IMG/VR virus record: IMGVR_UViG_3300009164_000047 | Coordinates: 1-64,000 of that record | DNA length: 64,000 nucleotides | Direction: 5' to 3' (one strand) | DNA from: a virus | In this document: positions 1-64,000 of the stretch, piece after piece | Layout of the letters: every line of letters starts with the position of its first letter | How positions within the stretch are numbered: position 1 is the first letter of the stretch | Position numbers and translations under genes: made by a program | Notes under the pieces: model-generated | Database searches by the model: none | What the model was told of the DNA's origin: nothing | The model's input: the letters and a program-made list of their open reading frames with translations, nothing else

Positions 1-960
1 GTCAACAAATGCCATAGCCATGTGACTTGGCATGTTACCAACGTCAATTTTAAAAACTCTACGCTCAGGGGCACGGCTTATACGATATATAAGAATAGCA
101 TCTTCAAGCAATTCTTTTTGCTTGTATACTTTGAAAATATTTTCTAAGATACTTTGTCCAAACGGCCAAAAGCGGTCTAAGCCTTCAGTCAAACTCAAAT
201 GCATAATGTGTTTAGCATCAATTGCAGATTCATTCAACCCCAATGCAAAACGACTACCAGCAGTACCTGTAGGGCTACTTGGAACTGAGTAACCACCTGA
301 ACTACCTCCGCCACCTGTACCGCCAAAACCAGTGCTTGGATTAGTTGCAAAGTCTGTGCTGACTTTCTGTGCTACTGTTAAGTTTTGTAGATTGATATTA
401 ATATCTTTAAGAACATATTGTTCTGGAAGCTTACCTTCACTTTCGTTAACAATGACTTTAGTTACTTTAGTCATGTCAACCCAATATAGTTTGAAGTTTT
501 CTGGATCACGTAAGAAAACCTGATCCCCGTATTTGATAGCATTTCTAAAGATTTTAAATGCTCTAGTGTCAAATTCGTTTAATTTGCACCATTGTTGTAG
601 TTGCTTAGTGATGATTTCAACTTCATGGGGAGTTGGATCTTCTTTAAATTCTATGTTGAATGGTGTATTGTTATGTTCGTTTTTCTGAGTACTAAACTCA
701 GCAATGATGTCCAAACATGCGTTAACTTCTGCGTCAACGTCCATCATTTCATATTGATTATAACGTTCAATACGATTTGGGTGACCAGTATAAACTTCTG
801 GTAAGCGACTTTGATAGTTCTTGTATCCAAAGTCTTGATTATTGTAACCACCGTCAGAGTTGCCACCGCCGTTCCAACTACCCTTATTACTGTTGTTTCC
901 AGAAATAGGACTAAGAACACCGTTTGGGTTAGGATCGGAAAAACGCTTTTTATATGCCAT
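1..960 (-). CDS. 20: Portal vertex protein, T4 gp20-like (partial, C-terminus beyond window)
   Basis: The reverse strand is open from an ATG at 958-960 to the window edge (320 codons, no stop), so only the N-terminal part is present. The family forms the dodecameric portal at the capsid vertex through which DNA is packaged and to which the neck attaches. Near the window edge the translation reads ILIYRISRAPERRVFKIDVG, a hallmark of T4-type portals; upstream are DVDAEVNACLDIIAEFSTQ and YWVDMTKVTKV, also portal-like. A Gly/Ser-rich stretch (FGGTGGGGSSGG) interrupts the middle, probably a loop insertion. It is the last visible gene of a leftward run behind the two tape-measure-like genes, 15 bases downstream of the nearer one. 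Confidence 0.9.
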   Translation of the reverse strand, partial: MAYKKRFSDPNPNGVLSPISGNNSNKGSWNGGGNSDGGYNNQDFGYKNYQSRLPEVYTGHPNRIERYNQYEMMDVDAEVNACLDIIAEFSTQKNEHNNTPFNIEFKEDPTPHEVEIITKQLQQWCKLNEFDTRAFKIFRNAIKYGDQVFLRDPENFKLYWVDMTKVTKVIVNESEGKLPEQYVLKDININLQNLTVAQKVSTDFATNPSTGFGGTGGGGSSGGYSVPSSPTGTAGSRFALGLNESAIDAKHIMHLSLTEGLDRFWPFGQSILENIFKVYKQKELLEDAILIYRISRAPERRVFKIDVGNMPSHMAMAFVD

Positions 961-975
961 CAAGTATTTAGCTTT

Positions 976-3573
976 TTAAGCTGCCATGTATGTTTTTATG
1001 CTATGTTGCAACAAATTACTCTTATCCATACTAGTAATTAAATCATCAAATTGACTGTCAATCATACTCAATAATTCTAAATCTAAGTCATCTTTGTTAT
1101 CAGTATTTTGTTTTGATGTAAATGATTGCATAGTAGATTTGGGTTTAATGGTATTTCTAATCTCAGAAAATGTATTTTCTTTAAATTCTGGTGGCAGATT
1201 AATAGGGATAGTTCCATTGAATAATTCAATCAATGCTTCACGCCCGTGCATTTCAATCTCTTTACCTTGTATCATACTCTTACCAAACTTAGCTTTTTCA
1301 ATATGTACCGGGTCGTTTCTATATGGGCGTCTAAGTCCTGCTCTTTGTAGTATTCCTCTACCCTCCATCCAATCCAATTGATCCTTACTAACGTCAACCG
1401 CAGTAGAACTCATATGAGGAGTTTCTTTTACATCAGGATTTGCCGGAGTATTTACATTTCCGTGACCGGGAACATAGACCATTGGTTTACCAGGACCACC
1501 ACCTGCTTTAAGCCAACCCTGATACAATGATTTTTGTTCGTCATATGAACGAAAAGATGATGTTAGCATTAATTTTTTATTAGTTTGTTTAAAATATTCT
1601 TGAGCCAATAATGTTACATTCTTAGCTAATCCTGGATTTCTACTAGAAAATTGTGCCCAATTTTGTGCAGAACCTGATCCTGAACCAAATTCAATATACT
1701 TGGCTGCTTCACCTAAATCAGTTTTTAATATTCTGTCATTTAAATTTTGTTTATTTTGATCTTTTTCGTGGTCACTTAATGCTCTTTCACCGGCAGTAGT
1801 AGCAGTTGTTGAGGCAGTATATCCTTTATCAATTTTATCTTTTCTTTCTTGCAGTTTTGCTCTCTCTGCTTCTAATTGTTGAATAGAAGTTCCACTTTCT
1901 ATATTTTTGTCTCTCTCATCTTTTGCTATCGTTTCAGCTTCTCTTGCGGCGTTCATTGCTTTTAGTGCTTTATCTCTTTCTGCCTCAGGCGCACCTTTTT
2001 TCACAAGATTTTTATAGTTACTTTCTGCTTGTTTTCTACTTTCTTCTGCGGCTTTCAATTTATTGTTTGGTGCCTTAACTCTTTCAATTCTAGCATCCAT
2101 TTCAGCTAATTGCTTTGCGGCATCAGCCTTCATACCTTCAAGTTGTTTTGGGTTACCAATTAGTAACATCATTTTTTCAAAGCCTTCGGTATACTTACCA
2201 CCACCAATAATTCTACCAAAATCTGCAATAGCAAACGCAGTTTTCTTAACAGTTTCAACTAATAAATTAAATCCTGTTAATGCAAATGGCATCATTTTTT
2301 GAACTACAGTGTCTTTGACAAAACCCATTTCTCGTTCAGCATCAATCATTGTATTTTTTGCATCAATTATCTTATCAGGTTCATTTGCTTTTTCAGCAAT
2401 AAGTTTTTTAGCATCTTCTTCTGTTTTTATTCCGGCAAGTTTTTCTGTTTCCTGAAATACTCTGCCATTAATACCTGATGCATTTTGTAAATCTTTTGAA
2501 ACTGATAATACATCTTTATTTTTCTTTGCATAGTTTTGATATGCAACTCCTACTTCTCTAGCAGCCTCGGCTCCAGTCATTGTACCATCTTCAACTGCTT
2601 TTGCTATTTGAGCGGCTCTGTCACCCATAACCAGCATCATCTTTTTACCTTCTTCAGTAGTAGCAGTTCCATTTGCAATCCAGTCAGCCATACCCTTATT
2701 AAGTTCAGGACTAACTTTATCTAACAATGATAATACAACACCAAAATTATCTGCCGCTTTGCTATTACCACTTTTTATCAATTCTCTCATCTTAATTTGA
2801 TAAGAAGTATTTGATTTAAGTCCGGCTAATCTAGTTGCTGCCTGATCTCTACTTTCACCGGTTAGCACACTCAATGTAGTTAGTGTGTCTACATAAGATA
2901 AGGTACTTTTTCTTAATGCTCTATCATCTTCACCAATTTTCACTCCATACCCAGTTAAATATTTTACACCCTCTGCTTGATATTTCATCAGCATCTCTGG
3001 ATTTAGACCTTGTTTTAAATACTTTAATTGGTCTTCTCTGTTATCAAAAACTTTTGCTAATCTTTCGGCTGCTTTTCCTGTATTAGGACCTAAATACTTT
3101 AATGATTCTCCTACAGAGTTGAAAGACTCCATTAACTTACCAGCTTTATCTATAGGATATCCGGCTGACTTAGCCATATTGACTAGATCAGTAGTAGTCT
3201 TGGTAGCAGATATACCTACACCAGACACACTGTCCTGTAGCTTCATTACAGTGTCAACTTGCTTAAACACTCCGCCTACTAATGCATCTGCAATTGAAAG
3301 AAGCCCTTCAACCCCTGCAGCTACATTTCTTATTGTGCCGTTTTTTGATGAGCCAAAATGATTAGTTAAACTACTAAAAGACCTTTCTATACTAATATTC
3401 CATTTTGATACATCATCTCCGGCAGTTGTTATTGCTTTACTTACACCACCGGTTATACTAGACAAATCCCTAAAGGTAGCCTTACCAAAGTTCTTTAAAC
3501 GTTTTGCTAGTTTGGCAGTTTCAGCATTTAACTGTTGTGCATTACTACTAAATTCATTTATTTCATTTGACAT
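976..3573 (-). CDS. Tape-measure-like tail protein with C-terminal M15/VanY-type peptidase domain
   Basis: This 865-residue protein has a long helical, Ala/Lys-rich body (residues about 1-640, with a charged coiled coil near 480-600) and a separate C-terminal domain. That domain starts at TSSFRSYDEQKSLYQGWL and carries H720, D727 and H757 (HMSSTAVD and DPVHIEK), the zinc-ligand pattern of D-Ala-D-Ala carboxypeptidase/M15 peptidases. The usual Gly in HxxGxAxD is Thr here. The body is paralogous to the upstream protein: YVDTLTTLSVLTGE here matches YTKNLSVLSAITGE there. Two bases separate it from that gene. Tape-measure proteins often carry muralytic domains that open peptidoglycan during injection, so I infer a tail-lumen protein with a cell-wall-cutting end. 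The tape-measure role is an inference from length, helicity and pairing with tail genes. Confidence 0.6.
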   Translation of the reverse strand: MSNEINEFSSNAQQLNAETAKLAKRLKNFGKATFRDLSSITGGVSKAITTAGDDVSKWNISIERSFSSLTNHFGSSKNGTIRNVAAGVEGLLSIADALVGGVFKQVDTVMKLQDSVSGVGISATKTTTDLVNMAKSAGYPIDKAGKLMESFNSVGESLKYLGPNTGKAAERLAKVFDNREDQLKYLKQGLNPEMLMKYQAEGVKYLTGYGVKIGEDDRALRKSTLSYVDTLTTLSVLTGESRDQAATRLAGLKSNTSYQIKMRELIKSGNSKAADNFGVVLSLLDKVSPELNKGMADWIANGTATTEEGKKMMLVMGDRAAQIAKAVEDGTMTGAEAAREVGVAYQNYAKKNKDVLSVSKDLQNASGINGRVFQETEKLAGIKTEEDAKKLIAEKANEPDKIIDAKNTMIDAEREMGFVKDTVVQKMMPFALTGFNLLVETVKKTAFAIADFGRIIGGGKYTEGFEKMMLLIGNPKQLEGMKADAAKQLAEMDARIERVKAPNNKLKAAEESRKQAESNYKNLVKKGAPEAERDKALKAMNAAREAETIAKDERDKNIESGTSIQQLEAERAKLQERKDKIDKGYTASTTATTAGERALSDHEKDQNKQNLNDRILKTDLGEAAKYIEFGSGSGSAQNWAQFSSRNPGLAKNVTLLAQEYFKQTNKKLMLTSSFRSYDEQKSLYQGWLKAGGGPGKPMVYVPGHGNVNTPANPDVKETPHMSSTAVDVSKDQLDWMEGRGILQRAGLRRPYRNDPVHIEKAKFGKSMIQGKEIEMHGREALIELFNGTIPINLPPEFKENTFSEIRNTIKPKSTMQSFTSKQNTDNKDDLDLELLSMIDSQFDDLITSMDKSNLLQHSIKTYMAA

Positions 3574-3575
3574 GA

Positions 3576-5894
3576 TTATCCTCTAGCATGATCTAAAAGT
3601 TCAGTTTGTAAATTGTTATTAAGTCTAATTCGTTCTAACAATGTATCTAATTTGTCAGTAACTGATTGTAGGACTCCGGTTGTTTTATTAGTTGATGTGG
3701 ATCCCCCAAACGTAGATAAAGATTGTTCGTCATCACTACCTTTAAGCATATTCATCATACTAGTCATCATATCAGTTAATTGTGAGGTGTCAGTTAATGG
3801 ATTATTTTTGTTACCCGTCAAATCTGCTGGCATAGAAGCCATACTCATATCGTTCTTAAACGATACCGGAATAGTATCTCCGCTAGGTAAGGGAACAACT
3901 GCAAAGTCTTTACCTTTTGGTAATTGTTTTCTATAGCCGGACATAGGTCCATCAAAAACCCCACCGGTTAGCTTGCTTGAATTATTGCTGGCTCCGTCAC
4001 CAGTAGTTCCACCAAATTTGAATTCTGGTACAGGGGCGTCTTGATTTACAGTAGACGTTGCACTCTTAGCTTGTTTGGGATTAAGTTTAGTGTTTCTTTT
4101 AGATGGTGCAGGTGCGGTTGTATTGTCCGCCTTGGGTGCAGGAAGTGCATCTCCGGATGTTTTGTAAACTGGGAGATTACGTTTTTTTGCTTCCTCTTGC
4201 CAAAATGCTGTTTGTTTTTTTAAATCAGCTACTTCTTGGGTTAAACTATCTAGACGAGGAGAGGTGCCGTCTTCATTGACTAGAGGAGCTTTAGATTCTT
4301 CGTCTAACAATTTTTGTTTCTTTTCAAGTTGGTCTAAAAATATATACTGTTTTTTCTCAACTTCTTCATCAGGTGTTACAGCCGTTATAAAATCATCAAA
4401 GTTTAAACCAAGTTGCTTTGCTAATGGACTTGCCATAAATCCAATTGCTAATTCTCTAATAGCAAGCATCGCTCCCTTAAATGCGTCTATTACCATTGGC
4501 AAGGTTAATTTTAAAAGTGTGTCCATCATCTTTGCTAATTGGTCAGTTGTATTTTTTACAGTATTTGAGAAATCAGTATAAGGATCTACTTTCTTCATTT
4601 TTTCATCAATAGCAGACTTAGTTGCGTCTAGTTGACCTTCGACCATTTTCTTAGCTGTATTTTCAAGAGTCTTTGTACCAATACCCATTGAATTTCTAAG
4701 TTCACCACTTGCCTTTAAGGCCGCGCCCATACTTATAAGAGTAGCTTCACCGCTTTCATTCAATTTATTAATAAATTCTTCTGGACTTAACTTACCGCTC
4801 TTAAACTCATTTGTCCAAGTAACAAATGCACCCTGTGTTCTGGTTGACAATGCTTGTGCTTCTGCACTGATAGCCGCACCATTTGCATATACATCTCTAA
4901 ATGCTTTCTGTGCAGATTCATCTACATTTGAACCAATAAGAGATGACATAGTTTGAACTAACTCTCGCTGTTTCATTCCTGCTTCACTATCACCCAATTG
5001 ACGTAGTGACATATTAAATGCAAAATCGTCTAAATCTTTTTGGCGTGATTGTTGTAGTGCTTCAGTAGTCTCGCCGGTAATAGCACTTAACACTGATAAG
5101 TTTTTTGTATAGTCAGTTGATTGTTTTACTAATGTGTCATCAACTTTTTTTCTACCAAAACCTAATGCACCTTGCTCTTTCATAAAAGAAGCTTGTGCAT
5201 TTAATAATTTTTCTTGACTAAAACCTAAATTAGCAAATTCGTTACGAGTCTTTTGTTGGTCTGCTAAACTATCAGTATTAAAACTTGCTAACTGTGTGAA
5301 AGTTTTAATACCCTCACCTGATGTTGCCCCTAACTTGAGTAAATCACCACCTAAACTTGTGATGGTTTTCACCATCATCTGAGATTGTCCATTGATGGTA
5401 TTGAACCCCGCATCGTTGAACATTCCCTCAAGTTCAGTTGAAGTGAATTGTGCCGCAGCACCTAAATCACCCAATTTATTGAAGTTACCAACTATCTTAT
5501 CTACTTGTGATAAATTAGCACCAACTAAAGCAGTAAACGCTTTGACTGCTAAACCAAGAACTACACCCAAAGGACCAAATGCCGCAGTTGCTAGACTTGA
5601 TAATCCCGATCCGGCAGCTTCTATTGCTCCGTTGTATTTTGATAAACTGTCGTCATTTTGAGTAAGTGCTTTAGAAAAACTTATTGCACTTTGTCCTAAT
5701 GACCTAAACCCAGCTTCGGCTTGCGCTATAGATGCTGATACAGCAGAGTCTCCACCTCTTATATCCTCAGCTGCCGTACCCATATTGGCAGCGGCACTTT
5801 GAGTAGCACTAGACAGAGACCTGGCACTTCTGTCAATCTCTTGTTTAGTATCTTCGTTCAGTCGTCTTGCTTCTTCTTCTGGATTTGTTGCCAT
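3576..5894 (-). CDS. Tape-measure-like tail protein (paralog of its downstream neighbour)
   Basis: A 772-residue, largely helical protein. I place the start at the ATG at 5892-5894 (MATNPEEEARRL); an in-frame alternative start five codons upstream adds only VKKH-type residues. It has an Ala/Ser-rich N-terminal helix region, a hydrophobic stretch near residues 105-125 (LATAAFGPLGVVLGLAVKAF), a middle section shared with the next gene (NLSVLSAITGETTEALQQSR), a Pro/Lys/Thr-rich linker near 590-650, and a C-terminal coiled coil (LQSVTDKLDTLLERIRLNNN). The hydrophobic segment inside a long helical tail protein is typical of tape measures. It diverges from the gp26-like gene across 68 bases, which puts it beside a candidate frameshifting tail-assembly pair, as tape-measure genes often are. 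The specific role is inferred. Confidence 0.55.
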   Translation of the reverse strand: MATNPEEEARRLNEDTKQEIDRSARSLSSATQSAAANMGTAAEDIRGGDSAVSASIAQAEAGFRSLGQSAISFSKALTQNDDSLSKYNGAIEAAGSGLSSLATAAFGPLGVVLGLAVKAFTALVGANLSQVDKIVGNFNKLGDLGAAAQFTSTELEGMFNDAGFNTINGQSQMMVKTITSLGGDLLKLGATSGEGIKTFTQLASFNTDSLADQQKTRNEFANLGFSQEKLLNAQASFMKEQGALGFGRKKVDDTLVKQSTDYTKNLSVLSAITGETTEALQQSRQKDLDDFAFNMSLRQLGDSEAGMKQRELVQTMSSLIGSNVDESAQKAFRDVYANGAAISAEAQALSTRTQGAFVTWTNEFKSGKLSPEEFINKLNESGEATLISMGAALKASGELRNSMGIGTKTLENTAKKMVEGQLDATKSAIDEKMKKVDPYTDFSNTVKNTTDQLAKMMDTLLKLTLPMVIDAFKGAMLAIRELAIGFMASPLAKQLGLNFDDFITAVTPDEEVEKKQYIFLDQLEKKQKLLDEESKAPLVNEDGTSPRLDSLTQEVADLKKQTAFWQEEAKKRNLPVYKTSGDALPAPKADNTTAPAPSKRNTKLNPKQAKSATSTVNQDAPVPEFKFGGTTGDGASNNSSKLTGGVFDGPMSGYRKQLPKGKDFAVVPLPSGDTIPVSFKNDMSMASMPADLTGNKNNPLTDTSQLTDMMTSMMNMLKGSDDEQSLSTFGGSTSTNKTTGVLQSVTDKLDTLLERIRLNNNLQTELLDHARG

Positions 5895-5907
5895 GTGTTT
5901 TTTGACC

Positions 5908-5915
5908 AATAAATA
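5908..5915 (+). promoter_or_regulatory. T4-type late promoter motif (AATAAATA)
   Basis: AATAAATA lies 47 bases upstream of the gp26-like start codon in the divergent intergenic region. It matches the TATAAATA element recognised by gp55-type late sigma factors in seven of eight positions. The same motif recurs ahead of many structural genes in this window. Confidence 0.5.
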
Positions 5916-5962
5916 TATGTAATTGTATTTAGTGTATAAAAACTACCATTTTAGGAGAAATA

Positions 5963-6793
5963 ATGAGTTTAGAAAATAACCCTTTAAAGCAGTATTTCCG
6001 TCGCCCGGGAATTTATTTAAAATTACCCAGCGGTGGATTAGGATATGAACCGGGAGTAATTGAATTTCCAGAGACCGGAGACTTGCCTGTGTATCCAATG
6101 ACTGCGATTGACGAAATCACTAGCAAAACTCCAGATGCGTTGTATAACGGAACTGCTGTAGTAGATATCATTACTAGTTGCATTCCATCAATTAAACAAC
6201 CATGGAAAGTAACCTCAGTTGATTTAGATGCTATCTTAGTAGCAATTAAAATTGCAACAAATGGTTCTGAAATGGAGATTGAAACTACTTGCAATAAATG
6301 TGAGGAAGAATCAAAGTACGGGGTAAACTTAAGTATGGTTTTGAATAATTTCAGACCCGGTGATTATGAAAACGGACTAGTAATAGACCAATTGAAAATA
6401 AAGTTTCGCCCACTAACTTACAAAATATTAGCTGGTAGTAGTGTAAAACAATTTGAAATACAAAAAGGTATCATTTACATTAACAGCTTACCTGACGGCT
6501 TTGAAAAAGACGAAAAGTCAAATGAATTGTTAAAAACAATAACAGACTCAACAGTTGATGTATTAGTAGATACTATTGATTGTGTGATTACTCCGGAATC
6601 AATAGTAAACGATAGAGCATTTATTATGGAATTCATTATGAACACTGATAAGAAAACTTTTGAAGCTATCAGAGACCATAGTGTAAAATTGCGTGAAAGT
6701 ACACAAACTCAACCATTACACATAACATGTACTCATTGCAATAATGAGTATGACCAAGCATTCACATTGAATGTAAGCGATTTTTTCGCTTAA
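5963..6793 (+). CDS. 26: Baseplate hub/assembly protein, T4 gp26-like
   Basis: A 276-residue protein with the pattern of the T4 baseplate protein family (gp26 type): an N-terminal RRPGIYLKLPSGG, a central TSVDLDAILVAIKIATNG, and two CxxC pairs (CNKCEEES and CTHCNNEY) that probably bind zinc. A good ribosome-binding site (TTAGGAG, 6 bases) precedes the ATG. The final codons GAT TTT TTC GCT TAA contain a correctly phased T_TTT_TTC slippery heptamer, and the -1 frame continues without a stop into the downstream small ORF. Ribosomes could therefore make both this protein and a 351-residue fusion. In T4 the gp26 class acts in hub assembly; the frameshift proposal is mine. Confidence 0.75.
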   Translation: MSLENNPLKQYFRRPGIYLKLPSGGLGYEPGVIEFPETGDLPVYPMTAIDEITSKTPDALYNGTAVVDIITSCIPSIKQPWKVTSVDLDAILVAIKIATNGSEMEIETTCNKCEEESKYGVNLSMVLNNFRPGDYENGLVIDQLKIKFRPLTYKILAGSSVKQFEIQKGIIYINSLPDGFEKDEKSNELLKTITDSTVDVLVDTIDCVITPESIVNDRAFIMEFIMNTDKKTFEAIRDHSVKLRESTQTQPLHITCTHCNNEYDQAFTLNVSDFFA

Positions 6794-6821
6794 GGCTTCT
6801 ATACCTTGACCCCGAAGGTAT
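6781..6821 (+). promoter_or_regulatory. Candidate -1 programmed ribosomal frameshift signal
   Basis: The heptamer T TTT TTC at 6781-6787 is phased exactly as X_XXY_YYZ in the gp26 frame, two codons before its TAA stop. Downstream, ATACCTT (6801-6807) and AAGGTAT (6815-6821) form a perfect 7-bp hairpin with a 7-base loop. After slippage the frame reads RLRLLYLDPEGIGKLMDG and runs into the gp51-like ORF. The 13-base spacer is longer than the usual 5-9. Confidence 0.55.
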
Positions 6822-6831
6822 CGGGAAGCTG

Positions 6832-7017
6832 ATGGATGGTATGGAACGGGATATAAAGGCTATTAAGAAGAACTCTGTACGTATAGCCTGGTATATGCGT
6901 GGAGCCTTAACCTATGAGGATGTACTCAATCTCAGTGCTGATGAACTAAAATCGGTTAATGAAATTATTGAAGAAAACTTAGAAACTACTAAGAAAACAC
7001 AGATGCCGTTCTTCTAA
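6832..7017 (+). CDS. Small baseplate hub assembly protein, gp51-like (possibly read by -1 frameshift)
   Basis: The ORF encodes 61 residues from the ATG at 6832: a helical domain with WYMRGALTYEDVLNLSADE and the ending ENLETTKKTQMPFF. I associate this pattern with the small hub-assembly (gp51-type) ORF that accompanies gp26-type genes in marine T4-like phages; the assignment is from memory and moderate. The same frame is open upstream through LLYLDPEGIGKL to base 6787, and these residues look coding. The only SD-like sequence (GGGAA) lies just 4 bases from the ATG. It may therefore be translated mainly as the C-terminal extension of the gp26-like protein (76 added residues). Confidence 0.6.
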   Translation: MDGMERDIKAIKKNSVRIAWYMRGALTYEDVLNLSADELKSVNEIIEENLETTKKTQMPFF

Positions 7018-7536
7018 TCCATGGTATATCATTTGTTATTATTACGGTAATCACCCTATTCATTAATTGAGAGATGAACGCAGTTCATCTAAGTACTCGC
7101 TATCGCTCGTCCTTAATTGTTTACGGTTATCTAGTTTACTAATTGTAATTTGATAATTTGTATTAAGGACTATATTGCCGCTTTGAAGCCATGGTAGTGC
7201 TATTCAGCACTACCAATGGTAAAGGTATGTTTGCCATGCCCGTCATCCATAGTCATCTCTTCCCCGGATAATCAACTCTTTTCTGTTATTATTCGCCACC
7301 GGTTGCTCTGTAGGGTTTTTGGGACTGTAGTTGAAGCTATTAGGTTCTGCCTAATTCTTCAGCAACGCATGTTACATATTCGCAAGATAAAGTAAAATAT
7401 GTACTCATTGAAGGTTCGCTTTGACGAGAGCCTTCTCGGTGTTCCGTACCATTACTGATACGCATACTCCAGAATCCGACGGCACAGCACAATCTGTACA
7501 ATCTCAAGGAGGACTTGCAACCAAGCCTACGATTTT
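7018..7536. other. Noncoding, stem-loop-rich region (candidate structured RNA)
   Basis: No convincing ORF is found on either strand in this 519-base gap between two converging transcription units. It holds several strong inverted repeats: 7072-7090 (8 bp, 3-base loop); 7188-7218 (9 bp with an ATTC loop, extended by CCAT/ATGG); 7330-7366 (GTTG, GAAG and ATTAGG paired in order with CCTAAT, CTTC and CAAC); 7373-7403 (TACATATT/AATATGTA); and 7411-7436 (GAAGG/CCTTC with inner TCG/CGA). On the minus strand GATGACTA (rc of 7240-7250) and AATATAGTCC (rc near 7166-7175) resemble the P7 strands of group I introns, but no flanking exons are apparent. I cannot assign an RNA family or the transcribed strand. 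Confidence 0.5.
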
Positions 7537-7538
7537 TT
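7510..7538 (+). terminator. Probable rho-independent terminator
   Basis: AGG(a)CTTG at 7510-7517 pairs with CAAGCCT at 7522-7528 around a CAAC loop (seven pairs, one bulged A), followed four bases later by six T residues (7533-7538). It would end rightward transcripts coming from the gp26 region and the stem-loop-rich region, and overlaps the stop codon of the converging nuclease gene. Confidence 0.5.
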
Positions 7539-8103
7539 AAATGTCAATAGTTAGATTTGACTTTGTGTCTGTGTTTATATTTGACTTTGTGTCTGCTGAA
7601 TATGTTTGTACTAATTTGGTATTGTGTTTAAAGAATGAATCGAATTCCATGATGTACCAGTCACTAAACTTTTCACTTCCGTAGAAGAAGAAATTGTCAG
7701 TGATCCATGTTAGCTTGCATTGCACAGCAACATAACGACCCTTACGATTAAATTTCATAAAAAGAATATTCAAATCGTCTGGATCGGCTACATCAAGTAG
7801 TTGTTCTAACCAAGAATCCAATATTTTGTGTTCACCTGATAATAATAAGTGAAAGGGAAAATCAGCATAAAACTTACATTCTACGTTCATCTTCGGAAAG
7901 CTTTGTCCGGGCACAATATCACCCTTAAAGCTACGAATCTGACCTTCATGTAGAAACTGAGTTCTGGACTGATTCTTGCCACCAACATAAGCTCCGGAAC
8001 CAGGAGCTCGAATAAAGCTTTCGCTATATTTTTCGCTTAGATATTTTGCGATTTCTCGCTCAAATCCTGATCCTTTGTTCTTGCTCGGTGATGACATAGA
8101 CAT
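7537..8103 (-). CDS. PDDEXK-type nuclease (resolvase/restriction-like fold)
   Basis: A 188-residue protein with a recognisable PDDEXK pattern. It has an N-terminal helix with E15/E17 (GSGFEREIAKYL), a basic R-x-PGSGA turn near 32-38, D62 in FKGDIVP, and E75-C-K77 in NVECKFY. Nucleases of this fold cut DNA with a divalent metal; phage members include junction resolvases and VSR/restriction-like enzymes, and the exact substrate cannot be told here. The C-terminal 20 residues hold a near-duplicate DTKSNINTDTKSNLT. It is the last gene of the leftward gp55-gp47-gp46 block, starting 30 bases after the gp46 stop, which suggests a role in recombination or DNA processing. Confidence 0.65.
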   Translation of the reverse strand: MSMSSPSKNKGSGFEREIAKYLSEKYSESFIRAPGSGAYVGGKNQSRTQFLHEGQIRSFKGDIVPGQSFPKMNVECKFYADFPFHLLLSGEHKILDSWLEQLLDVADPDDLNILFMKFNRKGRYVAVQCKLTWITDNFFFYGSEKFSDWYIMEFDSFFKHNTKLVQTYSADTKSNINTDTKSNLTIDI

Positions 8104-8133
8104 ATACTTATCTCTTATCAGTGACTTTCAAAT

Positions 8134-10206
8134 TTATTCTACGTCTACCGCTGTGCTATATGTAGTAAAGCCGTTTTCTTTGACTACTTTTAAGACACTG
8201 GGCACACGCCCTGCTAGTTCTTCACGGTGAGAAACAAGCCAAATAGACTTATGTCGTCTACGTGACATGTCCTTAAGAATAGCAATAGCGTTTTCAACAC
8301 CCATTGTGTCTAGCCCACTGTCAATCAATTCATCAATGAATAGTGTATTGATAGGTGAATACAAGTTCTCCCAAACATCACGGAATGCAAAACTCAAGCC
8401 TAGAATTAGTCGATTACGCTCACCGCGACTTAAGTTATCAAAGTCAAGTTCACGGCCCAATTCAGTAATTTCAACCGTTAAATCATTCTGAAATACTACT
8501 TGATGCGGCAATCCAATCTTATCTAAGTAATGTGTTAAACGACTATTCAAGTACGACAAGTTTTGGTCAATAATTTTCTTACGAACAAAACTGTCTTTGC
8601 TAGTTAGAATATCTAATAGAAACTTCTGATGTTCCATAGTCTTTGTTAGTTTATTGATAGCATCAAAGTCAATTGCTTGCAACGCATTTGATTCCATTTC
8701 AACTACTTGTTCAGCATATGGATCAGTCTCTGCTGCCTTACTCTCAATATTCTGCAACAACCCAGATACTTTACTACGATGTTCAATTGCTTGAGTTTCA
8801 GTATCATAATGAGTAACTGGCATGGGACCTACTTCAACTGATGTAAGTTCTGTTAGTTGTTCAGCATATGGATCAACTTCTTTTTCTTTTTCAAGTATCT
8901 TTGTGCGAATGTTTTCTGCATCACTACCATGACGGATTGCTTCAGCTTCTGTTTTATAATGTGTCTTTGGCTTGTCACCTAACACAACGTCTTTGTCGTT
9001 TAATTCTTTTATTTGATTAACTAAAGAGGCAACATGATTTTGTGCATCTGCAAGCATCTTTTCTTTATCTTCTAAGACTTTTGTATGTTGCTCATCATGG
9101 AAATCTTGCCCACAGGCATAGCATTGATGTGCTAATAATTTTATAATTTCAACGTTTAGCTTATCTATTAGTTTTTTTTCTTTGTCAATGTCTTTGTTTA
9201 GCCGAGCAATATCTTTATCTCGGTCTTCAATTTCTTTTGACTTAATACTATATTCAGCTAATGATCTATGTGCTAGAATTTCTTGAACAATATCAATCCT
9301 AGATAACTTCTCACCGCTAGCCAGTAAATCATTGATATCCTTGTCTTGTTTTTGTTTCCACGCAGTTTGGCGAGCCAACAATGAATCACGTGTATCTTTT
9401 TGTTTTTTCTTGACATTATAAATGGCTAAGTCTTTGTGTGCCAATAACTCTTTATCAATGTCAATCTGTCCTAATTCATCATATTGTGCAACTAGGTAAG
9501 CTAAGTCACTATCATGTTTCTTTTGCCAAAGTCCTTGTCTTCGGATCAAACTTTCAATCTGTTCTTTAATACGCTTGTTGGCTTCTTCAATAGCTTTGAC
9601 TTTATATTCTTCGCTTTGTATTCCGTCTTTAGTTTCTTTTAACAATACTTTGATTGTTTCTGCTTTTTCGGATAATAAAGTAATACCCAACAACTGTTCA
9701 ATGATTTCACGTTGTTCGTTTGATTTTAATGCTAGGAACGGCTCACTATATGTATTCAATGCAACAATATGACGGAACATACTACTAGACATACATAGTA
9801 CTTTTTCAATTGCTACTTGTGTTTCTTTGTTCTCGCCCTGTGCATCATCCGTACCTTTTTGTAAATCATTGTTTACATAAAATCGTAATAGATTTGGCTT
9901 ACGACCACGCTCAATCTTATAGTCAATGCCACCAACACTGAATTCAAGTGTAACTAACATACCCTTTCCATTTGTACGATTAACTAAATTATCTTTTCTG
10001 ATTGAGTTAATGGGCACACCGAATAATGCATAGCTTAGACCCTGAATAAGACTAGTCTTACCTGTACCATTACGAGCACCGTCACCACCCAAGTCTAAGT
10101 TCTCACCTAGAATAAGTGTTAAGTCTTGGCGGTTAAAGTCAACTGCTTGTGTGACTTGTCCGATTGATAGAAAGTTCCGTAATGTAATGTTCTTTAATAA
10201 TATCAT
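8134..10206 (-). CDS. 46: Recombination nuclease ATPase subunit, T4 gp46-like (SbcC/Rad50 family)
   Basis: This 690-residue SMC-like ATPase is the partner of gp47. The complex resects DNA ends for recombination-dependent replication and helps degrade host DNA. The N-terminal Walker A region starts at GEN (34-36) and ends in NGTGKTS (46-52), with a GGDGAR insertion between. Two long coiled-coil arms flank a zinc hook, HQCYACGQDF, with C362 and C365. The ABC signature LSRGERNRLI is near residues 590-600, and a Walker B (INTLFIDELID) is near 620. It is longer than T4 gp46 (560 residues), mostly in the coiled coil. Its ATG overlaps the stop of the small ORF upstream by four bases, indicating translational coupling. 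Confidence 0.93.
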   Translation of the reverse strand: MILLKNITLRNFLSIGQVTQAVDFNRQDLTLILGENLDLGGDGARNGTGKTSLIQGLSYALFGVPINSIRKDNLVNRTNGKGMLVTLEFSVGGIDYKIERGRKPNLLRFYVNNDLQKGTDDAQGENKETQVAIEKVLCMSSSMFRHIVALNTYSEPFLALKSNEQREIIEQLLGITLLSEKAETIKVLLKETKDGIQSEEYKVKAIEEANKRIKEQIESLIRRQGLWQKKHDSDLAYLVAQYDELGQIDIDKELLAHKDLAIYNVKKKQKDTRDSLLARQTAWKQKQDKDINDLLASGEKLSRIDIVQEILAHRSLAEYSIKSKEIEDRDKDIARLNKDIDKEKKLIDKLNVEIIKLLAHQCYACGQDFHDEQHTKVLEDKEKMLADAQNHVASLVNQIKELNDKDVVLGDKPKTHYKTEAEAIRHGSDAENIRTKILEKEKEVDPYAEQLTELTSVEVGPMPVTHYDTETQAIEHRSKVSGLLQNIESKAAETDPYAEQVVEMESNALQAIDFDAINKLTKTMEHQKFLLDILTSKDSFVRKKIIDQNLSYLNSRLTHYLDKIGLPHQVVFQNDLTVEITELGRELDFDNLSRGERNRLILGLSFAFRDVWENLYSPINTLFIDELIDSGLDTMGVENAIAILKDMSRRRHKSIWLVSHREELAGRVPSVLKVVKENGFTTYSTAVDVE

Positions 10207-10424
10207 TTTAATTTTCTAAAAAAACTATCTTTGGATGATTTCTCTTCCCTCAATGTTCGTTCTATTATACCTTCTAATTTCAGCTTAACTTTAATCAAAC
10301 TTTTTTGTTCACGCAAACTACCTATATAGGAATGAGTATGAGTTAATTCAGATAAAGCAATACCCAAATGCTTGTTTACTTTAATCAATGATTCTAATTC
10401 TCTAACTTCTCTGGGTATCTTCAT
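10203..10424 (-). CDS. Small helical protein of unknown function between gp47 and gp46
   Basis: A 73-residue, strongly charged and probably all-helical protein (MKIPREVRELESLIKV at the start, FFRKLK at the end). I do not recognise a family. Both ends overlap neighbours by four bases (with the gp47 stop and the gp46 start), so it is translated as part of the nuclease operon. A role in assembly or regulation of the gp46/47 complex is possible, but the only evidence is position. Confidence 0.75.
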   Translation of the reverse strand: MKIPREVRELESLIKVNKHLGIALSELTHTHSYIGSLREQKSLIKVKLKLEGIIERTLREEKSSKDSFFRKLK

Positions 10425-11434
10425 AGGTTATTGTAAATCTCTAATAGGATTCGTTTGTCAAATGTATTTGATTCAATGCCGTTAATCTGGTCAATGACGA
10501 TTTGATCTACACTTTCAAACTTAAGACCATCAAAGCCTTGATTTTCTGTCTGTTCGACCTTCATAGGTATCAATGTCATTTCACGTAGTTTATGTTCTGG
10601 TATCATGGTTTCACGTATGAAATTTGCCTCTTCATAGCTAATATCAATGTCAAGATGTACTCTAACATGACTATCAATTAATAGCAACCCCTCAGGGTTT
10701 TCTAAGATATCGCTGAGTTTGTGTACTCTAAATATGGGTTGTCTTGGCCAGCTATGAAATACTGGTTCAACCCCCCATTCTAATATCATCATACCACGTG
10801 CATCATCACCTGCATCAGCATAGTTATGTGGGAAAGCATTACCGATATACCAAATATTTTTCTTTGCTTGTCGTTTATGAAAATGCCCACTGAATACTGT
10901 ATCAAAGCCAGTAAAATGTTCACTACTAATCTCACCGTGATCGGGCATCTCTACCATAGCATTCATAAAGAAACTTGGTAATTCAAAATGACCAAACATA
11001 TATTTGCCAGATAACTTTTGTACTTTCTTATAATCATCTTGTACAAGCCAGGGCGCAATAACAACATCACCCCGACTGAACCAATCGTTAACGATTGTCA
11101 CGTTAGGTAAATGCCTAGCCCATTCAACGCTGTGAATATCTCGCTTGTCTCTATAGTAAAGGTCGTGATTGCCGGGTATAAAGAATACTTGGTCAAATGA
11201 AGCACTTAATTTCTCAAGTGCTTGTAGACCAAAAGTTAACGTATGAATATTAATACTAGCACGGTGATGGTTATAATCACCCAAGAAGAAACAGGTTTCA
11301 CAACCCTCTTCTTTTGCTTTTTTAATAAACCAGTCTACGAAATTAGCACAGTCTTGGTTGTGCTGTAAACTGTTGCTCTTAAGGCCGAAATGGATATCGG
11401 TAAATACTGCGGCTTTTTTGAAAAGGTTAGTCAT
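10421..11434 (-). CDS. 47: Recombination nuclease subunit, T4 gp47-like (SbcD/Mre11 family)
   Basis: A 337-residue metallophosphoesterase, the catalytic partner of gp46, nearly the length of T4 gp47 (339). The metal-binding motifs appear in order: D13-I-H15 (FTDIHFG), FFLGDYNHHR near residue 50, IPGNHDLYY near 88, and FSGHFHKRQ near 185. The ATG at 11432-11434 sits exactly six bases after a TATAAT element, so transcription from that promoter would give a leaderless or nearly leaderless message. The stop overlaps the next small ORF by four bases. Confidence 0.93.
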   Translation of the reverse strand: MTNLFKKAAVFTDIHFGLKSNSLQHNQDCANFVDWFIKKAKEEGCETCFFLGDYNHHRASINIHTLTFGLQALEKLSASFDQVFFIPGNHDLYYRDKRDIHSVEWARHLPNVTIVNDWFSRGDVVIAPWLVQDDYKKVQKLSGKYMFGHFELPSFFMNAMVEMPDHGEISSEHFTGFDTVFSGHFHKRQAKKNIWYIGNAFPHNYADAGDDARGMMILEWGVEPVFHSWPRQPIFRVHKLSDILENPEGLLLIDSHVRVHLDIDISYEEANFIRETMIPEHKLREMTLIPMKVEQTENQGFDGLKFESVDQIVIDQINGIESNTFDKRILLEIYNNL

Positions 11435-11440
11435 CTCTTA

Positions 11441-11469
11441 ATTATATAGGAGTTGGTGCTACAAAGCAA
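11441..11469 (-). promoter_or_regulatory. Sigma70-like promoter of gp47 (TTGCTT-N17-TATAAT)
   Basis: On the reverse strand TTGCTT (11464-11469) and TATAAT (11441-11446) are spaced by 17 bases; only six bases separate TATAAT from the gp47 ATG. The -35 lies within an inverted repeat (GTTGGT/ACCAAC with an inner GCT/AGC) spanning about 11450-11474, a possible operator or the end of the gp55 transcript. Confidence 0.65.
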
Positions 11470-11484
11470 CACCAACGGTTAAAA

Positions 11485-12390
11485 TTATTCTTCGTAAACA
11501 GTAGAACTAGTTCCAAGACCCTGGCGTGACCAGCTTGGATTAAGCCCATTCATCTCTAAAATATCATCACGTATATTTTGATTTCGTTTTTCGGAATTTA
11601 ATACACGACAAAAACTATTAGTAATAGCCGCAGTGTAATAAGCGAATGGGTTAGCAGATTTGGCTTCATTGAAACGTAAGCCAACATATGTAAGTTGTAG
11701 AATAGCCGAGTTACGCATCTCATCGTTGTATGTGTACCCGCGCCAATTAAATTTCATTGCATATTTTTCACATAGCATGATGTACATACGGGCAAGTTTA
11801 TTAGTAATGTTTCCTTGATCCTTACCAAACTCACCATTTTCTAAATCACCTTTCCAATGACTCTTTCCGATAACTTTAAAAGTATTTGTACTATCTAAAC
11901 GATAGTGCTGAAAGGGCGGGAAGTTGACTTTGACATGTACCATGTCGTCAACTTCTTTAGCGGTAGTAGGATCTTCTAAATCAGCAAAAATTTCGTCCGC
12001 ATCACCCTCAAATTCAAAGATATCTTTAGCAGTTTTCTTTTTATCTACCTTGCGAGGTTGTTTGGGTGCGACCGGAATATGATCCCAAGTCATTACACGA
12101 AATACTAAGTCTGTTGTAGGAATAGACATTGGGTCAGTCGTACCCTTAGTAAGCCCTTGTTCAATGTCTAGCCTCTCAGCCCTAGTTTCACGTGCTAACT
12201 GAATGTTCTCTGGTTTGTATGCGTATTCTAGGCTTTGAGGAATACTAGACTGGGGCATATCCACAATAAAATCATATCTATGATCCGCTTCTGCTAGAAA
12301 TGTGCAATATGAGTTTTTGCTACTGTGAATCTCTTTTAAAATGTCCTTGTTATTTAAATAATTTACGGGTTTTTTTGTTATGATTGTCAT
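11485..12390 (-). CDS. 55: Late-transcription sigma factor, T4 gp55-like
   Basis: A sigma factor that redirects host RNA polymerase to late promoters of TATAAATA type. The C-terminal half has the gp55 signature: KLARMYIMLCEKYAMKFNW, RGYTYNDEMRNSAILQL, NPFAYYTAAITNSFCRVLN and EKRNQNIRDDILE. The N-terminal 130 residues are an extension absent from T4 gp55 (185 residues), with an acidic stretch (EFEGDADEIFADLEDP). An upstream in-frame ATG at 12444 would add 18 residues, but a sigma70-like promoter at 12416-12444 places the transcript start inside that extension. I therefore choose the ATG at 12390 (MTIITKKPVNYL; 301 residues). Confidence 0.88.
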   Translation of the reverse strand: MTIITKKPVNYLNNKDILKEIHSSKNSYCTFLAEADHRYDFIVDMPQSSIPQSLEYAYKPENIQLARETRAERLDIEQGLTKGTTDPMSIPTTDLVFRVMTWDHIPVAPKQPRKVDKKKTAKDIFEFEGDADEIFADLEDPTTAKEVDDMVHVKVNFPPFQHYRLDSTNTFKVIGKSHWKGDLENGEFGKDQGNITNKLARMYIMLCEKYAMKFNWRGYTYNDEMRNSAILQLTYVGLRFNEAKSANPFAYYTAAITNSFCRVLNSEKRNQNIRDDILEMNGLNPSWSRQGLGTSSTVYEE

Positions 12391-12415
12391 AAGTGGTTGA
12401 AGTTTCCTTGATAGT

Positions 12416-12444
12416 ATTATATCAGGTTTGTAGTCAAAAAGCAA
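12416..12444 (-). promoter_or_regulatory. Sigma70-like promoter of gp55 (TTGCTT-N17-TATAAT)
   Basis: Reverse-strand TTGCTT at 12439-12444 and TATAAT at 12416-12421 are 17 bases apart. The expected transcript start, near 12409, lies 19 bases before the chosen gp55 ATG. The identical -35 hexamer and spacing are found at gp47, which suggests coordinated early or middle expression by host polymerase. Confidence 0.7.
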
Positions 12445-12487
12445 CTATTTTTATTAATAAAAGGTAAAAATAGCACTTTTTAGTAGC

Positions 12488-12495
12488 GATAAATA
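12488..12495 (+). promoter_or_regulatory. T4-type late promoter motif (GATAAATA)
   Basis: GATAAATA ends 20 bases before the ATG of the first gene of the long rightward tail/baseplate block. It sits in the divergent region with gp55, so the sigma gene and its target operon are back to back. Confidence 0.65.
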
Positions 12496-12515
12496 TATTT
12501 AGCAAAGGTTTAATC

Positions 12516-13712
12516 ATGGCATATTCTATCGCACCACCTGTTGATCCGGGACAAGAAGCACTAGCACAAACACAGGCTAGCGTTCTCAATGCAGTAACCA
12601 CTAATCCAGTGTCAGTTCCTGCGCCTATATCAGACACTGCGGCAAAGATTGGCATATTTTCTACCCCGACATACCCCGAACCTCCTATTGTTTCAACTCC
12701 AGCAAATCCAGGAACACCGGCGGCGGGTATTGCATTTAATCAAGGAGGGCTAGGATCCAGAGCAACCACTGAGGTACCTGGATTAACTACAGAACAGCTA
12801 GCACCCGGTGATACTGCTAGTGTTAATAATTTAAGTTCAGGGTATTATCAAGCAGGGGCTACTAGTGCAAGCACTGCTACTAATAACACTCCGATAATTC
12901 CAGCAACTCCTGCTAGTACTGATTGGAGAGTTAAACTAACATTAGCCGATAGTGCTTATTTCTTCTACATGGATCCTGAACCGGGAATTCTTGCACCATT
13001 AAAAGAAACTAAGGGCGTGATTTTTCCATACACACCTAGCATTAATATGAGTTATGCTGCCAACTATGATCCCATTGACATTACACATAACAATTATAAA
13101 ATCTTTCAATACAAGAATAGTAATGTTGGCGATATCTCAATTACTGCTGAATTTACAGCACAAGACACGGCTGAAGCAAATTATCTATTAGCAGTAATTC
13201 ACTTCTTTAGATCCGCTACAAAAATGTTTTATGGTCAAGATACTAATCCGCCTAACGGAACTCCCCCGCCAATGTTATACTTAAGTGGTTACGGCCAGTT
13301 TCAATTTGATAAACATCCGGTAGTTATATCAAGTTTTAGCTATCAACTACCACAAGACGTAGACTACATCAAAGCCGGAGTACTATCAAGTCAGAAACCA
13401 AATGCGGCACCGGGTAAAACAGAAGATACCCCTGCACCCCCGCAAAATATATTTCAGAAAGCAAAATCATTTCTTAGTTCAATGTTAAGACTAGAAGGTT
13501 CTAATTTGAATAAAGGTGCAGTTGTTAACAACCCTAAATTCAAATCAAATCAAATAGCAACACCCACATATGTTCCTACTAAAATTAGTCTTACAATAAC
13601 ATTATTACCAATGGTATCACGTGGAGATATGAGTAAACGTTTCAATTTAAAAGACTACGCAAATGGAAAATTATACAGTGGTACTGCTTCAAAACATAAA
13701 GGAATTTGGTAA
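12516..13712 (+). CDS. Baseplate/tail-tube structural protein (T4 gp48/gp54-type candidate)
   Basis: A 398-residue protein. The first 130 residues are low-complexity Ala/Pro/Thr-rich. The remainder is a compact beta-rich domain with GILAPLKETKGVIFPYTPSI, YLLAVIHFFRSATKMFYGQD and HPVVISSFSYQLPQDVDYI. I recall this domain from T4-like marine phages, where it lies beside gp53 as a tail-tube/baseplate junction protein, but I cannot separate gp48 from gp54 by eye. It follows a late promoter motif and overlaps the gp53 start by one base (TAATG). Confidence 0.55.
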   Translation: MAYSIAPPVDPGQEALAQTQASVLNAVTTNPVSVPAPISDTAAKIGIFSTPTYPEPPIVSTPANPGTPAAGIAFNQGGLGSRATTEVPGLTTEQLAPGDTASVNNLSSGYYQAGATSASTATNNTPIIPATPASTDWRVKLTLADSAYFFYMDPEPGILAPLKETKGVIFPYTPSINMSYAANYDPIDITHNNYKIFQYKNSNVGDISITAEFTAQDTAEANYLLAVIHFFRSATKMFYGQDTNPPNGTPPPMLYLSGYGQFQFDKHPVVISSFSYQLPQDVDYIKAGVLSSQKPNAAPGKTEDTPAPPQNIFQKAKSFLSSMLRLEGSNLNKGAVVNNPKFKSNQIATPTYVPTKISLTITLLPMVSRGDMSKRFNLKDYANGKLYSGTASKHKGIW

Positions 13713-14014
13713 TGGCTTTATATAATGCAAACAGTCCTTACTACAACACGGATGTTGTTAACGGACAATTCTTAGACATAATGATTGATAGGCCTATCGT
13801 TAAAGATCCATTAGACATATACTGGCAAATCACACAAACCTATTCAATGCGACCCGACTTACTTGCATATGACTTATATAATGATGGCGGGTTGTGGTGG
13901 GTGTTTGCACAACGCAATCCAAATCGTATTAAAGATCCGTTGTTTGATTTTGTCGCTGGTACGTATATTTTTCTGCCACAATTAACAAATTTAAAAACTG
14001 CGTTAGGACTATAA
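13712..14014 (+). CDS. 53: Baseplate wedge protein, T4 gp53-like
   Basis: A 100-residue wedge component. The pattern RPDLLAYDLYNDGGLWWVFA followed by QRNPNRIKDPLFDFVAGTYI and FLPQ is the conserved core of the gp53 family, a LysM-like fold that helps join wedges in the baseplate. It is about half the length of T4 gp53 and seems to be the core domain only. I prefer the ATG at 13712, which overlaps the previous stop as TAATG with AAAGGA about 10 bases upstream, over an in-frame TTG at 13706. Confidence 0.85.
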   Translation: MALYNANSPYYNTDVVNGQFLDIMIDRPIVKDPLDIYWQITQTYSMRPDLLAYDLYNDGGLWWVFAQRNPNRIKDPLFDFVAGTYIFLPQLTNLKTALGL

Positions 14015-14015
14015 G

Positions 14016-16754
14016 ATGGCTGCACAAGACTCAGTAAGTCAATTCAGACAATTTAGTGACAATTTAAAAAGTACAACCGCCGGATTTCAAAGCGAATTTG
14101 ACGCCATAGATCCTAAATCACCTAATGCTGTTGAACAATATACTGCGTTAAAAGAGAAAAGAGATTCTTTTGCTCAAACATATAATGCACAAAAAGATAG
14201 TATGCAGTTAAATGCAGTAAATGCAGTGAATGCAATGTCACCTAGTCCAGAGAATACTGCATTGATGGCGGAAATAAAAAGTATACAGGCGGATTTAAAG
14301 ACTAATACTGATGAAGCATTATCAATAAAAGAAAAAATAAATGTTGCAGTAACCACAGCTAAAGCCGACGCCGCAAAAGCAGCAGATGAAAAGGCAAAAG
14401 AAGCAGAGGCTAATGCACCCCAAGACAAATTACCACCGAGCGCCGGTGACGATGCTGCCAAAACTACTACCCCCGAAAATAATAAAACTGCGGGAGATGT
14501 TGATGTAAAATCAACATCAAATAATACATCACAAAAGGCAGCACCCGGAGCAAGACCACACAATCCATTATCAATGTTTAGTAGCTATACATATCATATC
14601 ACATTGTATATGATTACTCCTTATTCATATAATAAATTTATTGAACAAGGTAATAAAGGTATATCTCCTAAAGATATGTTTGTTGTTGCCGAATCAGGCG
14701 GTACAAATGTAAATGGTAAAAATCAGCGGCTATTTGATTTAGATTTTTATATTGACGACTTTAGCTTTCAAACTTATTTGAGTACAAATACAACCAAAGG
14801 TGCAAGTGTTGACTCACTGTCGTTTAGTTTTAAAATTTATGAACCTTTTGGGTTTAGTTTTATGTCTGCATTGAAAGCCGCAGCCTTAAAGGTAGTAGGT
14901 AAGAGTGATTTGCCTGGACATGATAAAGCAAAGCATCATTTGCAACAATTATACATGATTGGCATCAAGTTTTATGGGTATGATGCTGACGGTAATTTAG
15001 TAACAGATGATACGACAAATCAACTTATACCAAATACGGATAATGGTAGTTCAAATGATAAGTTTGCAGACAACGGGGTATTTGCTAGATACTTTCCTAT
15101 TAACATTACTGAAATGCAATTTAAATTAGATGGTAAGGCAACTGTTTATAACTTTAAAGCAATTAATGTATCAATTAATACAGGTACCGGTGTTAAACAT
15201 AATCAAATTAAAACGAGTCAGAGCCTGACAGGTAAAACAGTTGAAGAATTACTATCTACCGGCGATAACAGTTTAGAAAAATTGTTGAATAAAATACAAG
15301 AAGACCTATTAAAGTCAGAAGCTATTGCTATTAAAAATATATTTAAAATAAAATTTAAAAATAGTGAAACTGGAAAAATAAAAGATTCAATATTGACTAC
15401 TGGAAACGCATCCGATAGAAATAAATCAACAATGAGCGGGAATGCAAAAGTTACAGATTCATCTAAAGCAAATGATAAGACAGCACAATCTGCTAAACCA
15501 GATAACAATACTCGCACATTTGAAATTCCCGCAGGAACATCTATTACACAAGTAATAGAAAGAGTTATTGCACAAAGCTCATATATTACTGATGCACTAA
15601 GTGCAAAAGGCAATGAAGATATGTCAAATTGGAGCGATGAGGCAAAGGCGATTGATAGAACAAGACTTCAGTGGTTTGTAATTACCCCAATTTGTAAAAT
15701 GCTAGCGTTTGATCCTATTGTAAATGATTTTGCATATGAAATTACGTACCTGATTAACGAATATAAAATTCCAAAAGTTAGGTCGGCTTATGTATCTGAA
15801 CCAACACCCTATTACGGGGCACACAAAATTTATGAATATTGGTTTACTGGTAAGAACAGTGAAGTAATAAGTTACGAACAAAAATACAATGGTTTATTCT
15901 ATATGGATGCATTGGACAATCCTGAACCAGGGAAACCCTTTCCTAACTCAAGCGGTCTGACTATACCAATCAAACCTGGCTCAAAACAAAATGCAGATGA
16001 TTCTGGGTTGTTTGATAAAGCCGGGCAAGTTATAGCAAGTGTACGTACCAGTTTGTATAGTGCAGGAGATCAAGCAATGGCAACTATACAAATATTAGGT
16101 GATCCTGATTTTATTTGCACTACTGTAGGAATGAATTATGGAGTATATGACGAATACTATGGACCTGATAAGTCAGTCGATCCACACGCTGGTCAAGTTT
16201 TTATACAAATTGTATTCAATGAGGGTGTTGATTATGACCACGACCAGGGTTTAATGAATATTAAAACTAATATACAGTTATATGATTATCCTAAGTATCT
16301 TAAGGACACAAAAGGTATAATTTATTCTGCTACCGATGTTGTATCTACTTTTTCAAAAGGTAGATTCACACAAGAATTGCATTTAGTAATGTATAGTCCT
16401 CCGGCAGATCCTCCCGATACTAAAGCTGAAAATACTAGAGAAACTGATTCATTAGCATCACGATATCCTGCACCAAAAGGATTAACTTCGGATGAAGCAG
16501 CCAAGAGTAGTGAACCTAAAACCCAACCTGCATCAGCTATCGGTGGTTCACAATCTTATTCTGCTGATTTGAATTCAACCAACAACAGTATGTTAAATGC
16601 AATGACAGGTGGCAGAGTTAAAGTTGCAAGTGAAACAAATTTATCTAGCACAAACATTCAGAATTCAGTTCAAGGTCCCAATGATGATAACCCTGGTGTA
16701 ACAGTGACAACAAATGTAAAATCTGAAGGTAGACCTAGATTATATGGAACATAA
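14016..16754 (+). CDS. Large baseplate hub-like structural protein
   Basis: A 912-residue protein. The N-terminal 180 residues are a helical, Ala/Lys/Thr-rich segment. A beta-rich body follows, with SYTYHITLYMITPYSYNKFI, DFYIDDFSFQTYL and a helical insert containing the LysM-like EIPAGTSITQVIERVIAQSS (about 500-520). The C-terminal part includes RTRLQWFVITPICKMLAFDP and VVSTFSKGRFTQELHLVMY. The tail end is low-complexity. Its position between gp53- and gp5-like genes, and the repeated beta domains, fit a gp27-type hub protein, but similarity to T4 gp27 is not visible directly and the name is inferred. Confidence 0.5.
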   Translation: MAAQDSVSQFRQFSDNLKSTTAGFQSEFDAIDPKSPNAVEQYTALKEKRDSFAQTYNAQKDSMQLNAVNAVNAMSPSPENTALMAEIKSIQADLKTNTDEALSIKEKINVAVTTAKADAAKAADEKAKEAEANAPQDKLPPSAGDDAAKTTTPENNKTAGDVDVKSTSNNTSQKAAPGARPHNPLSMFSSYTYHITLYMITPYSYNKFIEQGNKGISPKDMFVVAESGGTNVNGKNQRLFDLDFYIDDFSFQTYLSTNTTKGASVDSLSFSFKIYEPFGFSFMSALKAAALKVVGKSDLPGHDKAKHHLQQLYMIGIKFYGYDADGNLVTDDTTNQLIPNTDNGSSNDKFADNGVFARYFPINITEMQFKLDGKATVYNFKAINVSINTGTGVKHNQIKTSQSLTGKTVEELLSTGDNSLEKLLNKIQEDLLKSEAIAIKNIFKIKFKNSETGKIKDSILTTGNASDRNKSTMSGNAKVTDSSKANDKTAQSAKPDNNTRTFEIPAGTSITQVIERVIAQSSYITDALSAKGNEDMSNWSDEAKAIDRTRLQWFVITPICKMLAFDPIVNDFAYEITYLINEYKIPKVRSAYVSEPTPYYGAHKIYEYWFTGKNSEVISYEQKYNGLFYMDALDNPEPGKPFPNSSGLTIPIKPGSKQNADDSGLFDKAGQVIASVRTSLYSAGDQAMATIQILGDPDFICTTVGMNYGVYDEYYGPDKSVDPHAGQVFIQIVFNEGVDYDHDQGLMNIKTNIQLYDYPKYLKDTKGIIYSATDVVSTFSKGRFTQELHLVMYSPPADPPDTKAENTRETDSLASRYPAPKGLTSDEAAKSSEPKTQPASAIGGSQSYSADLNSTNNSMLNAMTGGRVKVASETNLSSTNIQNSVQGPNDDNPGVTVTTNVKSEGRPRLYGT

Positions 16755-16757
16755 CAA

Positions 16758-19700
16758 ATGAGTGAAAATGTAACTAAAGTATCAGGCACAACAGCAGCCA
16801 ATAAACCAGACGCCGGTGGTAAGATAAGTGTTAACTATCCGGTTAAGGGTTTAGTTAAAAATACAATTGACGCTAATCGATCAGGTAGAATTCAAGTATA
16901 CGTAGCTGATTTTGGTGGTACTGAAGATGACGATAAAAGTTGGACGACAGTTCAGTATATGAGTCCTTTCTTTGGAATGACTCCGGGTGATAATGCTCCT
17001 GGAAGTAACAATGACGGCACATTTAAAACCAATCATCACAGTTATGGGCTTTGGGCTACACCACCTGATATAGGTAGTGAGGTCATTTGTATTTTCTTAA
17101 ACGGTAAGAAAGATTTTGGATACTACATAGGTGGTATACCAAAAACAGGATCGCATCATATGGTTCCTGGTATAGGTTCTTCTACCAAGATAACTGCTAG
17201 CGAAAATGAAGCAGACAGTTACGGTGGTGCAACTGTATTGCCGGTAGTTGAGTGGAATGATATTGGTAAAGAAAAGGTAAGCGATTTTATTGAAGTACCG
17301 AGGCCAGTTCATAGCGCACTTGCTGGGCAACTACATCAACAAGGATTATTGCGTGATCCGATTAGAGGAGCAATATCAAGTTCTAGTATGCGTGAATCAC
17401 CGTCACGTGTATTTGGTATATCTACTCCCGGAAGACCTATTTATAAAGGTGGGTTAGGTGATGGATCAAATGATACTGCTATTGCTCAAGGGTTGTCAGG
17501 TGAGTCTGATTCAAAATTAAAGATTACTTCACGTAGAGGTGGACATAGTTTTGTAATGGATGACGGTGACGTTCAAGGACAAAATCAATTAGTAAGATTA
17601 CGCACAAGTTCTGGTCATCAAATTACTATGAGTGATGATGGACAAACATTGTTTATAGTACATGCTAGTGGACAAAGTTATGTTGAGTTGGGCAAAGAAG
17701 GTACAGTTGACATATATGCAATGAATAGTTTTAATGTTCGTTCACAGGGTGACATTAATCTTCATGCAGATAATAATGTTAATATACATGCTGAAAAGAA
17801 ATTAAACATTTATTCAGAAGAAATCAATATACAAAGTGATAAGAAAACTAATTTAAGAGTAGGAGATGATTTTACTCAGCATACAGTTGGCAATAATACA
17901 CTTAAAGTTGACAAGGGTATGAGTGCAAAATCAAGCGATGCCGCAAGTTTTGTATCAGGATCAGCTACCTACATTAATGGTAGTGTAGTAAATTTAAATT
18001 CCGGTTCATCATCATTAAACCCAGAAAAAATAAAATCATACAATAAAACAACGCACATTGATACACTATTTGATAGTGTAAAAGGTTGGATAGCAACACC
18101 GGGTAAATTATCTAGTATCGTTAATCGTGCACCGGCGCATTCGCCGTGGGTAAATTCTAACATGGGTGTGGACGTTGAAATTAAAACATCGGCAGATGAT
18201 GCATTGCCTAAACCAGCCCCTAAAGCAGTTCAAGCAGTAAATAACTCAGCACCAGACTCACCTAAGAATCCTACAACACCTCCAGTTGTTGCAACAGTTC
18301 CACCTGCACAACCAGTAGGTAATATGGATAAGAGTACAACACAGTCAGTTGTTTCTCAACAAGCAGTATCAGCAGCAACAAATCCAGCAACAACAACTGC
18401 TGTGGCAAACGGATCAGGTGTAGTAGATTTAAATGGAACAAAACAAGCAGTGCTTGGTAAACTAGCGCAGACACCTGCTCAACTAGAACAAGCCGGAGTA
18501 CTTAAGCCCGGCAGTGCCGCACTAGCAGATTCTTTGGTAGCAAAAGGTAAATCACTAAATGAAGCATTACCAAGCAATTTGTTTACTGGTCAAGGTGGTG
18601 TTAATAGTGTATCTGATTTTGTAAACAATCCCGGTGCACAAGTAGGAACTGCATCTACACTAATGCAACAAGGGTATAATGGATTAAAATCTGCCGGAGT
18701 TATTAATGGTAATGAAAGTGCAGGAAGTATTAGTGGCTTGGTATCAAGTGCGGCAACAAATGGCGTGGCTGCAACTACTGCGTTTGTAAAAGGTGTAGGT
18801 GGTAATCTACCTAGCACATCAGGTTCTGGTGCAATAAACCCACTAAGTGGAGTAGGATCAAAAGTTGGTGCAAGTATAAGTGAGGGTAACTTTGCCGCAT
18901 CTATGGGACAAAAATCAGCAGGGTCATTGGGAGATTCAATTAAAGCAGGAGTGACTTCAGCAGTAGATAGTGCAAAGTCAGCAGCCGCAAAAGGATTCGA
19001 TGCAGTTAAATCAGTATTCAAAAAATTAGAAGCTAATAAACCAGTCAATCTAACAGTAGCGGCATCAGAAAGCGATCCAAGCTATAAACCACCCGCGTCT
19101 ATTAAAGAAGCCGCTACTGCATTAAAAGATAAATTAAGTGGGTCTCCGGATTTAAAAACAATGGCAGCCTCAGTTAGCCCTTCTTCAGGTAGTCCCTTAG
19201 CCGGCATAAAATCTGCAATCCCTTCTGCTAGTTCATTGCTACCTTCATCAAGTTCAACTACTGCCGGCGTTGCATCTATGACAGCCGCAGCTTCAAAATT
19301 AGGTATAACTATTCCGGGAGCATCTGACATTGCTGGCTTAACCGATAACTTAAAATCATTGCCTAGTGGTGCCCCCGATTTGTCGTCACTTACTGGATTA
19401 CCTAAACCAACTTCATTGCCAAGTACCTTACCTCAGAATCCATTAGCAGGAGTTAATACTAAGCCGAAAATACCAACCGGAACAACTGCCGCTAGTGTGG
19501 TACCTCCTGGAATGGGATTGGGTGCATTTAAAGACGGACTAGCATCACTTGGATCATTTGTAAACAAAGCAAACGCAGGAACGTCTAAACCTAACTTAGA
19601 TGCAATACCAAAAGGCGGAGAAGGGTCTACGATATTACCTACATTTGCAGTAGATACAATAGATAGAACAAGCATGAATTCTGCGGCTGCTTCATTGTTG

Positions 19701-19973
19701 GGTCCTGGAATTGCATTACCTATTACGTCAGGTGGCGCATTGAATGTTCAACCATTGAGCCCAGATGCAACTAAGAAATACGATACACTCAAAAAAGAAT
19801 TAGATGAGTTAGATAAAAATAAAAAATGGGATTTGCAGACAGAAAAGAACAAAGCAGACAAAAAATACGGTTCTGATAGTAGTGAATTTAAGACTGCCCT
19901 ACAGAATTATAAAGATTGTTTAATACGTATTGAAGAAATACGAAAAGAAATGTATGACCTAACAAAGGGATAA
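16758..19973 (+). CDS. 5: Baseplate hub/spike protein, T4 gp5-like (VgrG-type OB and beta-helix)
   Basis: A 1071-residue central spike protein. Residues about 25-145 form the gp5/VgrG OB domain (NRSGRIQVYVADFGG, SPFFGMTPGDN, PPDIGSEVICIFLNG). Residues about 250-390 are the repetitive strand region of a triangular beta-helix: GHQITMSDDGQTLFIVHASG, then short repeats such as DINLHADNNVNIHAEKKLNI. No lysozyme catalytic domain is apparent, unlike T4 gp5; peptidoglycan cutting may instead come from the M15 domain in the tape-measure-like protein. From residue about 470 to 1000 it is Ala/Ser/Pro/Gly-rich and probably flexible, ending in a charged coiled coil (KKELDELDKNKKWDLQTEKN). Three bases separate it from its gp25 neighbour. 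Confidence 0.8.
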   Translation: MSENVTKVSGTTAANKPDAGGKISVNYPVKGLVKNTIDANRSGRIQVYVADFGGTEDDDKSWTTVQYMSPFFGMTPGDNAPGSNNDGTFKTNHHSYGLWATPPDIGSEVICIFLNGKKDFGYYIGGIPKTGSHHMVPGIGSSTKITASENEADSYGGATVLPVVEWNDIGKEKVSDFIEVPRPVHSALAGQLHQQGLLRDPIRGAISSSSMRESPSRVFGISTPGRPIYKGGLGDGSNDTAIAQGLSGESDSKLKITSRRGGHSFVMDDGDVQGQNQLVRLRTSSGHQITMSDDGQTLFIVHASGQSYVELGKEGTVDIYAMNSFNVRSQGDINLHADNNVNIHAEKKLNIYSEEINIQSDKKTNLRVGDDFTQHTVGNNTLKVDKGMSAKSSDAASFVSGSATYINGSVVNLNSGSSSLNPEKIKSYNKTTHIDTLFDSVKGWIATPGKLSSIVNRAPAHSPWVNSNMGVDVEIKTSADDALPKPAPKAVQAVNNSAPDSPKNPTTPPVVATVPPAQPVGNMDKSTTQSVVSQQAVSAATNPATTTAVANGSGVVDLNGTKQAVLGKLAQTPAQLEQAGVLKPGSAALADSLVAKGKSLNEALPSNLFTGQGGVNSVSDFVNNPGAQVGTASTLMQQGYNGLKSAGVINGNESAGSISGLVSSAATNGVAATTAFVKGVGGNLPSTSGSGAINPLSGVGSKVGASISEGNFAASMGQKSAGSLGDSIKAGVTSAVDSAKSAAAKGFDAVKSVFKKLEANKPVNLTVAASESDPSYKPPASIKEAATALKDKLSGSPDLKTMAASVSPSSGSPLAGIKSAIPSASSLLPSSSSTTAGVASMTAAASKLGITIPGASDIAGLTDNLKSLPSGAPDLSSLTGLPKPTSLPSTLPQNPLAGVNTKPKIPTGTTAASVVPPGMGLGAFKDGLASLGSFVNKANAGTSKPNLDAIPKGGEGSTILPTFAVDTIDRTSMNSAAASLLGPGIALPITSGGALNVQPLSPDATKKYDTLKKELDELDKNKKWDLQTEKNKADKKYGSDSSEFKTALQNYKDCLIRIEEIRKEMYDLTKG

Positions 19974-19975
19974 AA

Positions 19976-20425
19976 ATGACAATATACAAAGGTTTCTCTA
20001 CACAAAACGTTAATGCTTCCCGCTCAATTAACATTCCTACTGGACTAGTTGACTATACTACTAATGCTGGCCGGTCAACAGTATCATCAACTAAATATTC
20101 AGTCGTTGATGATGAGGCTGTTATATTGAATTTCTTAAATGCACTTAATATTCCGCAAGGTTCTAAACCCGGTAAACCGTCATATGGCACTAATCTATGG
20201 AACTTTATTTTTGAACCAAATGACCATGAAACTACTACTCAATTAAAAGAAGAATTAATTCGTGTAGCTAGATTAGATCCTAGAATTATTCTTAATAACG
20301 TGACAATATATGCTAAAGAAAATGGAATTGTGGCGTCAATTGAATTGGCGGTGAGCCCGGCAAATCAAGTAAGAGACATTGCCATTCTGTTCAACCAAGA
20401 AACAAATACTGCATCATTGTCTTAA
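19976..20425 (+). CDS. 25: Baseplate wedge protein, T4 gp25-like
   Basis: A 149-residue member of the gp25/GpW-type wedge family that anchors sheath to baseplate. The core DDEAVILNFLNALNIPQGSK is followed by PGKPSYGTNLWNFIFEPND and the ending LAVSPANQVRDIAILFN; the conserved R-x-x-P-x-x-G element has become PSYGTNLW, as in T4-like relatives. It starts two bases after the gp5-like stop and precedes a fresh late promoter and gp6. Confidence 0.88.
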   Translation: MTIYKGFSTQNVNASRSINIPTGLVDYTTNAGRSTVSSTKYSVVDDEAVILNFLNALNIPQGSKPGKPSYGTNLWNFIFEPNDHETTTQLKEELIRVARLDPRIILNNVTIYAKENGIVASIELAVSPANQVRDIAILFNQETNTASLS

Positions 20426-20444
20426 AAACCGGTATTTTTACAAC

Positions 20445-20452
20445 GATAAATA
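20445..20452 (+). promoter_or_regulatory. T4-type late promoter motif (GATAAATA)
   Basis: GATAAATA ends 21 bases before the gp6 ATG, the same sequence and nearly the same spacing as at 12488. Confidence 0.65.
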
Positions 20453-20473
20453 TATTAAAGAGATACTACTTAT

Positions 20474-23400
20474 ATGGCCACAAGTTCTAGACAATCAACA
20501 ATATTTGGTTCCAATGACTGGAAAACTATCTATAAAACCTTTAGTCAGGCTGATTTCCAAAGCTATGACTATGAAACCCTACGTAAAACTTTCGTAGATT
20601 ATCTAAAAACCTACTACCCTGAGACATTCAATGATTATGTTGAATCTAGTGAGTATATTGCATTACTAGACTTGATTGCATTTATGGGTCAAGGCTTGAG
20701 TTTCCGTGATGATTTGAATACCCGTGAAAACTTTATTGATACAGCAGAACGCCGTGATAGCGTTATCAAATTAGCTAATTTAGTTGGATATAGCCCAAAG
20801 CGTAATCTATCTGCCCAAGGTTTTCTAAAAGTTGTTAGTTTAGCAACAACAGAAAACATTAATGATATTAATGGTATTAATCTTAGCGGTACAACCGTAC
20901 TATGGAATGACCCGTCAAATGGTAATTGGCAAGAACAATTTAATACGATATTGAACGCGGCACTAGTTACTTCACAGCGCATTGGACGCCCCGGTAATAC
21001 GCAAACAGTATTGGGCGTTAAAACAAGCGAGTATAGTTTAAAGATTCCCACTAATGCATTACCTGCGATTGGGTTTACACAAAATATTAATGGCACTGCA
21101 ATGAATTTTGAGTTAATCAGTTCAAGTAGTGCAGGTCAAGAATATGTATATGAAATGTCTCCTAAAGCAAATGGAATATTTAACATGTTGTACAGAAATG
21201 ATAACTTGGGTTATGGAAGTGCAAACACAGGCTTCTTCATGTACTTTAAGCAAGGCACATTAAAAAGTCAATCTTTTTCATTGACACAAAAAATATCCAA
21301 CCAAGTAGTAGACATTAACACTGAAGGTATTAATGATACTGACACTTGGTTGTTCAAAGTTGACCCTGTAACAGGGGCATTAACAGAATGGATTCAGGTA
21401 GATAGTATATACAATAACGCATTAAAGGAAATGAATCTGTTTTCAGTTGATTCACGTTTCAATGACCAAGTTAGTTATGTATTTGGTGACGGCGTATTTG
21501 GTGAAATCCCAATTGGTAATTTCAGAGCATACTATAGAACTGGTAATTCATTACAATATAACATTGATCCAAGTGACATTCAGGGAACTACTGTTTCATT
21601 TAGCTATGTTAGTAAAACTGCTAGAGTTGAAACACTCACCATCACGTTACAATTGACACAACCAGTAACTAATGCACAAGCACGTGAAAGCATTGCTGAT
21701 ATTAAGCTACGTGCCCCGACAAGATTTTATTCTCAGAATCGTATGGTTAATGGTGAAGATTATAATGTATTTCCAAAGACATTATACAGTAGTGTATTAA
21801 AAAGCAAAGCATTAAATCGCAGTAGCATTGGCACATCACGTAATTTTGACTTGCTTGACCCAACTGCAAAATACTCAAGTGTAAATTCATTTGCAGAAGA
21901 TGGCGCATTATATTTTAAACAAAATGATGAATTTCAACCTCTTAATTTAGATAGAGGCACTACTAGTGTTATTAGTTTCTTAACTAATAAGTTATTATCT
22001 ATCTTATCTAGTCGTAGAATGCAACAATACTATGTTATCAATGCATCTAGGTATACAGTAACTGACGTTTCTTGGAAGCAAACGTCTTTTAATTCTACTA
22101 ATATTACTGGTTATTTCAAATTGGTCAGTATAGGCACTGCTATTCCTGTGGGTATCTATAGCGGAACTAATATGAAGTATGCAACAACCGGAGCATTGAT
22201 TAAGTTTGTTGCACCCGGGGGTTTTGTATTTCAAAACAATAGACTAGTACCAAAGTTACCTGGACCCGGTGACTTAACTTATATATGGACATCAATTGTT
22301 AATGTTATTGATGATGGATACAACGGCGGCGTTGGTAATTTGTACAATGGATTAGGTCCTGTGACACTAAGTCACAATATACCAACCGGCGCACTAGTAT
22401 CAATTATTATTCCGGTATTTGATAATATCGTCCCCAGCGCAATAATTCAAAATGCTATTGCTCGCTGTATTAATAATCAAAGCTTCTCTTTGAACTATGA
22501 TAACTCATTATCAATATCAGACACAAGACGTTGGTCTATTTCTGATTATAATGCAACTACCTTTTTGGTTAATTTCAAAAGTATAGGAGATGGAATATAT
22601 TCAGTGACTAACAAAGCGTTAGCATATTATTTTGGTAGTGCTAATGATACACGTTTTTCGTTTGACAGAAGTAAAATCATTTATGATCCGTTGTCAGGGA
22701 AGTCATTATATGACACGGTTAAAGTCTTAAAAACAAACTCATTGCCCGGATCAAATGCAAACTTTGGGGATGACGTTACATTAGCAGTAGTAGGTCAACC
22801 AGTAGAAGCCGATGGTTATGTTGATGATTACTCAATTGAAGTAAGTGTTATTGATCCTGCTAACAATAAGATTATTAGCAATCCAGATTTCTTTAATTAT
22901 GTTACTGGTTATGGTCAAGGACTAAAAAATTATGTGTTTGTTGAAAAGATTATAGACAGTAATTTATTAAACAAATTTAGAATTATCCCAAGCACTGAGA
23001 TTGTAACTATATTTAATAATGTAGTGCAAATTCAATCTATAAAATACGAATATCCACTTGGGCAGAAATTCTATGCAACTGATGACAAAGTATTTTATCA
23101 ATCAGTCAATGACGCAACTTCTGCAAATATATTAAAATTAAATGTGCTAACAAACATTAGCACATATTCAGGGCGTCAGGGCTTGTACTTTCAATACAAA
23201 CACAATAGTAGTAATACTGGTAGAATCAATCCAGCTACTACAAACATTATTGATATGTATCTAGTTACACAATCATATTATACACAGTATCGTCAATGGA
23301 TTACTGATACAACAAATAAAGTACTCGAACCAACTATGCCCACTATTAATGAGTTATCACAATCTTATGGTAAGATTGAAGATTATAAAATGTTAAGTGA

Positions 23401-23803
23401 CAGTGTTATTTTAAACAGCGTAAAATTTAAACCATTGTTTGGAATGAAAGCAGACCCGCAATTACAAGCTACTATTAAGGTTATCAAAGCAAGTAAAACC
23501 ACAGCAAGTGAAAGTGAAATAAGTATTGCTGTAGTGAATGCAATTAACAACTATTTTGATATAAGTAATTGGGATTTTGGCGACACGTTTTATTTCAGTG
23601 AACTAAGTGCATATTTGCATAGTGAATTGGGTGACTTAATTGGATCAGCCATATTAATTCCAAAAGACTCAACATTAAAATTTGGAGATTTATATGAAAT
23701 TCGTAGCGCACCAAATGAAATATTTGTAAGTGCTTTACAAGTATCAGATATACAGGTAATAACATCGTTGACAGCAAATGAATTTCAAACAATTAGCGGA
23801 TAA
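20474..23803 (+). CDS. 6: Baseplate wedge protein, T4 gp6-like (baseplate J family)
   Basis: An 1109-residue wedge protein that forms the inner iris ring of the baseplate. The N-terminus has the gp6 pattern: YDYETLRKTFVDYLKTYYPE, YIALLDLIAFMGQGLSFRDD, then NTRENFIDTAERRDSVIKLA and LVGYSPKRNLSAQG. The baseplate-J-type core follows, with VSYVFGDGVFGEIPIGNFRA and NRMVNGEDYNVFPKTLYSSV. It is much longer than T4 gp6 (660 residues); the excess is in the C-terminal half. It ends five bases before the giant gene. Confidence 0.88.
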   Translation: MATSSRQSTIFGSNDWKTIYKTFSQADFQSYDYETLRKTFVDYLKTYYPETFNDYVESSEYIALLDLIAFMGQGLSFRDDLNTRENFIDTAERRDSVIKLANLVGYSPKRNLSAQGFLKVVSLATTENINDINGINLSGTTVLWNDPSNGNWQEQFNTILNAALVTSQRIGRPGNTQTVLGVKTSEYSLKIPTNALPAIGFTQNINGTAMNFELISSSSAGQEYVYEMSPKANGIFNMLYRNDNLGYGSANTGFFMYFKQGTLKSQSFSLTQKISNQVVDINTEGINDTDTWLFKVDPVTGALTEWIQVDSIYNNALKEMNLFSVDSRFNDQVSYVFGDGVFGEIPIGNFRAYYRTGNSLQYNIDPSDIQGTTVSFSYVSKTARVETLTITLQLTQPVTNAQARESIADIKLRAPTRFYSQNRMVNGEDYNVFPKTLYSSVLKSKALNRSSIGTSRNFDLLDPTAKYSSVNSFAEDGALYFKQNDEFQPLNLDRGTTSVISFLTNKLLSILSSRRMQQYYVINASRYTVTDVSWKQTSFNSTNITGYFKLVSIGTAIPVGIYSGTNMKYATTGALIKFVAPGGFVFQNNRLVPKLPGPGDLTYIWTSIVNVIDDGYNGGVGNLYNGLGPVTLSHNIPTGALVSIIIPVFDNIVPSAIIQNAIARCINNQSFSLNYDNSLSISDTRRWSISDYNATTFLVNFKSIGDGIYSVTNKALAYYFGSANDTRFSFDRSKIIYDPLSGKSLYDTVKVLKTNSLPGSNANFGDDVTLAVVGQPVEADGYVDDYSIEVSVIDPANNKIISNPDFFNYVTGYGQGLKNYVFVEKIIDSNLLNKFRIIPSTEIVTIFNNVVQIQSIKYEYPLGQKFYATDDKVFYQSVNDATSANILKLNVLTNISTYSGRQGLYFQYKHNSSNTGRINPATTNIIDMYLVTQSYYTQYRQWITDTTNKVLEPTMPTINELSQSYGKIEDYKMLSDSVILNSVKFKPLFGMKADPQLQATIKVIKASKTTASESEISIAVVNAINNYFDISNWDFGDTFYFSELSAYLHSELGDLIGSAILIPKDSTLKFGDLYEIRSAPNEIFVSALQVSDIQVITSLTANEFQTISG

Positions 23804-23808
23804 TAATA

Positions 23809-26800
23809 ATGGCAAATAGAGTTAGAACAATTGATTTTCTTCCTGAGATTTTTAGAACAGAAACTAATAATCAATTCTTGGGTGCTACCCTAGACCAACT
23901 AGTTACACCTCCTAAATTAGATAAAATTGAAGGATATATTGGTCGTAAATTCGAATATGGATTAACTGCTAGTGATAGTTATATTGTTGAACCTAGTAAA
24001 ATTAGACAAGACTATCAGTTTGAACCAGGTGTAATATTTACTAAAACTAATACTAGTACTGCGGTTGATTTTTTAACATACCCCGGATTAGTTGACGCAC
24101 TTGTATCTGAAAATGGATCAGTAATTAATCATTCTAAACTATTTGCAAATCAATTCTATTCATGGGATAGTTTTGTAGATTTAGATAAACTTGTTAACTT
24201 CAGTCAATACTATTGGTTGCCTGATGGTCCTGATGTTGTGGATGTAAAAACTAGTTTATTGTATAACAAATTAGATTATGTTGTTACTAATCAGTCAATA
24301 GACTATTCTATTTCTGCCAATGACATTAGTTTGGGTAAGAATCCAATAATAACATTACTACGTGGTGGCACCTACACATTTAATGTATCACAACCAAATA
24401 AGTTTTATATTCAAACTAGTCCTGGAACTTCAGGTAAAAATCCATCACGTGTTAACTTAACTAGCAGAGAGATTTATGGATTGGATAATAACGGCATTGA
24501 TGCTGGTTTTATGACGTTTACTGTCCCTTATGCAACTGACCAAGATAATATCAAATATCCCGGTAATAATCCAGTTGACATTGTGTGTACTTTACCTTTC
24601 GAAAAAGTACACGGTATGCCATTGAGTAAACTTAAAGAAATTGATGGAATTAATTCATTGCGTAACAGAACATTAATGTTTTATGGATTTAAACCGGGAA
24701 CAACTGCTAAACTTACTAACTTCTATGACAACGTAGCATTTGATGATGTTACCTATGACGGCGGTGATACTACAGTAATTACAAATAATTTCTATAAAAT
24801 TAATTATGTTAGTGAAGACGACGGTGACCCCGTAATTATATTGACTGAACAGAAGGTTATTCCAACTAATCAAAAAATTACTGCAATATTTGGTGAAACT
24901 TTTATTAGCAGAGACTTTGTAAAAAATCAATTAGGTGAAATACTTCAATTAGCACAAATCACGGCTGATTTAGATACACTATATTATCAGGACGCAGTTG
25001 ATCCATTAAAGACCGGACTTATAAAGTTAGTAGAAGATAATGCATCACATAAAATCAATGTTGAAGCTGAAATTCTAGGGAAGAAAACTTATAAAAGTCC
25101 GTTTGGTGTTGTGTTTACAAACGGAATGAAGATTAATTTTGTGGGCTCAATATTTCCGGAATCATATAAAGATAAAAAATACTATGTAGAAGGTGTTGGA
25201 ACTGGAATAGAATTAGTACCTGAAACTGATGTATTGGTTCCAGAAACCTTCAGTCAGATTGTTTATAAATCATATGATAATGAAGGATTTGATACATCAA
25301 CATTCAGTGAACGATTGAATGTCCCTGTAGTTAAAGATTACATTACTATTAGTAGAAATGCAAAAAATAGAAATGCATGGAGTCGTAGTAATCGTTGGTT
25401 TCATATTAATGTATTGAAAGCTACTGCTTTATATTCAAGTGGCAAGATATCTAACGCCGCATTGAACAACGCAGATAACCGTGCCAAAAGACCAATCATT
25501 GAATTTTATCCAAATTTAAAATTGTTTAATAGTGGGACTATGCATAAAACATTTGTTGATTTTATTGATACTACAACCACTAATGCTAATACTCAAGTAT
25601 CAGGACAAACATCTTACATACCCGATGGTAGCTTACCGCTATTTGATGGTGCAACAATTGTTTTTACTGCTGATAATGATGTTGAAGTGCGAAATAAAAT
25701 ATTTACTGTAAGATTTCGATCAATTACTGGATCTGGTTCACCGATAATTACATTAACTAATGCAAATAAAGATGTAATTGTTGCAAATGAACAAGTAGTT
25801 TCAAAACGTGGAACTAATAACGTTGGCAAAACATATTATTTTAACGGGTCAAATTGGTCGTACTCACAAGCAAAAACATTAATAAATCAACCTCCTATAT
25901 TCGATGTGTTTGATATTAATGGTGTAAGTTTTAGCAATCAATCATATTATCAAGGTAGTGATTTTAAGGGAACTAAATTATTTTCATATGCTATTGGTAC
26001 CGGTACTGATGATATTATATTGGGGTTTCCAATAAAGTATAGTTCAGTAGCTAATATTGGCGATATTAATTTTAATATTGATTTTAACAGTGATTCGTTT
26101 AATTTTATTAAAAATTTTGTTTCTACTACATATAATATTACCGATGGATATGTTCATAACTATACTTCACTTACTGCCTACAATAGAAAAATAGGTTGGG
26201 AAACTGCGATTGGTGAAAGTTTTCAGTATCAAGCATTTGAATTTGAATATACCATTGGTAAATCTTTTTCAACATTAAAATTTAATATATTGCCGGTAAC
26301 TTCAAGTCCTTGGCCAACAGTCAAAGTTTATTTTGATAGTACGGAACTCACTTCATCACAATTTACAGTTAAAACATCAACTACGTTAAATCAAACAACT
26401 GTTACTTTATTATTTCCACCAGTAGTTAATACAATGATGCAAGTGTTGATATACAGTAATGATCCACTTGATTCAAAAGCATATTTTACTATACCAAGTA
26501 ACTTATCTAATAACCCGTTCAATGTTGATATCCCTGAATTAAGTTTAGGTGATTTGCGTGGACATTACCAAAGCATTTACAATAACAGTAGAAAAATTAC
26601 CGGTGATGTGTTTGGGGCAAATAACTTTAGAGATGTTGGAAATTTAATTCCGTATTCTACTAAAATAATCAGAAACAGTGCGCCAATGGTAAAATTGGCA
26701 GCATTCATGCGCCATCCAGAATACAATTTAATAGATTCATTGTCATTTAACGCACAAGAATATGTTAAGTTTAAACAATTGATGTTATCAACTGTTGACC

Positions 26801-29800
26801 AATCAGAATATTTCCCAACAATGTCCGGTGGACAGATGTTAGATGATGTATTGCAACAGATTGCTTCATATAAACAAGAAAGTGATAGTTTCTTTTGGTC
26901 AGATATGTTACCTGCGAGAGCACCATATATCTCTAAAATTTATACATTCAATGCATTTATTGATACAAGCTTCTTCCCATTAAGCAAGATATATGATTTT
27001 AAAAATGCAAACTATAATTCAATTTTAGTTTATAGTAAGAATACTGTCGGCGGGATTGATAGATACACTCAATTAATTAAAGATTTAGATTATACTATTA
27101 GCAGTACTCAGCCTAAATTACAAATTACTAAGGATTTAGTGGCAGGGGATACAATCATAGTCAACGAATATAATACTACGTATGGTAGTTATGTTCCAAA
27201 TACTCCTAGCAAATTAGGATTATATCCTGCAAGTCGCCCAAGTATTGTATTAGACAACAGTTATCTAATTCCTACGTATTTTATTAAAGGACATGACGGA
27301 TCATTAACTAAATTGTTTGGTGCATATAATAATGGTTACTTAGAAGATTTTAAAGATAAAGTTTTATTAGAGTTTGAAACTCGTATCTATAATAACATCA
27401 AAGTAAGTGCTCCTATTCCAATCAAAGAAGATGAAATTATTCCTGGTTACTTTAGAAGCACCGGCAACTCAATAGCAGAAGTTCAAAATATATATTCTGT
27501 TAATTTCTTAGACTGGGTTGGTAAGAATAACATTGACTTTGCAAATAATTTTTATTCTTCAAGTGAAAAATTTACTTGGAATTACAAAAATGCTACAGAT
27601 AAAACTAATAAAGTTATAACTCAAGGTTTCTGGAGAGGAATATATTTGTGGTATTATGATACTACCACCCCTCATTCAACGCCATGGGAGATGTTGGGAC
27701 TAACAGATAAACCTTCTTGGTGGGATGCTCGTTATGGTGAAGCACCATATACTAGCGATAATAAAGTATTGTGGACAGACATTGAGGCAGGAAGAATTAA
27801 TGGAACAGTTAATTCACGTAGAGCAAGACCCGGATTGTCTACAATATTGCCGGTTGATTCATATGGTAATTTAAAGAATCCATTTAATACAATGGTTCGT
27901 GATTATAGTAAGGCAGTATTTAACACTGCATGGGATGTGGGTGATGTAGGTCCTGCAGAATATAGTTATAGAAGAAGTAGTAACTGGCCATTTGATTTAA
28001 TGAAGATAATTGCATTATTAAAACCTGCAAAGTTCTTCTCATTGGCACAGGATATAGATTTATATACATATAGTTCAGAATTTAACCAATTCTTGTTGGA
28101 TGGATTCCTACATGGGAATAAAATTCCACTATTGTATGGTAATGGGACAGCACAGCATGGTTATATGAATTGGATTGTTGATTATGTTCAACGAACCGGA
28201 CACATAGGACATAATAAAGTTACATCATTATTAAACAATTTAGATGTAAGATTAATTTATAGAATTGCTGGTTTTACCGACAAAGAATATTTAAATTTTT
28301 ACTTAGAAAAAACAAGCACCAATTCAAATAATGTGTCATTGTTGTTACCTAGTGAAAGTTACAATGTAATGTTGTATCAAAATCAACCTGAATTTACTAT
28401 TCGCTATAGTAGTATAATTATACAAAAAACTTCTGCTAATGGATATTCAGTTACCGGTAATAGTCAGACTCGTTCATATTTTATGACATATACATCCGAC
28501 CCGGATGGTACGTACAAAGTAATTGAAGTAAATGGTAAAAAGGTTAATATACCTAATAATTACAGCACTGTAATTAAATATGTTCCTTATGGTACGGTGT
28601 TTACTACAGCGCAATCACTGGGTGAATTCATTACAAACTACGGTAGATATCTAACCGACCAAGGAATACAATTTGATAATCAAGAAAATGAATTCATATT
28701 AAACTGGGAACAAATGGTTGCTGAGGCACTATATTGGGTAGGCGCAAATTGGGAAGTTGGAAGTTTGATTAGTATTAATCCAGTTGCAAATTGTTTAGTA
28801 ATTAATAAAGATAGTTTAATTGTCCAGCCACTTACCGCACAGGATAAGAATTTTATTTTGAATCAAAACTTATATGCAATTCATTCAAGCGATTTAGCAA
28901 TATTAAGAGATGACACTAGATTTGAAGTTAGACCATTAAATGATGGTGATACTATTTCATATTTTACTGCCAGTTTAAATTCACTAGAACATGGTATTGT
29001 GTTTGATAACGTGTCATTGTTCAATGATACAATATTCAACAAACTTACCGGATTACGTCAGAATAGATTGTTCTTGCGAGGACAAAAAACTGCTGAATGG
29101 AATGGTACATTAAATGCTCAAGGATTCTTATTAAATCAGGATAATATTGAAAATTGGTCAGCGAATGTAAAATACGTTAAGGGTTCTATTGTAACACATC
29201 AGAACAAATATTGGATGGCTAATAAAACGGTGTTGGCATCACTTACATTCAATTCAAATGATTGGATTGAAACAGATTACGAAAAGATTCAAAAAGGGTT
29301 ATTACCCAATGCAAGTACACGTGCATCAGAAAGTGCATTGTACTATGATATTAAAAATGCTAACTTAAAGAATGATGGAGATTTGCTAGGGTTCTCATTG
29401 ATTGGATATAGACCTAGAGATTACTTATCTGCTAGTGATTTATCAGATATTTCACAAGTTAATTTATATAAAAGTTTTCTTAGTGAAAAGGGAACTAAGA
29501 ATGCAGTTAATATTGCTCAAAACATTACATTAGATGTTGGACAAATCAAATATGATGTATATGAAAACTGGGCTATTAAGACTGCTGAATACGGTGGAAT
29601 AACTAACCATAATTTTATTGAATTCAAACTTAACAAAACTCAATTAACTGGTAATCCCAATATCATAGGTATAGTAAATGATAAACCTGAATCAGGACTA
29701 TTACAGACTATTCCTTTATATGGACTAACTAATTTTGGATCAGTAATTACAGACATTAATATTCTACCTAGAAAACCCCTTGATTATTTTGAGAAGTTAC

Positions 29801-32800
29801 CAAGCGCAGGATATGTAAACTTTAATGACATTAAGATGTTTAGCTTATCATTTGACAGATTGAGTGTAGGTACGCTGACTGCAAATGACATATTTCAGGG
29901 TGATTATATTTGGATTGCAGATGACTATGGTAGTTGGAAAGTAACTACACCAATTCCAATGGGTACTATTAATAAACATGTTAATGCTATAAGTGTAAAT
30001 AATAATTTTAATGGTACTGCTACATTTGAATTTGATTTCCCGCACGGGTTAGTAAAAGACGATACATTTATGATTGTTAACTATGATTCCTCTATTGACG
30101 GGTTTTATAGAGTTAATACTGTAGGTGGTCTAACAACCGTGACAGTAGATTTATCATTGCCGTCAGACACAACCTCAATCAATAGTTTGGGTATTGCGTC
30201 TAAGTTTCAAACTCAACGCATAACAACCACAAAAGAATTATCTAATTTATTATTAATGAATGACGGGGCTAGTCAACAAAAAGTATGGGTTGACACTGAC
30301 CAAAATGGTAAATGGGCAGTATTGCAAAAAGATTTAAGCTACAAATATACTAATTTATTAAAACGATCAGGTACACAGAATTTTGGTAACTCTGTTATAT
30401 TTGATAAAGACTTAGGAATATATATTGGAGATCCTGGAGCAAGAACAGTTTACAGATATGCTTATGCTAAGGCAGGTACGTATGGTGTAACTTCAATTAA
30501 TGCAAATACATATGAATATAAAGAATCAGCATATGTAAATACAGCTGGATTTGGTACTGCAATGGCTAAATCAGATGATGTTATTATAATTACTTCACCT
30601 GGTGCGACAAACAGTTATGTCTATGTTGGTGTATTACATCCAAGTACGCATAAATCGTTTATTGTTCAACAAGTAATTACTATTGCCGGTAAACGTGTAG
30701 GTGATGCGGTAGCATTATCTGGTGATAAGAAATGGTTATATTTAAGTTCTTTAACAGAAGCAAAAGTTTATGTGTATAGACTTGATGATAATGTTATTCG
30801 TGTATCTGCTGGATTTGTACTCTCATCTGCAATCGCAATCTATGCTACTGGTTTTATAGTTAACGGAGACCAGTCTGATGGGTTAGGTCATGGAGATAAA
30901 GTTTCATTCTCTAATGCTATCAAAGCAGAATCATATGTAATTGAAACTAGTGAATACAATTTAGGTACAAATAAGACTACTTTTTACATTGAAGGTAATT
31001 TTAAATCACTAGTAGCTACTGGAACTACAGTCTATAAAGCAACATATAATTATTCAAGTGTAACAACATTAAATGTGTCAGATGTTATTCCTGCTTGGTC
31101 AGGCTCTACACCCTACAGTGTAGGTGCAGTGGTATTTCATAGTGGTAACACTTATATAGCAGTAGGCGGCAGCACTAACCAAAATCCAAGCACCCAGACA
31201 GTATACTGGAAAGTATCTAACACTGGCTTTGGTACTACTTTATCTACAAATTTTGATGGAAGTAAAGTTTTTATCAGTGCACCTACATTAGATTTTACAC
31301 CCACACTATTCAATATGGGTGCAGTATATGTTTATAACAGAATAGTGCAAAATATTACATACGTGCGTGACTCTATTGATTGGACAGATTTAACTACTAA
31401 GCTAGCGTGGTCTCCTGCAAATGGTATTTCAGTCTCACATAATGGTCAGTTACTAGTTCCTGCAATAGATTACACTACCACAGCTAACACAGTTACGTTT
31501 AAATATCCGTTTAGAGTTGGTGCAGGTGATGTAGTTAATATTAGTTCAGGCGACTTTGTTTTCACACAAACTCTTACACCATACGACTATAGAACAAGTG
31601 TTAGATCCAGTATTGCATTTGGTACAGGATTAGACACAAATATATTTGGCAATGATGTTCTTGTTGGTGCACCGTTCGATATATCAGTTGATAATTATGA
31701 AGGTGCAGTCTATAGATATACACATGAAGGTAAAAAGTACGGCACAATTACTGGAGTAAATGCAGTAACTTTGGTTTCTACTGCAACTATTTTAATCAAC
31801 GGAACAGTTGTAGTATTACCTAGTACAGGTTTAAATAATATTGTTACTGCTATTAACCAAGCAGGAATATTAAACGTGATAGCAACTGCCATTGATGAAA
31901 CTAAACTACAGATTAGTTTACGTGATCCTAAATTAGGTAGATTAAATGACAAATTAACAATCACTGTGTTTAACAAATCTGTACTAGATAGTTTAGGAAT
32001 CAAAGAGTACACCCAAACACAAACTATTAGAGAAGTTCATAATACTACAAATCCAACTCAATTTGGATATTCTATAAAGTTTAATGAATATAACTCAGTG
32101 GCGATTAGTGCGCCGGTGGCAAATAGATTTGCCGCAACAACATTTGATTTTATTGACGATAGTAAATCAAATAATGACACGTATTTTGATAATAACTTCA
32201 CTAGATTTATTGATTCATTTGCAAATGCAGGTGCAGTATTTGTTTATGACTATATTGCAGAATATAATGAAAGTCTAAGTAACTTAGGTAGTTATGTATT
32301 TGCTCAATCATGTAATGATTTAATTACTAACATTGGACCTAGTGCATTCTATGGTAGACAATTAGCATTTAGTGAATACACATTGGTTGTTGGTATACCT
32401 GATAATTATTCAGGAGATGGATTTAATGGTAGGGTAGTTGCTTATAAAAATCTTACTAACAAACCAAATTGGAACATATTTAGAAAATCAAATGATGTTG
32501 TTGATGTTGATAGATTATCCGGAGTTCAAATATATGACAACGACACCAATGAACGTAGTCAATCATTAGATTATATTGATCCATTGCAAGGCAAGTTGTT
32601 GGGTGTGGTCATGGAAAATCTAGACTATGTTGATAGCATTGACCCTGCTGGTTACAATACAGACGTTAGAAATCATAACTTAGTTTGGTCTAGTGAATAT
32701 ATAGGTAAACTATGGTTTGACACATCCTCAACTCGTTTTGTAAACTATCACCAAGAAGATACTGTATATAATAGTAGATATTGGGGCACTGTTTTCCCTG

Positions 32801-35800
32801 ATAGTGTAGTAAGCGTATATACGTGGGTCGAGAGTGATGTTACTCCCGTAAACTACACAGGAACAGGAACACCCTACGACTTAGAATCATATACAACTAC
32901 AGTCGAAGTTGATAATGCAGGATCATTAGTATTGAAATACTATTACTGGGTAAAGAATACTAATGTTATTCAAAGTACTAAGGGCAAAACTCTATCTGAT
33001 ACAATTTTAGAATTATATATTGCAAATCCAATAACATCAGGTGTGCCATTCTTTGCGGCATATAAACCAAACGTATTTGGCTTGTATAATGCTAGTGACT
33101 TTATAACAGATTTAACCTCTAGTTTATATATTGGTTTCAGTTCTGGTAGTAACGAAACACCGGCATACAATGAATATAAATTAATTCGTGCAGGTTATGA
33201 AGATGACTTTATTGCCGGTATCCCCTCAATGTATACCGAGCATAATGAACCAGAAGCGATGTATGAAAAATTACTAGACAGTCTTGCTGGTATGGACAGT
33301 CAGGGTCGTGTAGTACCCGACATTACATTACCTAAGTTAATGCAAACTGGTACAGCATATAGACCTAGACAAAGTATGTTTAAGAATAGATTAAAAGCAT
33401 TGGCTAACTATTTTGGATATGCTAATACAGTATTGAAACAATACCCTATCGCTGAGTTTAAAACTCCTAGTTTGCTAGGTTCTAGTAATAGTGAAAGTAG
33501 TACAGTAAGAGCACCTACATTCTTTACTATAGCTGGAGTTGATTTTGATACAACTAAGTATTGGGAATATATTTACTGGTGGGCTGAAGGTTATAGTGTC
33601 AATACTAAAATTGACGTTGAAGTTTCTAAATATTATGGTCTTGCCACACTGATCCCGTACCTAGGTATGATCGCCGGTGTTACTATGAATAGTGATGGTA
33701 AGCGTGAAGTATATGTGTACAACGGAAAGTCATGGGATAGGATTGGATTAGAACAGGGTACAATTCAAATCAAAGAATCATTGTGGAATTATTCTGGATA
33801 CAAAATTGGTTTTGACAGTAATTTCTTTGATTTAGATGCATATGATTCATATCCTTCAATGGAAACTCGCTATATAATTCGTGCATTGAATGAACAAATT
33901 TACACAGAGACATTGCGAATTCACCGTAATAAGAGTTTGATATTGTTGTTTGAATATATTGTAAGCGAGAATACAACTTCACAAAACAACTTAACTTGGT
34001 TAAATAAAACATCATTGGTAGATGTACAGCATACATTACGTGAATTAGCACAAGATAAAAACTATAAGCGTGATAATCAAGTGTTCTTGGAAGGCTTCAT
34101 TAATGAAGTTAAACCTTATCGTGTTGTCATTAAAGAATTCTTATTGAAGTACACTAAAGCAGAATCATTTACTGGACAGGTAACTGACTTTGATTTGCCG
34201 GGCAGATATAGCGTTACTACAGATAGATTTATAACACCTAATTTAGTTTTTGATTCAGTAAGAGCTACCGGACAAGTTTTACCTACTGATGCTATCTGGA
34301 CTGATAGTTTATATTCTGACTGGTATAGTAATTACGGTATATCATTGACCGGAAGTGCCAACAATCCAATCACATCTTTGGAAATATATTTAGATAAAAT
34401 TAGCGATGTTTTGTATGTAGATGATGCTTTTGGATTACCAGTAACTGGAAGAATTAAAATTGATAATGAGTACATTAACTATTCTCAAATTGACAGAGAA
34501 AAGGGTAAATTATACAGTTTAACTCGCGGCGCAGGTGATAGTGATGTAGCTAACCATATCCCAGGAACAATTGTGTATATAGATTTACCGGGAGTAGTAC
34601 TGTTAGATTCAGGAAGAGACTATATTGACCCTCCACAGATTAGTGCAGTAATTGATTCAACAATTTATCCTGCACCAACTAGACCTGCTACTCTTATACC
34701 AGTTATGTCAGGTGGAAAAGTAATTGACATTACTGTAACTGATCCGGGATTAGGATATACAACTAAACCGGATATTGTTATTCAAGCATCAATCACTATA
34801 TTATTTGATAGTGCAAATATTAACTACAATGATAATACTATAAACATTAATGCAGTTTCGTTATTAACCGGAGATGCAGTAAAATATATCAAATCATTAA
34901 CAAGTCTTGGTATCTCTGGGTTACAAAACAAAAAATATTACTATGTGCGAGTGATTAGTACAGACAGTTTATTTTATAAAAAATCAGTTATAGCATTGTA
35001 CACTACCAAGAATAATGCAATGATAGATTCACGCAGAGTGAATTTAGCTGAAAGTATAAACAGCATTAATAACAAGTTGGAAGTTTCTGCAAGAGCAGTA
35101 CCAATAGTATCCAATACACCAACAAGAGAATTAACTTCTACACTAAAATTTGACAGAACAAGTTATAGAACTAAGGTCGAAGAATGGACATCCGGTGAAT
35201 ACTACGGTAGTGTTGTTACTAATAATGGTGTAGAAAGTAGTTTAGACTTATCAGTGAACTATGCTATACCGTATCCGGGACTTACTGGAGTAGCAACTCA
35301 CCCAGGATCAGCTACTGACGGAACTGGTGCAATATTTACAATATACAATATATTGTTTGGTCTATCTTACGATGCTGAAATTACTTTTGCAGGTGCATCA
35401 TACGATGTGGGTGATATTATAACCATATCAGGTGCCAATCTAAGTGGAATCTCATCTACAAATAATTGCGTCTTAACAGTTACTACAATTAGTAATGTAG
35501 GCGGAATAACTTCAGTGACTGTTGCAGGCACGCCATCAACCGTTACACGTGCAAGTATTCAACAAGCAGTATTACCAATCACTAACGTGAGTTCTATAAA
35601 TGCAACCATTGCATCTACTACTAACGGTATTATATACGGTAATCAATTTGCCGCTGCTGGAACTATTAATGGATTGTTTATTTCAGGAATGGTACTAAGC
35701 GGTGGAACTATTCCTGCAAACTCAGTTCACATTACTAAAGTTGTAACTGCTAAATTTACTGCTGAAATTTTTGGTACATCGTCAGTTAAAATATTGACAG

Positions 35801-38800
35801 GAACTCTACCAAAAATAGGCATGCTGGTTACCGGATTTACAATACCAGCAAATACATTTGTTATTTCTGTGTCTAGTGAATACGTAGAGTTGTCTAACAT
35901 TATCAGAATAACACCGGCAGTTCAGTTTATAGACTTTACTGGAGTGATTTACGATCTTAACACCACCGTTACTACTCAATTAAATGTTGCAATAACCGGC
36001 ACATCAGGTGATTCCGTAGCAACATTAAATTATTCAGTTACAAACTTACAACCAGGACAAATTAAAGGTCTACAGTTATATTTTTATAAAATTATTAATC
36101 CATATACATATGTTGATTCAAGACCCGGCGGTGCAACTATCAAGGTGTTTAAGCCAAACTTCTCTGCTCAAAACATAACAAATAAGTACTTCATTCAAAT
36201 TATTGATCCTGGTACTATTTACGCTAATGGTGATGTTATTGTAATTAACGGTAGCAATTTAGGTGGTGTGAATGGTATTAATGATGCTAAGATTACAGTA
36301 AAGCTAGCAGATTATATAACTAATGAAATAAGCGTATATGAATTAAACGGGGTAGCAGTTAACTCTTTTGAAAAATACTATGTCAAGCCTATTAGTCAGA
36401 CACAAGTTGCGTTATTCTATGACACCTCACTAGTAAGACCTGTACCAAACCATGCATTTACATTCCTAAGTGGTGATTATGCATATATTCCAGAACCAAT
36501 CTACATTACATCCGGACACACTCGCAGTCCATATAGTTTAGTAACATTCAATAATACATTATATCGTTGCATGGTAAGTAATAATGATATTGCATTTGAT
36601 TTTAACAAATGGGAAGAAGTACGTAGTGATGAATTTGATTTGAATGCATTAGATAGAATCATGGGATTCTACAATCCAACAGACAACATGCCAGGTAAAA
36701 ATCTACCAATGTTAGTATCTGGTATTGATTATCCAAATAATACTTACTTTGGTCAACCGTTTGATGACTTAGTTAATGAACTAGATACTGTATTGAAGGA
36801 TCAAATATTCTATCCAAGCAATATCAATTTACGTGGTATTATCGTAGCCGAACAAAACTTGTTGGTTGCAATTGGTGATACTGAATCATATTCTATTATA
36901 TTGTTAAGTCACGATACTGGCGTAACTTGGACTATGAAACAAATCAGTAAAAATGTATTAAATGTACAAGACATTAGATATGATGAAGGTCATTATGTTA
37001 TCGTTACAAGTAATATACATTCACCTGTCGTAACCAGCAACGACTTAGAAAATTGGGTATCAGTGGGAGAATTTACACCATACGATACTAATAAATTTGA
37101 TGATGTGGGATATGATAGTTCATCAATTTCTGCACCAAAAGATAAATTGTACAGTGTAATTTATAACAACAATTTCTATATTGCTGTGGGTGATGAATTA
37201 CTAATCAGCCCGGACAGCTATACTTGGAGTGTTCAATATAGCTTCAGAAGTTCATTACCTCAACAATTTAAACGTGTAGCTTATGTATCTTCTGCATTCT
37301 TTGACGGTTATATTGCTACTGGTCTTGGTACAATTACTAATACTACTGTTAATGGATACACATCATTGGTATCAACTTCTAAAACTTTCAGAAGTTTGAA
37401 CGGTCTTGATTGGGAAGAAATATTACCAAGAGTAGTATCAACTGGATTAAATGTAGTATTATCATCTGGAACAGCTATTGTTTTAGCTGGTGACAATTAT
37501 CAAGTTTTCACATCAACTAACTCTCATGCATGGGATCCGGCATCAATTGACGGTACTGCAAAGACATCTAATCTGTTAAACGGTATATATGCTAACGGAA
37601 TGTTTGTTATTGTGGGCGATGATGGTACCATTATAACTAGCCCGGATGGAATTATTTGGAGTGAAGTAGTATCTAATACTACCAAGACATTGACTGCAAT
37701 AACATATAGTGACGATAATTGGATTATTGTTGGATCCGATGCTACTATTCTACGTAGCACTGATGCTGTTATATGGCAAAATGTATCATTGATTAAGACA
37801 GAAGAAAACTTCTATCAAATCAAAGGTGATCCATTCATTTCTGGTTATGGACCAGAGGAATTAGTTCCCGGTGTATTAACAGATACGTTAACCATGACTG
37901 TTACAACTCGCCCGGGAAGTACATGGCTAGTTGAAGATTATCCATTCAATGGATTTACAGTTAAAAAATTCATACATGCACTTACTGATTTACCAATAGA
38001 CTTTTCTCTGATTACCGAGAATCCTGCACACGTTGCATTATACTTAATGGATTCTTCTACTAAGTTAGGTTTTAGAATTTATCAAGATATAACACCTACT
38101 ACATCTAATAGCTATTCATATTCAATCAATTGGATTACTCAATCAATCACGCTAAGTGCTTTGGATGGTGTTAGTTTGTATGATAACACAAAATATCTAC
38201 AAATTGAAGTATATGAATTTGGTAATGGCAATCAAGAAGTTAGAAGTAATTCGCAGAACTTGCCTTTACGTATTGATCCTGTTACAGGTTATAGTGAAAT
38301 ATGGTTAGGTTATGCATACGCACCGGAAATATATGCTACTCCTGTTGTTTACTTAAACGGTAACCCTTTAATATATGAGGATGATTACAAAATATCAACC
38401 ACCGCATCTAAAGAAGCTAAATTATTGTTCACTACAACATACCATTCTGAAACTGATTATTTAAGTTTTGCAATTATGGGTCTAGAAATTAACTCTAAAC
38501 AAAATAGTTTCAGTATTCCACAAACACAAGTATTTGAAGTTGCACCATCTATAACTGAATTAGTTCTCACTAATTTTGTTGGATTGTCTTCAGATGGTTA
38601 TACCAATGATGTAGATGCTATTGTAGAATATAATGGTGTAAGATTAATTCCAACTATCCAGTATACTATTGCAGTTGATCCTAATTCAGAAATTGGTACA
38701 GTGACATTATTGTTTAATCCGGCATCTGGCGAAGATTTGATTAGTGTTACTACATTCCATGATACCCGTGACCAATACTTGTTAACAGAAAACATTAACA

Positions 38801-39924
38801 CATTACAAGTAACTCCACTATTAACTGTCAACACTGATAAAGGTGAGTTGACATTAATCGTTACTACGGTACCTGAATTTGTCACCGGTGACTTAATAAC
38901 AATTGATGGTATTAACGGTACTACACAATTAAATGGTAATGAATATTATGTTAGATTAATGACTCCTGTAACAGAGGATGCAATAACATATCAACCAATT
39001 AAACTATTCTATGATGTATTGTTGGCAAAACCAGTAACTGGTAAAATACTAACAAGTTATGTGTCTGGTGGATATATTTGGAAATCTGACACTACACATG
39101 AAATAAATCAACCTGATTTAACGTTGACTAATATTAATAGATTGTTTGTGACTATTAACGGATACAAAGTTGACAACAGTAGACTTAAACTTAAGAGTGG
39201 AAACAAGCTTAATATTTTAGAACCTATTACTACGGGTGATGTTGTTTTGATTACCAGTATGATTACAAACGCTACACCCAATCAACTAGTATATGTAAAT
39301 CACATTGATAAAAATGGTGAACAATCAATATACCGAGCAAATACAGGTGTCAGAACTTGGTTGACAAAAAACTTAGAAGTACTTGACAGTCAAATATATG
39401 TCGAAGATGTAGCTAAGTTGTTAGATTTAGTCAAAACAACCGTAGTTGCAGCTACAATAAATGAAAATGTTGCGTGCCTTGTAAATTACGCAGTCGAGAC
39501 CATTAAGGAAATTTCTGTATATAATATTTCTACACTAACTCAAATAAGTACAGAAAATATTACATTGGCTATTAAGAATTCTAGACCAGTGATTTATATA
39601 GCTAAAGGTGCTTCTGAAGGTGATAACTTGGAGGTTTCACTACGACTAGGTAACACTATCAATATTGGTGGGGAAATTATTACTTTTAAGAAAGTTAATA
39701 CTGAGACTAATACAATTTCAGGAATTACCCGAGGAGTAGATGGTTCTGGTGCTAGATTGATGCATTCGGAATATACTATGGTCTATGGTGTAAAATTGAC
39801 AAATACATTGTTCAATTTCTACTATAACCGTACTTGGAACAGTGAGGACTATTCAGTTGAGGGTGATCCGTTGCAAGTCAGTGACAGCTTCCCGGCTAAC
39901 TTCTTGCAGGTCGGTACAGAATAA
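23809..39924 (+). CDS. Giant baseplate-associated structural protein (5371 residues, gp7 position)
   Basis: One uninterrupted frame of 16.1 kb. The N-terminus (MANRVRTIDFLPEIFRTETN, NNQFLGATLDQLV) follows gp6, where T4 has gp7, and I infer a wedge-initiator-like start fused to a long multidomain extension. Visible parts are: two CBM5/12-like modules near residues 1783-1830 and 2427-2470 (W, YVKGSIV and NKYWMA; then WSGSTPYSVGAVVFHSGNTY); FG-GAP-like repeats near 2190-2885 (GTALAKSD-type blades, DVLVGAP, VVGIPDNYSGDGFNG); two NYS/ITRG modules (LYSLTRGAGDSD near 3565; TISGITRGVDGSG near 5305); and a BNR/Ycf48-like propeller near 4345-4665 (IITSPDGIIWSEV and similar). It probably spans baseplate and periphery. 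Function beyond this is inference. Confidence 0.65.
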   Translation: MANRVRTIDFLPEIFRTETNNQFLGATLDQLVTPPKLDKIEGYIGRKFEYGLTASDSYIVEPSKIRQDYQFEPGVIFTKTNTSTAVDFLTYPGLVDALVSENGSVINHSKLFANQFYSWDSFVDLDKLVNFSQYYWLPDGPDVVDVKTSLLYNKLDYVVTNQSIDYSISANDISLGKNPIITLLRGGTYTFNVSQPNKFYIQTSPGTSGKNPSRVNLTSREIYGLDNNGIDAGFMTFTVPYATDQDNIKYPGNNPVDIVCTLPFEKVHGMPLSKLKEIDGINSLRNRTLMFYGFKPGTTAKLTNFYDNVAFDDVTYDGGDTTVITNNFYKINYVSEDDGDPVIILTEQKVIPTNQKITAIFGETFISRDFVKNQLGEILQLAQITADLDTLYYQDAVDPLKTGLIKLVEDNASHKINVEAEILGKKTYKSPFGVVFTNGMKINFVGSIFPESYKDKKYYVEGVGTGIELVPETDVLVPETFSQIVYKSYDNEGFDTSTFSERLNVPVVKDYITISRNAKNRNAWSRSNRWFHINVLKATALYSSGKISNAALNNADNRAKRPIIEFYPNLKLFNSGTMHKTFVDFIDTTTTNANTQVSGQTSYIPDGSLPLFDGATIVFTADNDVEVRNKIFTVRFRSITGSGSPIITLTNANKDVIVANEQVVSKRGTNNVGKTYYFNGSNWSYSQAKTLINQPPIFDVFDINGVSFSNQSYYQGSDFKGTKLFSYAIGTGTDDIILGFPIKYSSVANIGDINFNIDFNSDSFNFIKNFVSTTYNITDGYVHNYTSLTAYNRKIGWETAIGESFQYQAFEFEYTIGKSFSTLKFNILPVTSSPWPTVKVYFDSTELTSSQFTVKTSTTLNQTTVTLLFPPVVNTMMQVLIYSNDPLDSKAYFTIPSNLSNNPFNVDIPELSLGDLRGHYQSIYNNSRKITGDVFGANNFRDVGNLIPYSTKIIRNSAPMVKLAAFMRHPEYNLIDSLSFNAQEYVKFKQLMLSTVDQSEYFPTMSGGQMLDDVLQQIASYKQESDSFFWSDMLPARAPYISKIYTFNAFIDTSFFPLSKIYDFKNANYNSILVYSKNTVGGIDRYTQLIKDLDYTISSTQPKLQITKDLVAGDTIIVNEYNTTYGSYVPNTPSKLGLYPASRPSIVLDNSYLIPTYFIKGHDGSLTKLFGAYNNGYLEDFKDKVLLEFETRIYNNIKVSAPIPIKEDEIIPGYFRSTGNSIAEVQNIYSVNFLDWVGKNNIDFANNFYSSSEKFTWNYKNATDKTNKVITQGFWRGIYLWYYDTTTPHSTPWEMLGLTDKPSWWDARYGEAPYTSDNKVLWTDIEAGRINGTVNSRRARPGLSTILPVDSYGNLKNPFNTMVRDYSKAVFNTAWDVGDVGPAEYSYRRSSNWPFDLMKIIALLKPAKFFSLAQDIDLYTYSSEFNQFLLDGFLHGNKIPLLYGNGTAQHGYMNWIVDYVQRTGHIGHNKVTSLLNNLDVRLIYRIAGFTDKEYLNFYLEKTSTNSNNVSLLLPSESYNVMLYQNQPEFTIRYSSIIIQKTSANGYSVTGNSQTRSYFMTYTSDPDGTYKVIEVNGKKVNIPNNYSTVIKYVPYGTVFTTAQSLGEFITNYGRYLTDQGIQFDNQENEFILNWEQMVAEALYWVGANWEVGSLISINPVANCLVINKDSLIVQPLTAQDKNFILNQNLYAIHSSDLAILRDDTRFEVRPLNDGDTISYFTASLNSLEHGIVFDNVSLFNDTIFNKLTGLRQNRLFLRGQKTAEWNGTLNAQGFLLNQDNIENWSANVKYVKGSIVTHQNKYWMANKTVLASLTFNSNDWIETDYEKIQKGLLPNASTRASESALYYDIKNANLKNDGDLLGFSLIGYRPRDYLSASDLSDISQVNLYKSFLSEKGTKNAVNIAQNITLDVGQIKYDVYENWAIKTAEYGGITNHNFIEFKLNKTQLTGNPNIIGIVNDKPESGLLQTIPLYGLTNFGSVITDINILPRKPLDYFEKLPSAGYVNFNDIKMFSLSFDRLSVGTLTANDIFQGDYIWIADDYGSWKVTTPIPMGTINKHVNAISVNNNFNGTATFEFDFPHGLVKDDTFMIVNYDSSIDGFYRVNTVGGLTTVTVDLSLPSDTTSINSLGIASKFQTQRITTTKELSNLLLMNDGASQQKVWVDTDQNGKWAVLQKDLSYKYTNLLKRSGTQNFGNSVIFDKDLGIYIGDPGARTVYRYAYAKAGTYGVTSINANTYEYKESAYVNTAGFGTAMAKSDDVIIITSPGATNSYVYVGVLHPSTHKSFIVQQVITIAGKRVGDAVALSGDKKWLYLSSLTEAKVYVYRLDDNVIRVSAGFVLSSAIAIYATGFIVNGDQSDGLGHGDKVSFSNAIKAESYVIETSEYNLGTNKTTFYIEGNFKSLVATGTTVYKATYNYSSVTTLNVSDVIPAWSGSTPYSVGAVVFHSGNTYIAVGGSTNQNPSTQTVYWKVSNTGFGTTLSTNFDGSKVFISAPTLDFTPTLFNMGAVYVYNRIVQNITYVRDSIDWTDLTTKLAWSPANGISVSHNGQLLVPAIDYTTTANTVTFKYPFRVGAGDVVNISSGDFVFTQTLTPYDYRTSVRSSIAFGTGLDTNIFGNDVLVGAPFDISVDNYEGAVYRYTHEGKKYGTITGVNAVTLVSTATILINGTVVVLPSTGLNNIVTAINQAGILNVIATAIDETKLQISLRDPKLGRLNDKLTITVFNKSVLDSLGIKEYTQTQTIREVHNTTNPTQFGYSIKFNEYNSVAISAPVANRFAATTFDFIDDSKSNNDTYFDNNFTRFIDSFANAGAVFVYDYIAEYNESLSNLGSYVFAQSCNDLITNIGPSAFYGRQLAFSEYTLVVGIPDNYSGDGFNGRVVAYKNLTNKPNWNIFRKSNDVVDVDRLSGVQIYDNDTNERSQSLDYIDPLQGKLLGVVMENLDYVDSIDPAGYNTDVRNHNLVWSSEYIGKLWFDTSSTRFVNYHQEDTVYNSRYWGTVFPDSVVSVYTWVESDVTPVNYTGTGTPYDLESYTTTVEVDNAGSLVLKYYYWVKNTNVIQSTKGKTLSDTILELYIANPITSGVPFFAAYKPNVFGLYNASDFITDLTSSLYIGFSSGSNETPAYNEYKLIRAGYEDDFIAGIPSMYTEHNEPEAMYEKLLDSLAGMDSQGRVVPDITLPKLMQTGTAYRPRQSMFKNRLKALANYFGYANTVLKQYPIAEFKTPSLLGSSNSESSTVRAPTFFTIAGVDFDTTKYWEYIYWWAEGYSVNTKIDVEVSKYYGLATLIPYLGMIAGVTMNSDGKREVYVYNGKSWDRIGLEQGTIQIKESLWNYSGYKIGFDSNFFDLDAYDSYPSMETRYIIRALNEQIYTETLRIHRNKSLILLFEYIVSENTTSQNNLTWLNKTSLVDVQHTLRELAQDKNYKRDNQVFLEGFINEVKPYRVVIKEFLLKYTKAESFTGQVTDFDLPGRYSVTTDRFITPNLVFDSVRATGQVLPTDAIWTDSLYSDWYSNYGISLTGSANNPITSLEIYLDKISDVLYVDDAFGLPVTGRIKIDNEYINYSQIDREKGKLYSLTRGAGDSDVANHIPGTIVYIDLPGVVLLDSGRDYIDPPQISAVIDSTIYPAPTRPATLIPVMSGGKVIDITVTDPGLGYTTKPDIVIQASITILFDSANINYNDNTININAVSLLTGDAVKYIKSLTSLGISGLQNKKYYYVRVISTDSLFYKKSVIALYTTKNNAMIDSRRVNLAESINSINNKLEVSARAVPIVSNTPTRELTSTLKFDRTSYRTKVEEWTSGEYYGSVVTNNGVESSLDLSVNYAIPYPGLTGVATHPGSATDGTGAIFTIYNILFGLSYDAEITFAGASYDVGDIITISGANLSGISSTNNCVLTVTTISNVGGITSVTVAGTPSTVTRASIQQAVLPITNVSSINATIASTTNGIIYGNQFAAAGTINGLFISGMVLSGGTIPANSVHITKVVTAKFTAEIFGTSSVKILTGTLPKIGMLVTGFTIPANTFVISVSSEYVELSNIIRITPAVQFIDFTGVIYDLNTTVTTQLNVAITGTSGDSVATLNYSVTNLQPGQIKGLQLYFYKIINPYTYVDSRPGGATIKVFKPNFSAQNITNKYFIQIIDPGTIYANGDVIVINGSNLGGVNGINDAKITVKLADYITNEISVYELNGVAVNSFEKYYVKPISQTQVALFYDTSLVRPVPNHAFTFLSGDYAYIPEPIYITSGHTRSPYSLVTFNNTLYRCMVSNNDIAFDFNKWEEVRSDEFDLNALDRIMGFYNPTDNMPGKNLPMLVSGIDYPNNTYFGQPFDDLVNELDTVLKDQIFYPSNINLRGIIVAEQNLLVAIGDTESYSIILLSHDTGVTWTMKQISKNVLNVQDIRYDEGHYVIVTSNIHSPVVTSNDLENWVSVGEFTPYDTNKFDDVGYDSSSISAPKDKLYSVIYNNNFYIAVGDELLISPDSYTWSVQYSFRSSLPQQFKRVAYVSSAFFDGYIATGLGTITNTTVNGYTSLVSTSKTFRSLNGLDWEEILPRVVSTGLNVVLSSGTAIVLAGDNYQVFTSTNSHAWDPASIDGTAKTSNLLNGIYANGMFVIVGDDGTIITSPDGIIWSEVVSNTTKTLTAITYSDDNWIIVGSDATILRSTDAVIWQNVSLIKTEENFYQIKGDPFISGYGPEELVPGVLTDTLTMTVTTRPGSTWLVEDYPFNGFTVKKFIHALTDLPIDFSLITENPAHVALYLMDSSTKLGFRIYQDITPTTSNSYSYSINWITQSITLSALDGVSLYDNTKYLQIEVYEFGNGNQEVRSNSQNLPLRIDPVTGYSEIWLGYAYAPEIYATPVVYLNGNPLIYEDDYKISTTASKEAKLLFTTTYHSETDYLSFAIMGLEINSKQNSFSIPQTQVFEVAPSITELVLTNFVGLSSDGYTNDVDAIVEYNGVRLIPTIQYTIAVDPNSEIGTVTLLFNPASGEDLISVTTFHDTRDQYLLTENINTLQVTPLLTVNTDKGELTLIVTTVPEFVTGDLITIDGINGTTQLNGNEYYVRLMTPVTEDAITYQPIKLFYDVLLAKPVTGKILTSYVSGGYIWKSDTTHEINQPDLTLTNINRLFVTINGYKVDNSRLKLKSGNKLNILEPITTGDVVLITSMITNATPNQLVYVNHIDKNGEQSIYRANTGVRTWLTKNLEVLDSQIYVEDVAKLLDLVKTTVVAATINENVACLVNYAVETIKEISVYNISTLTQISTENITLAIKNSRPVIYIAKGASEGDNLEVSLRLGNTINIGGEIITFKKVNTETNTISGITRGVDGSGARLMHSEYTMVYGVKLTNTLFNFYYNRTWNSEDYSVEGDPLQVSDSFPANFLQVGTE

Positions 39925-39926
39925 AT

Positions 39927-39934
39927 GATAAATA
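39927..39934 (+). promoter_or_regulatory. T4-type late promoter motif (GATAAATA)
   Basis: GATAAATA sits just after the giant gene's stop codon and only 7 bases before the 46-residue ORF. A transcript starting about 6-7 bases downstream would leave almost no leader for that ORF but a normal one for the gene at 40082. Confidence 0.5.
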
Positions 39935-39941
39935 AACTATT

Positions 39942-40082
39942 ATGAACGAAAAACCAGAAAATACGGCAGAAACTAAGGAAGTAAAACCCAATGAACAAAG
40001 CGGATTTTACTTTAGTTCCTTCCTCAAGATTACTGATCCCAATACTAAGGAAATTCTAGTGCAAGTCAGGGGCGATAACTAA
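39942..40082 (+). CDS. 46-residue protein related to the next structural protein's N-terminus
   Basis: A short ORF from the ATG at 39942 to the TAA at 40080-40082, whose final A is the first base of the next ATG. The first half is Glu/Lys/Asn-rich. The second half reads FSSFLKITDPNTKEILVQVR, which parallels GFVKLTDPNTGEVLLDKK at the start of the following protein. It is probably a duplicated beta-hairpin attachment module. The tight one-base overlap supports real translation. Confidence 0.6.
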   Translation: MNEKPENTAETKEVKPNEQSGFYFSSFLKITDPNTKEILVQVRGDN

Positions 40083-40699
40083 TGTCAATACAAAATATGT
40101 TAAAAATTGAAGGATTTGTCAAATTGACCGACCCTAACACAGGTGAAGTCTTACTGGACAAAAAGAATGCAATCCACTATGAGAACATTTCCCAAGCTAT
40201 TGCAGACGCACTTAGTAACCGAGGTTACGGCGGAATCTATAAGATGGCATTTGGCAACGGAGGAACTAGCGTAGATGATACAGGTATTATTACGTATTTG
40301 CCCCCAAATACAGTGGGTATTAATGCAAGTTTATACAATCAGACTTATACTAAGATTGTAGATGATACTAGTATTTTAAATACTGACCCCTCAAGAAATA
40401 AAATGATTATCAGTCATGTTACTGGTAAAGTTTATACCGACATTATCGTGCAGTGTTTACTAGACTTTGGTGAACCCAATGGACAGACAGCGTTTGATAA
40501 TGGTACTCAAACAGAATCATCGTACACCTTTGACGAAATGGGTATTTTAGCTGGATATGGAATGGATACGTCTGGTAATGAACAGACAAGACTATTAACT
40601 CATGTGATTTTTCACCCCGTTCAAAAAAGTTTGAACAGACAAATACAATTGGACTACACAATCAGGATTCAAAGCTTGACAAACGTAGTTACAATTTAA
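40082..40699 (+). CDS. Conserved virion structural protein of T4-like marine phages
   Basis: A 205-residue protein with a pattern I recognise from T4-like marine phages as a virion protein without a T4 number: GFVKLTDPNTGEVLLDKKNA, HYENISQAIADALSNRGYGG, IYKMAFGNGGTSVDDTGIIT and HVTGKVYTDIIVQCLLDFGE. The likely fold is a beta sandwich. It lies between the giant baseplate protein and the tail fibre-like genes, so a baseplate-periphery or fibre-connector role is reasonable. The precise function is unknown. Confidence 0.7.
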   Translation: MSIQNMLKIEGFVKLTDPNTGEVLLDKKNAIHYENISQAIADALSNRGYGGIYKMAFGNGGTSVDDTGIITYLPPNTVGINASLYNQTYTKIVDDTSILNTDPSRNKMIISHVTGKVYTDIIVQCLLDFGEPNGQTAFDNGTQTESSYTFDEMGILAGYGMDTSGNEQTRLLTHVIFHPVQKSLNRQIQLDYTIRIQSLTNVVTI

Positions 40700-40707
40700 G
40701 ATAAATA
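40700..40707 (+). promoter_or_regulatory. T4-type late promoter motif (GATAAATA)
   Basis: GATAAATA begins one base after the preceding stop codon and ends 26 bases before the ATG of the fibre-like gene at 40734. Confidence 0.6.
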
Positions 40708-40733
40708 TTTAAAGACTCTGGAGCAACAAGCAA

Positions 40734-41945
40734 ATGGCATATACAATTATTAGAAGTAACGGTAGTACGTTAACTACTATTCAAGACGGTACAATCAATA
40801 CTACTAGTACCTCACTATCACTACCCGGTCGTAGCTGGTCAGGATATGGACAAGCATTTGATACAAACTTTGTTCGTATTACTGAAAGTTTTGCCGCAGG
40901 TAGTCCTCCTGCTAACCCACTGAAGGGTCAATTGTGGTACAATACATCGACTAATACATTGAACGTTTGTCCGGCAGACGGTACGCTAACTGCAAGTTCT
41001 TGGTTGACGTTAACATCAACTAGCACTTCAGGTACTGCTACTCTTGCTAACGTAACTGTTACTGGAAATTTATCTGCTAATAACATTAGCGTGGGTAATT
41101 TAATCAGCGGCGATATTCTTAATGTTCGTTTAGCTAACGTATCCGGTACAATGACTGCTACTACAGGTAATATTACTACTGGTACTATTAGCACATTAAC
41201 TACACGCACAATAACAACAGGTAGCGCAACAACAACTGGTACATTGACAGGCGCGTGGTCTGTTTATGGTAATACTTCTGGTAATGCACTTTCTATTGTT
41301 AACGGTAATATTGCGTTCACTGCAAGCAGTGTTAATGGTATTCGTTGCGACAACTACATGTATGCAAACGGTGTACAATTTAATCCATCAGGTACATATA
41401 CAAACGCAAACGTTGCTGACTATTTGACTGGCGCGAATAGTATTGCACAATTTACAGGTAATATTGCTCCAAGACAAGTTACAACAACTCGTTTAGCAGG
41501 CGGCGGAACAGTTGCAGGTGTATGGACATTAGAAACTGGCGCAAGATTTCAAGCAACATTCGCTGACTTGGCAGAACGTTATTCGGCTGATGCAATCTAT
41601 GATGTTGGTACAGTTGTTGAATTAGGCGGTGACAAAGAAGTTACTGCTGTTAAAGAAGATTTAAGTTCAGATGTCTTTGGAGTTGTATCAAATAGCTATG
41701 CTTACTTATTGAATCAAGGTGCAGGCAATGATGAAACTCACCCTGCGGTTGCATTAGTTGGTCGTGTTCTAGTCAAAGTACAAGGACATGTTAAAAAGAA
41801 TGATCGCTTAGTAAGCGCAGGAAACGGTTATGCACGTGCAGCCAATCTTGAAGAAGTTACTGCATATAATACTATTGGACGAAGTTTATCTAATAAAGAC
41901 ACAGATGGTCCAGGTACGGTAGAAGCAGTAGTAAGCATAAGATAA
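40734..41945 (+). CDS. Tail fibre-like protein with conserved C-terminal domain
   Basis: A 403-residue protein. The N-terminal 80 residues (GRSWSGYGQAFDTNFVRITE, NPLKGQLWYNTSTNTLNV) are a virion attachment domain common in T4-like marine phages. Residues about 100-230 are Thr/Asn/Gly/Ser-rich short repeats (TVTGNLSANNISVGNL) typical of trimeric fibre shafts. The C-terminal 140 residues (FADLAERYSADAIYDVGTVV, GVVSNSYAYLLN, VGRVLVKVQGHVKKNDRLVS) form a domain shared by many phage fibres that resembles autoproteolytic/chaperone-type end domains; cleavage here is not established. A role in host contact is inferred. Confidence 0.65.
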   Translation: MAYTIIRSNGSTLTTIQDGTINTTSTSLSLPGRSWSGYGQAFDTNFVRITESFAAGSPPANPLKGQLWYNTSTNTLNVCPADGTLTASSWLTLTSTSTSGTATLANVTVTGNLSANNISVGNLISGDILNVRLANVSGTMTATTGNITTGTISTLTTRTITTGSATTTGTLTGAWSVYGNTSGNALSIVNGNIAFTASSVNGIRCDNYMYANGVQFNPSGTYTNANVADYLTGANSIAQFTGNIAPRQVTTTRLAGGGTVAGVWTLETGARFQATFADLAERYSADAIYDVGTVVELGGDKEVTAVKEDLSSDVFGVVSNSYAYLLNQGAGNDETHPAVALVGRVLVKVQGHVKKNDRLVSAGNGYARAANLEEVTAYNTIGRSLSNKDTDGPGTVEAVVSIR

Positions 41946-41957
41946 GGGATACAGGAA

Positions 41958-42953
41958 ATGGCATATCAATCAACTGGATTAATTCAATCTTCAGATTACA
42001 ATACCTATCTAGGTAGTGTAACCGGAGTTACTCCAAACACAATTAATGGATTCTTTGCGACGGGGACCAGTAGATATGGATATGGACAAACTGCACTACC
42101 GCAAGTAGGCCCTACAGACAAAATTACTTCTGCACGTTGGGTCAATTTAATTAATAACATTGTTGCCGCATCTAGTCATCAAGGAACTTCAGTAACTACA
42201 ATTCCATTAACTGACTATGAAATTGGTGACACTATTATAACTAGTTTACAAGGTGGAACATCAAATAGTATTTTTGCAGTTGACATTGCAACATTGTTTA
42301 ATAACATAAATAATGCGGCTGCTCAAGGAAGTACCACTACCTATAGTTCAACTAGTACTTCTACGTGGTCAACACAAATGACTGCATTGTTCACTATTAC
42401 ATTTGCATCAGCCGATGCTACACGTTATTTCTTTAATGCAGGTGGACAAATCGCAATTAACTTATCACATCCTGCAGGATCAGGCATTAATTCATTGTGG
42501 AATACTTTGGGTACTCAGTCAGGTACGTTAGTATTAAGTGCACCTGATTCAGGTACTGTTCGTATTGCCGGTACAAACTACAATGGATTTCAGAAAGTCG
42601 GGGGTTCAGGTAGCCCATTAATTAATGCAACTAGTACAGGATACTATGCACTTAGTAGTACATGGCAAACAATGTATAAACAGGCTGCAAGTTCTGGGAT
42701 TTCAAACTATCTACAAAGCTATTTGAGTGTTAGTATGAAAACAAACGGAACTCGCGGCTCATACGGTGATAAAGGTAACATTATTTATGTTGCTGTTAAA
42801 TGGGATCAAGTCCCTGATGGTGGCTCTACTCTATTAAGTGCAGTAGGAACCACAGCAAGTCTTACAATTAGACCGCCCGCAAGTACATATATTACCAATA
42901 CATGGGGAACTCCTGCAGTTACTTATGTGATGGGTACTAATATTGGCTATTAA
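41958..42953 (+). CDS. Virion tail/fibre-associated structural protein
   Basis: A 331-residue protein rich in Ser, Thr, Gly and Asn, starting MAYQSTGLIQSSDYNTYLGS. A short helical N-terminal section (DKITSARWVNLINNIVAAS) precedes beta-rich sequence with ATRYFFNAGGQIAINLSHPA and GNIIYVAVKWDQVPDGG. It matches my memory of uncharacterised virion proteins that follow fibre genes in T4-like marine phages. No enzymatic motif is visible. The ATG follows AGGAA by four bases. Confidence 0.6.
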   Translation: MAYQSTGLIQSSDYNTYLGSVTGVTPNTINGFFATGTSRYGYGQTALPQVGPTDKITSARWVNLINNIVAASSHQGTSVTTIPLTDYEIGDTIITSLQGGTSNSIFAVDIATLFNNINNAAAQGSTTTYSSTSTSTWSTQMTALFTITFASADATRYFFNAGGQIAINLSHPAGSGINSLWNTLGTQSGTLVLSAPDSGTVRIAGTNYNGFQKVGGSGSPLINATSTGYYALSSTWQTMYKQAASSGISNYLQSYLSVSMKTNGTRGSYGDKGNIIYVAVKWDQVPDGGSTLLSAVGTTASLTIRPPASTYITNTWGTPAVTYVMGTNIGY

Positions 42954-42977
42954 AATAAAACCATAAACAAATAATCC

Positions 42978-42985
42978 TATAAATA
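42978..42985 (+). promoter_or_regulatory. T4-type late promoter, perfect TATAAATA
   Basis: An exact TATAAATA match 17 bases before the ATG at 43003, with CGGAGGAG as a strong ribosome-binding site in between. It drives the overlapping modification-gene operon that follows and is the best late promoter in the window. Confidence 0.8.
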
Positions 42986-43002
42986 CTCGGAGGAGTATTA
43001 CT

Positions 43003-43308
43003 ATGGATATTGGAAATTTAATTGTAACAGCTAAAAACAGATTTAATCATAATTCTGCTAAAAAATACCTAAAAGAAAAATACGACAATAAATTGATTGT
43101 TGCAGAACAGGGTGGGTTATGGAAAATCACACCTAAATTAATTGCTATTCTTGCAATATATCCATCTAAGACATTGATACTAATGGATATGTACGATAAT
43201 CCTATAACAGTAAACAAAAATGCTTTTCTAAGCAAAGTAAGTTCAGTATACGACACTGTAATGTCTGAATACCAAGCTGAATGGGAAGAACTAAAGAATA
43301 AAAGATGA
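43003..43308 (+). CDS. Conserved small hypothetical protein
   Basis: A 101-residue protein beginning MDIGNLIVTAKNRFNHNSAK, then KYLKEKYDNKLIVAEQGG and LWKITPKLIAILAIYPSK. I recall similar small proteins in T4-like cyanophages and pelagiphages, without a function. It has no signal peptide, membrane segment or metal motif. It is the first gene behind the TATAAATA promoter and overlaps the next start (ATGA), so it belongs to the modification operon. Confidence 0.65.
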   Translation: MDIGNLIVTAKNRFNHNSAKKYLKEKYDNKLIVAEQGGLWKITPKLIAILAIYPSKTLILMDMYDNPITVNKNAFLSKVSSVYDTVMSEYQAEWEELKNKR

Positions 43309-44111
43309 GTAGGGGTGCGTTACTTTTTGCCTTCAATACTGACACAGTAGATTATTTTAGTATGGCTGTGTACACGGCTAAACGCATCAATCATTTTTTA
43401 AACTTACCAGTAACCGTAATCACTGATAATATTGATAACGGACTCAATAATGATTATCAATTTGATAATATAATATACACTACTAGCGACCATACAAATT
43501 TTAAAGACAATAAAGTTTGGTTGAACAAGGGTAGATATCAAGCATTTGAAGATAGTCCTTACGATGAAACATTATTACTAGACACTGACTATATTGTCAA
43601 TTCTGATAGATTGCTATCATTGTTTTCCTACTATGATGATTTTTGCTGCCACAACTCAACCAATTATATAATGAACTCAAATGAAACACAAGAGACTATT
43701 GGTAAGCATGGCTTTAATTCATTGTGGGCAACAGTCATGTTATTCAAAAAGTCTGAAAGAGTTCATCAAATCTTCGAATGTATGAAAATGATACAAGATA
43801 ATTATGACCACTATGTAAAACTATATGGTATGTATAAAACAATGTATCGTAATGATTATTCATTGGGTATAGCACAGCATATTGTTAATGGACATGTTGA
43901 TGTTGTATCTGATTATATACCATGGGACCTACAGCATGTTGGTAAAAACATATTAGTTAAGAAGAACACCGATGCATTATTCAACACTTCATACAATATA
44001 TCATATAAACTAGATGAGCCTGACAATCAAAAGAATGAATACATCATAGTTAAAGATTTTGATTTTCATATGCTTGACAAGGATAATTTCATGGAGATTA
44101 TTAATGAATAA
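43305..44111 (+). CDS. Glycosyltransferase-like protein (GT-A type, DxD)
   Basis: A 268-residue protein with features of a GT-A fold: an N-terminal strand/helix (GALLFAFNTDTVDYFSMAVY), VTVITDN after the first helix, and a DxD motif D93-T-D95 in TLLLDTDYIVN, the usual site for metal and nucleotide-sugar binding. GRYQAFEDSPYDETLLLDTD parallels WQVYEASPYEHTIKLEADM in the next gene, so the two are paralogs. Donor and acceptor cannot be read from sequence. Its end overlaps the next start by eight bases. Confidence 0.6.
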   Translation: MSRGALLFAFNTDTVDYFSMAVYTAKRINHFLNLPVTVITDNIDNGLNNDYQFDNIIYTTSDHTNFKDNKVWLNKGRYQAFEDSPYDETLLLDTDYIVNSDRLLSLFSYYDDFCCHNSTNYIMNSNETQETIGKHGFNSLWATVMLFKKSERVHQIFECMKMIQDNYDHYVKLYGMYKTMYRNDYSLGIAQHIVNGHVDVVSDYIPWDLQHVGKNILVKKNTDALFNTSYNISYKLDEPDNQKNEYIIVKDFDFHMLDKDNFMEIINE

Positions 44112-44871
44112 GAAGGGCTTTGTGATTATGGCACAAAATACAAAGTCAGTAAACTATGTAAAATGTGCAAACGTACTATCTGATAGTATTTTAAGAGTTA
44201 TGCCAGATGCTAATGTAACCATTATAACTGATAAGATGTTGCCTTACGGAGACCTAGCACCCAAGAGTACTTGGAAGTTAATCAATGATTGGCAAGTATA
44301 TGAAGCTAGTCCATATGAACATACTATTAAATTAGAAGCAGACATGATTATCCCATCTAATATAGACTATTGGTGGGGAATCTTGGCACTGAAAGATGTT
44401 GTGGTGTGCAATACTATTCGTAACTTCAAGGGTAACATATCTGATATTAAGTTCTATCGTAAATTCATATATGATAATGAATTACCTGATGTTTATAATG
44501 CTATTACTTATTTTAAAAAGAGTGAATTTGCAAAAGATTTCTTTGATACTGTTAGAACTATCTTTGAAAATTGGGAAGAATGCAAGAAAATATTAAAATG
44601 TAATATAGACGAACCTGCAACAACAGATTGGGTATATGCGTTAGCCTGTCACATACATGGAGTAGAGAACACTACTATTCCTGCATTTACTGACATGAGT
44701 ATGGTACACATGAAACAGCACATTAATGATTTGTCAACAGAAGATTGGACAAATGAACTAGTATGTGAAATATTACCACATTGTTTGCGTGTTAATACAT
44801 TTGTACAAAGTTATCCATTTCACTATCATGTAAAAAAGTTTTCAAGTATAATAGAGAAGTCTTATGGTTGA
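44104..44871 (+). CDS. Glycosyltransferase-like protein, paralog of the preceding gene
   Basis: A 255-residue protein from the ATG at 44104 (MNKKGFVIMAQNTKSVNYVK); a longer in-frame opening upstream lies inside the previous gene. It shares the GT-A-like layout, but at the metal site reads E78-A-D80 (KLEADMIIPSN) instead of DxD; EAD variants occur in active enzymes. The C-terminal half has TDWVYALACHIHGVEN and MVHMKQHIND, with a His-rich pattern. It overlaps the following start (ATG at 44864) by eight bases. Confidence 0.58.
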   Translation: MNKKGFVIMAQNTKSVNYVKCANVLSDSILRVMPDANVTIITDKMLPYGDLAPKSTWKLINDWQVYEASPYEHTIKLEADMIIPSNIDYWWGILALKDVVVCNTIRNFKGNISDIKFYRKFIYDNELPDVYNAITYFKKSEFAKDFFDTVRTIFENWEECKKILKCNIDEPATTDWVYALACHIHGVENTTIPAFTDMSMVHMKQHINDLSTEDWTNELVCEILPHCLRVNTFVQSYPFHYHVKKFSSIIEKSYG

Positions 44872-45151
44872 GTTTAGACTATATCACGACAATGGAAAGT
44901 TTATACGTTATTCGTGTGAAGAATTAGACGGAGAATATATTGTTGTAAATGCAGAGACTTATGCCTTAGGTGATCCGCATGTACAAGTAATAGAAGGTAA
45001 GATTGAACCGCTATCTTTTGGTATGGAGTTATATAAATTAACTAAAAATAAAAAAGGTACAATATGCCCAGTAGAAGATATAGCAATTGTAGTAGATAAA
45101 TCCTACAAAGGTAAGACAAACAAATATTCATATGAACAAATTAAAAATTGA
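44864..45151 (+). CDS. Conserved small hypothetical protein
   Basis: A 95-residue protein: VEFRLYHDNGKFIRYSCEEL, then GEYIVVNAETYALGDPHVQV and EDIAIVVDKSYKGKTNKYSY. It resembles a small beta-rich protein I have seen in T4-like cyanophages next to modification genes; no function is known to me. It overlaps its neighbours by 8 and 20 bases, so translation is coupled within the operon. Confidence 0.65.
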   Translation: MVEFRLYHDNGKFIRYSCEELDGEYIVVNAETYALGDPHVQVIEGKIEPLSFGMELYKLTKNKKGTICPVEDIAIVVDKSYKGKTNKYSYEQIKN

Positions 45152-46079
45152 TATAGCAGATTTAGATTGTATCTACCTTAGTTACGATGAACCACAGAAA
45201 GAAGAATTCTGGGTTAAGATAAAGAACATGATACCCTGGGCACGTAGAGTAGACGGTGTCAAGGGTAGCGATGCCGCACACAAGGCAGCTGCCGAAGCAA
45301 GCGATACTGAACGTTTCATATTGATTGACGGTGACAACATGCCTAACATGGAGTTCTTTAATCTTACATTAGACTTTACTGATAAAGACGAAGACTTCCA
45401 ACATGCACAATATCGTTGGAGAGCTATCAATGCTATTAACGGATTGCGCTATGGTAACGGCGGCATGAGTAGTTGGACTAAAGAATATGTAATGAACATG
45501 CGTACACATGAAGCAAGTGATGGCAACGACACACATACGATTGACTTTTGTTTAGACTATAATAACAGTTTGTATTGGAGTATGTATGATTGCTACTCAA
45601 CTACATGTCCTAACTATACACCATTTCAAGCATGGCGTGCTGGATTTCGAGAAGGCGTTAAGATGTGTTTAGTTAATGGTAAAAAACCAGACATAGAAGA
45701 TTTCAAACGCAGTGTCCCCGGACGTAACTTTAACAATTTAACTATCTGGCATAACGTCGGACTAGATGCAGAGAATGGTGATTGGGCTATATATGGTGCA
45801 AGATATGGTACTTACATGACAATGTTAGAACACTGGAATGCAAAAGATGTTCAATGGTTTGATAATCTAACTAGAATATGGGGACATATAAACGATGTAA
45901 ACCCTATAAAGAATGCAGAAAGCATTGGTGAACAACTAAGAGATAAACTAGGACTACCTATATGCACAATGAGTGCTGAACAAAGCAAGTTCTTTAAACG
46001 ACATTATAACAGTGACAAACACAATCTAGGTCCTCTAGTGCGTGAGATAGATATAATCAGAAAAATAGAAGGCTGGTAA
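45132..46079 (+). CDS. Glycosyltransferase-like protein (DGD motif)
   Basis: A 315-residue protein with a GT-A-like N-terminus: WARRVDGVKGSDAAHKAAAE followed by RFILIDGDNMPN, with D66-G-D68 as the candidate metal/sugar-nucleotide site. The C-terminal half includes NGLRYGNGGMSSWTKEYVM and TPFQAWRAGFREGVKMCL. A diverged copy of the same domain forms the C-terminus of the repeat protein two genes downstream (IDGVKGRVASQHAAANAS; SPWDTWRTAFREVIKL). It is probably cytoplasmic, with no signal or membrane segment. The substrate is unknown. Confidence 0.58.
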   Translation: MNKLKIDIADLDCIYLSYDEPQKEEFWVKIKNMIPWARRVDGVKGSDAAHKAAAEASDTERFILIDGDNMPNMEFFNLTLDFTDKDEDFQHAQYRWRAINAINGLRYGNGGMSSWTKEYVMNMRTHEASDGNDTHTIDFCLDYNNSLYWSMYDCYSTTCPNYTPFQAWRAGFREGVKMCLVNGKKPDIEDFKRSVPGRNFNNLTIWHNVGLDAENGDWAIYGARYGTYMTMLEHWNAKDVQWFDNLTRIWGHINDVNPIKNAESIGEQLRDKLGLPICTMSAEQSKFFKRHYNSDKHNLGPLVREIDIIRKIEGW

Positions 46080-46080
46080 T

Positions 46081-47496
46081 ATGACAGACGAAGAAAAATA
46101 TGCAAAGCATATTACAAAAACACGTGACGAGTTGAATGAAGTTAGTCCTAGCTATTGTGTAGCTAAGTGGAAACAAGTCACCATGCATTTGCAGAATGGA
46201 CATACACATAGCTGTCATCACCCACGCACACACTTAGTTCCTGTAGAAGAATTAAAACAGAATTACAAAGCACTTCACAATACTTCATACAAGAAACAAC
46301 AACGTAAATTGATGTTAGAAGGTGTGCGTCCAAGTGAATGTGATTATTGCTGGCGTGCAGAAGATGCAGGTAATATTAGTGACAGAACATACAAAAGTGC
46401 TGACCACTCTTGGGCATATGGTCACTTAAAAGAACTACCTAAATTAGAATGGGACGCTGATATAGACCCTAGTTACGTTGAGATTAGTTTTAGTAGCGTA
46501 TGTAATTTTAAATGTAGCTATTGCAGTCCAAACATCAGTAGTCAATGGATGGAAGAAATTGAAAGATATGGTGCTTATCCAACAAGCAATAAGTTCAACA
46601 ATCTACAATGGTTTCAACAGAATGACCAGATACCTATACCTAACAACCAAGACAATCCATATGTAGATGCGTTCTGGAAATGGTGGCCTACTATGTATAC
46701 AGAACTAAAGCAATTTAGAATTACTGGTGGTGAGCCTTTACTAAGTAAAAACACATTTAGGGTACTTGATTATATCATTGAGAACCCTGCAAATATACAT
46801 TTAACATTTAGCGTAAACACGAACATGAATGTACCTGATGAATTATACAATAAGTTTATTGAAAAGTTAAAAATAATTCAGGAGCAGGGTAAGATTGGGA
46901 GTTTACAAATCTTTACAAGTGCAGAAGCACATGGAGCACAAGCAGAATATATACGTAACGGTATGAATTACGAACAATGGTTAAAGAATTTGCATCGTAT
47001 GATTAATGAAGTACCTAGAGTAGCAATTACAATTATGAGTACTTACAATATTCTAAGCATTCCTAGCTACCGGCAGTTCTTGCAGGATATGCTTGACATT
47101 AGATTACAGTATAGAGACATTGCATACAAAAATAACAGAAATCCTGTGACAATAGATATGCCTTATCTACGTCACCCATCTCATCAAGCAAGTTTCATTA
47201 TACCAGAATATTTGTTACATTATGTAGAAGAACAAATTAAATTTATGGAAGCACATCCCGAGCCTAGCACGCCTGGACAAGAATATACAGGCTTTTATGA
47301 AAATGAAATATATAAGTTGCGTAGAATTTACAATATTATCAAAGCAGAGATTGATTCCGGTAATGATAACACCACTAATCGTAAAGATTTTGTATCGTTT
47401 GTAGATGAACACGACCGTAGACGCGGTACTAATTTCTTAGAAACATATCCCCAACTAACACAGATGTACACCGAATGGAAAAATTTATTGACATAA
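46081..47496 (+). CDS. Radical SAM protein (twitch-type)
   Basis: A 471-residue radical SAM enzyme. C141, C145 and C148 (CNFKCSYC) would bind the catalytic [4Fe-4S] cluster, and TGGEPLL near 214-220 is the SAM-binding GGEP motif. Additional cysteines lie before the core: C45 in HSCHHPRTH and C87/C90 in CDYCW, which could hold an auxiliary cluster in a twitch-like domain placed N-terminally. Such proteins occur in T4-like marine phages. Family reactions include peptide and carbohydrate modification; the substrate here is unknown. Its last 22 bases overlap the repeat-protein gene, which makes that protein a candidate substrate or partner. Confidence 0.82.
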   Translation: MTDEEKYAKHITKTRDELNEVSPSYCVAKWKQVTMHLQNGHTHSCHHPRTHLVPVEELKQNYKALHNTSYKKQQRKLMLEGVRPSECDYCWRAEDAGNISDRTYKSADHSWAYGHLKELPKLEWDADIDPSYVEISFSSVCNFKCSYCSPNISSQWMEEIERYGAYPTSNKFNNLQWFQQNDQIPIPNNQDNPYVDAFWKWWPTMYTELKQFRITGGEPLLSKNTFRVLDYIIENPANIHLTFSVNTNMNVPDELYNKFIEKLKIIQEQGKIGSLQIFTSAEAHGAQAEYIRNGMNYEQWLKNLHRMINEVPRVAITIMSTYNILSIPSYRQFLQDMLDIRLQYRDIAYKNNRNPVTIDMPYLRHPSHQASFIIPEYLLHYVEEQIKFMEAHPEPSTPGQEYTGFYENEIYKLRRIYNIIKAEIDSGNDNTTNRKDFVSFVDEHDRRRGTNFLETYPQLTQMYTEWKNLLT

Positions 47497-49814
47497 AGCG
47501 CCGCAAAGAATTGTTTGACCAGGGGTACTGGGAAGTACCTGATGGATTGAATACTGCTATGTTTGATTTTAAATGGCGTCCTGATCCTATGGATAGACCT
47601 TATATACATCAATTTGGCACACAATGGCAAAAGACGGGAGGTCCACGTTTTGTAATACCGGAGAATGAAGGTATAAAGTATCAAGACTGTCAAATAGCAA
47701 TAAAAAATTCTGACCATAACAATCGTTGCTGGAGACCAATATTAGCTAACTGTACAATTGACTTTAGCTGGCACCCAGATGATACTGAGCCGCCATACAT
47801 ATATGTCTTTTATAATCAATGGCATGATTCACCTACGTATCAATATCGTGTGCCGGGTGCTACTGATAAAAAATATATTACAAATCTTAGAGCGTATCTA
47901 CTACCGGAGAAAGAATACTGGGAAGTGCCGGATGACATTGATGAAAGTAAGTTTGATTTTAGTTGGAGACCAAACCCAGAAGAACCTCCCATGATTCATC
48001 AGTTTGGCACACAGTGGCAAAAGACGGGCGGTCCTAGATATATGATTGAAGGTGCAACAGAAACAAAATATGTTGACACACTAAAAGCAATTAAATTACC
48101 ACAGATGCGTAATTGGCGAATACTAGAAGAAATAGAAACAGATAAGTTTGACTTTAGTTGGCATCCAGACAATACAGAGCCACCTATGATGTATGAGTTT
48201 GGTACACAGTGGCAAATAGCTGGTGGACCTATCTATGTAACAAAAGGTAGCACCCAAACGAAATATTGCGGTGATCAAATTGCTATTCGCATATCAATAG
48301 AAGATAGATGCTATAGACCATTAGTATCTAATTTACAGTTTGATTATAGCTGGCATCCCGATCCTAATGAGCCTCCATACATATATGTATTCGGTAATCA
48401 ATGGTATGATGCAGAAGTAATGCCCACACTATTATATCGTGTAAAAGATGCAACAGAAAAGAAATACGTAACAAATGTCAAAGCTAAGTTAACTGAAAAG
48501 ATGGATAACTGGGTTACTCCCGATGATGTAGATTTCACTGTATTTGATTATAGCTGGTGCCCACATCCCGGTGAGCCACCACTAATACATCAGTTTGGTA
48601 CACAATGGCAACGCAGTGGCGGACCTGCATACATAGCAAAAGATGCTAATGGTATAAAGTATGAAGATGTAATCAAATCAATTAAGAAACCTAATATACG
48701 CAATTGGCGAATCATTGAACCTATCGACAAAGATACATTTGACTTTAGTTGGCATCCTGATGCTACAGAAGAAAACTACAATCATGTATTTGGAACTAAG
48801 TTTCATACACCTGAGATATTACCCGCATTAATGTATCGTGGACATGATGATGCTAGAAACAATAAGTATAGCAATGACCTACAAGCAGATTTGCAGATAG
48901 AAAAGGTTATCTATGAGGACAGTATCTTTGATGCATGTAAGGATCACAAGTTCTCTACTGCATACGCACATTTTATTAAGAGTACAAATAGTAACTACCT
49001 ACATGAGTTGATTAAGGCTGATAATGTAAGTGTACATTTGTTTCCTAGTGAAGCAATTGTCCCAAAAGATGCAGTACAATACATGTACGACAAATTATCA
49101 GATTATGATTATGTAGTTGAACATAACTTTGACGAAACAATAAAACCATTAGATGTTATATTCTTTAGCAACGGAGAAGCATGTGCGGAAGAAAACTATG
49201 AGCATTTGTTATCACTTGGTATATTGAATAGAATCATACGTATTGACGGTGTTAAAGGTCGTGTAGCAAGTCAACATGCGGCTGCCAATGCCAGTAATAC
49301 ACCTTGGTATTTTTTAGTCAATGCTAAACTAAAAGTCAGAGAAAACTTTGACTTTAATTGGCAACCTAACATACACAAATCACGCAGACATTATATCTTT
49401 ACTGCTACTAATCCAATAAACAAATTAGAGTATGGACATCAAGCTATTGTTGCAAACAATAAGAAACTTACACTGAATACAGTTGTTCGTGGATTAGACT
49501 ACACTATGGATAGCAAGACAGAAGTATTGTCGGTTAATTCTGGTGTTAGTACATTCAATTCTAGTCCATGGGATACATGGCGCACCGCATTCAGAGAAGT
49601 TATTAAATTGAAACACTATACTGATGTTGATTCAAAACGTAGACTAGATGCTTGGTTGACTATTAAAAATGGGTTGTTTGGTGATTACAGTATTAAGGGT
49701 GCAACTGATGCTGTTAAATATTATGAGGAAGTTGATGGTGCTATGGATAAACTTATGTTATCCTACGATTGGGAATGGTTAGAACAGAGATATTACAAAT
49801 GTTTAAAAAATTAG
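47475..49814 (+). CDS. Seven-repeat tryptophan-rich protein with C-terminal glycosyltransferase-like domain
   Basis: A 779-residue protein. Residues about 15-475 hold seven repeats of about 60-70 residues around the core FDFSWHPDxxEPPxIxxFGT followed by QW and usually GGP; alternate copies differ (QFGTQWQKTGGP against VFGNQWYDA), suggesting a two-unit super-repeat. From about residue 540 it resembles the DGD glycosyltransferase-like gene upstream, but the DGD site is replaced by VNAKL, so this copy is probably not a metal-dependent transferase. That domain itself contains NFDFNWQPN, a repeat-like core. I do not recognise the repeat family. It overlaps the radical SAM stop by 22 bases and the oxygenase start by 16, so the three are made together. 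Confidence 0.6.
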   Translation: MEKFIDIKRRKELFDQGYWEVPDGLNTAMFDFKWRPDPMDRPYIHQFGTQWQKTGGPRFVIPENEGIKYQDCQIAIKNSDHNNRCWRPILANCTIDFSWHPDDTEPPYIYVFYNQWHDSPTYQYRVPGATDKKYITNLRAYLLPEKEYWEVPDDIDESKFDFSWRPNPEEPPMIHQFGTQWQKTGGPRYMIEGATETKYVDTLKAIKLPQMRNWRILEEIETDKFDFSWHPDNTEPPMMYEFGTQWQIAGGPIYVTKGSTQTKYCGDQIAIRISIEDRCYRPLVSNLQFDYSWHPDPNEPPYIYVFGNQWYDAEVMPTLLYRVKDATEKKYVTNVKAKLTEKMDNWVTPDDVDFTVFDYSWCPHPGEPPLIHQFGTQWQRSGGPAYIAKDANGIKYEDVIKSIKKPNIRNWRIIEPIDKDTFDFSWHPDATEENYNHVFGTKFHTPEILPALMYRGHDDARNNKYSNDLQADLQIEKVIYEDSIFDACKDHKFSTAYAHFIKSTNSNYLHELIKADNVSVHLFPSEAIVPKDAVQYMYDKLSDYDYVVEHNFDETIKPLDVIFFSNGEACAEENYEHLLSLGILNRIIRIDGVKGRVASQHAAANASNTPWYFLVNAKLKVRENFDFNWQPNIHKSRRHYIFTATNPINKLEYGHQAIVANNKKLTLNTVVRGLDYTMDSKTEVLSVNSGVSTFNSSPWDTWRTAFREVIKLKHYTDVDSKRRLDAWLTIKNGLFGDYSIKGATDAVKYYEEVDGAMDKLMLSYDWEWLEQRYYKCLKN
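47550..48870 (+). repeat. Protein-level tandem repeats (seven units) in the tryptophan-rich protein
   Basis: Seven FD[FY]xW-P cores occur, near 47565, 47760, 47952, 48147, 48342, 48543 and 48738, a spacing of about 190-200 bases. DNA identity is high only between some copies (GGCAAAAGACGGG recurs at two units), so amplification is not recent throughout. Confidence 0.7.
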
Positions 49815-50353
49815 ATTTTACATTGGATATTGATTTTGATAGAATAAAAAATGACCAAATGATGGAATCATATGGTGATACATTTTTTAGTTATCCATTA
49901 AAAGATGTAGAATACTTCAATGATATATTGTCACGCAGTATCAAATTAAATCTACAACCATACGCCATAAACTATACTGAAATATCAAAAGAAGGCGCAG
50001 GCCCACATTCTGATGGTCCCATCGTTGCACTTAATTATTACCTTAAAACAAATGGTGAAGCTACACTGTTCTGGGAACCAAAAGTATCTAACATAAAAGT
50101 ATTACCTCCTATTCAGGGTCTAGATGGCGGTCCTATTAATTACAATACGTCTGTAGTTGGGTTTGAATCTAGTGAATTAAAATTGAGCAATTATTTTGTA
50201 GCCAAACCAAATGATGCGTATTTAATTGATGCATCATTTATACATTCAATTATAAAAAGAGACCATACTATTGTTCGCAGATTTATTAGATTTTTTTGGG
50301 AAAATGCTACATTCGATGAAGTATTAAATAGCATTGAAATACTACCAAAATAG
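49799..50353 (+). CDS. 2-oxoglutarate/Fe(II)-dependent oxygenase-like protein
   Basis: A 184-residue protein from the ATG at 49799 (MFKKLDFTLDIDFDRI), overlapping the preceding gene by 16 bases. It shows the facial triad of 2OG oxygenases: H70 and D72 in GPHSDGP, H149 in ASFIHSI, and a downstream basic residue (R160/R161/R164 in VRRFIRFFW) for 2-oxoglutarate. ATLFWEPK and YFVAKPNDAYLID fit the double-stranded beta-helix. The family hydroxylates proteins, nucleic acids or small molecules. Adjacency to radical SAM and the repeat protein suggests protein modification; that is inference. Confidence 0.6.
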   Translation: MFKKLDFTLDIDFDRIKNDQMMESYGDTFFSYPLKDVEYFNDILSRSIKLNLQPYAINYTEISKEGAGPHSDGPIVALNYYLKTNGEATLFWEPKVSNIKVLPPIQGLDGGPINYNTSVVGFESSELKLSNYFVAKPNDAYLIDASFIHSIIKRDHTIVRRFIRFFWENATFDEVLNSIEILPK

Positions 50354-50392
50354 TTGACCATAACTAAATACTATGATACAATAGGAACTGTT

Positions 50393-50542
50393 ATGGAACT
50401 AATACGATACAGAGATGCGGGTATGAATACATATACTTGGTTTTATGTAAATGAAAAGAAACATTGTATTAGTCCTTTTTTTGATAGTGAGCAAGAAGCC
50501 AAAGACTGGTTTGAAAAAGTCTTTGACGAAATACAAGAGTAA
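50393..50542 (+). CDS. Small hypothetical protein
   Basis: A 49-residue protein from the ATG at 50393 (MELIRYRDAGMNTYTWFYVN), preceded by AGGAACTGTT. It ends in an acidic amphipathic helix (EQEAKDWFEKVFDEIQE). An in-frame TTG at 50354 has no leader and is less likely. ACTAAATAC at 50364-50372 may be a weak late promoter. No family recognised. Confidence 0.55.
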   Translation: MELIRYRDAGMNTYTWFYVNEKKHCISPFFDSEQEAKDWFEKVFDEIQE

Positions 50543-50548
50543 GGTTTT

Positions 50549-50650
50549 ATGTTTGAAAATTGGCATTGGGTTTATATGTGGGGCATTTTAGTTGTAGCCA
50601 ACTATATGTTCTGGATAGTAAAAAGTCTTTTTGACAACGTGAAAGAGTAA
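50549..50650 (+). CDS. Small single-pass membrane protein
   Basis: A 33-residue ORF with TAAGG five bases before the ATG. The sequence MFENWHWVYMWGILVVANYM then FWIVKSLF gives one hydrophobic, Trp-rich membrane segment and a charged tail (DNVKE). It ends just before the tmRNA acceptor piece. The role is unknown; small inner-membrane peptides of this kind are common in T4-like phages. Confidence 0.5.
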   Translation: MFENWHWVYMWGILVVANYMFWIVKSLFDNVKE

Positions 50651-50717
50651 GTTATTGCTGTATGAAGCAAAGAGAAAAGTGTTCTGGACGGGGGTGCGAA
50701 TCCCCCCAGGTCCACCA
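50651..50717 (+). ncRNA. ssrA: tmRNA acceptor piece (permuted two-piece tmRNA)
   Basis: GGACGGGGGTGCGAATCCCC followed by CCAGGTCCACCA (50686-50717) forms a T-arm (GGGGG/CCCCC around TGCGAAT) and the 3' acceptor strand CAGGTCC plus ACCA. CAGGTCC pairs over all seven positions (one G-U) with GGGCCTG at 50901, which starts the coding piece downstream. The gene order acceptor-then-coding is that of circularly permuted tmRNA. TGCTGT (50656-50661) can pair with ACAGCA (50942-50947), and TGTTCT (50680-50685) with AG(T)AACA near 50926-50933, as the long P2 helix linking the pieces. The 5' boundary is approximate. Encoded CCA is present. Confidence 0.85.
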
Positions 50718-50728
50718 TAAGGAAGTTT

Positions 50729-50899
50729 GTGAAAAGTAAAAGTAAGTTCAGTCGTTTTAATCTTAAAGGCAACATTATGTGGTGCCTAAATTTGCGTAAC
50801 GGATGGGTAAGAATTTACAACACTATAATTCGTTGGAATACCGATTGGACAACTAATTATAGATACTTTTCAATAGAACAAATAAAAGTTTCTTTATGA
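50729..50899 (+). CDS. Small ORF inside the tmRNA intervening segment
   Basis: A 56-codon ORF from a GTG at 50729 to the TGA at 50897-50899, preceded by AAGGA six bases upstream. The product is basic and Trp/Tyr-rich: KSKSKFSRFNLKGNIMWCLN, then LRNGWVRIYN and IIRWNTDWTTNYRYFSIEQI. It exactly fills the 183-base segment between the CCA end of the acceptor piece and the first base of the coding piece. Processing of the tmRNA precursor would release or destroy this message. The codons and the ribosome site look real, but no family is recognised. Confidence 0.5.
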   Translation: MKSKSKFSRFNLKGNIMWCLNLRNGWVRIYNTIIRWNTDWTTNYRYFSIEQIKVSL

Positions 50900-50900
50900 T

Positions 50901-51060
50901 GGGCCTGCATAGTTTCGACAGGGCAAGTAGTAACAGAGTGGACAGCACGGTAGGCGATGACCGTTAATCAAGCAAAAAAAGTAAACGCAAACGACTCACA
51001 GTTCGCATTAGCAGCCTAAACACTGCTTAGGGTAAGACATACCTCGTAACAGAAAATCAG
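50901..51060 (+). ncRNA. ssrA: tmRNA coding piece, tag ANDSQFALAA
   Basis: It starts GGGCCTGCATAGTTTCGACA, with the conserved tmRNA D-arm-like TTTCGACAGGG. ACGGT (50947-50951) and ACCGT (50960-50964) form a stem of the first pseudoknot, whose loop GAT can pair with ATC at 50967-50969. The resume codon GCA at 50987 opens the tag A-N-D-S-Q-F-A-L-A-A, closed by TAA at 51017-51019. AGCAG (51010-51014) and CTGCT (51023-51027) make the helix that normally encloses the tag end. The LAA terminus is the ClpXP degradation signal. tmRNA with SmpB frees stalled ribosomes. The 3' end is approximate, before the terminator. Confidence 0.9.
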
Positions 51061-51083
51061 AAAAGGCTCTTAGGAGCCTTTTT
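51061..51083 (+). terminator. Rho-independent terminator of the tmRNA/late operon
   Basis: AAAAGGCTC pairs with GAGCCTTTT over nine base pairs around a TTAG loop, and the stem runs directly into a T tract. It follows the tmRNA coding piece. Confidence 0.85.
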
Positions 51084-51101
51084 CTTTGGCATAATTTTTC
51101 T

Positions 51102-51109
51102 AATAAATA
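51102..51109 (+). promoter_or_regulatory. T4-type late promoter motif (AATAAATA)
   Basis: TAATAAATACT lies 21 bases upstream of the tail-fibre ATG at 51131 and directly after the tmRNA terminator, so the fibre gene has its own late transcript. Confidence 0.6.
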
Positions 51110-51130
51110 CTATATTAAATAGGATAAATT

Positions 51131-54100
51131 ATGTCTTTTACGTTGTCTGATGGTGGAGTTCAAATATCTAATATTTCAATTTTAGGGCCTACCCCCGGAG
51201 CCCCCGGTATAACCGCAGCAACCCAAATTGGAATAGGGCAGGTACAAATAGATTATACTGCACCAATTTATAAAGGTGCATCGATCATTACACGATATTT
51301 TGTAGTTTCCTCACCTGGTAATATTACTGCTAGTATAACTACATTTACTTCCGGTAGTATTGTTCTTTCTGGTTTGACAGATAGACAAATTTATGTCTTT
51401 GTTGTTTATGCGGAAAATTCATATGGGTTTGGTGCAACTGCAATTAGTTCTCCGGTACAGATATATCCTGCAAAACCAGATGAACCTATAATAGTATCAG
51501 TATCTCAGCAAGGGTGGGGAGCTAATATTTCTTATACTGCCCCCTTACTGACAGGCCTTTCTCAGATACAATCATATACCGGTATCTCTACTCCGGGTAG
51601 TATTACTAAAACTGTAAATCAATCGGGTTCAGGATATTTAGTAATAGGTGATAATACAACTAAGTTAACATTAGGTACACCTTATACTTTTACAGCACAT
51701 GCTACTAATTCTTATGGTGATAGTATAGAAAGTATTGCTAGCAATAGTTTAACTTTAACAAGGCCCACTGTTGACGGACCTACGTTAGTACCATCTACTT
51801 ATCAAACTGATTTAAATGTGTATTTAACTGTCATCCCCCCAACACGTACTGCGGTTCAAGCACCGGTTACTACTTATTCCGTAACATTTAATGGCGGTAC
51901 TACAACAGGTTCATCTTCTAGTACACGCACGGTTAGTTCAAGTATATTAGCTTGCAGAACTGCCGCTCCAACAGTTGAATCTGCAGGACCATATACATTA
52001 ACGGTTGGAGGGATAGCAGCAATACCAGTTTCAACTACTTATCCTAACTCTTACGTTTATCCCTATAGTCCTTTTATGGGGGCTATAGCTAGTAATTTTA
52101 ACGGAAGTAATTATTTAATAGGACCAACTAAACGTAGATTAATTAACACTGGGCCATTCAGTATTGAATGTTGGATAAAACCCGCAAATCCAGTTTCCGG
52201 TACCGACCAATGTATAGTTCAAAACTTTGATTGGAATGGTGGAAATAATTCTGGATTTATATTGTGGTTAACTGGTTCTGGAAAAATAAGATTAGAAGCA
52301 ACTGATGGAGTATTTAGCCTTACAATTCCTACACAGCCTACAGTAATCGAAAGTAATTATGCACTACCGGCGAATACATTATACGCATTACGTTTTACTA
52401 ATACTGCTACTAATGGTTCTCAGATGATAACCGGACCATTAACTCAAGCAATACTTACTGTTGGACCATTTACTATTGAAGCTTGGATAAAACCTAATCA
52501 GCCATCAGTAGCGGTAAACATGTTAGTTGTTGAAAACGCACGATGGTCTGCTGGTAATGCCGGAGGATTCAGAGTATATGTAACGACTGCTAATACCATA
52601 AGGTTAGATGCTGTTAATGGAACATGGAATTCTTTTCCAACGGTTTTAACTAGTACTACATCAATACCAAATGGAGATTATACTCATGTAGCAATAACTA
52701 GGGACAACAACAATGATATAAGGATTTTTCTTAATGGGGTAGTAGATGTCTCTACTGTTAATAATTCAAGTAATTTTAGTAACATAGCGTATAGCTCTGG
52801 TACCGGTGGTTTAGGTACATTAAGAATAGGTGCAAGTCAATCTGATTCTACTTACCCCAATCCATTCCAAGGGTTTATATCTAATTTAAGAATAGTTCCG
52901 GGGGTTGCAGTATATACTGTATCTTTTACCGTTCCTAATTTTTTGCTAAGTGCTACACAAAGTTCAAGTACAAATATAGCGGCTATTGGCCCTGTTATAC
53001 CATCAGATGGTTATAGTGTACTTTTTAATCCAAATATAAATGCAAAACAATACTTAACAGTACCCTATAATTCTATTTTTGATATCCCGACAGACACTCA
53101 ATGGACTATTGAATGCTGGGTATTAACAAGTAGTACAAATGCTTTTATTATAGCCAATAGAAATTGGAATTATGGTAGTGGTGGTCCTACATGGGGATTT
53201 AGCCTTCAAGGTGGAGTCACACCACAATGGGACATAGCTGGATCAGGATCTGCAAGTTTTGTCTTGGCTACATCTACTTTAAGTGGTACACTGGGTCGAT
53301 GGAATCATTATGCATTTACCCGTGATTCTAACAATGATTGTAGAATTTTTGTTAATGGACAGGTGGGTGTTACCCGTAATGATAATAGAGCAATGACTAA
53401 CGCTGCCGGACCTGTATTTATCGGTGTTGCTAGTAATCTCAGTAACTCCTCATATTCTTCTGGACATATATCAAATTTAAGAATTGTTAAGAATCAAGCA
53501 TTATATACTACCAATTTTACACCAAGCACAAGTCCATTAACTAGAACAAGTCAAGGTGCTATAGCATCTAATGTAATTTTAGTAATATGCCAGGGTAATA
53601 CTTTATCTGATAATGGAACAGGTAATAGTGGCTCTACGTTTACCCTATCTGCTTTTGGAAATATTAATTATGTAAATACACCTATAATTACAAAACATTA
53701 CAGTCCTTTTGGTACTCAAGCAGTACTTCTTGCAGGACAATCTAGTTCAGCTACCACCGACAATTCCGGTCTTTCACCACTTAGTGGCGGTGCTGGAGGG
53801 GTTGTTTTATTTCAAAATAAATGGTATCATATTGCAGTATCACGTGATATATATAATGTTGTTCGTATTTTTGTTGATGGGGTTGCAGATACTAATACAG
53901 TAACTTATCCAGCAAGTTTAAGTTTACGTGCTACGCAATCCGTCGGTAATCCAGGACCAACATTCAGAATAGGAGCACGTGTTAAAGATTCTAGTGTATC
54001 TAATAATTATACTGGTTTACTATCTGATTTACGTATCATTCAAGGTTACTATCGTTCAATTAATTTTTCATTACCAACAGAACTATCAAATGCTAGTGAA

Positions 54101-54898
54101 ACCTTGAGTAATATATATCCAATATTGTCTTTACCAAACAATACTTATACCTTTACTGGTGTTTCAAATAATATATATGGTGACGGGCCTGCAGGTACTG
54201 CATCATCTCCGTTTATTGTTAATAACAGTCAAATAGCATGGGTTAATACAAGTACAGTAAATGCAATCAGCACAACATGGACAGTACCTGCAGGTGTTTA
54301 TTCTATTAGTGCAGTTGTAATAGGAGGGGGCGGAGGAGGAGGATATAAATCGGGCGGAGGCGCCGGTGGTGGTGGAGGAGGAGGATTGACTTATGCTAAT
54401 AACATCACTGTTAATCCAGGGGAAGTTTTAACAATACGTGTTGCATTTGCAGGTGCATTCGCTACTGCATCGCTATCTCCTGGATATGGTGGAAGCTCAT
54501 CAATTACCAGAGCCTCTGCAACTGTTTTAATTACTGCTAGTTCAGGGTATGCAGGCTCTCAAAATGCTAGTACCGCTGGTGCTCAGGGCGTTGGAGGGAA
54601 CGGAACAATAGTAAACGGTTCTGGATTAAATGTTGAAGGTGAAACTGTAACCGGGTATAGTGGTAAAGCAGGTAACGGAGGAAGCGGCACTACAAATGGT
54701 CAAGGTGGTAGTGCGGCTACGTATACAGCACAACCGACTACTACTCTTGTAGGTATAAGTGAACTAGGTAGTGCAGTATCCGGAGTAAACGGTGTAGGTG
54801 GTAGTAGCGGTTCTAATGGTGGTCCGGGTGTCGTGCGAATTGTATGGCCAGGAGAATTTAGAAAATATCCAGATACAAACGTTAGTACAAATCTTTAA
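51131..54898 (+). CDS. Large tail fibre/adhesin: Fn3, LamG-like and glycine-rich tip
   Basis: A 1255-residue protein. Residues about 15-215 form two fibronectin-III-like domains (GVQISNISILGPTPGAPGIT; FVVYAENSYGFGATAISSPV). Residues about 315-985 contain four concanavalin/LamG-like units marked by FSIECWIKP, FTIEAWIKP and WTIECWV, each followed by an xFxNGVxD strand and IGASQSD-type turns, and closed by SNLRIV. The C-terminus from about 1065 is poly-Gly (VIGGGGGGGYKSGGGAGGGG), then GGSS and GGSSGSNGGPGVVRIVWPG motifs, as in glycine-rich receptor-binding tips of T-even-type adhesins. It is probably the distal fibre that binds host glycans. The gene follows its own late promoter. Confidence 0.72.
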   Translation: MSFTLSDGGVQISNISILGPTPGAPGITAATQIGIGQVQIDYTAPIYKGASIITRYFVVSSPGNITASITTFTSGSIVLSGLTDRQIYVFVVYAENSYGFGATAISSPVQIYPAKPDEPIIVSVSQQGWGANISYTAPLLTGLSQIQSYTGISTPGSITKTVNQSGSGYLVIGDNTTKLTLGTPYTFTAHATNSYGDSIESIASNSLTLTRPTVDGPTLVPSTYQTDLNVYLTVIPPTRTAVQAPVTTYSVTFNGGTTTGSSSSTRTVSSSILACRTAAPTVESAGPYTLTVGGIAAIPVSTTYPNSYVYPYSPFMGAIASNFNGSNYLIGPTKRRLINTGPFSIECWIKPANPVSGTDQCIVQNFDWNGGNNSGFILWLTGSGKIRLEATDGVFSLTIPTQPTVIESNYALPANTLYALRFTNTATNGSQMITGPLTQAILTVGPFTIEAWIKPNQPSVAVNMLVVENARWSAGNAGGFRVYVTTANTIRLDAVNGTWNSFPTVLTSTTSIPNGDYTHVAITRDNNNDIRIFLNGVVDVSTVNNSSNFSNIAYSSGTGGLGTLRIGASQSDSTYPNPFQGFISNLRIVPGVAVYTVSFTVPNFLLSATQSSSTNIAAIGPVIPSDGYSVLFNPNINAKQYLTVPYNSIFDIPTDTQWTIECWVLTSSTNAFIIANRNWNYGSGGPTWGFSLQGGVTPQWDIAGSGSASFVLATSTLSGTLGRWNHYAFTRDSNNDCRIFVNGQVGVTRNDNRAMTNAAGPVFIGVASNLSNSSYSSGHISNLRIVKNQALYTTNFTPSTSPLTRTSQGAIASNVILVICQGNTLSDNGTGNSGSTFTLSAFGNINYVNTPIITKHYSPFGTQAVLLAGQSSSATTDNSGLSPLSGGAGGVVLFQNKWYHIAVSRDIYNVVRIFVDGVADTNTVTYPASLSLRATQSVGNPGPTFRIGARVKDSSVSNNYTGLLSDLRIIQGYYRSINFSLPTELSNASETLSNIYPILSLPNNTYTFTGVSNNIYGDGPAGTASSPFIVNNSQIAWVNTSTVNAISTTWTVPAGVYSISAVVIGGGGGGGYKSGGGAGGGGGGGLTYANNITVNPGEVLTIRVAFAGAFATASLSPGYGGSSSITRASATVLITASSGYAGSQNASTAGAQGVGGNGTIVNGSGLNVEGETVTGYSGKAGNGGSGTTNGQGGSAATYTAQPTTTLVGISELGSAVSGVNGVGGSSGSNGGPGVVRIVWPGEFRKYPDTNVSTNL

Positions 54899-54955
54899 GT
54901 GTTTACACTGGGTAAAAACAATGATTTTCTCTATGTTATTTTTGATTTTTCCGTG

Positions 54956-54988
54956 TATAATAACGATATATACTATGACAGTATGTCA
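54956..54988 (+). promoter_or_regulatory. Candidate promoter/operator of the pqqA-like gene
   Basis: TATAAT at 54956-54961 lies 47 bases before the ATG; the -35 region is poor (no good TTGACA at 16-18 bases). TGACA-GTA-TGTCA at 54976-54988 is a short palindrome close to the expected transcript start and could be an operator. Both are weak calls. Confidence 0.4.
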
Positions 54989-55008
54989 AACTTAACCAGG
55001 AGAAAACT

Positions 55009-55080
55009 ATGTGGACAAAACCAACAGCATCTGATATGCGTTTCGGATTTGAAATCACGATGTATATTGCTAACCGCTAA
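55009..55080 (+). CDS. pqqA: PqqA-like peptide (precursor of the cofactor PQQ)
   Basis: A 23-residue [23 protein letters not shown] then ANR, with AGGAG six bases before the ATG. PqqA is a 22-29-residue ribosomal peptide whose conserved Glu and Tyr, spaced E-x-x-x-Y, are cross-linked by the radical SAM enzyme PqqE (with PqqD) and excised to form pyrroloquinoline quinone. Here they are E15 and Y19 in FEITMY; the MWTKP start and the IANR end are typical of proteobacterial PqqA. No pqqB, C, D or E is nearby, so it would depend on host enzymes. It lies between the fibre gene and a strong terminator, forming a possible single-gene unit. PQQ serves methanol and glucose dehydrogenases, consistent with a methylotroph-like host. 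Confidence 0.85.
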
Positions 55081-55094
55081 TATATATTGAAATC

Positions 55095-55122
55095 AAAAAA
55101 AGGGCACTAGTTGCCCTTTTTT
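55095..55122 (+). terminator. Rho-independent terminator after pqqA
   Basis: AAAAAAAGGGCA and TGCCCTTTTTT pair around a CTAGT-type loop with a T tract, 15 bases after the pqqA-like stop codon. Confidence 0.85.
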
Positions 55123-55146
55123 CTTTACTGCTTCTGAATAATCATA

Positions 55147-55152
55147 TATACT
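55147..55152 (+). promoter_or_regulatory. -10 element (TATACT) giving a leaderless start at 55159
   Basis: TATACT is separated by exactly six bases from the ATG at 55159; TTTACT at 55124-55129 is 17 bases upstream as a weak -35. The same TATA-N6-ATG spacing is seen at gp47 and at 56194. Confidence 0.45.
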
Positions 55153-55158
55153 ATTAAC

Positions 55159-55446
55159 ATGAGTACTGAACAAGACAAATTCAACCATTCTAAGCGTTTA
55201 CTCAAGGATGAGAACGCCATTAAAAAGCAAACTAGGATTGCTAAATCAGCAGGCATAAAAGTTGACGAACCACATAAGTTTGCCAAACATCATGCATTAG
55301 ACTGTGGTAATCCAGAATGTTTTTTATGCGGTAATCCTAGAAAAACACATAAAGATAAGCTAACTCAACAAGAGAAACGTTTATTTCAAGATGTAGAACA
55401 AGAGCGTGATAAACGCAGTAATGGTCTACCAAAAAGTGAAGAATGA
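55159..55446 (+). CDS. Small zinc-finger-like protein
   Basis: A 95-residue, highly charged protein with a compact metal-binding motif: HHALDCGNPECFLCGNPRKT (H-x4-C-x4-C-x2-C type), followed by KLTQQEKRLFQDVEQERDKR. I recall this CGNPxCxxCGNPR pattern in small proteins of phages and bacteria, without a known function. A nucleic-acid-binding role is plausible but unproven. No Shine-Dalgarno sequence is seen, and the -10-like element lies six bases before the ATG. Confidence 0.65.
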   Translation: MSTEQDKFNHSKRLLKDENAIKKQTRIAKSAGIKVDEPHKFAKHHALDCGNPECFLCGNPRKTHKDKLTQQEKRLFQDVEQERDKRSNGLPKSEE

Positions 55447-55472
55447 GACAGTAATATTTCTGTCACATTTTT
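55447..55472 (+). terminator. Weak hairpin terminator candidate
   Basis: GACAG (55447-55451) and CTGTC (55460-55464) form a 5-bp stem immediately after the previous stop, followed by ACATTTTT. Short and AT-rich, so a low-confidence call. Confidence 0.35.
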
Positions 55473-55475
55473 ACT

Positions 55476-55483
55476 AATAAATA
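55476..55483 (+). promoter_or_regulatory. T4-type late promoter motif (AATAAATA)
   Basis: TAATAAATACA, the same extended form as at 51102, lies 29 bases before the ATG of the outer-membrane-like protein gene, which also has a strong AAGGAG site. Confidence 0.6.
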
Positions 55484-55512
55484 CATAATCATTTAAACAC
55501 TAAGGAGATAAA

Positions 55513-56076
55513 ATGAGATTTACAAAATTAGCAGTAACATTCGCATCACTATTGATTGCAGGTTCAGTATTTGCTGGAGGCTATGCATCATTGGAATATT
55601 ATGATGAAAGCAATCGTCTAACCGGTGCAGACAACATTAAAGAAGCATTGGTCATCGGTAACAAAGTTGGTGACACAGACTATAGTCTTAAAATGGAAAA
55701 CAGCCAAACAGAATTTGGCAGTGGTTCTATTACACAAGGTCTTGAAGTTCGTGTAAAACAATCTTTTGGTGACAAGGGTGGTATCCGTCCTTACTTGGGT
55801 GTTCGCCTGGGTGAAAAAGTATCTAGTTCAACTAACTTTAGTCACTATGCTTTTGATGCAGGAGTCAAGATTCCTCTAGGCGCAGGTTTTACCGGTGATG
55901 TTGGTGCTCGTTATCGTGATGCATTTGATACATCAAACAGTTACACCACACAACGTGCTCACCTTGCAATTGGTTATGAATTAACTAAACAAGACGCAAT
56001 TGCAGTTCGCTGGAGCCGTAGCTGGGGTGATGAAGAAAAAGACGCAGTACGTTTACAGTACACACGTAGTTTCTAA
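55513..56076 (+). CDS. Outer-membrane beta-barrel-like protein with signal peptide
   Basis: A 187-residue protein with a clear Sec signal peptide (MRFTKLAVTFASLLIAGSVF, cleavage expected after A21). The mature part alternates hydrophobic and polar residues in strands (GGYASLEYYD, LEVRVKQSF, IRPYLGVRLGE, AHLAIGYEL, IAVRWSRSW) and ends LQYTRSF with a C-terminal Phe, the usual signal for outer-membrane insertion by the Bam machinery. By length it would be an eight-stranded barrel. The late-type promoter suggests production at the end of infection, possibly for superinfection exclusion or lysis; that is inference. Confidence 0.78.
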   Translation: MRFTKLAVTFASLLIAGSVFAGGYASLEYYDESNRLTGADNIKEALVIGNKVGDTDYSLKMENSQTEFGSGSITQGLEVRVKQSFGDKGGIRPYLGVRLGEKVSSSTNFSHYAFDAGVKIPLGAGFTGDVGARYRDAFDTSNSYTTQRAHLAIGYELTKQDAIAVRWSRSWGDEEKDAVRLQYTRSF

Positions 56077-56137
56077 TCAGTATTTAAAAAATCGACCGCA
56101 ACGATTGAGCGGAGCTGAAACCCGTAATCAGCACTAG

Positions 56138-56157
56138 GACCCGAAAGGGTCTTTTTT
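56138..56157 (+). terminator. Rho-independent terminator after the barrel protein
   Basis: GACCC-GAAA-GGGTC forms a 5-bp GC-rich stem with a stable GNRA-type loop, followed by six T residues. The next promoter begins within two bases of its T tract. Confidence 0.85.
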
Positions 56158-56158
56158 A

Positions 56159-56187
56159 TTGACAAAAATACCTTGATATGTTATAAT
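56159..56187 (+). promoter_or_regulatory. Perfect consensus sigma70 promoter (TTGACA-N17-TATAAT, extended -10)
   Basis: TTGACA at 56159-56164 and TATAAT at 56182-56187 are 17 bases apart, with TG at 56179-56180 giving an extended -10. Only six bases follow before the ATG at 56194, so the transcript should begin at or next to the start codon. Confidence 0.9.
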
Positions 56188-56193
56188 CTTGCT

Positions 56194-56448
56194 ATGAAGA
56201 TAGAAAAAGCAACTGATTGGCAAGATGTGCATACTAAACTGCGTAGTCAAATGCTTAGTATTGGATACAATCCTGATTTGCAACGTATGCTTAACAACAT
56301 TACTAATATGGTAAGTGAGTTAAGTAACCTAGAAGTAGATGCTAGACGTACACGCATAGAACATTATGCAAAGGAAAAGGTCAATGAAGTTAATAAAGCC
56401 ATTGACCATTTAGAAAAGTTATTGTTGATAGCACAGTTAATGCGTTAA
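56194..56448 (+). CDS. Small helical protein from a leaderless-type strong promoter
   Basis: An 84-residue, all-helical and highly charged protein (MKIEKATDWQDVHTKLRSQM at the start, IDHLEKLLLIAQLMR at the end) with heptad-like spacing. I start it at 56194; an upstream in-frame ATG at 56173 lies inside the promoter. No Shine-Dalgarno sequence precedes it. The strongest host-type promoter in the window suggests early, abundant expression, as for takeover proteins. The family is not recognised. Its stop codon overlaps the stop of the converging gene by four bases. Confidence 0.65.
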   Translation: MKIEKATDWQDVHTKLRSQMLSIGYNPDLQRMLNNITNMVSELSNLEVDARRTRIEHYAKEKVNEVNKAIDHLEKLLLIAQLMR

Positions 56449-57803
56449 TGTTTCTTTACATCAACTAATAAATCAAAACCAACTTGTTGTATTTCCATGT
56501 CAAAGTTATGTTCTTTGGCAATATGTTCAAATACTTTCTTACTGAACCCAGTACGGTGTATCATAAAGTCAACCCGATTCTTATGTACACTATGACGATG
56601 ACCGTAGATAATATCAATAGGACTAATTGGTCCACCAGCACTTTCATATACAACGTCAAGTAAATCACCTGATGCAATCTTTTCACCTATAACTTGTAGG
56701 TTAGGTGTCAATATTCTAACATATCCATCGGGCTTGCACACACGCAATAACTCACTGATAACACTAGGTACTTTAAAGTAATCAATATGTTCAATCATAT
56801 GTGAAGTGTAAGCACAATCTACATAGTTATTTGGTATATGACTTATATCAGTTACATCAGCTAGTATATCTGGATTAAACTTATTATCAATATCCAATGA
56901 TATCTCACGCATATCTTCAAATACTTCAGTATACAATAAATCTTTAATTGCTATACCGCCAAACCCAACGTTCAATACAGTCTTATCAGTTGTTGGTTGT
57001 AATGTTTCAGGTCTATCATATCTATCCCACCATTCACGCCAATTCATTTGGTCATCTTCTTCTGTATCATATTGCATATGTAATGCAAGACTTGGAATAG
57101 GAACAAATAAATAATAGCCGCGCTTTCTAAACAATTGGTTGATAGTATTATCTTCCATTTTACTAGTAACCTCATGTTTGCCCATTGCTTCAAACACATC
57201 CCAATTGTCTTTGATAACTTGATGATGTACCATAAAACAACTAGCAGTCATGGGCAATGTACGCCAATGACGTCCTTGTCTACGAATGATATGACTTTGT
57301 ACTGCTGTGTTTTCTGGTATATACTTATATGGATCGTCATATGGATAGATACTAGTAAAGTTACCCAATGCACCGCTGGTAAACATCATTGTTTGAATCA
57401 TATCATAAATTGCAGTGGTGTCGTATAAATAATCATCTTGTGCAAAGTACACAATCTCTTTTCCATAATCACGACCGTGTTCATAGCAACGTAGTATGCT
57501 TGGCATGATACCATACGTATCAAGTGCAATGAATTGTGTTTTAAATGTAGCGATATTGAGATTGTTTTTAATCTCATTCACAATTGACGCATCACTATGG
57601 TCATCAAATACAACTAATTCAAATGTGCTATCTAAGTATAATTCCTTAGCATAGTTCATTGTCTCTACTAAACTACGTGTGCAACGTCTTGTTATCTCAC
57701 CTTTGGGTGCTTTAACAAAACGTTCATTCTGATTCATTCCTAGATAGTGCTGGCTATCACCTTTGCTATGTGTTTGTAATACTACTAATACATTTATTCC
57801 CAT
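56445..57803 (-). CDS. Glycosyltransferase-methyltransferase fusion protein
   Basis: A 452-residue, two-domain enzyme. Residues about 1-265 look like a GT2-type glycosyltransferase: ELVVFDDHSDASIVNEIKNN, then IVYFAQDDYLYD with a QDD metal/sugar site. Residues about 270-450 form a class I SAM-dependent methyltransferase: TVLNVGFGGIAIKDLLY (motif I), EISLDIDNKFNPDILADVTD and AYTSHMIEHIDYF. Such fusions make or cap methylated glycans. It begins one base after the oxygenase stop upstream, so these two leftward genes are co-translated. The acceptor is unknown; fibre or cell-surface polymers are possible. Confidence 0.75.
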   Translation of the reverse strand: MGINVLVVLQTHSKGDSQHYLGMNQNERFVKAPKGEITRRCTRSLVETMNYAKELYLDSTFELVVFDDHSDASIVNEIKNNLNIATFKTQFIALDTYGIMPSILRCYEHGRDYGKEIVYFAQDDYLYDTTAIYDMIQTMMFTSGALGNFTSIYPYDDPYKYIPENTAVQSHIIRRQGRHWRTLPMTASCFMVHHQVIKDNWDVFEAMGKHEVTSKMEDNTINQLFRKRGYYLFVPIPSLALHMQYDTEEDDQMNWREWWDRYDRPETLQPTTDKTVLNVGFGGIAIKDLLYTEVFEDMREISLDIDNKFNPDILADVTDISHIPNNYVDCAYTSHMIEHIDYFKVPSVISELLRVCKPDGYVRILTPNLQVIGEKIASGDLLDVVYESAGGPISPIDIIYGHRHSVHKNRVDFMIHRTGFSKKVFEHIAKEHNFDMEIQQVGFDLLVDVKKH

Positions 57804-58973
57804 TTAAATAAACCAAGTTATAATACTGTATCGTGTGCCTTTAGTTACAGGCATTATTTCATGTGGGTACATAAAGTTACTAGGGAACATTAATACGCTA
57901 CCCTTTTTAAGAAAAACTTTCTTTTCTCTATCCCAAAAAGCAAACTCACCGCCTTCATAGTCATCATTTATTGCAAATGAACAACTAACTGCTCTCGGTT
58001 GTTTTAAGAAACTATCAGTATGCTGGATGTAAAATTGTCCTTCATTATATCTTAACAGTTCATAGCCACTATCTTGATCTATTCTAGCTTCTGGAAAAAC
58101 TTCATTATACTTTTGAATTGCAGTAGCGGCAGCTTTAAATAATTCTTCATCTAATGCTTTTCTTATTTCAGGATTTTGCTGAATAACAGCTTGGAAACTT
58201 AATCCAATGGTATCAGTATTCCGTATCTTTGTATCAAGAACTCCTGCACCTATAATAGTTGGTTGCCAGTCATTGCTATTTACATACTCACTTAAAATCC
58301 TATCACAAAGGTCATCGGAAACAATATTTTCAAATACTTGTATATAATCTTCAATATTCTTTTTGTATTCTACTTTGGGTAACATGACTTCTTTTGTAGC
58401 TTCTGTTCGTTTTTCCATTACTAATTTTTTTGTTTCTTTATCTTTGTTATCAAAGAATGCATAATTTCTATCACCCCTACTACGTACATAATGCAAAAAT
58501 ACTTGAACATATTCTTGCCCTTGAAATTGTTCACGCCAGTGTTCGGCTTCACAACCCAAATACATCATAGCATCTCCGGATTTTAAATTTAATGATACCT
58601 CTTCACCGTTTGGTTTTTTAATATAGATGGGCCATTCTGCGTCACCAGCTAAGTGTAGTGTTAAACTAATTTCACACGCATCCCTATCTTTGTGAATTTT
58701 TAAATCACTGCCTTCTTTATATACTCTTGCATAGGTGTATGTTGGTAACACTGGCTCACCCAAAAAATTATTAATCTGGGGTGTTCTTTCACATAACAAT
58801 TCTAAAAAGTCTATATAATTGTAAACTGCATGAGAATTTTCAACTTGAGTGTCACCGGGTAAATTTTCTTCAATACAATAATTTATGAATTTGTTATATA
58901 AATGATTTGCATGATCCTGTGATATAAAATTAGGGATGTATAGATAGTTATTGTCTATTAATTTCTGATTCAT
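57804..58973 (-). CDS. Tandem 2-oxoglutarate oxygenase (prolyl-hydroxylase-like)
   Basis: A 389-residue protein with two oxygenase domains. The first has H94-K-D96 (LKIHKDRDACEISLTLHL) and a second His in CEAEHWRE. The second is a classic P4H-type domain: H318-T-D320 (FYIQHTDSF), H371 (MYPHEIMPV) and R381 for 2-oxoglutarate, with DDYEGGEFAFWD between them. Both triads look intact, so both could be active. Phage prolyl-hydroxylase-like proteins are common in T4-like marine phages; targets are unknown. It sits between a Cys-rich small gene and the transferase-methyltransferase gene. Confidence 0.82.
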   Translation of the reverse strand: MNQKLIDNNYLYIPNFISQDHANHLYNKFINYCIEENLPGDTQVENSHAVYNYIDFLELLCERTPQINNFLGEPVLPTYTYARVYKEGSDLKIHKDRDACEISLTLHLAGDAEWPIYIKKPNGEEVSLNLKSGDAMMYLGCEAEHWREQFQGQEYVQVFLHYVRSRGDRNYAFFDNKDKETKKLVMEKRTEATKEVMLPKVEYKKNIEDYIQVFENIVSDDLCDRILSEYVNSNDWQPTIIGAGVLDTKIRNTDTIGLSFQAVIQQNPEIRKALDEELFKAAATAIQKYNEVFPEARIDQDSGYELLRYNEGQFYIQHTDSFLKQPRAVSCSFAINDDYEGGEFAFWDREKKVFLKKGSVLMFPSNFMYPHEIMPVTKGTRYSIITWFI

Positions 58974-58974
58974 A

Positions 58975-59310
58975 TTATTCTAATAAATTATTGTCTGAGG
59001 TTCTGTCAACTATTAATTGTTTTTTCAATTCGTTCATATCGTTTGTTGCGGCAGCAAGCAATACTCTATGACTAGCTTCATTAGCTTTAACCATTTCATT
59101 TCTAAAGCTTTCGACTGCGGCGCCAGTTGAACGTTGTTGACCTGAATTTTCAATTAATAGCATTGGGATTAATGCAACTGTGCAGTTCCATTCATCTACA
59201 CGTTTGCCTGTGTTCATGTCGTAGCCTTCTACTTTAACGAACCAGGCACAGTCTAATCCAATACATTCTTTTTTGAAGATTGGGCAAAGATTTTTTCTTT
59301 TTAATTCCAT
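58975..59310 (-). CDS. Small Cys-containing conserved hypothetical protein
   Basis: A 111-residue protein from the ATG at 59310 (MELKRKNLCPIFKKECIGLD, CAWFVKVEGYD). The cysteine arrangement C-x6-C-x4-C, then WNCTVALIP, suggests a bound metal or Fe-S site. The C-terminal half is helical. I recall the WNCTVALxP pattern from cyanophage small proteins. A GTG at 59322 would add four residues. AGTAAATA (reverse strand of 59337-59344) may be a weak late promoter. Confidence 0.6.
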   Translation of the reverse strand: MELKRKNLCPIFKKECIGLDCAWFVKVEGYDMNTGKRVDEWNCTVALIPMLLIENSGQQRSTGAAVESFRNEMVKANEASHRVLLAAATNDMNELKKQLIVDRTSDNNLLE

Positions 59311-59408
59311 AGTATGTCTCACTTATGTTAGTGATATATTTACTGTGTAAAAAGAAACCCAAATAATTTTATGTATCGACTATGTTAGTATTTGGATATT
59401 CCCTATGT

Positions 59409-62400
59409 TCATAATCCAAATCGTTTTTTAAACCTATTAAAGTTTGTAGTAACTTCTTCTGCCGATAAAGCACGATTGTATACCGCAACTTGATTAATTC
59501 TTGCACTAGCATACTCATTAGCAATGGCATCACCGCCAACATAGAATGGCATAGCAGTAGTCCTAAAAGTTGGTTGATCGGCATCACGTACTCCTACCTG
59601 TATGCCATTTACATACAGTTTCATATTAGCTGTTCCACTTTGTGACCCATCATAGACCGCTGTGATATTTTGCCATGTGTTGAGAGTGAACATATAGTAT
59701 ATTTCAGCGGGAGACATCTCAAATTTCTGTGTGGTTAATTTGTAAAACGTAGATCCTACAGCTCTATAACCCATTAAAAGACTAGAATCAGAGTTTGTAA
59801 CAGGATAAACCCATATACTCCAGGTAAATGCTGTGGATGCTGATTGTATCGGAGTTTGATAGGCAGGTGTCCCGCTAAAAATAACTCTTTTCGCCTCGCT
59901 ACTTACAAAACTAAAATAACTACTATCAGTTGCCGAAGTAAATGCAGGACCAGTATAAAGTTGACTAGAACCAATATGTAGTAAACCATCAGTTCCGTTA
60001 CCACTCAAATCTTTCCAAGTTTGTCCTGTTCCTGAATAACTTGAAGATTTTCCTGCATCCAAATAAAGTTGTAACCCGGAAGAGATGGGTGTTGATGTAC
60101 TGGTATCTCCAATAGAAACAGCGTTAATACCAGAGCTACTAGTACTAGTAATTACCGGGGTACTGGTATAACTGGTTTCACGAATCTCTAACATAAAAAA
60201 TTCAGTTCCCTCTGTTGTTAGATCCGCAATAGCAGTTCGAGTAATAACAGCTTGGTTATTCTGTACTGTGACTGTACCCTGAAGCAGACCGTCTGTGAAA
60301 TCATCAGCGGAAACAGCGTAACCGGGGTACGCATAAGTGGTCCAATATAATGTTGTACCGTTGGCAACGTTGGTGGTGGTCAGAGTAAATGTTGCCGTAT
60401 AATTACCTTCGGATATATACCAGTTAAGTGACAAATTATCGGTTACTCCAATGAATGATACATATGCTGGTGTAGGTGTTGTACTTGTATCATTAATAGT
60501 AACAGTATTACTTGTAGCAACCACATCTCCGATAACACTGACTGTTCTAATACTAACTGTAAATGTTTCTGCACCCTCGGTAGTTAAATCAGCAGTGGGT
60601 GTTACTGAGAAAGAGCCAGTATTAGATGTAATTGTAAATGACCCATTAATGGTAGAAAAGTCACCTGAGTTAGTAGCAATAGTCCAATATAATGTTGTGC
60701 TATTAGCTACATTGGTAGTAGTAACATTAAATGTACCAGCACTACCTTCATTGATTGATGTGGGTATTACTCCAAATGCATATGTGGGGCTAGTACTAGT
60801 ATCATTGATAGTAACATTATTACTTGTAGCAACCACATTAACAAACTGACTGTCGGTACTAATTTTAACAATGAATGTTTCATTTCCTTCTGTAGTGATA
60901 TCTGCTGTTGGTGTTACTGAAAAAGAACCAGTATTAGATGTAATAGTAAATGACCCGTTAATGGTAGAAAAGTCACCTGAGTTAGTATATACAAACCAAT
61001 ATAGTATAGTGCTATTAGCTACATTGGTAGTAGTAACATTAAATGTACCGGAGCTACCTTCATTGATTGATGCGGGTATTACTCCAAATGCGTATGTGGG
61101 CGGGGGAGTAATGCTAGTATCATTGATAGTAACAGTATTACTTGTAGCAACCACATCTCCGGTAACACTGACTTTTCTAATACTAACAGTAAATGTTTCG
61201 TTTCCTTCCGTAGTTAAATCAGCAGTGGGTGTTACTGAGAAAGAGCCAGTATTAGATGTAATTGTAAATGACCCATTAATAGTAGAAAAATCACCTGAGT
61301 TAGTAGCTATAGTCCAAAATAGAATGGTTGCGTTAGCTACGTTAGTAGTTGTAACATTAAATGTACCGGCGCTACCTTCATTGATTGATGTGGGTATTAC
61401 TCCAAATGCATATGTGGGGTCAGTACTAGTATCATTGATAGTAACAGTATTACTTGTAGCAACCACATCTCCGGTAACACTGACTTTTCTAATACTAACT
61501 GTAAATGTTTCATTTCCTTCTGTAGTGATATCAGCAGTGGGTGTTACTGTAAAAGAACCAGTATTAGATGTAATTATAAATGAACCTTTAAAATCTCCAA
61601 AGTCACCTGAGTTAGTAGCTATAGTCCAATATAATGTTGTGCCATTAACAACATTGGTTGTTATGACATTAAATGTACCAGCACTACCTTCATTGATTGA
61701 TGTGGGTATTACTCCAAATGCATATGTGGGGTCAGTACTTGTATCGTTAATTGTTACTGGTAAACTAGTAGCAACTACATTAATAAACTGATTGTCGGTA
61801 CTAATTTTAACAATAAATGTTTCGCTTCCTTCTGTAGTAGCATCCAATGTCGGTGTTACTGAGAACGAGCCAGTATTAGATGTAATTGTAAATGACCCGT
61901 TAATGGTAGAAAAGTCACCTGTGTTAGTATCTACAAACCAATATAGAATGGTTGCGTTAGCTACGTCAGTAGTAGTAACATTAAATGTACCGGCGCTACC
62001 TTCATTGATTGATGTGGGTATTACTCCAAATGCATATGTAGGCGGGCTAGTACTTGTATCATTGATAGTAACAGTATTACTTGTAGCAACTACATCTCCG
62101 ATAACACTGCCTATCCTGATTTTAACAGTAAATGCCTCCGCACCCTCGGTAGTTAAATCAGCAGTGGGTGTTACTGAAAAAGAACCAGTATTATTTGTAA
62201 TGATAACTGAACCATTAATAGTAGAAAAGTCACCTGCGTTAGTAGCTAGAGTCCAATATAGTGTGGTGCCGTTGATAATATTAGTTGTAGTAACATTAAA
62301 TGTACCAGCACTACCTTCATTTATTGATGCGGGTATTACTCCAAATGCATATGTGGGGTATGTTGGATCTATTAATGTAATTGTTGGAGTTTGAGCAAAT

Positions 62401-64000
62401 ACAGTAGTAGTGATGTCACTATTTTTTCTTAGTTGTATTGTAAATGTTTCATTACGTTCAGGTAATTCACTCGCAAGAATGGTAATATTAAATATTCCGG
62501 AACCCGATGATTCGTTCCCAGTTGAGTTTAAGAATGAGCCTGAAGATACTGAAAAGTCATTAGTTGAAGTTGTTAAATGATTTATAGTCCAATATAAAGT
62601 TGATCCAATAGGAACATTGGTCGTCCTAACTGTATAACTATAAGAAATTCCCTCAGTTACTGATGTTACTGGACTATCAAATGTATAAGTTGGGGTTAAT
62701 GAAGTATCGGTAATCAATATAACATCACTTATTGCTACTAAAGGTCCTATTGTAATCAAATCTACATATCTTCTTACTACTATTCTAAAAGACTCAAGAC
62801 CTTCTGTCAATCTATCTAACCAGGGGGTAAGTGAAAACGAACCGGTAGAAAGTGCAAAGGTTCCTGAATGGTTGAACATATTTTCTATTATTATTGGAGG
62901 TGTTGAAGTTGAATATACTCTAGGATATGATCCGGTATAAGTTAGTGTTAAATTAAAAGTAGAATTATCAACCATAGACATGTTAGTACATATTAATAAT
63001 ACTGTATTTGTAATATTTGTTAATTGTACGGGTGTTGATGATATTGTAAAATTAGAAGTGTATAATGCTGTACCTTTAATTATACGTAGATTGCTTATAT
63101 TTCCATTAAAGTATCCATTAGCACCAAACCCAATTCTTGATCTAGTATAAGTGAAGTTGTTAGTAACTGATGCGCTACCCTGGCTTAATCCATCTACGAA
63201 CATATATAATGTCCCGTTTGATCTAGTAACAGCTACATGATACCATCTGTCACGTGCTAGTGCAGTAGTCCCGGTTAGTTTATTAACATTTTTCGTACCA
63301 AATATTAATCTGTTGCTACTGTTAATATAAAACCCGTAACCTGGCCCTTCTAGCTCACCTGTGCCGGGTGCTGGTACTCTAGTGTCGTATATTGCTTGAC
63401 TTACATTTATAGTTGTCAAATAAATCCAACATTCTATGGTAAAATCTGAGGTTTCCATAGCAAGTACACTGTTACTATCCATTACTAGAGAACTTGACCC
63501 GTTAAAATTTACAGAAGATGTTAGTGAATTACTTACAAAATCTAAGATAGTAGCAGAACCGTCATTAATCTCCCAATAATAAGACGTAGGATTAACTGAA
63601 GTAGTTTGAAAATTAACAGTTGTAGTAACACCCTCAGACATTACTCTTGGTAATAACGGGAAAGTATATTCTGGGTTCTTTGAAGTATCAACTAACACTA
63701 TAGGTGAAACTGACGCTACAATAGTACCAGGTGCAATTGCTGTTCTAAGATTTAATATAAATGATTTATCGCCACCTGTAACTCCCCCTCCTACTGTTGT
63801 AATTGAAAAAGTGCCTACCCCTGCAGTAAGTGTGATTGTTCCCGAAACCGCACCACTAAAATTACCGGCAGCGGTCGTATCATTTACAATATCCCAGTAT
63901 AATGTAGTAATTGTAGTATTAATTGCATTTACAGTGTATGTTGTAGTAGTATCCTCATTTATATAAGTACTTGGATTTATAAAATAATATGATTCTGTAT
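59409..64000 (-). CDS. Very long repeat adhesin/tail fibre (partial, N-terminus beyond window)
   Basis: The frame is open from the stop at 59409-59411 to the right window edge (1530 codons). An internal ATG at 63698 is not the start, since coding sequence of the same repeat type continues above it (NPSTYINEDTTTTYTVNA). The order from N to C is: Calx-beta-like units; a LamG-like domain (FTIECWIYL, SNLRIIKG); at least seven Calx-beta-like units of about 105 residues, six opening with YAFGVIPxSINEG and containing GTFNVTTTN and GSFSVTPTAD; and a final LamG/concanavalin domain (LQLYLDAGKSSSY, FTWSIWVYPV, VAVYNRALSAEEV). It is probably a long side fibre or surface adhesin with calcium-stiffened stalk and lectin tip. 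Confidence 0.7.
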   Translation of the reverse strand, partial: TESYYFINPSTYINEDTTTTYTVNAINTTITTLYWDIVNDTTAAGNFSGAVSGTITLTAGVGTFSITTVGGGVTGGDKSFILNLRTAIAPGTIVASVSPIVLVDTSKNPEYTFPLLPRVMSEGVTTTVNFQTTSVNPTSYYWEINDGSATILDFVSNSLTSSVNFNGSSSLVMDSNSVLAMETSDFTIECWIYLTTINVSQAIYDTRVPAPGTGELEGPGYGFYINSSNRLIFGTKNVNKLTGTTALARDRWYHVAVTRSNGTLYMFVDGLSQGSASVTNNFTYTRSRIGFGANGYFNGNISNLRIIKGTALYTSNFTISSTPVQLTNITNTVLLICTNMSMVDNSTFNLTLTYTGSYPRVYSTSTPPIIIENMFNHSGTFALSTGSFSLTPWLDRLTEGLESFRIVVRRYVDLITIGPLVAISDVILITDTSLTPTYTFDSPVTSVTEGISYSYTVRTTNVPIGSTLYWTINHLTTSTNDFSVSSGSFLNSTGNESSGSGIFNITILASELPERNETFTIQLRKNSDITTTVFAQTPTITLIDPTYPTYAFGVIPASINEGSAGTFNVTTTNIINGTTLYWTLATNAGDFSTINGSVIITNNTGSFSVTPTADLTTEGAEAFTVKIRIGSVIGDVVATSNTVTINDTSTSPPTYAFGVIPTSINEGSAGTFNVTTTDVANATILYWFVDTNTGDFSTINGSFTITSNTGSFSVTPTLDATTEGSETFIVKISTDNQFINVVATSLPVTINDTSTDPTYAFGVIPTSINEGSAGTFNVITTNVVNGTTLYWTIATNSGDFGDFKGSFIITSNTGSFTVTPTADITTEGNETFTVSIRKVSVTGDVVATSNTVTINDTSTDPTYAFGVIPTSINEGSAGTFNVTTTNVANATILFWTIATNSGDFSTINGSFTITSNTGSFSVTPTADLTTEGNETFTVSIRKVSVTGDVVATSNTVTINDTSITPPPTYAFGVIPASINEGSSGTFNVTTTNVANSTILYWFVYTNSGDFSTINGSFTITSNTGSFSVTPTADITTEGNETFIVKISTDSQFVNVVATSNNVTINDTSTSPTYAFGVIPTSINEGSAGTFNVTTTNVANSTTLYWTIATNSGDFSTINGSFTITSNTGSFSVTPTADLTTEGAETFTVSIRTVSVIGDVVATSNTVTINDTSTTPTPAYVSFIGVTDNLSLNWYISEGNYTATFTLTTTNVANGTTLYWTTYAYPGYAVSADDFTDGLLQGTVTVQNNQAVITRTAIADLTTEGTEFFMLEIRETSYTSTPVITSTSSSGINAVSIGDTSTSTPISSGLQLYLDAGKSSSYSGTGQTWKDLSGNGTDGLLHIGSSQLYTGPAFTSATDSSYFSFVSSEAKRVIFSGTPAYQTPIQSASTAFTWSIWVYPVTNSDSSLLMGYRAVGSTFYKLTTQKFEMSPAEIYYMFTLNTWQNITAVYDGSQSGTANMKLYVNGIQVGVRDADQPTFRTTAMPFYVGGDAIANEYASARINQVAVYNRALSAEEVTTNFNRFKKRFGL
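60470..62360 (-). repeat. Tandem DNA repeats of about 312-318 bases encoding Calx-beta-like units
   Basis: The plus-strand phrase ATTACTCCAAATGC recurs near 60765, 61078, 61396, 61708, 62020 and 62335, giving a period of 312-318 bases. Copies are highly similar at the DNA level, including silent positions, which points to recent duplication or gene conversion. The spacers GTACTAGTATCATTGATAGT also recur. Confidence 0.85.

Follow-up and report, generated by a model that had tools for sequence, protein, structure and literature searches.

The window analysed here is a stretch of 64,000 nucleotides of viral DNA (positions 1 to 64,000 of the IMG/VR record IMGVR_UViG_3300009164_000047). On its plus strand, a gp26-like open reading frame at 5963-6793 encodes a protein of 276 amino acids with two Cys-x2-Cys pairs, which belongs to PF12322 and PHROG 150 and is the putative short form (TAC-N) of a tail assembly chaperone. 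The 3' end of this frame reads ...AAT GTA AGC GAT TTT TTC GCT TAA and contains the heptamer T_TTT_TTC at 6781-6787 in phase with the frame, its TTC lying two codons upstream of the stop, as the sequence-only reading had described. A 6-nt spacer containing the 0-frame stop TAA (6791-6793) occupies 6788-6793 and is followed by a probable stimulatory stem-loop at 6794-6830, also on the plus strand. In the -1 frame the sequence is read as FF-R-LRLLYLDPEGIGKL-M... and is open as far as the TAA at 7015-7017. A -1 shift appends 76 residues (RLRLLYLDPEG...TQMPFF), which with the stop occupy 6787-7017 of the plus strand and represent the candidate TAC-C domain. The resulting long product would have 351 residues (275 + 76), and the length given earlier for the fusion is correct.

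Conservation of the heptamer was followed in 104 non-redundant loci, which were collected by two viral-contig scans (with the gp26-like protein and with the -1 extension) and from 18 isolate regions, and which take in phages whose gp26-like protein is just 24-34% identical to that of the window. The heptamer was T_TTT_TTC in 102 of these loci and T_TTT_TTT in the remaining two (XacN1 and CM1), and it was in phase in every one of them. Its loss in relatives would have spoken against the earlier reading, and it was kept in all 104. Besides XacN1 and CM1, the isolates with a phased heptamer include Atu_ph07, Phosso, 121Q, RaK2, GAP32, CBB, BF, PA5oct, Paride, SCTP-2, and Vibrio 2.275.O. T_TTT_TTC was also present in 80 of 80 additional cyanophage-type loci, as well as in S-RIM8, a KVP40-type phage, PhiW-14, and ZPAH1, while Melnitz-1 carried T_TTT_TTT and the heptamer was not seen in T765, the sole Ackermannviridae locus examined. 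A phased slippery heptamer of the X_XXY_YYZ type is thus common to the relatives (104/104 and 80/80). Over the 104 relatives the 0-frame stop was located 10-40 nt from the start of the heptamer, a shift of up to 30 nt. Outside the heptamer, Phe is encoded in these genes by TTT 832 times (74%) and by TTC 289 times (26%), so codon usage does not dictate the TTT-TTC spelling. The plus strand of the window contains 12 copies of TTTTTTC, so the heptamer by itself would be insufficient; chance is excluded by its phase together with its conservation in 104 loci.

The -1 frame was open for 69-81 codons in all 104 loci despite the moving 0-frame stop, and the search for stops in this frame of the relatives, another way in which the frameshift could have failed, returned none. 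Among close relatives, the -1 frame had a pN/pS of 0.35 for codons 4-16, which precede the ATG of the window, and of 0.21 for codons 17-77, compared with 0.9-4.3 for the same bases in the other two frames. It is only in the -1 frame that the residues before the ATG at 6832 show purifying selection, and the impression that they look coding was borne out by their conservation and their pN/pS. The -1 frame therefore has the property expected downstream of an X_XXY_YYZ site, being coding and without a conserved start of its own.

The putative stimulator has a 14-bp stem between 6794-6807 and 6815-6830 that contains a 2-nt bulge; it has a free energy of -15.6 kcal/mol and starts 6 nt 3' of the heptamer. 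The outer helix pairs 6794-6800 with 6824-6830 and the inner helix pairs 6801-6807 with 6815-6821. The perfect 7-bp hairpin noticed in the sequence-only reading does exist, but it is only the inner half of this stem, and the conserved part is the outer 7 bp. Compared with a null in which the amino acids of the -1 frame were kept and codons were drawn from usage, the mean folding z was -4.7 over 54 near relatives, 52 of which reached p<=0.05; it was -2.8 in the marine group and -1.4 in the jumbo isolates outside the near clade, where the stem is weak. In the ungapped alignment of the 54 sequences, the outer helix was 95% paired versus 33-60% when it was slid, and these slid controls retain the relatedness among the aligned sequences. 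Two-sided changes in the outer helix amounted to 15 cells versus a shuffled mean of 2.4 and were matched by 0 of 500 shuffles, which ignore relatedness and do not correct for it. An X_XXY_YYZ site is expected to have either a downstream structure at 5-9 nt or an upstream Shine-Dalgarno-like stimulator, and the stem-loop at 6 nt lies within that range. The stem-loop probably helps the slip.

A Shine-Dalgarno-like 4-mer 5-22 nt 5' of the heptamer was found in 0 of 88 jumbo-type loci, whereas a Shine-Dalgarno-like G-rich motif (GAGG/AAGG/GGAG/AGGA) was present 12-15 nt 5' of the heptamer in 75 of 75 cyanophage-type loci. In the latter, the invariant Glu-Gly codons were GAG in 46 and GAA in 31 cases with GGG in 27 of 77, counts that are uncorrected for relatedness, while the background shares were 34% for GAG and 9% for GGG. 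Since GAG and GGG exceed background, the amino acids alone do not account for the motif. Folding of the cyanophage-type sites was also somewhat better than under the codon-preserving null, with z averaging -2.2 and p<=0.05 reached by 37 of 66 sites, and the lineages therefore differ more cleanly in the Shine-Dalgarno-like element than in the stem.

The family membership of the short form was clear from profile searches, with E=4.2e-16 and 59.7 bits (cut-off 24.5) against PF12322 (T4_baseplate) and E=3e-17 against PHROG 150 (baseplate hub). T4 gp26 and T4 gp51 both match the PF12322 and PHROG 150 models. The cyanophage extensions matched residues 200-245 of T4 gp51, its C-terminus, with a profile E-value of 1.2e-7, and they also matched PHROG 634, baseplate hub assembly catalyst. 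From FFR onward, the jumbo extensions aligned over their whole length with those of the cyanophages (E=3.9e-5). Directly against T4 gp51, the match of the jumbo extension was weak (E=0.019 over 24 columns) and fell in the same place. Another profile comparison, from whose alignment the T4 proteins themselves were absent, gave E=0.002. By way of the cyanophage extensions, the C-terminal domain of the long form is homologous to the C-terminus of gp51. From the family and extension profile matches together it follows that T4 gp51 is a gp26-like domain fused to a TAC-C-type C-terminal domain. The earlier description of the locus as a gp26-like and gp51-like pair holds for the upstream gene, but the downstream ORF is not a whole gp51: it matches just the C-terminal ~45 residues of gp51, the TAC-C domain, and its candidacy as a complete gp51 was rejected. 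PF12322 was present in one copy in the record of the window and in 19 of 20 other frameshifting-type records, some of which are fragments, and in two copies in 3 of 3 Straboviridae records (T4 and two others). In SCTP-2 no copy was detected by the PF12322 model, yet a gp26-like gene was found by tblastn.

Structures were predicted with AlphaFold2 for the short form and the extension as separate chains, using alignments of the window and contig proteins only. The short form was modelled with a pLDDT of 88 and the extension with a pLDDT of 91, the latter as an all-helical domain in which two long helices flank a short one. In the Foldseek search against viral models, the short form matched a T4-like baseplate hub assembly protein (E=1e-23). 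The structural search of the PDB with the short form and the extension gave nothing significant, and no solved TAC structure was matched. The VIA rows of the PDB search (Z up to 6.7) were rejected, as they cover only the helical part, 136-232, and were tied with unrelated bundles.

The neighbours on the minus strand (976-5909), which had been described as tape-measure-like, gave no tape-measure family match in profile searches of PHROG and Pfam, and the divergent 777-aa neighbour had no significant match to the neighbours in 121Q or Phosso. In RaK2, the gene adjoining the corresponding locus is annotated as similar to a tape measure. Within the C-terminal third of the 865-aa protein at 976-3573 on the minus strand there was a weak match to an endolysin / VanY-type peptidase. 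Downstream of the extension, about 500 nt (7018-7536) without an ORF of 60 codons separate it from a convergent 188-aa ORF at 7537-8103; this region holds the near-repeat 'tttgactttgtgtctg' and was without a match in the Rfam search. Elsewhere in the window, a permuted tmRNA gene was located at 50625-51110 on the plus strand (Rfam RF04321 at 50656-51019, 131 bits; ARAGORN tmRNA*, tag ANDSQFALAA).

The downstream frame could also be a separate small gene, started from the ATG at 6832 or by stop-codon coupling, with the heptamer incidental. This ATG is the first of the -1 frame in the window and opens an annotatable ORF at 6832-7017 on the plus strand within the extension; annotated records carry short separate ORFs at this place (121Q gp595 and Atu_ph07 gp687), and in 10 of the 104 loci an ATG at codon 3 overlaps the TGA stop, where local initiation or coupling is conceivable. 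However, the corresponding codon is ATG in 1 of the 83 loci with a 76-aa extension, which means that a start at 6832, the outcome that would have told against the frameshift, is not kept in relatives; the ATG is lineage-private, and a separate gene beginning there was rejected. Some ATG occurs within the first 35 codons of the -1 frame in 80 of the 104 loci, but before the conserved WYMRG motif there is no ATG in 24 of them and no ATG, GTG or TTG in 8. The purifying selection on the conserved residues ahead of the ATG, and a heptamer that stays invariant while the 0-frame stop moves, also oppose this explanation, which we consider very improbable, and the ORF at 6832-7017 is probably not a gene of its own. 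Together with S-RIM8 RW220214_010, the two annotated ORFs represent small ORFs 3' of the gp26-like gene that are truncated or separate in public annotation; each is probably the frameshift extension, annotated from a start codon within it. The fusion mRNA could also arise by transcriptional slippage on the run of six T, since this homopolymer is conserved and is a possible slippage site for a polymerase. But what is conserved is the phased heptamer with C at position 7 and a covarying stem at a spacing of 6 nt, features that fit tandem tRNA slippage but that slippage during transcription would not need, and there is little likelihood that the polymerase is responsible.

A different question is whether the two products are chaperones at all, or two isoforms of a baseplate hub subunit, with the frameshift giving a minor structural hub isoform. 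By tradition, T4 gp26 and gp51 are annotated as baseplate hub and hub assembly protein, and CBB gp250 as a structural protein. Nevertheless, tail assembly chaperones usually come as a short form and a long form whose helical C-terminal extension is added by -1 frameshifting, and T4's own two genes have been identified as TACs, according to the accounts of Vladimirov et al. 2022 given in PMC12846349 and PMC10885494. The hub isoforms are thus unlikely, and the chaperone is favoured.

Sequence comparison shows that the signal is conserved, that the -1 frame is coding, that a stem-loop follows the heptamer, that the short form belongs to the gp26/gp51 family, and that the extension is related to the C-terminal end of gp51. 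From this we infer that a T4-related phage of the jumbo type very probably encodes its tail assembly chaperone here, in short and long forms made by -1 frameshifting. The sequence-only reading had proposed a programmed -1 frameshift, and every refutation test that could be run on sequence came out in its favour. The scheme that follows extends this by inference to frameshifting itself and how often it happens, to what the stem does, and to a role as chaperone. Most ribosomes would terminate at 6791-6793 and give the short form of 276 residues (TAC-N, gp26-like). Some, slowed by the stem-loop 6 nt downstream, would slip by -1 on T_TTT_TTC, with both tRNA-Phe re-pairing with UUU UUU, and would give the long form of 351 residues (TAC-NC, gp51-like), which carries the helical TAC-C domain at its C-terminus. 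If lambda G/GT is taken as the model, the short chaperone would outnumber the long one, and the two would cover the tape measure protein and bring in the tail tube subunits. As far as sequence comparison can tell, the small "hypothetical" ORF that follows the gp26-like gene in many large phages is the C-terminal part of a single chaperone, which corrects their annotation.

The TACs of T4-like phages were identified by Vladimirov, Gautam and Davidson (Virology 2022, 566:9-15), as cited in PMC12846349 and PMC10885494. The idea that the T4 hub pair is linked to frameshifting chaperones is supported, but by those same two accounts it had already been published. PMC12846349 cites that study for polyT slippery signals in TAC-N genes of T4-like phages, with TACs occurring as short and long forms, and according to PMC10885494 some T4-like phages have a short gene plus a longer, fused one in place of frameshifting. 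The kind of chaperone is already known, and the locus described here is a further member, in an uncultured phage group. A literature search of incomplete coverage found no paper on the frameshift in the jumbo lineage or on the contrast between stem-loop and Shine-Dalgarno-like motif, and priority is not claimed. There is about an even chance that the T_TTT_TTC chaperone frameshift is ancient in T4-related phages and that its stimulator was exchanged between lineages, with an upstream Shine-Dalgarno-like motif in cyanophage-type phages, a covarying downstream stem-loop in the jumbo lineage of the window, and two divergent genes, 26 and 51, in its place in T4. If so, these phages would form a natural series on how the chaperone ratio is kept fixed while the decoding device changes. 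A series of lineages with a fixed heptamer and differing stimulators is useful for studying how the ratio of short to long form is set. In 2022, Vladimirov and colleagues are said to have reported that frameshifting is kept in several T4-like groups.

In T4, gp26 (TAC-N) and gp51 (TAC-NC) belong to the same family (PF12322, PHROG 150), the short form ends at an FF motif, and the C-terminal domain of gp51 is a relative of the -1 extension in the window. T4 encodes the two proteins on opposite strands, with gp51 pre-fused, whereas in the window one gene and a slippery site would make both products; the FF codons of T4 gp26 are TTC TTT, compared with TTT TTC in the window. The comparison supports the replacement of the frameshifting chaperone by two genes in T4, with the gp26/gp51 pair as the derived form. 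The gp26 genes of Kyanoviridae and KVP40-type phages have the same phased T_TTT_TTC and a homologous extension from FFR. Cyanophage-type loci carry the upstream Shine-Dalgarno-like motif (75/75), while the jumbo lineage lacks it (0/88) and has a strong downstream stem-loop instead. The slippery sequence and the protein family of lambda gpG/gpGT differ from those of the present locus. Lambda also makes a short and a long chaperone, by a -1 frameshift close to where the short ORF ends (PMC5009743). The TACs of Vandenendeviridae and Andersonviridae (phage Adele) have a poly-T slippery motif where TAC-N ends and a -1 frame open through the next ORF, as in the window, but their motif is GTTTTT and they belong to a different phage group (PMC12846349).

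Follow-up and report, generated by a model that had tools for sequence, protein, structure and literature searches.

The occurrence of a 23-codon pqqA gene between the genes of a phage raises the question of what a virus could gain from the precursor peptide of PQQ when the proteins that act on this peptide are not encoded beside it. The gene lies in a window of 64,000 nucleotides (positions 1 to 64,000 of the IMG/VR virus record IMGVR_UViG_3300009164_000047), which is part of a 97,704-base virus record whose remaining 33.7 kb were also searched. An earlier note on this DNA had described the open reading frame (ORF) as a single-gene PqqA unit, which could either feed the PQQ synthesis of the host or act as a decoy. 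Judging from its sequence and that of its relatives, we place a probability of about 0.8 on its being a functional single-gene pqqA cassette, through which the phage would supply the consumed ingredient while the PqqBCDE proteins of the host would make PQQ.

The pqqA unit and its surroundings

The ORF scores about twice the curated cut-offs of the Pfam and NCBIfam models and matches them end to end. The whole of profile PF08042 (PqqA) is covered with an E value of 3.1e-10 and 40.2 bits (cut-off 21.1), and TIGR02107 is matched with an E value of 1.8e-10 and 40.4 bits (cut-off 20). The profile search, named in the earlier note as a way in which the assignment could fail, was therefore passed, and the full PqqA pattern is present exactly as it had been described. 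In the translation, the E-x-x-x-Y spacing is formed by E15 (55051-55053) and Y19 (55063-55065), and the residues of the N-terminal leader, the putative site of PqqD recognition, are conserved among viral sequences. A 54-base DNA pattern for PqqA occurs once in the window and in none of 100 shuffles. On profile and residue evidence, the ORF is a genuine PqqA.

The near-ideal ribosome site and the strong terminator that had been claimed are both in place (Table 1), the terminator hairpin reaching a z score of -4.1 against shuffles. This hairpin recurs downstream of pqqA in one related locus (L298) and, with an altered sequence, in another (L303). The leader of the unit includes a TATAAT-like element that is common to the upstream regions of loci L298, L302, L306 and L317 and makes it a candidate promoter region, although a sigma-70 scan of the leader yielded no promoter above chance. 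A further promoter motif near pqqA, TATATACTAT, was rejected, its frequency in the window being at chance level.

Table 1. Coordinates of the pqqA unit (positions within the window)
Feature	Position	Strand	Basis
pqqA, 23 codons and stop	55009..55080	+	profile matches, conservation in relatives
Codons E15 to Y19, including the Glu and Tyr cross-linked by PqqE in known PqqA	55051..55065	+	translation
Shine-Dalgarno AGGAG, 6 nt ahead of ATG	54998..55002	+	sequence
Rho-independent terminator hairpin, 11-bp stem, 5-nt loop, T run at end	55096..55122	+	dG -13.4 kcal/mol
Upstream leader of the unit, TATAAT-like element at about 54956-54961, candidate promoter	54899..54997	+	sequence comparison

The unit is preceded by a long lectin-like gene (51131-54898) and followed by genes for a 95-aa phage protein and a 187-aa protein. 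The latter (55513-56076, + strand) has a signal-peptide-like start and a barrel-like sequence, is conserved in 26 viral contigs and has no match in Pfam or PHROG. Elsewhere in the window are a permuted, two-piece tmRNA gene (50625-51110, + strand; RF04321, 131 bits), of a kind also present in phage Melnitz, a single open frame of 5371 aa (23809-39924, + strand), and a 2OG-Fe(II) oxygenase beside a methyltransferase-domain protein (57804-58973 and 56445-57803, - strand).

Other PQQ genes in the virus record

As is expected of an auxiliary metabolic gene, pqqA is embedded among phage genes, in a record that includes terminase and structural genes, and is conserved in relatives. The earlier note had found no pqqB, pqqC, pqqD or pqqE in the window, which tblastn bears out, and the other 33.7 kb, where it had proposed to look for them, contain none either (best E over both parts 0.14). 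The PqqE family TIGR02109 has no match in the 97.7-kb record. The search with the PqqC family (TIGR02111) was likewise negative for the record, a zero that carries little weight because the same search matched nowhere, the controls included. The gene is thus no member of a pqqABCDE operon in this record, pqqB-E being neither adjacent to it nor elsewhere in the 97.7 kb. The large terminase subunit (TerL) is about 51% identical to that of phages of 286-469 kb, which makes it probable that the record covers only part of a larger phage genome. The absence of pqqB-E therefore holds for the 97.7 kb, and the missing part could carry PQQ genes.

A radical SAM gene at 46081-47493 (+ strand), 7.5 kb from pqqA, was considered as a possible PqqE and rejected, since it has no TIGR02109 match and belongs instead to the twitch-domain family NF033640 (343 bits). 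Genes like this one may be those that have been called PQQ-related radical SAM genes in Baikal phages.

PqqA in cultured phages

When 50,697 phage records were searched by tblastn with the 23 residues, 12 of them matched, and a second PqqA query returned the identical set. Nine belong to Methylophilales phages (Venkman, MEP301, MEP401, MEP402, four Melnitz isolates and P19250A), one to a freshwater phage, and two are contigs named "Acinetobacter phage MD-2021a". These nine are all the methylophage records found in the collection, in which MEP431-434, Venkman EXVC038S, HIM624-A and others were not found. The MD-2021a record H11 (CAKLQF020000010.1) was rejected as a phage because its pqqABCDE operon is complete and it resembles a bacterial chromosome, and was kept as a positive control; H12 (CAKLQH020000055.1), in which PqqA was identical in the second query, was excluded together with it. 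True phages of Pseudomonas, Klebsiella or Acinetobacter, hosts that include PQQ makers, were not among the matches in the 50,697 records, and pqqA was likewise not matched in the SAR11 phage HTVC008M, which is related to Melnitz.

All seven phage loci that were inspected contain an intact PqqA with a ribosome site. The warning that such a gene is easily missed by gene callers proved justified: no gene is annotated at the pqqA site of Venkman, MEP301, MEP401/402 and P19250A, and the ORF annotated there in Melnitz and in the freshwater phage runs antisense to pqqA. Gene 152 of Melnitz (5961-6056 in locus L006), annotated as a hypothetical protein, is such an antisense ORF, as is that at 2067-2195 in locus L003. 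A phage PqqA goes unmentioned in the publications that describe Melnitz, MEP401/402 and Venkman.

The carriers belong to at least four unrelated lineages (Venkman-type, Melnitz, MEP401/402 and the phage of the window). This number is given as a lower bound because clustering by shared genes chains strongly, with 145 loci falling into one cluster at two shared genes.

The viral survey and the reactive residues

In its true orientation, the degenerate 54-base pattern is found in at least 120 viral contigs, and reversed in none of 2.9 million. Together with two scans in which the Glu and Tyr codons were left free, the total comes to at least about 270 viral pqqA loci in IMG/VR; these counts are lower bounds, and contigs of one phage may be counted more than once. 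With both codons free, Glu and Tyr are encoded in 120/120 and 117/117 of the viral matches listed, through synonymous codons of both residues, and the E/Y spacing, whose disruption in related phages would have spoken against the earlier note, is kept in all relatives examined. R11, F12 and F14 are invariant in 163 distinct viral sequences, though the pattern permitted other residues.

The stand-alone form extends from this record to the other viral loci. By tblastn, pqqB-E are absent from the fetched flanks of all viral pqqA loci listed; of the 120 bacterial loci listed, 22 do have them by the same method. PqqE exceeds its family cut-off in five of six likely host genomes and in none of 50 viral records, seven of which are complete genomes of named phages. 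A PQQ alcohol dehydrogenase gene accompanies pqqA in only one of the 50 viral records, a 72-kb viral contig (34049-35731, a 628-aa frame, 608 bits).

The retention of both reactive residues bears on the decoy idea, by which phage PqqA would occupy PqqD and PqqE and lower PQQ, stopping host oxidation or blocking a competing phage. The two proteins form a 1:1:1 complex with PqqA (PMC10906245), and a surplus of substrate-like peptide could titrate them. Such a function, however, needs the leader and not the reactive Glu and Tyr, yet both were kept in 237 of 237 listed matches with free codons. A normal substrate would also be turned over rather than block, and adding the same peptide is the means by which hosts increase their PQQ capacity. 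With the cross-linked residues and the leader kept under purifying selection, the decoy idea is weakened; we regard it as quite unlikely, and as less likely than the supply of PqqA to the host pathway.

Selection, gain and loss

The relatives used to measure selection were chosen through the neighbouring 187-aa gene and not through pqqA. In 12 of the 24 relatives with enough upstream sequence, pqqA occupies the same place upstream of this gene, and among eight distinct pqqA sequences of relatives pN/pS is 0.149. By this sequence measure, the phage gene is under purifying selection. At this site, pqqA is missing from half of the informative relatives, so it is dispensable in some of them; it also comes and goes, since two loci with like flanks differ in that one has the cassette (L311) and the other does not (L313).

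This variable presence among close relatives is what would be seen if pqqA were a neutral passenger taken up from a host, a reading that we nevertheless hold to be very improbable, because a passenger would not show such selection. Besides the low pN/pS and the occurrence in at least four unrelated lineages, the expression signals speak against it. In the strict-pattern set, all 173 viral pqqA genes are preceded by a Shine-Dalgarno match of 4 nt or more, as against 9.8% of random ATGs, and terminators are conserved despite sequence change. A Shine-Dalgarno match is likewise found in 106/113 genes of the window-type set, and a terminator-like site stands behind 57/170 genes of the strict set (background 1.1%).

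Hosts and PqqA types

Methylotrophs of the Methylophilaceae, OM43 and its relatives, are the hosts of the cultured carriers. When bacteria were scanned for the peptide type of these phages, the matches listed were titled Methylophilaceae, Methylotenera, Methylophilus, Methylopumilus or OM43, the exceptions bearing only the name of a higher group or that of an uncultured bacterium. All 80 Methylophilaceae genomes sampled contain pqqA, in 1-12 copies; a survey in the literature counted 3-12 copies and found the other pqq genes to be typically single (PMC4109929). In a methanol-grown PQQ producer, three of the five pqqA copies are detached and one detached copy is strongly expressed (PMC9851590); PqqA alone, added to a Gluconobacter extract, gave PQQ with 70-80% conversion (Wang 2021, as cited in PMC9851590). 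Of the pqq genes, it is thus pqqA that the hosts themselves multiply.

The PqqA of the present phage is of a different type from that of Methylophilaceae (EMRFGFEVTMYV[MC]N) and resembles PqqA of other Burkholderiales. Its subtype was found in one of 250 genomes sampled from the order of the Methylophilaceae, beside pqqB and a pqqC-like gene, and among plasmid records it is closest to Paraburkholderia and Burkholderia. From the peptide type, the host of this phage is probably a PQQ-making betaproteobacterium. For the nine cultured Methylophilales phages the link to methanol is good; for this phage it is drawn from its relatives only, because its PqqA is of a non-Methylophilaceae type.

PQQ might be made for another end, as an antioxidant, as a good shared after lysis, or for glucose or alcohol oxidation in a non-methylotroph host. 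The nearness of this PqqA to Burkholderiales rather than Methylophilaceae peptides and the scarcity of PQQ alcohol dehydrogenase genes in the viral records would agree with such ends. All cultured carriers with known hosts, however, infect Methylophilales methylotrophs, and no phage of glucose-oxidising PQQ makers in the collection has pqqA, which makes this reading unlikely.

Proposed role of the phage peptide

Supply of PqqA to the host pathway is thus the reading that we prefer. It is built on the identity of the peptide, its intact leader and E/Y core, its translation signals, purifying selection and recurrence in unrelated phages, together with the presence of pqq genes in likely hosts and of no other PQQ gene in the records searched. 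That PqqA is the consumed substrate of PQQ synthesis, as the earlier note had it, is supported. A phage would carry only PqqA because the peptide is consumed one-for-one, the PqqB-E proteins being reusable catalysts. Once host transcription stops, PqqA would be the first part to fail. During infection, the phage could make PqqA from its own strong ribosome site and so keep the pool of the peptide filled. Host PqqD and PqqE would then accept the phage peptide and form the SAM-dependent Glu-Tyr cross-link in it, after which a protease and then PqqB and PqqC of the host would finish the conversion, raising PQQ. Periplasmic PQQ-dependent dehydrogenases, methanol dehydrogenase possibly among them, would in this manner stay loaded, and electrons could reach respiration while the phage grows, to its presumed benefit. 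In phages, pqqA thus probably keeps the energy enzymes of the infected cell supplied.

A broader proposal, which we consider fairly probable, is that nearly every phage that infects PQQ-dependent betaproteobacteria has a stand-alone RiPP precursor gene, acquired repeatedly by unrelated lineages, which serves as an auxiliary gene for a consumable substrate, and that cofactor supply in infected cells is limited by the precursor rather than by the enzymes. Such genes, which fall below common gene-length limits, would constitute an extensive class of phage metabolic genes that has been overlooked. They suggest that methanol oxidation, which is a sizeable carbon flux in the sea and in fresh water, is steered by phages through the substrate of a cofactor and not through an enzyme. 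The idea is open to bench testing now, because phages and hosts are available as cultured pairs (strains of OM43 with Venkman, Melnitz, MEP301 and MEP401/402).

Comparison with known systems

A PqqA has been reported before in a T4-like freshwater phage of Lake Baikal, population VP_266, for which the same role was proposed (Coutinho 2020, PMC7678222). That phage was presented as a single case and also carries methanol dehydrogenase, whereas pqqA stands alone here and is found in at least about 270 loci and in nine cultured phages. A 2026 paper lists pqqA among the viral genes of reservoir sediments (PMC13188868), and PQQ is not named in the main text of a survey of viral metabolic genes from the ocean that appeared in 2024 (PMC11360552). 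What is new is the generality of the gene, its stand-alone form, the conservation of the reactive residues, its presence in every one of the nine records of cultured methylophages that were found, and its parallel in the multiplication of pqqA by hosts. The stand-alone pqqA copies of Methylophilaceae (PMC4109929) are likewise precursor genes only, detached from pqqBCDE, but are carried by the bacterium itself and encode another PqqA subtype than that of this phage. With bacterial PqqA in general (PF08042, TIGR02107) the phage peptide shares its length, the WxxP start, the E-x-x-x-Y core and R11, G13 and F14; the phage gene differs in lying not beside pqqBCDE but between phage genes, with its own terminator.

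Phage-borne parts of host energy machinery are also represented by psbA in cyanophages and pmoC in methanotroph phages. As in these, the phage would supply a part of the energy machinery of its host. The products of psbA and pmoC, however, are protein subunits, whereas PqqA is a peptide substrate that is consumed for a cofactor.
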